Source of the DNA: a virus
Direction: 5' to 3' (one strand)
DNA length: 20,000 bases
Virus record (IMG/VR): IMGVR_UViG_3300020193_000167
Coordinates: 1-20,000 of that record
The stretch's first letter is position 1. Every line of letters begins with the position of its first letter. Position numbers and translations under genes: made by a program. Positions 1 through 20,000 of the stretch are shown here, in pieces. Under the pieces are notes generated by a model. The model saw only the letters and a list, made by a program, of their open reading frames with translations. It was not told the DNA's origin and did not search any database.

Positions 1-107
1 TAATTTTTCAATTATTGCAAACTTTTTGCGATTACATTCGTCTTATAGTATATCGTTCGATATTAAGGTTCTTGTACCCCAGGAAGTGGGGGAATTTTGG
101 GATTTTG
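1..107. other. Short non-coding stretch at window edge
   Basis: I see no convincing gene here. There is a 6-bp inverted repeat with a TT loop (ATATCG at 50-55, CGATAT at 58-63) and a GTATATC sequence at 48-54. The latter resembles the GTATATAT motif found in the divergent intergenic regions further along. A weak C4/G4 stem at 77-91 is followed by AATTTT on the plus strand. If the repeat copy at 113-180 is ignored, the broken HNH gene could read on through here in the minus direction for 26 codons to a stop near 35, but this is not decisive. Confidence 0.4.
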
Positions 108-180
108 TTTGTTATCTGGAAGCCGTCGCCATGACGATTCACGTTGCAAAGCGTGTCCAGACGCTACAGTATCTGGAAGT
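108..180 (+). repeat. 73-bp repeat, inverted copy (copy C)
   Basis: Every base of 108-180 matches the reverse complement of 380-452, so the two form a perfect 73-bp inverted repeat around a 199-bp spacer. The 38-base core shared with the third copy lies at 143-180. The first five bases (TTTGT, 108-112) correspond to HNH coding sequence flanking the other full copy. This hints that the inverted copy was made from the 380-452 copy with a little of its flank attached. Confidence 0.9.
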
Positions 181-429
181 TGCATGATAATGTGGTCCTG
201 TAGATGTCCACTTCACGTCATATCCTTTGAAATTTGCATGACCTCTGCACTTACTTTTATGTGCTTTGGAGTTATCTGAGAGTGACACTACTTCCAAGTT
301 ACCCTTGCAGTTATTGAGCTTGTTGCCATCTTTATGATGTACAGTCAAGCCTTCTAAATTTGCCCCTTTGAGCTTCATTACTTCCAGATACTGTAGCGTC
401 TGGACACGCTTTGCAACGTGAATCGTCAT
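139..429 (-). CDS. HNH endonuclease catalytic fragment
   Basis: This frame of 96 codons begins inside the 68-base repeat copy (first 17 residues, including VAKRVQTLQYLEV, are repeat-derived). It then continues as MKLKGANLEGLTVHHKDGNK and a following NLEVVSLSDNSKAH. The HHKDGNKLNN and NLEVVS segments match the HNH_3 family found in free-standing and intron-borne homing endonucleases: His-His with Asn, then the NLE helix. The last 14 or so residues are read through the inverted repeat copy (180-108) and are probably not native. ATG at 429 overlaps the TGA of the upstream fragment as ATGA. Confidence 0.5.
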   Translation of the reverse strand: MTIHVAKRVQTLQYLEVMKLKGANLEGLTVHHKDGNKLNNCKGNLEVVSLSDNSKAHKSKCRGHANFKGYDVKWTSTGPHYHATSRYCSVWTRFAT

Positions 430-452
430 GGCGACGGCTTCCAGATAACAAA
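380..452 (-). repeat. 73-bp repeat, direct copy inside HNH gene (copy B)
   Basis: This is a perfect inverted match of 108-180. The 68 bases 380-447 form the segment whose removal restores the HNH frame. The 10-base sequence CTTCCAGATA occurs at both ends (381-390 and 438-447) as a direct repeat 57 bases apart, so the element looks like 1.2 units of a 57-base tandem repeat. Small internal stems are visible, for example CCAGA with TCTGG at 384-403, and GCGT with ACGC. In the coding direction it introduces the TGA at 428-426. Confidence 0.85.
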
Positions 453-668
453 ACGGTGTAAAGAGTCCCTGTGACGCTCTCCATTCTCATTCCATTGAAG
501 ATAAACATAGCCGCTCTCGTCCAATCTGGCTCCTTTTCCCTCTAATTCTAGGGCATCCTCCATGTCCAGATGGGCAATTTTGCCGCCAACTTCCAGATAC
601 TGTAGCGTCTGGACACGCTTTGCAACCTTAACTGAGTTGGGCAAGCTACCTTGTGACAAACATGGCAT
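426..668 (-). CDS. HNH endonuclease N-terminal fragment
   Basis: This 80-codon frame contains the part of a small HNH endonuclease that precedes the catalytic motif: a beta-strand GYVYLQWNENGE and then SLHRFV. It then runs through the repeat copy (peptide IWKPSP) to a TGA at 428-426. Its first codons come from another frame read through the 38-base repeat (peptide VAKRVQTLQYLEV), so the ATG at 668 is probably not the ancestral start; it has no clear Shine-Dalgarno sequence. The TGA overlaps the ATG of the next fragment as ATGA, so re-initiation could give a two-piece protein. It could equally be debris of a broken gene. Confidence 0.45.
   Translation of the reverse strand: MPCLSQGSLPNSVKVAKRVQTLQYLEVGGKIAHLDMEDALELEGKGARLDESGYVYLQWNENGERHRDSLHRFVIWKPSP
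589..626 (-). repeat. 38-bp core copy of the same repeat (copy A)
   Basis: Bases 589-626 are identical to 380-417 and to the reverse complement of 143-180; similarity stops abruptly on both sides. It lacks the CGTCGCC-containing left part of the full copies. Removing exactly these 38 bases joins the frame starting at 706 to the frame carrying the HNH N-terminal part. It lies between a Cys-containing N-terminal segment and the rest of the HNH protein. Confidence 0.85.
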
Positions 669-705
669 TCTTTTGAAACAAGTAACATCGTTTTTTGTTG
701 TTGCA

Positions 706-1650
706 TCACAATTCTCTCAGCCACTCCATGAATTTAGCTTTATCGTACCCGTCTGCTTTTGACAAATTCTTTCCTCCAGGCAATGGTTGTAAGTTATCAA
801 GTCTGTTGATAACACGCAAGTCGAAAATATCATGGTCCAGAAATGCTTGCACGGGGAAAATATGGTCGATGTGATGAGGTTGTTGTCCGTATCCATTCGG
901 GTGATTCTCAATGTGGTCACGGAGTTCATCGGGAGTGTACCCGAGCAACTTCTGTGTTCGGTCGCCCTTGACACTGCCAGCAGCCTTGAGACACCGCTTT
1001 ACTATTCGCTCACATGCTTTACGCCAATATTTGTTAGACGCTATTTGTTCCCGGTCTGGATTCCACATATAGCAATTCGGGCCGGACTTCTTATTGATAC
1101 CGCATGTTCGGCAGTTAGGGTATCTTAGGAAGTTGCAATAGTAGGCTTCACCCTCTAGTCCGCATTTGCATAAAAACCTAATTCTCGTCTTGCCTTTGCT
1201 CATCCATGAAGATAAAAGCTGGCATCCATTCTCTTCGCAAGCCTGCTTAACATCAGCTTCCTCAGTACGATGGAATTCTGAGAGTTTTCTTTTTTTGCAC
1301 TCCTTACACAAGCTGCCAGCACGTAAATCAGCAAATCTGATTTTGCCGACTGTGCCACACTTACACTTATAGTCTAGTGGCTTGAAGAGATTGCTGTATT
1401 CGTTTGATAACAGTAGGCATCCAACTTCGTCAAATGCACGCTTCACTTCTTCATAAGAATGTTTGACATTTCCGGCGCAGAACTTACATCTTTGGCCTTT
1501 TTGAAAGTTATTCCAAGTTATAGCCGTCTGATGTCCTTGTTCACACTTACATCGCATGACGACCTGTGACCCGGCGTACTCCGATTCAAGTAACTCCCAT
1601 CCGTGCTTCTCAAACTCGCTTTTAACGTACTCGTAACTTAGTGCTTTCAT
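706..1650 (-). CDS. HNH endonuclease with three zinc-ribbon repeats
   Basis: A 314-residue protein. Three tandem modules of about 60 residues (1-60, 64-120, 130-185) each consist of a helical segment (YEYVKSEFEKHGWELL-like) followed by CxC and CxxC pairs: C34/C36 with C55/C58, C96/C98 with C115/C118, C161/C163 with C180/C183. These are probably DNA-reading zinc ribbons. An HNH nuclease domain follows: HHIDHIFP at 259-266, then NRLDNLQPLPGGKN at 282-295. This is the layout of a free-standing homing endonuclease. I chose ATG at 1650 because GGAG lies 7 bases upstream and because the longer frame to 1746 would run through the promoter and terminator. It stands directly downstream of the capsid operon terminator and its TGA overlaps the next HNH start. 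Confidence 0.85.
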   Translation of the reverse strand: MKALSYEYVKSEFEKHGWELLESEYAGSQVVMRCKCEQGHQTAITWNNFQKGQRCKFCAGNVKHSYEEVKRAFDEVGCLLLSNEYSNLFKPLDYKCKCGTVGKIRFADLRAGSLCKECKKRKLSEFHRTEEADVKQACEENGCQLLSSWMSKGKTRIRFLCKCGLEGEAYYCNFLRYPNCRTCGINKKSGPNCYMWNPDREQIASNKYWRKACERIVKRCLKAAGSVKGDRTQKLLGYTPDELRDHIENHPNGYGQQPHHIDHIFPVQAFLDHDIFDLRVINRLDNLQPLPGGKNLSKADGYDKAKFMEWLREL

Positions 1651-1668
1651 GATAAATCTCCATGAAGC
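1643..1668 (-). promoter_or_regulatory. Hairpin covering the HNH start codon
   Basis: In the minus-strand RNA, GCTTCATG (1668-1661) can pair with CATGAAAGC (1651-1643) with one bulged A. This puts the ATG of the 706-1650 gene in the stem and most of its GGAG in the loop. RNA started at the adjacent promoter (near 1663) would lack most of the left arm, while read-through RNA from the capsid operon would carry all of it. A parallel structure precedes the HNH gene at 9043. Confidence 0.45.
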
Positions 1669-1669
1669 T

Positions 1670-1697
1670 ATTATAGTATAGCAATGTCTAATTTCAA
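1670..1697 (-). promoter_or_regulatory. Sigma70-like promoter for HNH gene
   Basis: On the minus strand TTGAAA (1697-1692) and a perfect TATAAT (1675-1670) are separated by 16 bases. Transcription would start near 1663, about a dozen bases before the ATG at 1650. The promoter lies just past the terminator at 1711-1734, which gives the endonuclease gene its own expression unit. Seen by sequence match only. Confidence 0.6.
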
Positions 1698-1700
1698 ATA

Positions 1701-1734
1701 GAGAAAAAAGAAACCCGACATAGTTGTCGGGTTT
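1701..1734 (-). terminator. Rho-independent terminator of capsid operon
   Basis: A perfect 10-bp stem (AAACCCGACA at 1711-1720 with TGTCGGGTTT at 1725-1734) has a 4-base loop. Read on the minus strand it is followed by CTTTTTTC (1710-1703). It lies 17 bases after the major capsid stop codon, the expected place for the end of a heavily transcribed structural operon. Confidence 0.85.
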
Positions 1735-1750
1735 CCTATCCAACATAAAG

Positions 1751-3196
1751 TTAGATAATGAAATTAGCGATGCTCATGCGTGCGTAAAATTTTGCTCCTT
1801 CTCGCAAAAGTTTCTTGCCATAACGAGTCAAGATACCTTTACGTGGGCAGAAGCTTTCCGGGTCTAACACGACTGGAGTCTGTGTTAGTGGAACATATGG
1901 ACAGTAGAAGTAACCTGAGTCCATATAGCTATCACCCTTGTAACCAAGAAGTATCTGGTTCGATGGGAACAGCGGGTCTTTGTATAGTCTCCAACGGTTG
2001 TTAACAGTACCAACGTACTGAATACCAAGGGAGCTAGTGAAAGTCTCGCTAGGAGCCGGTGCGAAACCTGCGGTAGCGGTTTCAAAGATACTTGCAACTT
2101 CCGGGGAAGTTACTAGCCAGTTGCAACCACCACGAAGGGTCTTACGGTGAACTACGTTAGATAGTTCTACGACCTTGATGTACAAGGACTCGTACTTCTC
2201 CTTGATAGTTTCGCCAAGCGCCGTGTTGAAATCCCATGCCGCTACCGTACCAGCGTTGTTACGAAGGTCGGTCAAAACTTCACGGTCGATTTCCAAGTTG
2301 ATTTCCTGAGCCAACACTGCTGTTAGTTCAGCCTCAGCATCCAAGTTGTGCTGAGAACGAAGGTCTTGCTGAGCTTCGTAGGACCATACCGCCTTGAGCT
2401 TCCTAGTCTTAGCAGCGATTTCTTCGCTTTCTACGACCAAGTTAATCTCAGGCAAATCCTGGTTACATTCCATGTTATATTCATAGGACATAACTAGGTG
2501 GTTGGTGCCTGGTGCGCTAGTCCACGCTACCTGTACTAGACCTGTAGTGTAGTTAACGCTGGAGCCAGAAGTCTGACCCTTAGCAGTTAGACCGGATACT
2601 AGGTCGTTGAAGGTGAATACGCCTGCTGCCGAAACCGTGAAGGTCTGGATGGCGGTTGCACCTGCGAAGACCGTACCAGTGATGGTGCCAGGTAGGACCG
2701 GGGTATGCTCAAGAGGAGCATAGGTCGAGGTCGTGATAGCACCTGGGTCTGTGCTAGTGGTTTCGTTCTGTACGAACTGCGAAGAGTAGAAAATATCCAC
2801 GTTCGCAGTACCGTCAGCAAGCTGCTGCAATGTGTTAACATCATCGCCTGGGAAACCGGCGTTATTGTCTGCACCACGGCGTGCGCCCTTGTTACTTGAG
2901 TAACGGAAGCGCAGGTAGTACACCAACCCAGTTGGGCCAAGCAATGGCTGCACGCTAACAATCTTGTTAGCGATTAACTGGGGATAAATACGACGTACTA
3001 GCGGGATGCTAATACGCTTGAACTGAGCAATGTCACCAGTGTCGGTGCTTACTTCGTTCATCAATCTCTGGTTTTCCAGAAGGACCGCACAAGCCGAACG
3101 AACATATCGGTCGTCGAGGCCCTCTAGCAAGCCAGTCCTACTCCAACGAGTCTCTAATTCCCGAGCTTCGTTGAGAAATTTTGCATTTGCGTTCAT
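1751..3196 (-). CDS. Major capsid protein, T4 gp23-like
   Basis: This 481-residue protein is the main shell subunit. Recognisable gp23-family stretches are IYPQLIANKIVSVQPLLGPT (about 70-89), then KTRKLKAVWSYEAQQDLRSQ with the following DAEAELTAVLAQEI (263-299). A C-terminal part follows with NWLVTSPEVASIFETA, YVGTVNNRWRLYKDP, GYFYCPYVPL and LTRYGKKLL. Residues about 165-240 form an extra beta-rich, Gly/Thr-rich domain (VNYTTGLVQVAWTSAPG) absent from classical gp23 and probably surface-exposed. Possible prohead-protease sites of the L-x-E type (LNE at 8-10, LLE at 23-25 and 39-41) lie near the N-terminus. AAGGA stands about 12 bases before the ATG. It is the last gene of the protease-scaffold-capsid set, followed by a strong terminator. 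Confidence 0.93.
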   Translation of the reverse strand: MNANAKFLNEARELETRWSRTGLLEGLDDRYVRSACAVLLENQRLMNEVSTDTGDIAQFKRISIPLVRRIYPQLIANKIVSVQPLLGPTGLVYYLRFRYSSNKGARRGADNNAGFPGDDVNTLQQLADGTANVDIFYSSQFVQNETTSTDPGAITTSTYAPLEHTPVLPGTITGTVFAGATAIQTFTVSAAGVFTFNDLVSGLTAKGQTSGSSVNYTTGLVQVAWTSAPGTNHLVMSYEYNMECNQDLPEINLVVESEEIAAKTRKLKAVWSYEAQQDLRSQHNLDAEAELTAVLAQEINLEIDREVLTDLRNNAGTVAAWDFNTALGETIKEKYESLYIKVVELSNVVHRKTLRGGCNWLVTSPEVASIFETATAGFAPAPSETFTSSLGIQYVGTVNNRWRLYKDPLFPSNQILLGYKGDSYMDSGYFYCPYVPLTQTPVVLDPESFCPRKGILTRYGKKLLREGAKFYARMSIANFII

Positions 3197-3219
3197 CTAA
3201 AAAATTTCCTTGTTAAGAC

Positions 3220-4134
3220 TTACTTTTTGCTTTTGTTAGTACCAGCCAGAGTGTTCAGAACACCAAGGTCGATACCTTCTACTAGGGTTGATACATCAGT
3301 ATCATCCTCTTTGGCACTCTTGGTATCAGAGTTATGTTCCGTAATAACCCTAGTCTCTTCGACTACCGTGTGCCCTCTCCCCGATACATTCTTCGCTTTC
3401 TGCGCTCTTTCTTTCCTATCACTAGTACGTCCTTCTGAAAGGATGTTCTGTGTGTGACGAACGGCCTCGTTCAACTTCCTATTGTCATGGTCTAGCCTGA
3501 TGTTACGGGCCTCCATCATACGAAGGTCAGCCTGCATCTTCTCGATGTTGCGGTACGCCTCATCAAGCTTGCTGCTGGTTGCCAGGGCAACGTCTTCGTC
3601 AGACAAGTAGTTAGTAGTAATCTCAACGATTTTATCCAAAGCAACTTTGTGCTCTGCCATACGTGGGTCGTTAAGAACGTCACGCTTGGCCTGCTCGTAA
3701 ATTTCTGCGCCCTTGAACTGCAAGAATTGGTCTACCTTCTCAACGATGTGTTCCTTCATCTCGCTAAGACGCTTGTCGTACTCATCGTAAATCTCAGTTT
3801 CGAAGGTTCCGCTCTTGGCTCGTTCTGCAAGAAGCATCTGATATGCTTCCTCATAACCCTCTTCCAGGGTTGCTTCGAACTCTTCACGCTGAACCTCTAA
3901 CCGATTACGAAGGTCACTGATGATGCTGTAAGCCTCTTGATAACCCTGTTCGGCGGTCTTTTCGGCAGTAGCGAGTTCGCCAGATAGCTCCTTGTAAGCC
4001 TCCTCTAGCTTCTCATTGAACTCAGCTTCAATTTCTTGACGAGCTTCGTTCAACATTTCATCAACTGCCGAGGCGACTTCGTTTAGGTGTTCTGCCGGAA
4101 GAAGTTTCTTTAGTGCTTCTAAGATTTTGTCCAT
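3220..4134 (-). CDS. Prohead scaffolding core protein, gp22-like
   Basis: A 304-residue, highly charged, almost entirely helical protein, rich in Glu, Lys and Ala, with long heptad-like stretches (roughly 1-130 and 190-240). It sits between the prohead protease and the major capsid gene, the gp22 position in T4-like phages. There it would form the internal core around which the capsid assembles, later degraded by the protease. Many L-x-E tripeptides (LNE, LEE and ILE-type) are possible cleavage sites. The C-terminal 60 residues are polar and Ser/Thr/Asp-rich. ATG at 4134 lies one base after the stop of the protease gene (TAATATG), which suggests coupled translation. Sequence similarity of scaffolds is low, so the call rests on context and composition. 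Confidence 0.85.
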   Translation of the reverse strand: MDKILEALKKLLPAEHLNEVASAVDEMLNEARQEIEAEFNEKLEEAYKELSGELATAEKTAEQGYQEAYSIISDLRNRLEVQREEFEATLEEGYEEAYQMLLAERAKSGTFETEIYDEYDKRLSEMKEHIVEKVDQFLQFKGAEIYEQAKRDVLNDPRMAEHKVALDKIVEITTNYLSDEDVALATSSKLDEAYRNIEKMQADLRMMEARNIRLDHDNRKLNEAVRHTQNILSEGRTSDRKERAQKAKNVSGRGHTVVEETRVITEHNSDTKSAKEDDTDVSTLVEGIDLGVLNTLAGTNKSKK

Positions 4135-4135
4135 A

Positions 4136-4822
4136 TTAGCCTAACCTCGCTTTAAGTTTGCCTGTTTGTTGTTTAACAATACCACCCAGGGCGGCAATAA
4201 TAGCCTCTTTACTTAACGTATGTATGCTGCTGCTGTTATTTTTAACAGCAGAATAATGGCTCACACCATTAGCCGTGGGTATAACACTTTCTTTCTTGCT
4301 TCCGACCACTTTTTCTTGGAAGGCTGCGAACGTCGAAGGGTCGGCTACGGCGTCGAATGTAATAAGCTTGTAACTCTCGCCAATGACTAGAATTCCATTC
4401 TCATTAACCTTACCATTGCCAACGCCCCTACTAGAGATGCCTACTCGGACACCATCGTTAATCAGAGCCTTTAATACCTTGCCATGTGGCGTATTAAGGA
4501 TTTCTCCTTCGCCCATTAGAACATTACCATCCCACCATAGCTTCGTAATGACGTGAGAAGCGTCCCGGAAATGGATGATTGAATCAGTTGGGTGGTCCAA
4601 TTCACCAATTAGACCACGACCTTTAACTACTTCCATTAACCTTTGGACGTTCTCATCCAAAACAGTGAATGGATACATTCTTTTGTTTTTGTTTACTGCC
4701 TCGGCCTCTTGAAACTTACCCCTAAACTTGATTAGTCCTTTTTCAATGTTGGACTCTTTAAGGTCAAGCTCGAAGCTGGCATTATCACAACTGTCTATAA
4801 ACAGCATCAAATCGTTAGCCAT
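4136..4822 (-). CDS. Prohead core protease, gp21-like (S80 type)
   Basis: This 228-residue protein matches the T4 gp21/S80 serine protease type. It has an N-terminal strand region with NKNKRMYPFTVLDENVQRL (44-62), a catalytic-His segment GRGLIGELDHP (His77), a strand ending in HVITKLWWDGNVLMGEGEIL, and a catalytic-Ser segment VRVGISSRG (Ser130 or 131). The strand LITFDAVADPSTFAAF follows. The family cleaves scaffold and capsid proteins during prohead maturation and then itself. Residues after about 170 are polar and probably a removable tail. AAGGAG stands 5 bases before the ATG. The next genes are scaffold and capsid, as expected. Confidence 0.92.
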   Translation of the reverse strand: MANDLMLFIDSCDNASFELDLKESNIEKGLIKFRGKFQEAEAVNKNKRMYPFTVLDENVQRLMEVVKGRGLIGELDHPTDSIIHFRDASHVITKLWWDGNVLMGEGEILNTPHGKVLKALINDGVRVGISSRGVGNGKVNENGILVIGESYKLITFDAVADPSTFAAFQEKVVGSKKESVIPTANGVSHYSAVKNNSSSIHTLSKEAIIAALGGIVKQQTGKLKARLG

Positions 4823-4850
4823 TAAACTCCTTAGTGATTATGCGAATAAA

Positions 4851-4873
4851 CGGCCTGGGACCATCCCAGGCCG
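4851..4873 (-). terminator. Strong GC hairpin between head genes
   Basis: A perfect 10-bp stem (CGGCCTGGGA at 4851-4860 with TCCCAGGCCG at 4864-4873) has a 3-base loop. It lies between the stop of the 619-residue gene and the protease start. On the minus strand it is upstream of the protease gene: the 619-residue gene ends at 4888 and the hairpin follows it, then TTTATTCG. The T-run is short, so it may be a partial terminator or an RNA-processing hairpin that adjusts expression of the capsid set. Confidence 0.6.
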
Positions 4874-4887
4874 TGTTTCTAGCTTCG

Positions 4888-6747
4888 TTACTTGTCCTCA
4901 ATCAGGTTGTCGGACTTCATCTTGTAGTGACCTTTACGCCACGGCGATTCCTTGACATTCGGATTCTGTAGGGCTGGCCAGGTTTCGCTGGACTGCCAAC
5001 AGCTCCAGTCACTCTGTCCGTCATCTACAGCACTCTTCTCCTTCATCTTGTAATCGCCGAATGGCTTCAAGACGTTAGGATTGTCAAGTTCTGGCCATGT
5101 CTTGCCGGTGATGTTGCCCCAGCTACGGTGCTTCATCTCATCCTCAAGACCGCCACGATAGCTCTTGCCGTCGCTTACAGGTGTCTTGCCACCCCACTCG
5201 CCAGGGTGCTGGCTTGGGATACCTGGAACCTTAGCGTTCTTGGCCATCTGCGGGTGGTCGCCTGGGTATACGTCAGACGGGGTGTTGGAAACATTCCAGG
5301 TATCCGAAGAATACTGGACGTTAGCCTCTACCAACTGCTGCAACCAAGTAGCAACCTCACCAGCTAACTCCAAGGTAGGCTCACGCTCCTGCTGCAATAC
5401 TGCGTACAGTTCAGTCAAGAAACCGTTAGTCTCACCCTTGAGGGCTTCGTTGCCTTCCAGAACTGCAATCTTGTTGATTTCAACAAGTGCGTTATAGAGT
5501 TCGGCAAATACCTGCATCTCAATGTGGCTGCTCTCGTCTAGTTTCGGATAGAACTGGTGAACGATGTCCTGGAACGCTTCGTACACAGAGTCGTCCTTAG
5601 CAAGCTCAACGCCTGCTAGACTGATGATTCTCTTGACTCTCTCTGGGTAAGCTTCCGACGCTGTGCGTAGGATGCCTTCTGCCATGAACTGGCAAGCGTC
5701 ATCGTCAAAGTTAACTTCACCGATGGACGATAGAGCCTCAGCGATTTCGGACTGTAGTTCAGTCTGAGTTAGATACATTAGTTCTGGCCAGTGCTTGACA
5801 ACCTTTTCCATTGTTGTCTGAGTGGCGTCGTTGTCTGACAGTGCGTTGCACTTACGGAGGTCAGCCATTGCACGGCAGAAGTTGGTGTCCTCATGAACCT
5901 TCTTGACCTTGCCACGAAGGATTTCGAGGTCAGTCTTCATCGTCTTCCAGTTGAAAGTAAGCAACTTGTTCTCGTTGCGAACGTTCTTTACCGGGATGCG
6001 AACGGCAGTTACATTGCCCTTGTCGTCATGCTTGTAATCGCACTGATTCAAAACAGGCCCAAACTCCTGGTATTCCAAGTAGTTCAAGACATTTTCAGTT
6101 AGATTTGCCCACTCGTTGACCTTCTTGGCAGGTGCCTGCTTCTTGAAGCGGGTGTGAACATGGGTGCCCTTGCCGAACTGCTTCTTGAGGGCTGCACGAC
6201 GGTCTTTTGCCTGCTTCTTCTGCGAATCACTTAAAAGGCTCTGGCTCTTTTTCTTAGCCCGCACCCTTTTAGCAATCACGTCAGGAGTTTGCTTGCCACG
6301 CTTCTTAGGACTAGTCTTGCCAGCCTTCTTATCAACCCAGAAGTCAGGTGCCCCTTCCATCAAACTACGACGGACGGATGGCATCTTCATGTACTCTTCA
6401 AAAGCTGCATTAGCTTTGATGTCGTTGTTGTTTAGTAGTTCATTGACCATCGAATTCAGCAAATTACGTGACTGCGTTTTTGCTGTGGTGTCGTCAATAA
6501 CTAGTTCTTCAATGTTTTCAAGGATGATGTGCTTGTCTTGCATGCGATACGTTGCATGAATGAAAGTATTGTGGTCCGCTGTTTCATAAGTAACATCGGA
6601 TTCACCGAAACAATGGAGTGAGAGGTAGTCTACATCCAACGCTTTGGCTAGCACACCCTCGGCTTCGGTCAGTTCCGTTTCCGCCGCCGATAATGAGTCT
6701 TCTTTTATCTTCTTGAAGACATCATACTCAATAAGTTTTCTCTTCAT
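4888..6747 (-). CDS. Large head-region protein of unknown function
   Basis: I do not recognise this 619-residue protein. The N-terminal third is mixed, with a highly basic linker at about 140-215 (PKKRGK, RVRAKKK, KKQAKDRRAALKKQFGKG) that could bind DNA. The middle (220-480) is helical and acidic. The last 130 residues contain WP/NPNV repeats: GKTWPELDNPNVLKPFGDYK at 548-567 and SETWPALQNPNVKESPWRKG at 587-606, both followed by YKMK or a similar stretch. It occupies the place between portal and protease where T4-like phages carry small core proteins (67, 68), so a virion-internal or core role is possible, but this is inference from position. GGGAG precedes the ATG by 8 bases; the gene ends just before the hairpin at 4851-4873. 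Confidence 0.75.
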   Translation of the reverse strand: MKRKLIEYDVFKKIKEDSLSAAETELTEAEGVLAKALDVDYLSLHCFGESDVTYETADHNTFIHATYRMQDKHIILENIEELVIDDTTAKTQSRNLLNSMVNELLNNNDIKANAAFEEYMKMPSVRRSLMEGAPDFWVDKKAGKTSPKKRGKQTPDVIAKRVRAKKKSQSLLSDSQKKQAKDRRAALKKQFGKGTHVHTRFKKQAPAKKVNEWANLTENVLNYLEYQEFGPVLNQCDYKHDDKGNVTAVRIPVKNVRNENKLLTFNWKTMKTDLEILRGKVKKVHEDTNFCRAMADLRKCNALSDNDATQTTMEKVVKHWPELMYLTQTELQSEIAEALSSIGEVNFDDDACQFMAEGILRTASEAYPERVKRIISLAGVELAKDDSVYEAFQDIVHQFYPKLDESSHIEMQVFAELYNALVEINKIAVLEGNEALKGETNGFLTELYAVLQQEREPTLELAGEVATWLQQLVEANVQYSSDTWNVSNTPSDVYPGDHPQMAKNAKVPGIPSQHPGEWGGKTPVSDGKSYRGGLEDEMKHRSWGNITGKTWPELDNPNVLKPFGDYKMKEKSAVDDGQSDWSCWQSSETWPALQNPNVKESPWRKGHYKMKSDNLIEDK

Positions 6748-6784
6748 CTTTTGTCTCCCTATTAGGATACTGAGCCTGTAGCCC

Positions 6785-6792
6785 GTATATAT
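6785..6792. promoter_or_regulatory. GTATATAT motif in divergent junction
   Basis: This motif lies 38 bases upstream of the 619-residue gene and in the gap between divergent genes. The same eight bases occur in three other divergent junctions of the window (12816, 17444, 19056), suggesting a phage promoter element. The gap also holds a possible sigma70-like plus-strand promoter: TTAGTA at 6820-6825, then 16 bases, then TATTAT at 6842-6847. Confidence 0.35.
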
Positions 6793-6883
6793 GTTCCCAG
6801 TGACCCGTTTTAGAAAATGTTAGTAAAACTATACGGTTCCCTATTATATAAGTATGCAGAAGGAGCCAAAACTGGTTGTTAAA

Positions 6884-7231
6884 ATGAAAAGCTTTCATCA
6901 ATATCTATCGGAACGTGAACAGGCTAGCCCCGTTGGTTCTATGGGCATGGGACTAGGCGAAATCGAGACTCAATCGGGCGATGATTCACTAATGCGCATC
7001 GCTAAGATGGCCGTAGACGACCACCGCACCGACATCCTGAGCTTTTTCCAGCATTTGGCCAAGAAAGACGGCAGAATTGAACAAGAACTTAAAGACTATA
7101 ATAACGAAAGAAAGCACAGTGAACGTCCTAAGAATGGCAATAGTCCGCATGAAACTCCCGATGACAGAGACGAAGTTGTCCCTAGCTCGGCAGATTCAAC
7201 AGGCGGTGTGGAGGGAAGTGAAGGTGGTTAA
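6884..7231 (+). CDS. Small phage protein with MKSF-type N-terminus
   Basis: A 115-residue protein starting MKSFHQYLSEREQ. A short MK(S/T)F...(L/H) opening is common among small structural proteins of T4-like phages, and the gene at 15079-15516 begins similarly (MKTFLQFHNE). The middle (about 35-75) is helical (DSLMRIAKMAVDDHRTDILS); the last 45 residues are polar and disordered, ending in a Gly/Ser tail. An upstream in-frame ATG at 6854 is possible, but it has no Shine-Dalgarno sequence. AGAAGGAG lies just after that ATG, 18 bases before 6884, so the true start is unsettled. Function unknown. Confidence 0.6.
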   Translation: MKSFHQYLSEREQASPVGSMGMGLGEIETQSGDDSLMRIAKMAVDDHRTDILSFFQHLAKKDGRIEQELKDYNNERKHSERPKNGNSPHETPDDRDEVVPSSADSTGGVEGSEGG

Positions 7232-7442
7232 TCAATTCGCAGAAGAAATCAATCAAAGATACAGAAGTGATGGTGTTATCCATCCAGACCACCCCTGGTA
7301 CAAACACCAGCGAGGCGTTGGCGAAGCAAGAATTGAGCAATATCGTAAAATGGGTATGCTGGAAGGGATAGAGCCAGGTTCCTGGGAGGAAACCACCGTG
7401 GTTATCCTGATGGAGAACCAACGCACTATCTTGGAGTGCTAG
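7149..7442 (+). CDS. Small protein overlapping its neighbour by 80 bases
   Basis: A 97-residue frame reading MKLPMTETKLSLARQIQQAV at the start, then a helical stretch and a compact motif VIHPDHPWYKHQRGVGEARI, ending near ILEC. The amino-acid composition after 7161 looks like a real protein. Start candidates are 7149 and 7161 (MTETKLS), neither with a clear ribosome site. It overlaps the preceding gene by about 70-83 bases in the +1 frame, which is long for phage genes and leaves a frameshifted fusion as an alternative. Its 3' end overlaps the convergent glycosyltransferase gene by 17 bases. Function unknown. Confidence 0.55.
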   Translation: MKLPMTETKLSLARQIQQAVWREVKVVNQFAEEINQRYRSDGVIHPDHPWYKHQRGVGEARIEQYRKMGMLEGIEPGSWEETTVVILMENQRTILEC

Positions 7443-8676
7443 CCAATTCTAAATACCTGTCCGCAGTAATGTCCCAGTTGTTTCCCACGATATACTTGTC
7501 TGCTTTTTTCACCAAGTTGTTACGATAGTTTTCGTCACTAAACACCCTGTCTATTTCTTTGGCAAGCTCTAGGTGTCCATTTGGACGGGGTAATACCCCA
7601 TCCAGGTCATCAAACATATGTGAGTTACTGGCTATCACCGGGATGCCATTTGCCATCGCTACACGGATTGCACCCGACGCTCCATACACCATATTCTTCG
7701 GGTCATTGACATAAGGGAATAAGGCTATTTTGGCGGTTCTCAAATAATGGTTAATCGTTTGCTCAGTTTGGAACTTTCTAATGATAACGGCGTTGTCCCT
7801 CAGCCCCAATTTGTCAATTCTGTCCATGAGAGTGGAGTAGTATTGGGTGTGGATTACGCTAGTGTGTGCATTCTCACTGCAAAGATAGCAGTAAAAGATG
7901 CTCTCGAACTTCTTGTCGATGGTTTTAAGGTGATGGATTGCATCCAACACCCGGTCAACACCCTTGTAAAAAAACCCGAAGCCAAATTGTACTAAGGCGT
8001 AAGGCGTCTGGAAGATGTTCCACAACTCCTCCTTCTCCTCCTTGCCAATCTCCAGGCAACCATGAGGAATCACAAAGACCTCGCTATTGTTACCCACTCT
8101 CCTTAATGCTTCCTTGGCTTCTTTACTGTGAACGACAATACGCTTGGCCGCTGCCGAGCATATCGACTTGTCTAAGTGTTCGTAAACGGAGTGCATTGTT
8201 ACAACGTATGGGATGTCTTCAATGCTTTGAAGCATTTGCAGGAAGAAAGTAGCTTTCGGGAAAATCCCAAATTCATGTTGTACAATGATAAAGTCAGGGT
8301 TCCAGGCCAGGATTTGGTTGACGCACTCCTGCATGGACTTTCCCCGTTCCCAGCATCGGGACACGAAAGGTTCGTCGGGTTGGGTTGCAACCCCTTTCTC
8401 TGAGAAGATGCGTATTGCTTTGACTTTGGGTATTAAGGACTCTACCAAAAAACGTGAATACGTGCTGATGCCGCAGGCATCATTCCAATTACAGATTACG
8501 GCTATCTTCAAGTCTTTGGACGCTTTATGCTCTCCAGTAGACAGTTTTGTTCCAATTATCTTGTGCCACTCATCTCGGGGAACCGGGGGTATCTCTTTGA
8601 CGCAGTGGTTAGTAACAGAGAACGGTCGGTCTGAGACAGCCGTAACGATATTCTTATTGTTAACGGCAGCAAACAT
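7426..8676 (-). CDS. Family 4 glycosyltransferase (GT-B fold)
   Basis: A 416-residue protein. After a phage-specific leader of about 55 residues comes a Rossmann-like domain with the acceptor-side motif LKIAVICNWNDACGISTYSR (about 55-74). It continues with NPDFIIVQHEFGIF and IPYVVTMHSVYEH, then KRIVVHSKEAKEALRR and EVFVIPHGC. The donor-binding domain follows with YALVQFGFGFFYKGVDRVLD and GASGAIRVAMANGIPVIASN, typical of GT4 enzymes that transfer sugars from nucleotide-sugars. TAGGA stands 4 bases before the ATG and the gene begins 6 bases after the small gene 8683-8961, so they form an operon. The acceptor is unknown: virion protein, host envelope or DNA. Confidence 0.88.
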   Translation of the reverse strand: MFAAVNNKNIVTAVSDRPFSVTNHCVKEIPPVPRDEWHKIIGTKLSTGEHKASKDLKIAVICNWNDACGISTYSRFLVESLIPKVKAIRIFSEKGVATQPDEPFVSRCWERGKSMQECVNQILAWNPDFIIVQHEFGIFPKATFFLQMLQSIEDIPYVVTMHSVYEHLDKSICSAAAKRIVVHSKEAKEALRRVGNNSEVFVIPHGCLEIGKEEKEELWNIFQTPYALVQFGFGFFYKGVDRVLDAIHHLKTIDKKFESIFYCYLCSENAHTSVIHTQYYSTLMDRIDKLGLRDNAVIIRKFQTEQTINHYLRTAKIALFPYVNDPKNMVYGASGAIRVAMANGIPVIASNSHMFDDLDGVLPRPNGHLELAKEIDRVFSDENYRNNLVKKADKYIVGNNWDITADRYLELASTPR

Positions 8677-8682
8677 ATTTTC

Positions 8683-8961
8683 CTATGATTCACAGGCCCA
8701 CTGAATACATGCTGTGTTAGTCTTAATGTCTGCATGGATGACGAAGCCATTTTCCATAATCTTTACGCTGATTCTGTTGATGTCTCCGTGGCATACCGGG
8801 CAACCGTCGCAAGGGTCTTGTATGCTTAAAGCAATGTTAACCGGATGCTTTTCAATCGCTATCTTAATCTCATGAAGTCCATAGCCAAGCACAATATCGC
8901 CAGTGGATACTGACTTGTGGTGACTAGCACATTTGGTTCTTAGCCTTTTCAAGAAATCCAT
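8683..8961 (-). CDS. Small Cys-containing protein upstream of GT4
   Basis: A 92-residue protein I do not recognise by family. It has a basic N-terminus (MDFLKRLRTK), then alternating strand-like segments (IKIAIEKHPVNIALSIQ), a PCDGCPVCHGD motif (about 51-60) that could bind a metal, and a final strand pattern GFVIHADIKTNTACIQW. This looks like a small beta-sandwich. It has a very good ribosome site (AGGAGGAG directly before ATG) and is co-transcribed with the glycosyltransferase. A TATATAA sequence in the upstream gap may be its promoter. Confidence 0.7.
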   Translation of the reverse strand: MDFLKRLRTKCASHHKSVSTGDIVLGYGLHEIKIAIEKHPVNIALSIQDPCDGCPVCHGDINRISVKIMENGFVIHADIKTNTACIQWACES

Positions 8962-9005
8962 TTCTCCTCCTGGTTTATATAGTTAGATGCTTAGTTTTAT
9001 TTTTT

Positions 9006-9035
9006 CCTAAGAAACTTACTACAATAGTTTCTAGG
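9006..9035 (+). promoter_or_regulatory. Hairpin covering the ribosome site of HNH gene
   Basis: CCTAAGAAAC (9006-9015) can pair with GTTTCTAGG (9027-9035) with one bulged A and an 11-base loop. The right arm contains the first bases of the AGGAG (9033-9037) that serves the ATG at 9043. TACAAT at 9020-9025 in the loop could be a -10 element; RNA started from it (near 9032) would lack the left arm and be freely translated. Similar hairpins that silence read-through RNA are known for T4 homing endonucleases such as I-TevI. Confidence 0.5.
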
Positions 9036-9042
9036 AGAAATA

Positions 9043-9666
9043 ATGAACACTACTATCCAAAAAAGAATTGATGCTGGCCTTTGCACTCGATGTTGCGTGG
9101 CTGTCGATACTGGCAAACAAAAATGTGAGTCTTGTTTAGAAAAAGAAAGGAGTTATAACAAGAAATACTATAAAGAAAGAGGCAAGAAACAACCTGTCAA
9201 AGGTGAATGTGTAAATTGCAGTAGAAAAACTGATAGTATATATAAGTGTTGCAAAACTTGTCGGCGTCGTAGTAGGGATAGGCGTCGTGTTTTTAAGGAG
9301 GCTGGCTTTTGTTATGGATGCGGCACACATCGCACCAGCAACTCTCCTCTGTGTACAGTTTGTTACTTGAAAAGCAGAGCCATTTACCTGTGGGGATGTT
9401 CCGATAGATGGCAAGATTTAGAGTTGTTGTTTGAAAACCAAATGAACCGATGCCCTATTAGTGGACGTGTGCTGACTCTTGGTGTTGATTCGTCTATTGA
9501 CCACATTTCACCAAAAAGCAAAGGTGGTAGTAACGAATTGTCTAATTTACAATGGGTTCACAAAATGGTGCAAGGTCTAAAGCTAAATCATAGCAAGGAA
9601 GATTTGTTTGAATTAGCAAGAGACATTTGCTTGTGGAATAAGTTACTAGAACCAGAAAGCGTGTAA
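9043..9666 (+). CDS. Free-standing HNH endonuclease with zinc fingers
   Basis: A 207-residue protein. The first 110 residues hold three CxxC...CxxC groups (C14/C17 with C28/C31; C56/C59 with C70/C73; C90/C93 with C104/C107) separated by Lys/Arg-rich helices, likely DNA-binding. The C-terminal half is an HNH nuclease: RCPISGRVL (137-144), DHISPKSKGG with Asp153 and His154, SNLQWVHK (167-174), then LKLNHSK (179-185). It has a good ribosome site (AGGAG, 5 bases before ATG) placed in a hairpin. It lies on the plus strand among minus-strand genes, is visibly more AT-rich than its neighbours, and its 3' end runs 21 bases into the convergent gene. All of this fits a recently inserted homing endonuclease. 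Confidence 0.87.
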   Translation: MNTTIQKRIDAGLCTRCCVAVDTGKQKCESCLEKERSYNKKYYKERGKKQPVKGECVNCSRKTDSIYKCCKTCRRRSRDRRRVFKEAGFCYGCGTHRTSNSPLCTVCYLKSRAIYLWGCSDRWQDLELLFENQMNRCPISGRVLTLGVDSSIDHISPKSKGGSNELSNLQWVHKMVQGLKLNHSKEDLFELARDICLWNKLLEPESV

Positions 9667-9885
9667 CCGCTCCAAAAACTCTTTTGAAATGATACAATTT
9701 GGGCCGTCAGCAAGGACAGCATCTACTGAACAGTAGGGACATAATGCCGTATCTGAGTCATCCGTCCATTCTTTTATTTCGTCGGGAGAGAATTCTGCCA
9801 AGCAAGAGTAACATCCACAGTGGTCCGCAGCGACCACTGTGGAACGGTTACGGAAAGCAGCCTTAGCAGCATGTCTAATTTCCAT
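9646..9885 (-). CDS. Small CxxC/CPYC 'cytoplasmic protein' family
   Basis: A 79-residue protein with the pattern CGCYSCLAEFSPDEIKEWTD, then TALCPYCSVDAVL, ending in a helix that finishes HAFWF. I recall this layout (Cys pair, EF...EI..W.D, TALCPYC..D.V, C-terminal WF) from small bacterial proteins annotated only as cytoplasmic or hypothetical. The two Cys pairs probably bind zinc. ATG at 9885 has GGAG 7 bases before it, better than the upstream start at 9951 in the same frame. It begins 10 bases after the 84-residue gene behind the portal. Its 3' end is overlapped by the HNH gene. Function unknown. Confidence 0.7.
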   Translation of the reverse strand: MEIRHAAKAAFRNRSTVVAADHCGCYSCLAEFSPDEIKEWTDDSDTALCPYCSVDAVLADGPNCIISKEFLERLHAFWF

Positions 9886-9895
9886 TGTATCTCCG

Positions 9896-10150
9896 TTAAA
9901 TTGGCCCAAAAGGCGGAAAGGCTTGACCATAAGGATGGCCACTAGTATCACGGGTATTCTTCATGCCCAAGAATTCTTCCTTGCATCTTTCATAACTTTC
10001 TGAGTCGCCATTGCCGTGCATGAGCCAAAAAGTCCTGAATGATGCGTTCGGATTCTGTGATTGGAACTTGTGCAAAATCCTTAGTATAGGAAATCGTTTA
10101 TAGTCAAGGTTGTACGAATGCTCACGCAACCAACTGGCGAAAGTCATCAT
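9896..10150 (-). CDS. Small protein coupled to portal
   Basis: An 84-residue protein of unknown family (MMTFASWLREHSYNLDYKRF, ending FPPFGPI). It is rich in aromatic and charged residues with no membrane segment. Its ATG overlaps the TGA of the portal gene (GAATGATGAC), so translation is coupled to portal synthesis; a second ATG three bases on is an equal candidate. Position suggests a virion or assembly accessory protein, but nothing in the sequence proves it. Confidence 0.65.
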   Translation of the reverse strand: MMTFASWLREHSYNLDYKRFPILRILHKFQSQNPNASFRTFWLMHGNGDSESYERCKEEFLGMKNTRDTSGHPYGQAFPPFGPI

Positions 10151-12705
10151 TCAGCCTCCGAGAAGTCCGGGTTCTCCTCATCCATTTCCCTTTCATAGTC
10201 GAGGATTTCAAGGTCGTACTTTACAATATCCTCTTCTGTCGGTTCAGGCAATGGCTCTGCTTGTCCTGACGGTGGCATCATGCCAGGCTCATCACCCCCT
10301 TGTTCTGGTGGTGGCATTGGTGGCATTCCTGGCGGTGCCGCTCCTCCTGGAGCGGGCGGTGCGCCTGGGGGTCCACCTGGCGGTGTGCCTCCTGGTGCCA
10401 TCATTGGATTCGGTCCACCTGGCTCTGTACCCATTTCTTGCTCGCCCTGGCCTGGTATACCAACGCCTAGCAACTGCGGGTTCTGGGCTAGTACCTGGAG
10501 CTTCAAGTCCTCAAGTTTCTGAATCTTCATACGGGCTATCATCTCGTTAGCCTCGTCTTCTGTGTAATTCATCCACTTGGTTAGTACGTCGAAGTCGGAC
10601 ATCAACTGACTGCCCTTCAAGCCGTTAGCATTGTTGATTCTGTTAGTGACAACTTCCGCACGACTGAGTTCTCTCCAGTCAGACGGAGGCGTCATCTTAA
10701 TCTTCAAGTCTTCGTAGTTCTCTTCCGGGAAACCACGCAACTTCAAGTGTCTATCAGCTATGTGCCACAACCCGTCTTCGATGTAAGACTGGAGCCTTTC
10801 GATGAGGCGGGCGAACTTAACGTCCTGAGCCGAAAGCGTGATACGGGTTGCGTTCGGGTCTTCCGTGGAAAAGTAAGACTTCGGGAAGTTCAAAGCGGTA
10901 AAGAGCTTGTTGCGGAAGTAGACGGTATCGTCAATTTCGCCCAAGTTCTCAGCACCCGGTAATGTTTCAATGCGGGTGTTACTGTTGGGCTTGATTGGAA
11001 CCCAATAGTCTTCGTCCTGAGCCGGTGGGTGCCATCTTTCGTCAACTGCACTAGCACCCTGACCGCCTCTGGCTGTTACAACCTTCTTCTTACGGAACTG
11101 GTCCTTGAGACGCTCCATGAACGCTTCTGCTTTGAACGGCGGTAGTTGCGCCACGTCGATGTAGAAGACACGTCGCTCTGGTGCCCGTGTTAGTCGGTAC
11201 ACAACCATAGCGTCTTCCATCATACGCAACTGATGGGCTGGACCCCTAGCTGGTTCTATAAGGCTGATGCCATAAGGATAGAACGTCTTGCGGTCGTCAC
11301 CAATTCGTATGTGAATGATGGCTTCCGGTGCGAAGCGAATAGCCGTAGCCATACGCAGTTCTTCGTCGGATGCCTGAGTAATAGGTGCCCTTTGTAGCGA
11401 TTGGAAGTCTGGACCTTCTTTGCCTTGCTGGAACTCGATGAGCTTGGACTTGGTAGTCTCGATTCGGTACATGCTTTCTGGCGGTAACTCCCGGATGGCG
11501 TAAATGCCTTCCTTGGGGTTCTCCGGGTTTATGATAAGTTCTCCAAACCAGTCACCGTTCACGAACGTCTTTTTGGCTAAATTCCACACGAAACGCTGGC
11601 CCATGTTCAGCATGTTACGGTGGAAGAATAGGAACTCTAGCTCCTCTAGTACCTCTTTGTTCTCACAGGTAATCTTGAAGACACGGCCATGTTCGTCCCG
11701 CTGGCAGTTGTGCATGACCAGGGAGCGAGTGCAGAAGCACTGGTGCTTGTCAACCGACAGGTCGTACACATCAACTTCTTTACCGGGCACAACGGCTAGA
11801 ACTCTACGGTACTCCGATTTCTTAGCAAGATAACGAATCTCCTTGGCACTAAAGCCCTCCCGCATCAGGGTGTGGTTGATGGTCATGTGGGCATGGTCCA
11901 TCGCCTTCGCCACCTTGCCGATTGTTAGGTCTTTCGCTATCATGCGAGCCGCTTTGTTCACTCGCTCATACTTGGGAATATCCTTGCCGCCACGCCACTC
12001 GTCAATGAATTGTCGCTCATGAATCCACCCCTTTTTATGGGTAAAGATGCGAGGGTATTGTTTTGTCTTGAGGTTTGTTAGTCCCTGTTTCGCTTTCAGG
12101 CGGTAGAAAGGCATAAGCTCACTACCCGTTTTTAACTCACGGGCTTCTTTCCATGTTCCGTCCCGCAACATAATACGGTGGTCGGCGGTGATGGTTTCTA
12201 TCTCACCGTTGTCGAGGTAAAGCTGGATGGTCTTTTCTTTCTTCACTACCCTTGGGTCGTAGGCCCACCCGATGGTGTAGTCCCCTTTTTCGGCGTCGTA
12301 GCAGTAAATAGGAAAACGCTCTCCCGCTTTATTCTTAGCGAGCCATTCGATAGTTACATAACCGTGGTACAGGGTGGCAATTTCGGTAGAGCCTGCAACG
12401 CAGGCTTCGTCGGCGAAGACGGTCATCGCCATTTCGATTTCGGCGACACCTTGTAGTAAGCGGAAGTATTCTTTATAACGTGCCTGTCGATTGGTCGTCG
12501 TTGACAGGTCAATCATGTCATTCGTTTGACGCAGGTTGATGAAACCCCCGCCCGAAGCTGAGAAAACGTCTGCATTGCGAATGTCTGGAATAGCGTCGGG
12601 CTGGGTAGTTCCAGCACCGTCTAGCTTGCGAATGTCAACCTTTTTCGCTAGCGGGTCTTGCGTAAACGCATAAGTCCAGATTTTGTAAAAATCGTACCAG
12701 GCCAT
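10147..12705 (-). CDS. Portal vertex protein, gp20-like, with intein
   Basis: An 852-residue precursor; after intein removal the portal would be 620 residues. N-extein (1-101): MAWYDFYKIWTYAFTQDPLA, RQARYKEYFRLLQGVAEIEM, ending FADEA. C-extein from Cys334: RDEHGRVFKI, the helical VLEELEFLFFHRNMLNMGQR and VWNLAKKTFVNGDWFGELII, then EDAMVVYRLTRAPERRVFYI, PKSYFSTEDPNATRITLSAQ and DVKFARLIERLQSYIEDGLW, typical of T4-type portals. The portal dodecamer forms the DNA entry channel and binds the terminase. A long Pro/Gly/Met-rich tail (about 735-815) precedes an acidic end. AAAAGGA stands 5 bases before the ATG. The next gene overlaps its stop. Confidence 0.93.
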   Translation of the reverse strand: MAWYDFYKIWTYAFTQDPLAKKVDIRKLDGAGTTQPDAIPDIRNADVFSASGGGFINLRQTNDMIDLSTTTNRQARYKEYFRLLQGVAEIEMAMTVFADEACVAGSTEIATLYHGYVTIEWLAKNKAGERFPIYCYDAEKGDYTIGWAYDPRVVKKEKTIQLYLDNGEIETITADHRIMLRDGTWKEARELKTGSELMPFYRLKAKQGLTNLKTKQYPRIFTHKKGWIHERQFIDEWRGGKDIPKYERVNKAARMIAKDLTIGKVAKAMDHAHMTINHTLMREGFSAKEIRYLAKKSEYRRVLAVVPGKEVDVYDLSVDKHQCFCTRSLVMHNCQRDEHGRVFKITCENKEVLEELEFLFFHRNMLNMGQRFVWNLAKKTFVNGDWFGELIINPENPKEGIYAIRELPPESMYRIETTKSKLIEFQQGKEGPDFQSLQRAPITQASDEELRMATAIRFAPEAIIHIRIGDDRKTFYPYGISLIEPARGPAHQLRMMEDAMVVYRLTRAPERRVFYIDVAQLPPFKAEAFMERLKDQFRKKKVVTARGGQGASAVDERWHPPAQDEDYWVPIKPNSNTRIETLPGAENLGEIDDTVYFRNKLFTALNFPKSYFSTEDPNATRITLSAQDVKFARLIERLQSYIEDGLWHIADRHLKLRGFPEENYEDLKIKMTPPSDWRELSRAEVVTNRINNANGLKGSQLMSDFDVLTKWMNYTEDEANEMIARMKIQKLEDLKLQVLAQNPQLLGVGIPGQGEQEMGTEPGGPNPMMAPGGTPPGGPPGAPPAPGGAAPPGMPPMPPPEQGGDEPGMMPPSGQAEPLPEPTEEDIVKYDLEILDYEREMDEENPDFSEAE
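11707..12402 (-). other. Intein in portal (232 residues, HTH insert)
   Basis: Residues 102-333 of the precursor. The N-terminal splicing block starts at Cys102 (CVAGSTEI). Block B is TITADHRIMLRDGTWKEARE (171-190), with the T-x-x-H pattern at TADH. The C-terminal blocks are VDVYDLSVDK (311-320) and HQCFCTRSLVMHN, ending His332-Asn333 before Cys334 of the host protein. All residues needed for splicing are present. No LAGLIDADG or complete HNH motif is visible. The insert at about 220-300 instead carries a helix-turn-helix-like stretch LTIGKVAKAMDHAHMTINHT (260-279). It may be a mini-intein with a leftover DNA-binding part of a lost homing domain. Confidence 0.88.
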
Positions 12706-12721
12706 AGATTCCTTTTCTAAT

Positions 12722-12737
12722 TAACTACTTGTAGTTA
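12722..12737. promoter_or_regulatory. Perfect 7-bp inverted repeat upstream of portal
   Basis: TAACTAC and GTAGTTA flank a TT in the gap between the divergent portal and sulfotransferase-like genes, 17 bases before the portal ATG. It could be an operator or an RNA hairpin in the portal leader. The portal and terminase leaders also share AATTAGAAA followed by an AGGA-type ribosome site. Confidence 0.35.
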
Positions 12738-12815
12738 TTAACTTACTCCTTTTTTTCACTATATTAGAAGAGGGTTACAGACCAAGTAATACATTCTTTG
12801 AAAGTCTTCATTTGG

Positions 12816-12823
12816 GTATATAT
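12816..12823. promoter_or_regulatory. GTATATAT motif in divergent junction
   Basis: The motif abuts, and its end overlaps, the ATG of the plus-strand gene at 12822. It could be a promoter element only for the portal side (111 bases upstream), or the plus-strand gene may start elsewhere. See the shared-motif finding. Confidence 0.25.
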
Positions 12824-13394
12824 GCGAAAAATTCTGTTTGTTGTTAGTCACCTTGGTTCCGACAGTGCTTCTTTGTGTGACATCTTGGGAGCTAATCCCC
12901 AAGTTCAGTTCTACAACACCAAGGCCATCTATGACCGCATGGAGATAGGTCTTTCGTTAGTTGCCAAACCCCATAAATGCGACAAAAAAGCGGCGATATG
13001 GGCTGATGAGCTACTTTCAAACCATCGTTTGTGCCACAAATGTTTCTACAAGTGGGCGCAGTTCGTCTACGTCATCAAGGACGCCCGGCACAGCTTGAAC
13101 ACTATGCGGCCTAGCGATGCGAAAACGGCAGACATTAACTTTCGATACTACTGTTACCGGCTCAGGAGAATATGTGAGATGGCCAGGAAGACACCCGGAG
13201 CGGTGCTATTGACCAATTTGACCAATCTCAAGCTGGTGGAGGAGTATTTGAAGTTACAGGAACCGTTAGGGGCGGCGATGATTAGTCCTGCGGCAGAACC
13301 CTGTAAATTGGTGACTCCTGAGCATATCCGCAAGGGGCAGGAGTCATTTGAAAGGCACTTCTACTATCTGCGCAACCTGGATTTGGTACGATAG
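12822..13394 (+). CDS. Sulfotransferase-like P-loop protein
   Basis: A 190-residue protein. The N-terminus MRKILFVVSHLGSDSASLCD followed by ILGANPQVQ resembles the strand-loop-helix of sulfotransferases, where GSGTS-type loops bind the 5'-phosphosulfate of PAPS and the next motif is L..hP.v. The stretch FVYVIKDARHSLNTM (about 87-101) resembles the 3'-phosphate-binding motif (v.R.P.d...S), with Lys in place of the usual Arg. It is shorter than typical sulfotransferases (250-300 residues), so activity is uncertain. ATG at 12822 is preferred over a TTG at 12798; neither has a clear ribosome site. The GT9-like gene starts 7 bases after its stop, so the two probably act together on a glycan. Confidence 0.55.
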   Translation: MRKILFVVSHLGSDSASLCDILGANPQVQFYNTKAIYDRMEIGLSLVAKPHKCDKKAAIWADELLSNHRLCHKCFYKWAQFVYVIKDARHSLNTMRPSDAKTADINFRYYCYRLRRICEMARKTPGAVLLTNLTNLKLVEEYLKLQEPLGAAMISPAAEPCKLVTPEHIRKGQESFERHFYYLRNLDLVR

Positions 13395-13401
13395 ATAGGG
13401 T

Positions 13402-14202
13402 ATGGCACTCTGGCATCCTAAAACACACTGTCATTTGGGCGACCTTGTGACCATTGTTCAGTACCTACACCAGCTTCCTGGTGAGCATGTTATTTATGGC
13501 AATAGGATGTGTCGATGTGGCTGCGGGCGACGGCAGGAGGAAACTTTACCGCAAATCATTTCTTTGCTCGACACGTCGGTCGTCTTCGGCGGGGTGAATA
13601 TTCCCCCGGAGGCTCAGGGGATTGACCCGGTGTGGTCGAACGACGGTGGCACCAGGGAGAACATCACTTACGTCAAAGCGAAATACTTACCCGTGCGTCA
13701 CGAACAGCTTGTGGGCGTGCAGTTTACACCTGTGATGATTGACAGCGAAAGGCTCATGTCTTCTGACAATGCCCGGCGACTGTTTGAAGTCTTGAAGAGT
13801 CAGGGGGTACAGCGGCATCAATTAGCCAACATGAGTGATGCCACCATTTTTCAGGCCCCTAGTCCTTATTGGGGTATCAATTCCTGGGGTGGCAACGTCC
13901 TGGAGAAGTTTGAGGTTCTTTCCAAGGCCCGGCTGCACATTTCCGCAGACAGCGGCACGGCCCACTTAGCGGCCATGAGTGATACGCCGGTCGTGATGAT
14001 TAGTCCGGCCCACCTGTGGAACCGCTACCGAACGCAGAGCAACGTTATTTGTTGCACCCGCATTGACGACGCTGTTGTGGCCATCCGTTCCATCCTTAAT
14101 GACCTGTGGGTCAGGAAGATTATACCGCCAGTCAAATCTGCCTTGAGGCCAGGGGGAGTGAGGTACAGTGCCGGTCCCGATGACAGAAATACAGGTCACT
14201 AA
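13402..14202 (+). CDS. GT9-like (heptosyltransferase-type) glycosyltransferase
   Basis: A 266-residue protein. HLGDLVTIVQYLHQLPGEHV (about 12-31) resembles the N-terminal GD-loop of ADP-heptose:LPS heptosyltransferases. The signature is near the C-terminus: LHISADSGTAHLAAMSDTPV followed by VMISPAHLWNRY, matching the DSG..H.A...g.P....fgp pattern that binds the nucleotide-sugar in family 9. It is shorter than bacterial enzymes (about 320-350), chiefly in the N-terminal domain. A CRCGCGRRQEE segment (37-47) is unusual. AGGG stands close to the ATG. The 3' 71 bases overlap the convergent 2H phosphoesterase gene. Possible substrates are virion or host-envelope glycans. Confidence 0.7.
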   Translation: MALWHPKTHCHLGDLVTIVQYLHQLPGEHVIYGNRMCRCGCGRRQEETLPQIISLLDTSVVFGGVNIPPEAQGIDPVWSNDGGTRENITYVKAKYLPVRHEQLVGVQFTPVMIDSERLMSSDNARRLFEVLKSQGVQRHQLANMSDATIFQAPSPYWGINSWGGNVLEKFEVLSKARLHISADSGTAHLAAMSDTPVVMISPAHLWNRYRTQSNVICCTRIDDAVVAIRSILNDLWVRKIIPPVKSALRPGGVRYSAGPDDRNTGH

Positions 14203-14668
14203 CGTTGTGAACAACCCCGTTGAAATCCAGACAACCCCTTAAATGGTCGCAGGAGTCCTTTTCGACGTAGGCGATGGTGATGTGTGGCTGGTATTTGTTA
14301 TAGAGAACGGTGCTGGCGAGGTTATAACTTAGTTTTTCATTCAAATGATGCAGTGCATCACTAATGACTTCTATTTTCACTACGTCGAATTTGCTACTGG
14401 TGGTGAAAATAGACACTGCCCCAAGTTTAACCCGAAAGGCAGGTTCATTCCTAAGTAGTTCACGTACTAGCTCGGATTGTTCGGTGTGGAGGCCGTAGAG
14501 GACGGTGATGTGTATTTCGTCCTCCCGCCCGTACACCGGGTCATGCGGGTCGAAGAAGATTTTGCTGTCTTCTATGTGTTGCTCGCCCCACTCGAAGATT
14601 GTGTCTGCGGCGGGAGGAGCTAAGCGTACTTGCACCGACGAATACTGATACTGCGTAACACTATTCAT
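14132..14668 (-). CDS. 2H phosphoesterase (2'-5' RNA ligase/Acb1-like)
   Basis: A 178-residue protein with the two H-x-T motifs of the 2H superfamily: EIHITVLYGL (His53, Thr55) and QPHITIAYV (His129, Thr131), each in a strand facing the active cleft. They are separated by a strand-helix region (VSIFTTSSKFDVVKIEVISD, then LHHLNEKL). The family acts on 2',3'-cyclic or 2',5' phosphodiesters. Phage members include T4 gp57B (Acb1), which destroys cyclic-nucleotide signals of CBASS defence; others process RNA ends. An N-terminal YSSVQVRLAPPAADTIFEWG is typical of a phage-borne subfamily annotated as 2'-5' RNA ligase family. It starts 2 bases after the stop of the 118-residue gene, so coupled translation is likely. 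Confidence 0.82.
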   Translation of the reverse strand: MNSVTQYQYSSVQVRLAPPAADTIFEWGEQHIEDSKIFFDPHDPVYGREDEIHITVLYGLHTEQSELVRELLRNEPAFRVKLGAVSIFTTSSKFDVVKIEVISDALHHLNEKLSYNLASTVLYNKYQPHITIAYVEKDSCDHLRGCLDFNGVVHNVSDLYFCHRDRHCTSLPLASRQI

Positions 14669-14670
14669 GT

Positions 14671-15027
14671 TTAGTCAAAAAGTGTTTCCATGCCACCGTC
14701 GTCGGCTGCACCGCCATCGTCTCTGACTATCTTGCTCTTTTTGGCTTGGATTTCCTCCAGCCTTTTTTTCTCCTCATCAATCATCCTGTTGATGATGTCA
14801 ACTGTCCTCTTAGGAGTGTTTGGATTCTGCACTCCGTTAGCGAGCATCTCAGACCATGTTTGGTGCTGGGTCTTCTGCGGAACCCGGCTGGAACGCTTCT
14901 TCTCCGTTTGTTCTAGTTTAGCAATCGCCTGCCGGATGTGAAAACGGACTTCTTGCAGAGTGAAATCCCCCGGCAAGTTGCTTAGAGCTTTAGTTAAAAA
15001 TTCCTTAGTTGGTTCTAAGTCCTTCAT
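14671..15027 (-). CDS. Small helical phage protein
   Basis: A 118-residue, highly charged, mostly helical protein (FTLQEVRFHIRQAIAKLEQT followed by EKKRSSR; then TPKRTVDIINRMIDEEKKRL), with an acidic C-terminal tail ending METLFD. Small proteins with a similar 'LP.DF...EVR.HI..A..K.E..EKKR' pattern occur near terminases in other phages, but I know no function. GAGG stands 5 bases before the ATG. A candidate -10 (TATGAT at 15042-15037) lies in the 50-base gap upstream. It is followed directly by the 2H gene. Confidence 0.7.
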   Translation of the reverse strand: MKDLEPTKEFLTKALSNLPGDFTLQEVRFHIRQAIAKLEQTEKKRSSRVPQKTQHQTWSEMLANGVQNPNTPKRTVDIINRMIDEEKKRLEEIQAKKSKIVRDDGGAADDGGMETLFD

Positions 15028-15078
15028 TCTTCCTCTATCATAGTGTTATCCGATTCTATAATGAAATATGAACGCTCA

Positions 15079-15516
15079 TTATGAAAAGTATTCACCTTTG
15101 GCATTCCAGGGTTGTTCGTTACCTCCACGGTTTGCTCTCATTTGCCCAATGTATTTGCTCACATCCTTGGCTGCTTGTATCCCACCTTCGGGTGTATCTT
15201 GGTAAGTTTTTTCGCCACCCATTGGGAATATCAACACCATAGCATTCTGGTTGTCGTCAATTTCCGTTCTAATCCCATGCTGTTTCATGTCTTGCGGGGT
15301 ATACCCTCCTTTTTCCAGGTATGCTTTCAACGAAGCATACCACTGTTGCCCATCTACCTGTGGTGCAGCACCGGGTCTTGCCTGCGGTGCAACAGGATTA
15401 GGCGGTGTTGTAGGGGGATTAGGCTGGTTAGTGCCCTGTACGTTCTGTGGATTACCCAGTGCTTCATTAGCCCGCCATAGCATAACTTCGTTGTGGAATT
15501 GTAAGAATGTTTTCAT
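15079..15516 (-). CDS. Small protein coupled to terminase, MKTF-type
   Basis: A 145-residue protein starting MKTFLQFHNEVMLWRANEAL. A Pro/Asn/Gln-rich linker follows (about 25-60), then a compact C-terminal domain (QQWYASLKAYLEKGGYTPQD, TEIDDNQNAMVLIFPMGGEK, AAKDVSKYIGQMRANRGG). An in-frame GTG at 15537 would add seven residues and overlap the terminase stop; I prefer the ATG because the MK(T/S)F opening also occurs in the gene at 6884. Function unknown; probably a minor structural protein. Confidence 0.65.
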   Translation of the reverse strand: MKTFLQFHNEVMLWRANEALGNPQNVQGTNQPNPPTTPPNPVAPQARPGAAPQVDGQQWYASLKAYLEKGGYTPQDMKQHGIRTEIDDNQNAMVLIFPMGGEKTYQDTPEGGIQAAKDVSKYIGQMRANRGGNEQPWNAKGEYFS

Positions 15517-15530
15517 GGTTGTATTTACGT

Positions 15531-17414
15531 CTACCACCCAAATTCCCGAATCAACTTATCATATTTACGCCTAAAAGAATAAACGACACCAGCCATAATG
15601 TCTTCATCGTCTGGCAACAGTATCGGGTCTAGTGACCGCTCGCTCAATAAATCCTTTGGCGCTCCTTCAAGAATCTCCCTTCTAATTTCCTCATAGATGG
15701 AGGACTTGAAAGGTTGTTTCAGTTCTTTTGGCACATCGGCACCCATTGGGATGTCTCTTAGTATAGAGTCTCTTACATGCAATGCAAGACAACATGCCAT
15801 AATAGCGTCGTCATGCTCTCCCTTCTGAGCTTCTACTTTACTAGTTTGTGGGTTGTACAACAGCGTGTTAAACTCTTTCACCAGTCTTGTGCTATTGATT
15901 CTTACGGTTCTGTTAATGAGGCGTTGCTGGAGGTTTTCCAGAATGACTTCTCGGTTCTGCATGGTTGTCTTCCAACCTGCTTTCGGTGTCTTGGACTTGG
16001 TACTGTCGTAGTACAGATGCTCATAGAACAGCACATGCTCCAGGGTGCTAAGTACGGCGGAACCGTGGCCCATGTTCTCAACGACAACCATAGCGTTGTT
16101 GTAGTAGATGCCTACTTCGTTAACGATTTGGGCGAAGATGTGGGCGGGCACACAGTTACTATAGAACTCGGCGACTTGTTCCAAAGTTCCCTGGTCGAAT
16201 ACTTCCAGGCAGCTATTGTCGCCGTCTTCGCCGACACCTTCGGCGGCATCGACACCTATGATGTACTCATGTCCATCTTGGGGTTCCTTCCAGAGCCACA
16301 AGGCACCACCTGCTGCCGCTTTATCCGAAGCAGCACCCCTGTAGTCATCATCTGCGTCCGTATACCACTTATTGTCCTCTTCCTCGTCCTGCTTGGATTC
16401 TTTGTTAATCCACTTGTGGAAGCTCTTACGCTTCGGGTTGCTAAGTTTAGTGCTTTCTGTTAGCTCAATAAGCACGTCGCCGGGGATGTAAGTGTCACCG
16501 GAACCCAGGAAGTCTCTTAGAACTTCCTGGCGGAAGCCCTTTTCGCCAAGCTGGGCCTTCTGGTCGGCTACCCATTCCGGTCTGCTATAGTCCGGGTGTG
16601 TTTCGTAGTCCAGGTTGATGATGTGGAACTTGTTACGTCCCTTTTCAGCCATGTGGTACATCTTCTCATACCAGTTGCCGTAGCCGTTAACTGTGGAGAT
16701 AACGATACAGTTACCCCCAGTAGACAGCGTTGGATACATAGCCTTCCAGTGCTTTTCCATTTCTGGAATGAAAGCCGCTTCGTCCAGGATTAAGTAGGTA
16801 ACAGCAAGACCACGGGCACGTTCGGGCGTGCCGAAACGCATGTTGCCGCCCGTATCGGGGAAGTTCTTATGGTGGTCGTTCCATTTGCCTTCGTTCTTGG
16901 GCGGCTGTAACCAGGTCGGCATGTGCTTAACAGCAGTGTTAACGATGCTACCGGCGACGACGGCTTCGGCGTCTGTCTTGGACAGCAGCACAATCTGCTG
17001 GTCGAGCTTGAACATACAACGCCAGAGGCCCCACAGTTCGGCCAAAGTCGTTAGTCCACCCTGTCGGAACTTACTAATGATGTTCCAACGGTAGTTTTCG
17101 AAGGCGTCCATCACATCCGACTGGTACTTATAGATGATGAAAGGTATAAGACCTTTACGGGGGTGGATGATGCGGACGTACTTGGCCGCAAAGTAACGGA
17201 AGGACAAGGCACATTTGGTGAATTCCAAACGCTGACGTTTTTCGTCGTAGTTGTTGAAGTCCTCAACCGTCTCGTCCGGGTCGATTTCTAGCTGATATTT
17301 GTCGAACTCGAAAAAAGGTTCGGGGTACTTTGTTCTATAGTATTGTTCTAGCGTTTTGAATTGGCCCCGCCATTTTGATGGCTCGCCCTTAGCGTCTATA
17401 TATGGATTATCCAT
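15531..17414 (-). CDS. Terminase large subunit, T4 gp17-like
   Basis: A 627-residue packaging motor ATPase and nuclease. The ATPase domain shows an unusual Walker A (SKFRQGGLTT, 114-123, where many phages have GK[ST]), Walker B LILDEAAF (208-215) and coupling motif VISTVNGYGNWYEK (238-251). The C-terminal nuclease has RNase H-fold acidic residues: IIGVDAAEG (Asp389), VVVENMGHG (Glu446) and GEHDDAIMACC (Asp535/536). Length is close to T4 gp17 (610). AGGAG lies about 13 bases before the ATG, and GTATATATAC lies 30 bases before it. A small gene follows with overlapping or near-overlapping start. Confidence 0.95.
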   Translation of the reverse strand: MDNPYIDAKGEPSKWRGQFKTLEQYYRTKYPEPFFEFDKYQLEIDPDETVEDFNNYDEKRQRLEFTKCALSFRYFAAKYVRIIHPRKGLIPFIIYKYQSDVMDAFENYRWNIISKFRQGGLTTLAELWGLWRCMFKLDQQIVLLSKTDAEAVVAGSIVNTAVKHMPTWLQPPKNEGKWNDHHKNFPDTGGNMRFGTPERARGLAVTYLILDEAAFIPEMEKHWKAMYPTLSTGGNCIVISTVNGYGNWYEKMYHMAEKGRNKFHIINLDYETHPDYSRPEWVADQKAQLGEKGFRQEVLRDFLGSGDTYIPGDVLIELTESTKLSNPKRKSFHKWINKESKQDEEEDNKWYTDADDDYRGAASDKAAAGGALWLWKEPQDGHEYIIGVDAAEGVGEDGDNSCLEVFDQGTLEQVAEFYSNCVPAHIFAQIVNEVGIYYNNAMVVVENMGHGSAVLSTLEHVLFYEHLYYDSTKSKTPKAGWKTTMQNREVILENLQQRLINRTVRINSTRLVKEFNTLLYNPQTSKVEAQKGEHDDAIMACCLALHVRDSILRDIPMGADVPKELKQPFKSSIYEEIRREILEGAPKDLLSERSLDPILLPDDEDIMAGVVYSFRRKYDKLIREFGW

Positions 17415-17443
17415 GTGTTAAGGTTACTCCTTTCTAATTGAAG

Positions 17444-17453
17444 GTATATATAC
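17444..17453. promoter_or_regulatory. Palindromic GTATATATAC centred in divergent junction
   Basis: This perfect 10-base palindrome stands exactly 30 bases before the terminase ATG (17414) on one side and 30 bases before the plus-strand ATG (17483) on the other. The placement suits a bidirectional -10-type element. Confidence 0.45.
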
Positions 17454-17482
17454 AAAGTTAATAATTTTTCAATGAGGTAGCT

Positions 17483-17680
17483 ATGACGTTTAAGGTGTGG
17501 GAGTTATCGCAAGAGTGGAGACAGGGTATCAAAGGCGGCAAAGCTTACCCACTGGGAGAGGTCCAGGCAGATACTTTGGAGGAAGCTGCTGATGTGGCAG
17601 AGGCCAACTACCCCCATGTGGAGTTATTTCGCATGACGTTCGGCATGATGGCAGTGGAGTGGGATAAGAACAGCGATTGA
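17483..17680 (+). CDS. Small phage protein, 65 residues
   Basis: A 65-residue protein (MTFKVWELSQEWRQGIKGGK ... VEWDKNSD) with a strand-helix-strand feel: EVQADTLEEAADVAEANYPH resembles a helix following a residue stretch like those in small DUF-type phage proteins. GAGG precedes the ATG by 5 bases. It is divergent from terminase. No function recognised. Confidence 0.65.
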   Translation: MTFKVWELSQEWRQGIKGGKAYPLGEVQADTLEEAADVAEANYPHVELFRMTFGMMAVEWDKNSD

Positions 17681-17746
17681 CAAACCAGTTATTTTCTTGT
17701 AACCTGGCTTCTGGCGTTGAAAATATCAAACCTGGAGGAGTTACAA

Positions 17747-18055
17747 ATGTCGCAGAGTGTCTATGAAATCAGTCGCAATCAGCCGGTGGCAAGGTTCTAC
17801 TATCAGGGGAGCCATAGCCATCCTGTCCGCAGGACCATCCTAGTGATTGAGTCCACGGCTAACTTGCTGACTGGTTATGAGTTGAGAGAGGGTTCGACGG
17901 TGCGGCAGTATCGCAATGCACCCATCAAGAGTTACCGCAAGGACTTGATTGCGACGGAAGACCAGCTTGGTCCCCGCAAGCATCGTGCCCCAGGCCCGCA
18001 GGTAAGTACCTTGCAGCGGGGGTCGTTAAAAGAATTGATATTGGTTGGCGTTTAA
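17747..18055 (+). CDS. Small protein with WYL-like core
   Basis: A 102-residue protein. The run RFYYQGSHSHPVRRTILVIE (about 15-34), LLTGYELREGSTVRQYRNAP (about 39-58) and the following SYRKDLI resembles the small SH3-like WYL fold (fyYkg...R.v.P......L.gy......r.yr...I), known from bacterial ligand-sensing regulators. No helix-turn-helix is attached. I chose ATG at 17747, with GGAGG 7 bases upstream, over an upstream start at 17717. Its TAA overlaps the convergent small membrane-protein gene by 4 bases. The WYL relation is a guess from pattern. Confidence 0.6.
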   Translation: MSQSVYEISRNQPVARFYYQGSHSHPVRRTILVIESTANLLTGYELREGSTVRQYRNAPIKSYRKDLIATEDQLGPRKHRAPGPQVSTLQRGSLKELILVGV

Positions 18056-18213
18056 TGCCAGCCGAGGAAAAACAACGTAGCCAGAGTTTCAAGAGTCAGT
18101 AGTCCGCTCAAGACATAGCACCACTTCAACAGTGTGCTGTCTATTACAGCACTGTCTTGGGAATCTACCTGAACGCCAATGTTCACTTGAACTCTGGCTT
18201 CGTTGTTGTTCAT
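18052..18213 (-). CDS. 53-residue single-span membrane protein
   Basis: This reads MNNNEARVQVNIGVQVDSQD for the first 20 residues, then SAVIDSTLLKW, then a hydrophobic C-terminal segment CYVLSGLLTLETLATLFFLG (32-51) ending GWH. One membrane helix at the C-terminus follows a short polar N-terminus. The ATG overlaps the TGA of the preceding gene as ATGA (18213-18210), strong support for a real, translationally coupled gene despite its size. A role in lysis control or superinfection exclusion would fit such proteins, but the sequence does not show it. Confidence 0.65.
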   Translation of the reverse strand: MNNNEARVQVNIGVQVDSQDSAVIDSTLLKWCYVLSGLLTLETLATLFFLGWH

Positions 18214-18479
18214 ATAGGTTTAATCCTTACTTCTTTAAGTACCGCTTTTTCAAAACCTTGTGTCGTCTTGAAGTGAAAGAGAGCCGCTTCTTCGGCTAGC
18301 TGAGTTGCTTCGGCGACAGTCTTTGCTGCCATCGGCTTGAGGGTAACGTATTCCGGCCCCAGGCCCCTGTTAAAAAGGGCGGTAGCTACAAAGGAAAACA
18401 GCGACGGTTTTGGAATCAACGGAGTGATGTCGATACCATGCAGCTTGCATTCTTCGATGAGTTCTTTTATGGTTAACAT
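18210..18479 (-). CDS. Small protein of unknown function
   Basis: An 89-residue protein starting MLTIKELIEECKLHGIDITP, with a helix at about 60-80 (AKTVAEATQLAEEAALFHFK) and a basic C-terminus. An upstream ATG at 18488 would add MRA. I prefer 18479 because GAGAG stands 3 bases before it. It follows the 185-residue gene closely and couples to the small membrane protein through ATGA. No family recognised. Confidence 0.6.
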   Translation of the reverse strand: MLTIKELIEECKLHGIDITPLIPKPSLFSFVATALFNRGLGPEYVTLKPMAAKTVAEATQLAEEAALFHFKTTQGFEKAVLKEVRIKPI

Positions 18480-18493
18480 AGCTCTCATTATAG

Positions 18494-19051
18494 TTAAAAC
18501 TTACCCCAACGCAACCTGAGCTTCTCTAAGAAGGACAGTTTATCTTTCTTATCCTCTTCCTTTTCCTCTAGTGCCATCTCTTTATGCCTTGCCTGAGCCA
18601 TAGGTCTAGCACTAACTAACAGCCACTCTAGTTTTTCCTCCCACTCCTTGTGAGGGACGAAGCAGGTTATATCTCCAGCTTCTTCTGCGTAGACTAAGTA
18701 GCCCTTGTACGTTAGCGTTAGTTCTTTGGTGTCTACCATGTACTTTATTTCCATGTGGACACCCCTTCTTAGTCCGTCGAACATCCAACCTATCAGGCAA
18801 GGTTCGTCCTCATCGTACTCGGGCATGGCCCCTTCCTCGTCTATGTCGTAGGGGTCGTTCAAAGGTCCAGAGGAATGGTGGGTCGGCATCATAATGCCGA
18901 ACATTTCTTCATTCCTACCGCCTTCGTGGGCGATAATGGGTTCGCCCATTCCCTTTAAGACAATACCAATCTTCCCATCCAGTCCGGTGTAACCCTTTTG
19001 GGTGGCTTCGATTAGACGTTGCTCTTTGACTCTCTTAGCTATTTCATTCAC
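18494..19051 (-). CDS. Unrecognised 185-residue protein
   Basis: The N-terminal half contains GYTGLDGKIGIVLKGMGEPI and an acidic loop (YDIDEEGAMPEYDEDEP). The middle looks beta-rich (LIGWMFDGLRRGVHMEIKYM, ELTLTYKGYLVYAEEAGDIT), and the last 40 residues form a charged helix (EEKEEDKKDKLSFLEKLRLR) ending WGKF. No motif I know. The ATG has no clear ribosome site and lies 5 bases from a GTATATATC sequence, so either the RNA is nearly leaderless or the start is misplaced. First gene of a three-gene minus-strand set. Confidence 0.6.
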   Translation of the reverse strand: MNEIAKRVKEQRLIEATQKGYTGLDGKIGIVLKGMGEPIIAHEGGRNEEMFGIMMPTHHSSGPLNDPYDIDEEGAMPEYDEDEPCLIGWMFDGLRRGVHMEIKYMVDTKELTLTYKGYLVYAEEAGDITCFVPHKEWEEKLEWLLVSARPMAQARHKEMALEEKEEDKKDKLSFLEKLRLRWGKF

Positions 19052-19055
19052 AACA

Positions 19056-19064
19056 GTATATATC
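19056..19064. promoter_or_regulatory. GTATATATC motif in divergent junction
   Basis: Same motif as in the other divergent gaps, here between the 185-residue gene and the metallopeptidase gene. The rest of this 91-base gap shows nothing more than the AGGAGGAACT ribosome site of the peptidase. Confidence 0.35.
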
Positions 19065-19142
19065 GTATGTGCTTCAAAGAATTATCAATAGCGATGGAAC
19101 TCGTAACATGACTCCTTCTGCATAAATAAGCCAGGAGGAACT

Positions 19143-20000
19143 ATGGCAGACATCGTTAAGTATATTCTCAATGACCCCACTACACCTGACTTGATGTTGG
19201 ATATGGAAATACCGGCAAAACCGGCCCAATGTGACTTCAAAGTGGACGGGTTTCGTGGTGGCGCAGACCAATTAAACACACTGGAACACCAGGCGGCTAA
19301 CTGCCAGGTGACACTAATCAACGGCATCAATCTAGCCTGCCGTTACACCAACCTAAACCACTGGTCTAGCGTTGCTCAGTTGTTCGTACAGCCTCGGGCT
19401 GGAAAGCAGTTTAATGCCTACTATGACCGTCAGGGTTTGAGGTTCTTTTACTCAACTGACCCTGTTAGTCGTCAGTTGATTTACTCCGTCAACTCAAGAG
19501 AAGTGGTTTCTCATGAATTGGGTCATGCCATCCTTGACGCCCTTCGCCCTGACCTTTATAACGTGCAGGCGATGGAGATTTGGGCTTTCCATGAAGCATT
19601 TGGTGACATTAACGCCATTCTGAACGGCATGCAACTTGACCCGTTGCTGAACAAAGCTCTGACCGAGACAAACGGCAATTTACGACTAAGCAACTGCTTT
19701 ACCAAACTTGCCGAAGAAATGGGTCTAGCTATCTTCCATGTTACTGGCGGTCGCATGGGTTACTCCTCCGCTTCCTTGCGTGACGCTGTAAACGGCTTCA
19801 CCTATAGCGAACCAGAGAAGCTTAGTCCTTCTGGTCCAGACAACGTACTAACGTCAGAGTGCCATAATTTCTCCAGAGTGTTCACTGCTGCTTGGTATGA
19901 TGCTCTGGTGGGGATGTATGAACAAGAGCGAACGACACCGGGCATGTCGGCGAAGGATGCGTTAATCGCTGTGCGAGATGTTATGGCTGGTTACACCTTT
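19143..20000 (+). CDS. Zinc metallopeptidase (gluzincin type), partial
   Basis: This starts at ATG 19143 with a strong AGGAGG 5 bases upstream and is open for 286 codons to the window end without a stop. REVVSHELGHAILDALRP contains the zinc motif HELGH (124-128) with Glu125 as catalytic base; MEIWAFHEAFGDI supplies a likely third ligand (Glu151), the spacing and pattern seen in thermolysin-like and fungalysin-like enzymes (NEAfsD-like). There is no signal peptide. The upstream part contains FNAYYDRQGLRFFYSTDP, compatible with a substrate-side beta domain. In a phage it could be a virion-associated or intracellular protease; the missing C-terminus prevents a firmer call. Confidence 0.75.
   Translation, partial: MADIVKYILNDPTTPDLMLDMEIPAKPAQCDFKVDGFRGGADQLNTLEHQAANCQVTLINGINLACRYTNLNHWSSVAQLFVQPRAGKQFNAYYDRQGLRFFYSTDPVSRQLIYSVNSREVVSHELGHAILDALRPDLYNVQAMEIWAFHEAFGDINAILNGMQLDPLLNKALTETNGNLRLSNCFTKLAEEMGLAIFHVTGGRMGYSSASLRDAVNGFTYSEPEKLSPSGPDNVLTSECHNFSRVFTAAWYDALVGMYEQERTTPGMSAKDALIAVRDVMAGYTF

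Follow-up and report, generated by a model that had tools for sequence, protein, structure and literature searches.

CRISPR repeats are normally confined to arrays, which grow by the addition of spacers. In type V-M systems the effector Cas12m matures its pre-crRNA itself, by processing inside the repeat that does not depend on RuvC, and protects by binding rather than cutting, variants that have the D-E-D triad included (PMC11013384). Cas12m2 requires 5'-TTN-3' as its PAM (PMC10442227), and Cas12m is known in plasmids and some prophages (PMC11656645). A related logic operates in the IS200/IS605 elements, where the guide of TnpB preserves a record of where the element inserted and is directed at copies of that site still unoccupied (PMC11870625). 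Finally, solitary CRISPR repeats of viruses are known as RNA anti-CRISPRs (Racrs) and as parts of mini-arrays, in both cases mimicking the repeats of the host (PMC10651486, PMC11656645).

The phage system that we describe shares features with each of these. With type V-M CRISPR-Cas it has in common an effector with RuvC and TNB domains, a 36-nt repeat with a conserved 3' stem, an array right after the effector gene and TTN beside the protospacer position; unlike in type V-M, most of its repeats lie singly outside the array, and genes of the phage itself stand where the spacers would be. As in IS200/IS605-TnpB, insertion is directly 3' of a TAM/PAM and the guide would come from the right flank (here by anatomy only). 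However, no Y1 transposase TnpA was seen in the four contigs of the incomplete genome, what is inserted is a CRISPR repeat unit 43-89 nt long, most copies come without an effector gene, and published Cas12m binds rather than cuts. Racrs and viral mini-arrays are likewise lone CRISPR repeats in phage genomes, but those match a system of the host and have been sought between genes, whereas here the lineage has its own effector, an array and many copies, mostly inside genes at PAM sites. In this case the repeat has moved to the target and entered it at the PAM, repeatedly and probably within a single phage genome. In the literature that we searched, with few subscription papers covered, genome-wide insertion of CRISPR repeats at PAMs was not described. 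If confirmed, this would join CRISPR to the logic of TnpB (guide from the flank, PAM as insertion site), represent a guide-making route without Cas1-Cas2, and provide a concrete, testable case of phage-phage competition via Cas12m.

Repeat units in an HNH endonuclease gene

The window, a stretch of 20,000 nucleotides (positions 1 to 20,000 of IMG/VR record IMGVR_UViG_3300020193_000167), contains an HNH endonuclease gene interrupted by three units, W1 to W3 (Table 1). The initial annotation had reported a 38-nt core at 143-180 (+), 380-417 (-) and 589-626 (-), and all three copies are present and 100% identical. The first two lie within a perfect 73-nt inverted repeat (108-180/380-452). Its proposal of an element inserted three times in a single HNH gene, with exact removal restoring the frame, also holds: when the flanks are joined without the units, one open frame results, which matches HNH_3 at 8e-7 and PHROG 59 (HNH) at 3.2e-14, as against 1.4e-9 for the best unjoined fragment.

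The extents of the inserts had to be redrawn. The one nearest the start codon had been given as 38 bases; here the restoration of the frame stands and the length does not, since identity extends past the core to a unit of about 89 nt, and as 38 and 89 are both 2 mod 3 the frame is restored by the removal of either. This composite unit, W3, consists of about 31 nt of a cas12m gene (647-677), 22 nt of a 37-nt CRISPR spacer (626-647) and the repeat; 61 nt of it are identical to units in two other contigs (G001/G002) and 31 nt to the cas12m gene described below, and across its excision the frame joins MLLV to GGKIAH. For the middle insert, W2, the proposed 68 bases keep the frame with 381-448, although the spacing seen in the family would permit 65 too. 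The suggested comparison with HNH relatives leaves the same latitude: homologues span the junction and fit 68 or 65 nt, that is, with one codon's uncertainty, and with either length the protospacer is preceded on its left by a TTN triplet (TTG or TTA). W2 is identical to the 68-nt unit of G001. The inverted copy, W1, is also real, but its 38-nt core extends to a full 68-nt unit, itself inside the HNH frame.

Table 1. Repeat units, interrupted genes and the Cas12m locus. R, full repeat; units end in R and vary on the left
Feature	Contig	Position	Strand	Remarks
Interrupted HNH endonuclease gene	window	32..706	-	start ATG at 706, stop near 32-34 with the three units ignored
Unit W1, 68 nt	window	112..179	+	opposite orientation to W2; full repeat 144-179; flanks: left TTTG (TTN), right TTGCATG
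Unit W2, 68 nt	window	381..448	-	repeat tail, 21-nt spacer, full repeat 381-416; flanks: left TTTTG (TTN), right TAATGAAG
Unit W3, composite, about 89 nt	window	about 590..678	-	cas12m piece, spacer piece, full repeat 590-625; flanks: left ACTTG (TTN), right TTGGCGG
43-nt unit, TTAGGAG+R	G003			intergenic
46-nt unit, TTATGAGGAG+R				EndoIII-like gene, LAGLIDADG gene, one intergenic site
68-nt unit, TTATCTGGAAG+21 nt+R	window; window; G001	112-179; 381-448; 7763-7830		
73-nt unit				TTATCTGGAAG+21 nt+R type with longer repeat tail
89-nt unit, TTACAGTATCTGGAAG+37 nt+R				SIMPL gene
Intergenic copies	G002; G003	8716-8761; 24139-24181		
Locus C	G001	about 8087-8203		gene sequence beside unit apparently lost
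Locus H1	G002	about 12035-12178		gene sequence beside unit apparently lost; carries last cas12m codons
cas12m gene, 591-aa protein	G001	12506-14281	-	PADLOC, PDB and Pfam matches
CRISPR array	G001	12457-12259	-	directly downstream of cas12m, same strand; four repeats starting at 12457, 12415, 12342 and 12294, the last degenerate

The search beyond the window that had been proposed in the initial annotation was productive: exact matches to a 27-mer of the core are confined, outside the window's own record, to three IMG/VR contigs, and a 20-mer gives the same set. These are 3300020193_001248 (G001), 3300020200_000159 (G002) and 3300020193_000024 (G003), with 8, 12 and 1 copies, respectively, at up to 3 mismatches; the identifiers 3300020193 and 3300020200 we take to be Lake Tanganyika water samples. 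Isolate phages and plasmids gave no meaningful match to the repeat, and none of 84,980 GTDB species genomes contains a 25-mer taken from the core. A chance origin of the repeat is excluded because of the recurrence in three viral contigs and the absence from the GTDB genomes. After removal of redundancy there are 17 repeats, of which 4 form one array; the other 13 are dispersed and occupy 12 loci, making at least 12 outside the array, mostly within genes.

G001 and G002 overlap for 12,416 bases at 99.99%; therefore, the same insertions were assembled from two metagenomes. This bears on an artefact of assembly or library preparation, which might be invoked because the data are metagenome contigs throughout and the copies are identical. 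Two samples sharing insertions over 12.4 kb at that identity, flanks that continue one gene, and a strict TTN rule (see below) make such an artefact highly improbable.

The four contigs are probably pieces of one huge-phage genome, judging by collinearity and composition rather than by a single contig. Most of their proteins match the 595-kb uncultured phage LR756511 in collinear blocks, with a few single genes matching elsewhere: G002 corresponds to 364-388 kb, the overlapping G001 to 378-391 kb, G003 mainly to 464-505 kb and the window to 523-540 kb of that genome, and the major capsid protein of the window is 80% identical to its counterpart there. Tetranucleotide correlations among the contigs (0.85-0.93) are as high as that of one half of G003 with the other (0.84). 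The genome of the repeat-bearing phage may exceed 500 kb, of which the 122 kb of contigs would be a fraction. The repeat is missing from LR756511, even with 9 mismatches allowed, and a search with Cas12m gave no match there.

A Cas12m locus with the same repeat

G001 encodes a 591-aa protein that matches the PADLOC Cas12u1 model (8e-73), the Cas12m structure PDB 23vw (4e-44 over residues 32-558) and the Pfam TNB domain (2.8e-11). The RuvC residues D, E and D apparently are all present, as in the homologues from virus Rctr197k and Allomeiothermus. The adjoining array has irregular spacers of 6, 37 and 12 nt between its four repeats, the last degenerate, and for the 37-nt spacer IMG/VR contains no target other than in G001 and G002. 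No close relatives of this Cas12m were found in viral contigs or GTDB genomes beyond the source contig. The cassette (G001 about 12259-14360) is bounded at both ends by a 10-base direct repeat, ACAGAGGTAT, adjoining TTT, which is possibly a target duplication.

In virus Rctr197k, Methylomonas pLM6 and Pelobacter pPRO1, the homologous gene is likewise followed at a short distance by repeats of 36 nt. When these are aligned with the present repeat, the six pairs of the 3' stem are intact in 4/4 V-M-type repeats, with 5/6 pairs changed on both sides; sliding the partner by 1-3 columns left at most 46% of the cells paired (four sequences compared). The interpretation of the scattered 36-nt sequence as a V-M-type CRISPR repeat is well supported by these comparisons, and a Cas12m CRISPR locus with that repeat is probably carried by the phage itself. 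Every compared repeat ends two bases past the 3' stem, which is the exact right edge of the inserts, and therefore the bases that follow each insert occupy the position of a spacer. Virus Rctr197k (KX853510) provides a parallel: it encodes a Cas12m homologue of 27% identity, in a gene recorded as a misc_feature rather than a CDS, and an annotated CRISPR array whose repeat is related comes after it. Its array, unlike that of G001, is long and regular, and a search of its 197 kb allowing up to 8 mismatches gave no solitary copies. That virus has another annotated CRISPR array (KX853510 119281-119535), which lies beside a gene for a transposase-like protein.

The solitary repeats could also be viewed as Racrs, decoys directed against a V-M system of the bacterial host, given that solitary repeat units in phages work in this way for several CRISPR types (PMC10651486). 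We regard this as very unlikely: the lineage has its own Cas12m and an array with the same repeat, the copies sit in genes at PAM sites, many per genome, and the GTDB genomes lack the 25-mer.

Unit types and the TTN edge

Beyond the HNH gene, units interrupt other genes as well. EndoIII-like homologues (from two other contigs and LR756511) cross the junction without a gap, taking the 46 bases as inserted after TTC; the LAGLIDADG frame is continuous once its unit is removed; and the SIMPL domain, once joined, is continuous over the junction (PF04402, 5.8e-15, profile positions 127-205). The SIMPL gene had been considered as the source of the 37-nt spacer, which is ruled out as the joined frame shows the whole unit to be inserted. 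For gene C (MRKLFRFKYEPC...), which apparently carries a deletion, isolate phages provided no homologue. Units within genes mostly read in the direction of the gene, W1 being the exception.

Skipping of the inserts at the RNA or ribosome level was also suggested in the initial annotation; the genes would then still work, and the restoration of frames upon removal speaks for it. The comparison of sites does not support this reading. The units come in at least five lengths (43, 46, 68, 73 and 89 nt), two copies are intergenic, W1 is inverted relative to its gene, and two loci apparently lack some flanking gene sequence, a set of properties unlike those of a splice or bypass signal. Skipped inserts are consequently among the least credible of the readings. 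Introns, byp elements and T4 gene 60 are ruled out as models by the unit lengths, the inverted copy and the intergenic copies, the last two being points of difference from the byp and gene 60 bypass in particular. Simple gene death, the plain alternative, is a real consequence at the inserted sites but leaves the pattern unexplained.

The pattern concerns the left edge. TTN directly precedes the unit on its left at 9/9 sites (binomial p about 2e-10), counting units whose left edge can be read directly and with TT making up 6-9% of dinucleotides in the sequences used; no other upstream offset rises above 5/9. With two atypical sites, the composite W3 (TTG) and the cas12m cassette (TTT), the count becomes 11/11. 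The left edges were set by the prefix common to the units, which starts TTA, and moving the edge past TTA still leaves TTN. Insertion of the repeats next to a PAM, as defined by the published Cas12m2, appears well supported on this evidence. Because the unit stands directly 3' of TTN, the PAM gives way to the repeat, and the spacer slot is filled by sequence of the phage's own gene; AAG, from the repeat, is at the PAM position of the occupied loci.

Proposed guides from interrupted genes

The explanation that we favor, and judge somewhat more likely than not, is that the inserts are V-M CRISPR units of a huge phage placed at TTN, which would turn its own genes into guides against relatives. 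Transcripts through the broken genes would be cut by Cas12m at the repeat to give crRNAs whose guide would be the sequence of the broken gene itself. Cas12m with such crRNAs would then bind and block alleles of sibling or rival phages that lack the insert and are flanked by TTN, and the phage's own copies would be spared, their PAM being gone. A guide function for the dispersed repeats is plausible. When the four contigs and LR756511 were searched with the 20-base guides of the dispersed loci, allowing up to 3 mismatches, no second match with a PAM emerged, and the sole other matches in this search belong to array spacers and run into repeats. An empty allele of the same genes in another strain was not found, those of LR756511 being too diverged to match the guides. 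Insertions that break the phage's own genes must carry some cost, and this counts against the explanation, as do the irregular spacers of the array.

A rival explanation is a bare insertion element, in which an unknown transposase carries short, array-derived units to TTN, with no guide function and with decay of the genes. Its attractions are that sites otherwise unrelated carry defined units sharing one left end, that the genes hit are broken, and that TTN adjacency is expected from an IS200/IS605-like insertion rule. However, the sequence that moves is a conserved crRNA scaffold, needless for a bare element, which would equally require neither a right edge at the spacer start nor a target motif equal to the Cas12m PAM, and no transposase was found in the four contigs. 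On balance we judge it unlikely, though it deserves serious attention. The earlier notion of a tiny mobile element without its own gene is correct as to a tiny inserted element, but the repeat belongs to a Cas12m CRISPR locus. As to the mode of movement, transposition of defined units is suggested by left ends that are identical from one unrelated site to another, and the pieces of array and cas12m on the left sides of units, together with the lost flanks, argue for copying from the array. A Y1 transposase (PF01797), a reverse transcriptase and Cas1 were all absent from the four contigs, about 122 kb of an incomplete genome.

More tentatively, and with no better prospects than the bare insertion element, the system might be an RNA-guided gene drive in a huge phage, with CRISPR repeats as the moving part: insertion at a PAM would make the adjoining sequence a guide against all unoccupied alleles, and guide-directed binding or cutting would help the repeat to spread into them.

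Several features of these genomes lie apart from the units. The EndoIII-like gene of LR756511 (about 383,400) naturally has TATCTGGAAGTT, which equals the end of the repeat with TT added, a short way upstream of the position where the related contig carries a unit; this may be due to chance. Further HNH-type endonuclease genes occur in the window at 706-1746 (-) and 9043-9666 (+), near the capsid, portal and terminase genes, the second having relatives in LR756511 and G003. A single open frame in G003 (41111-42859, +), read by eye, fuses an HNH-like segment to an aminotransferase-like protein. The portal protein gene of the window contains an intein-like segment of 232 aa (11707-12402, -), which starts CVAGS and ends HN before C; the LR756511 portal aligns nearly full length, this segment included, and so the relative probably has it too.
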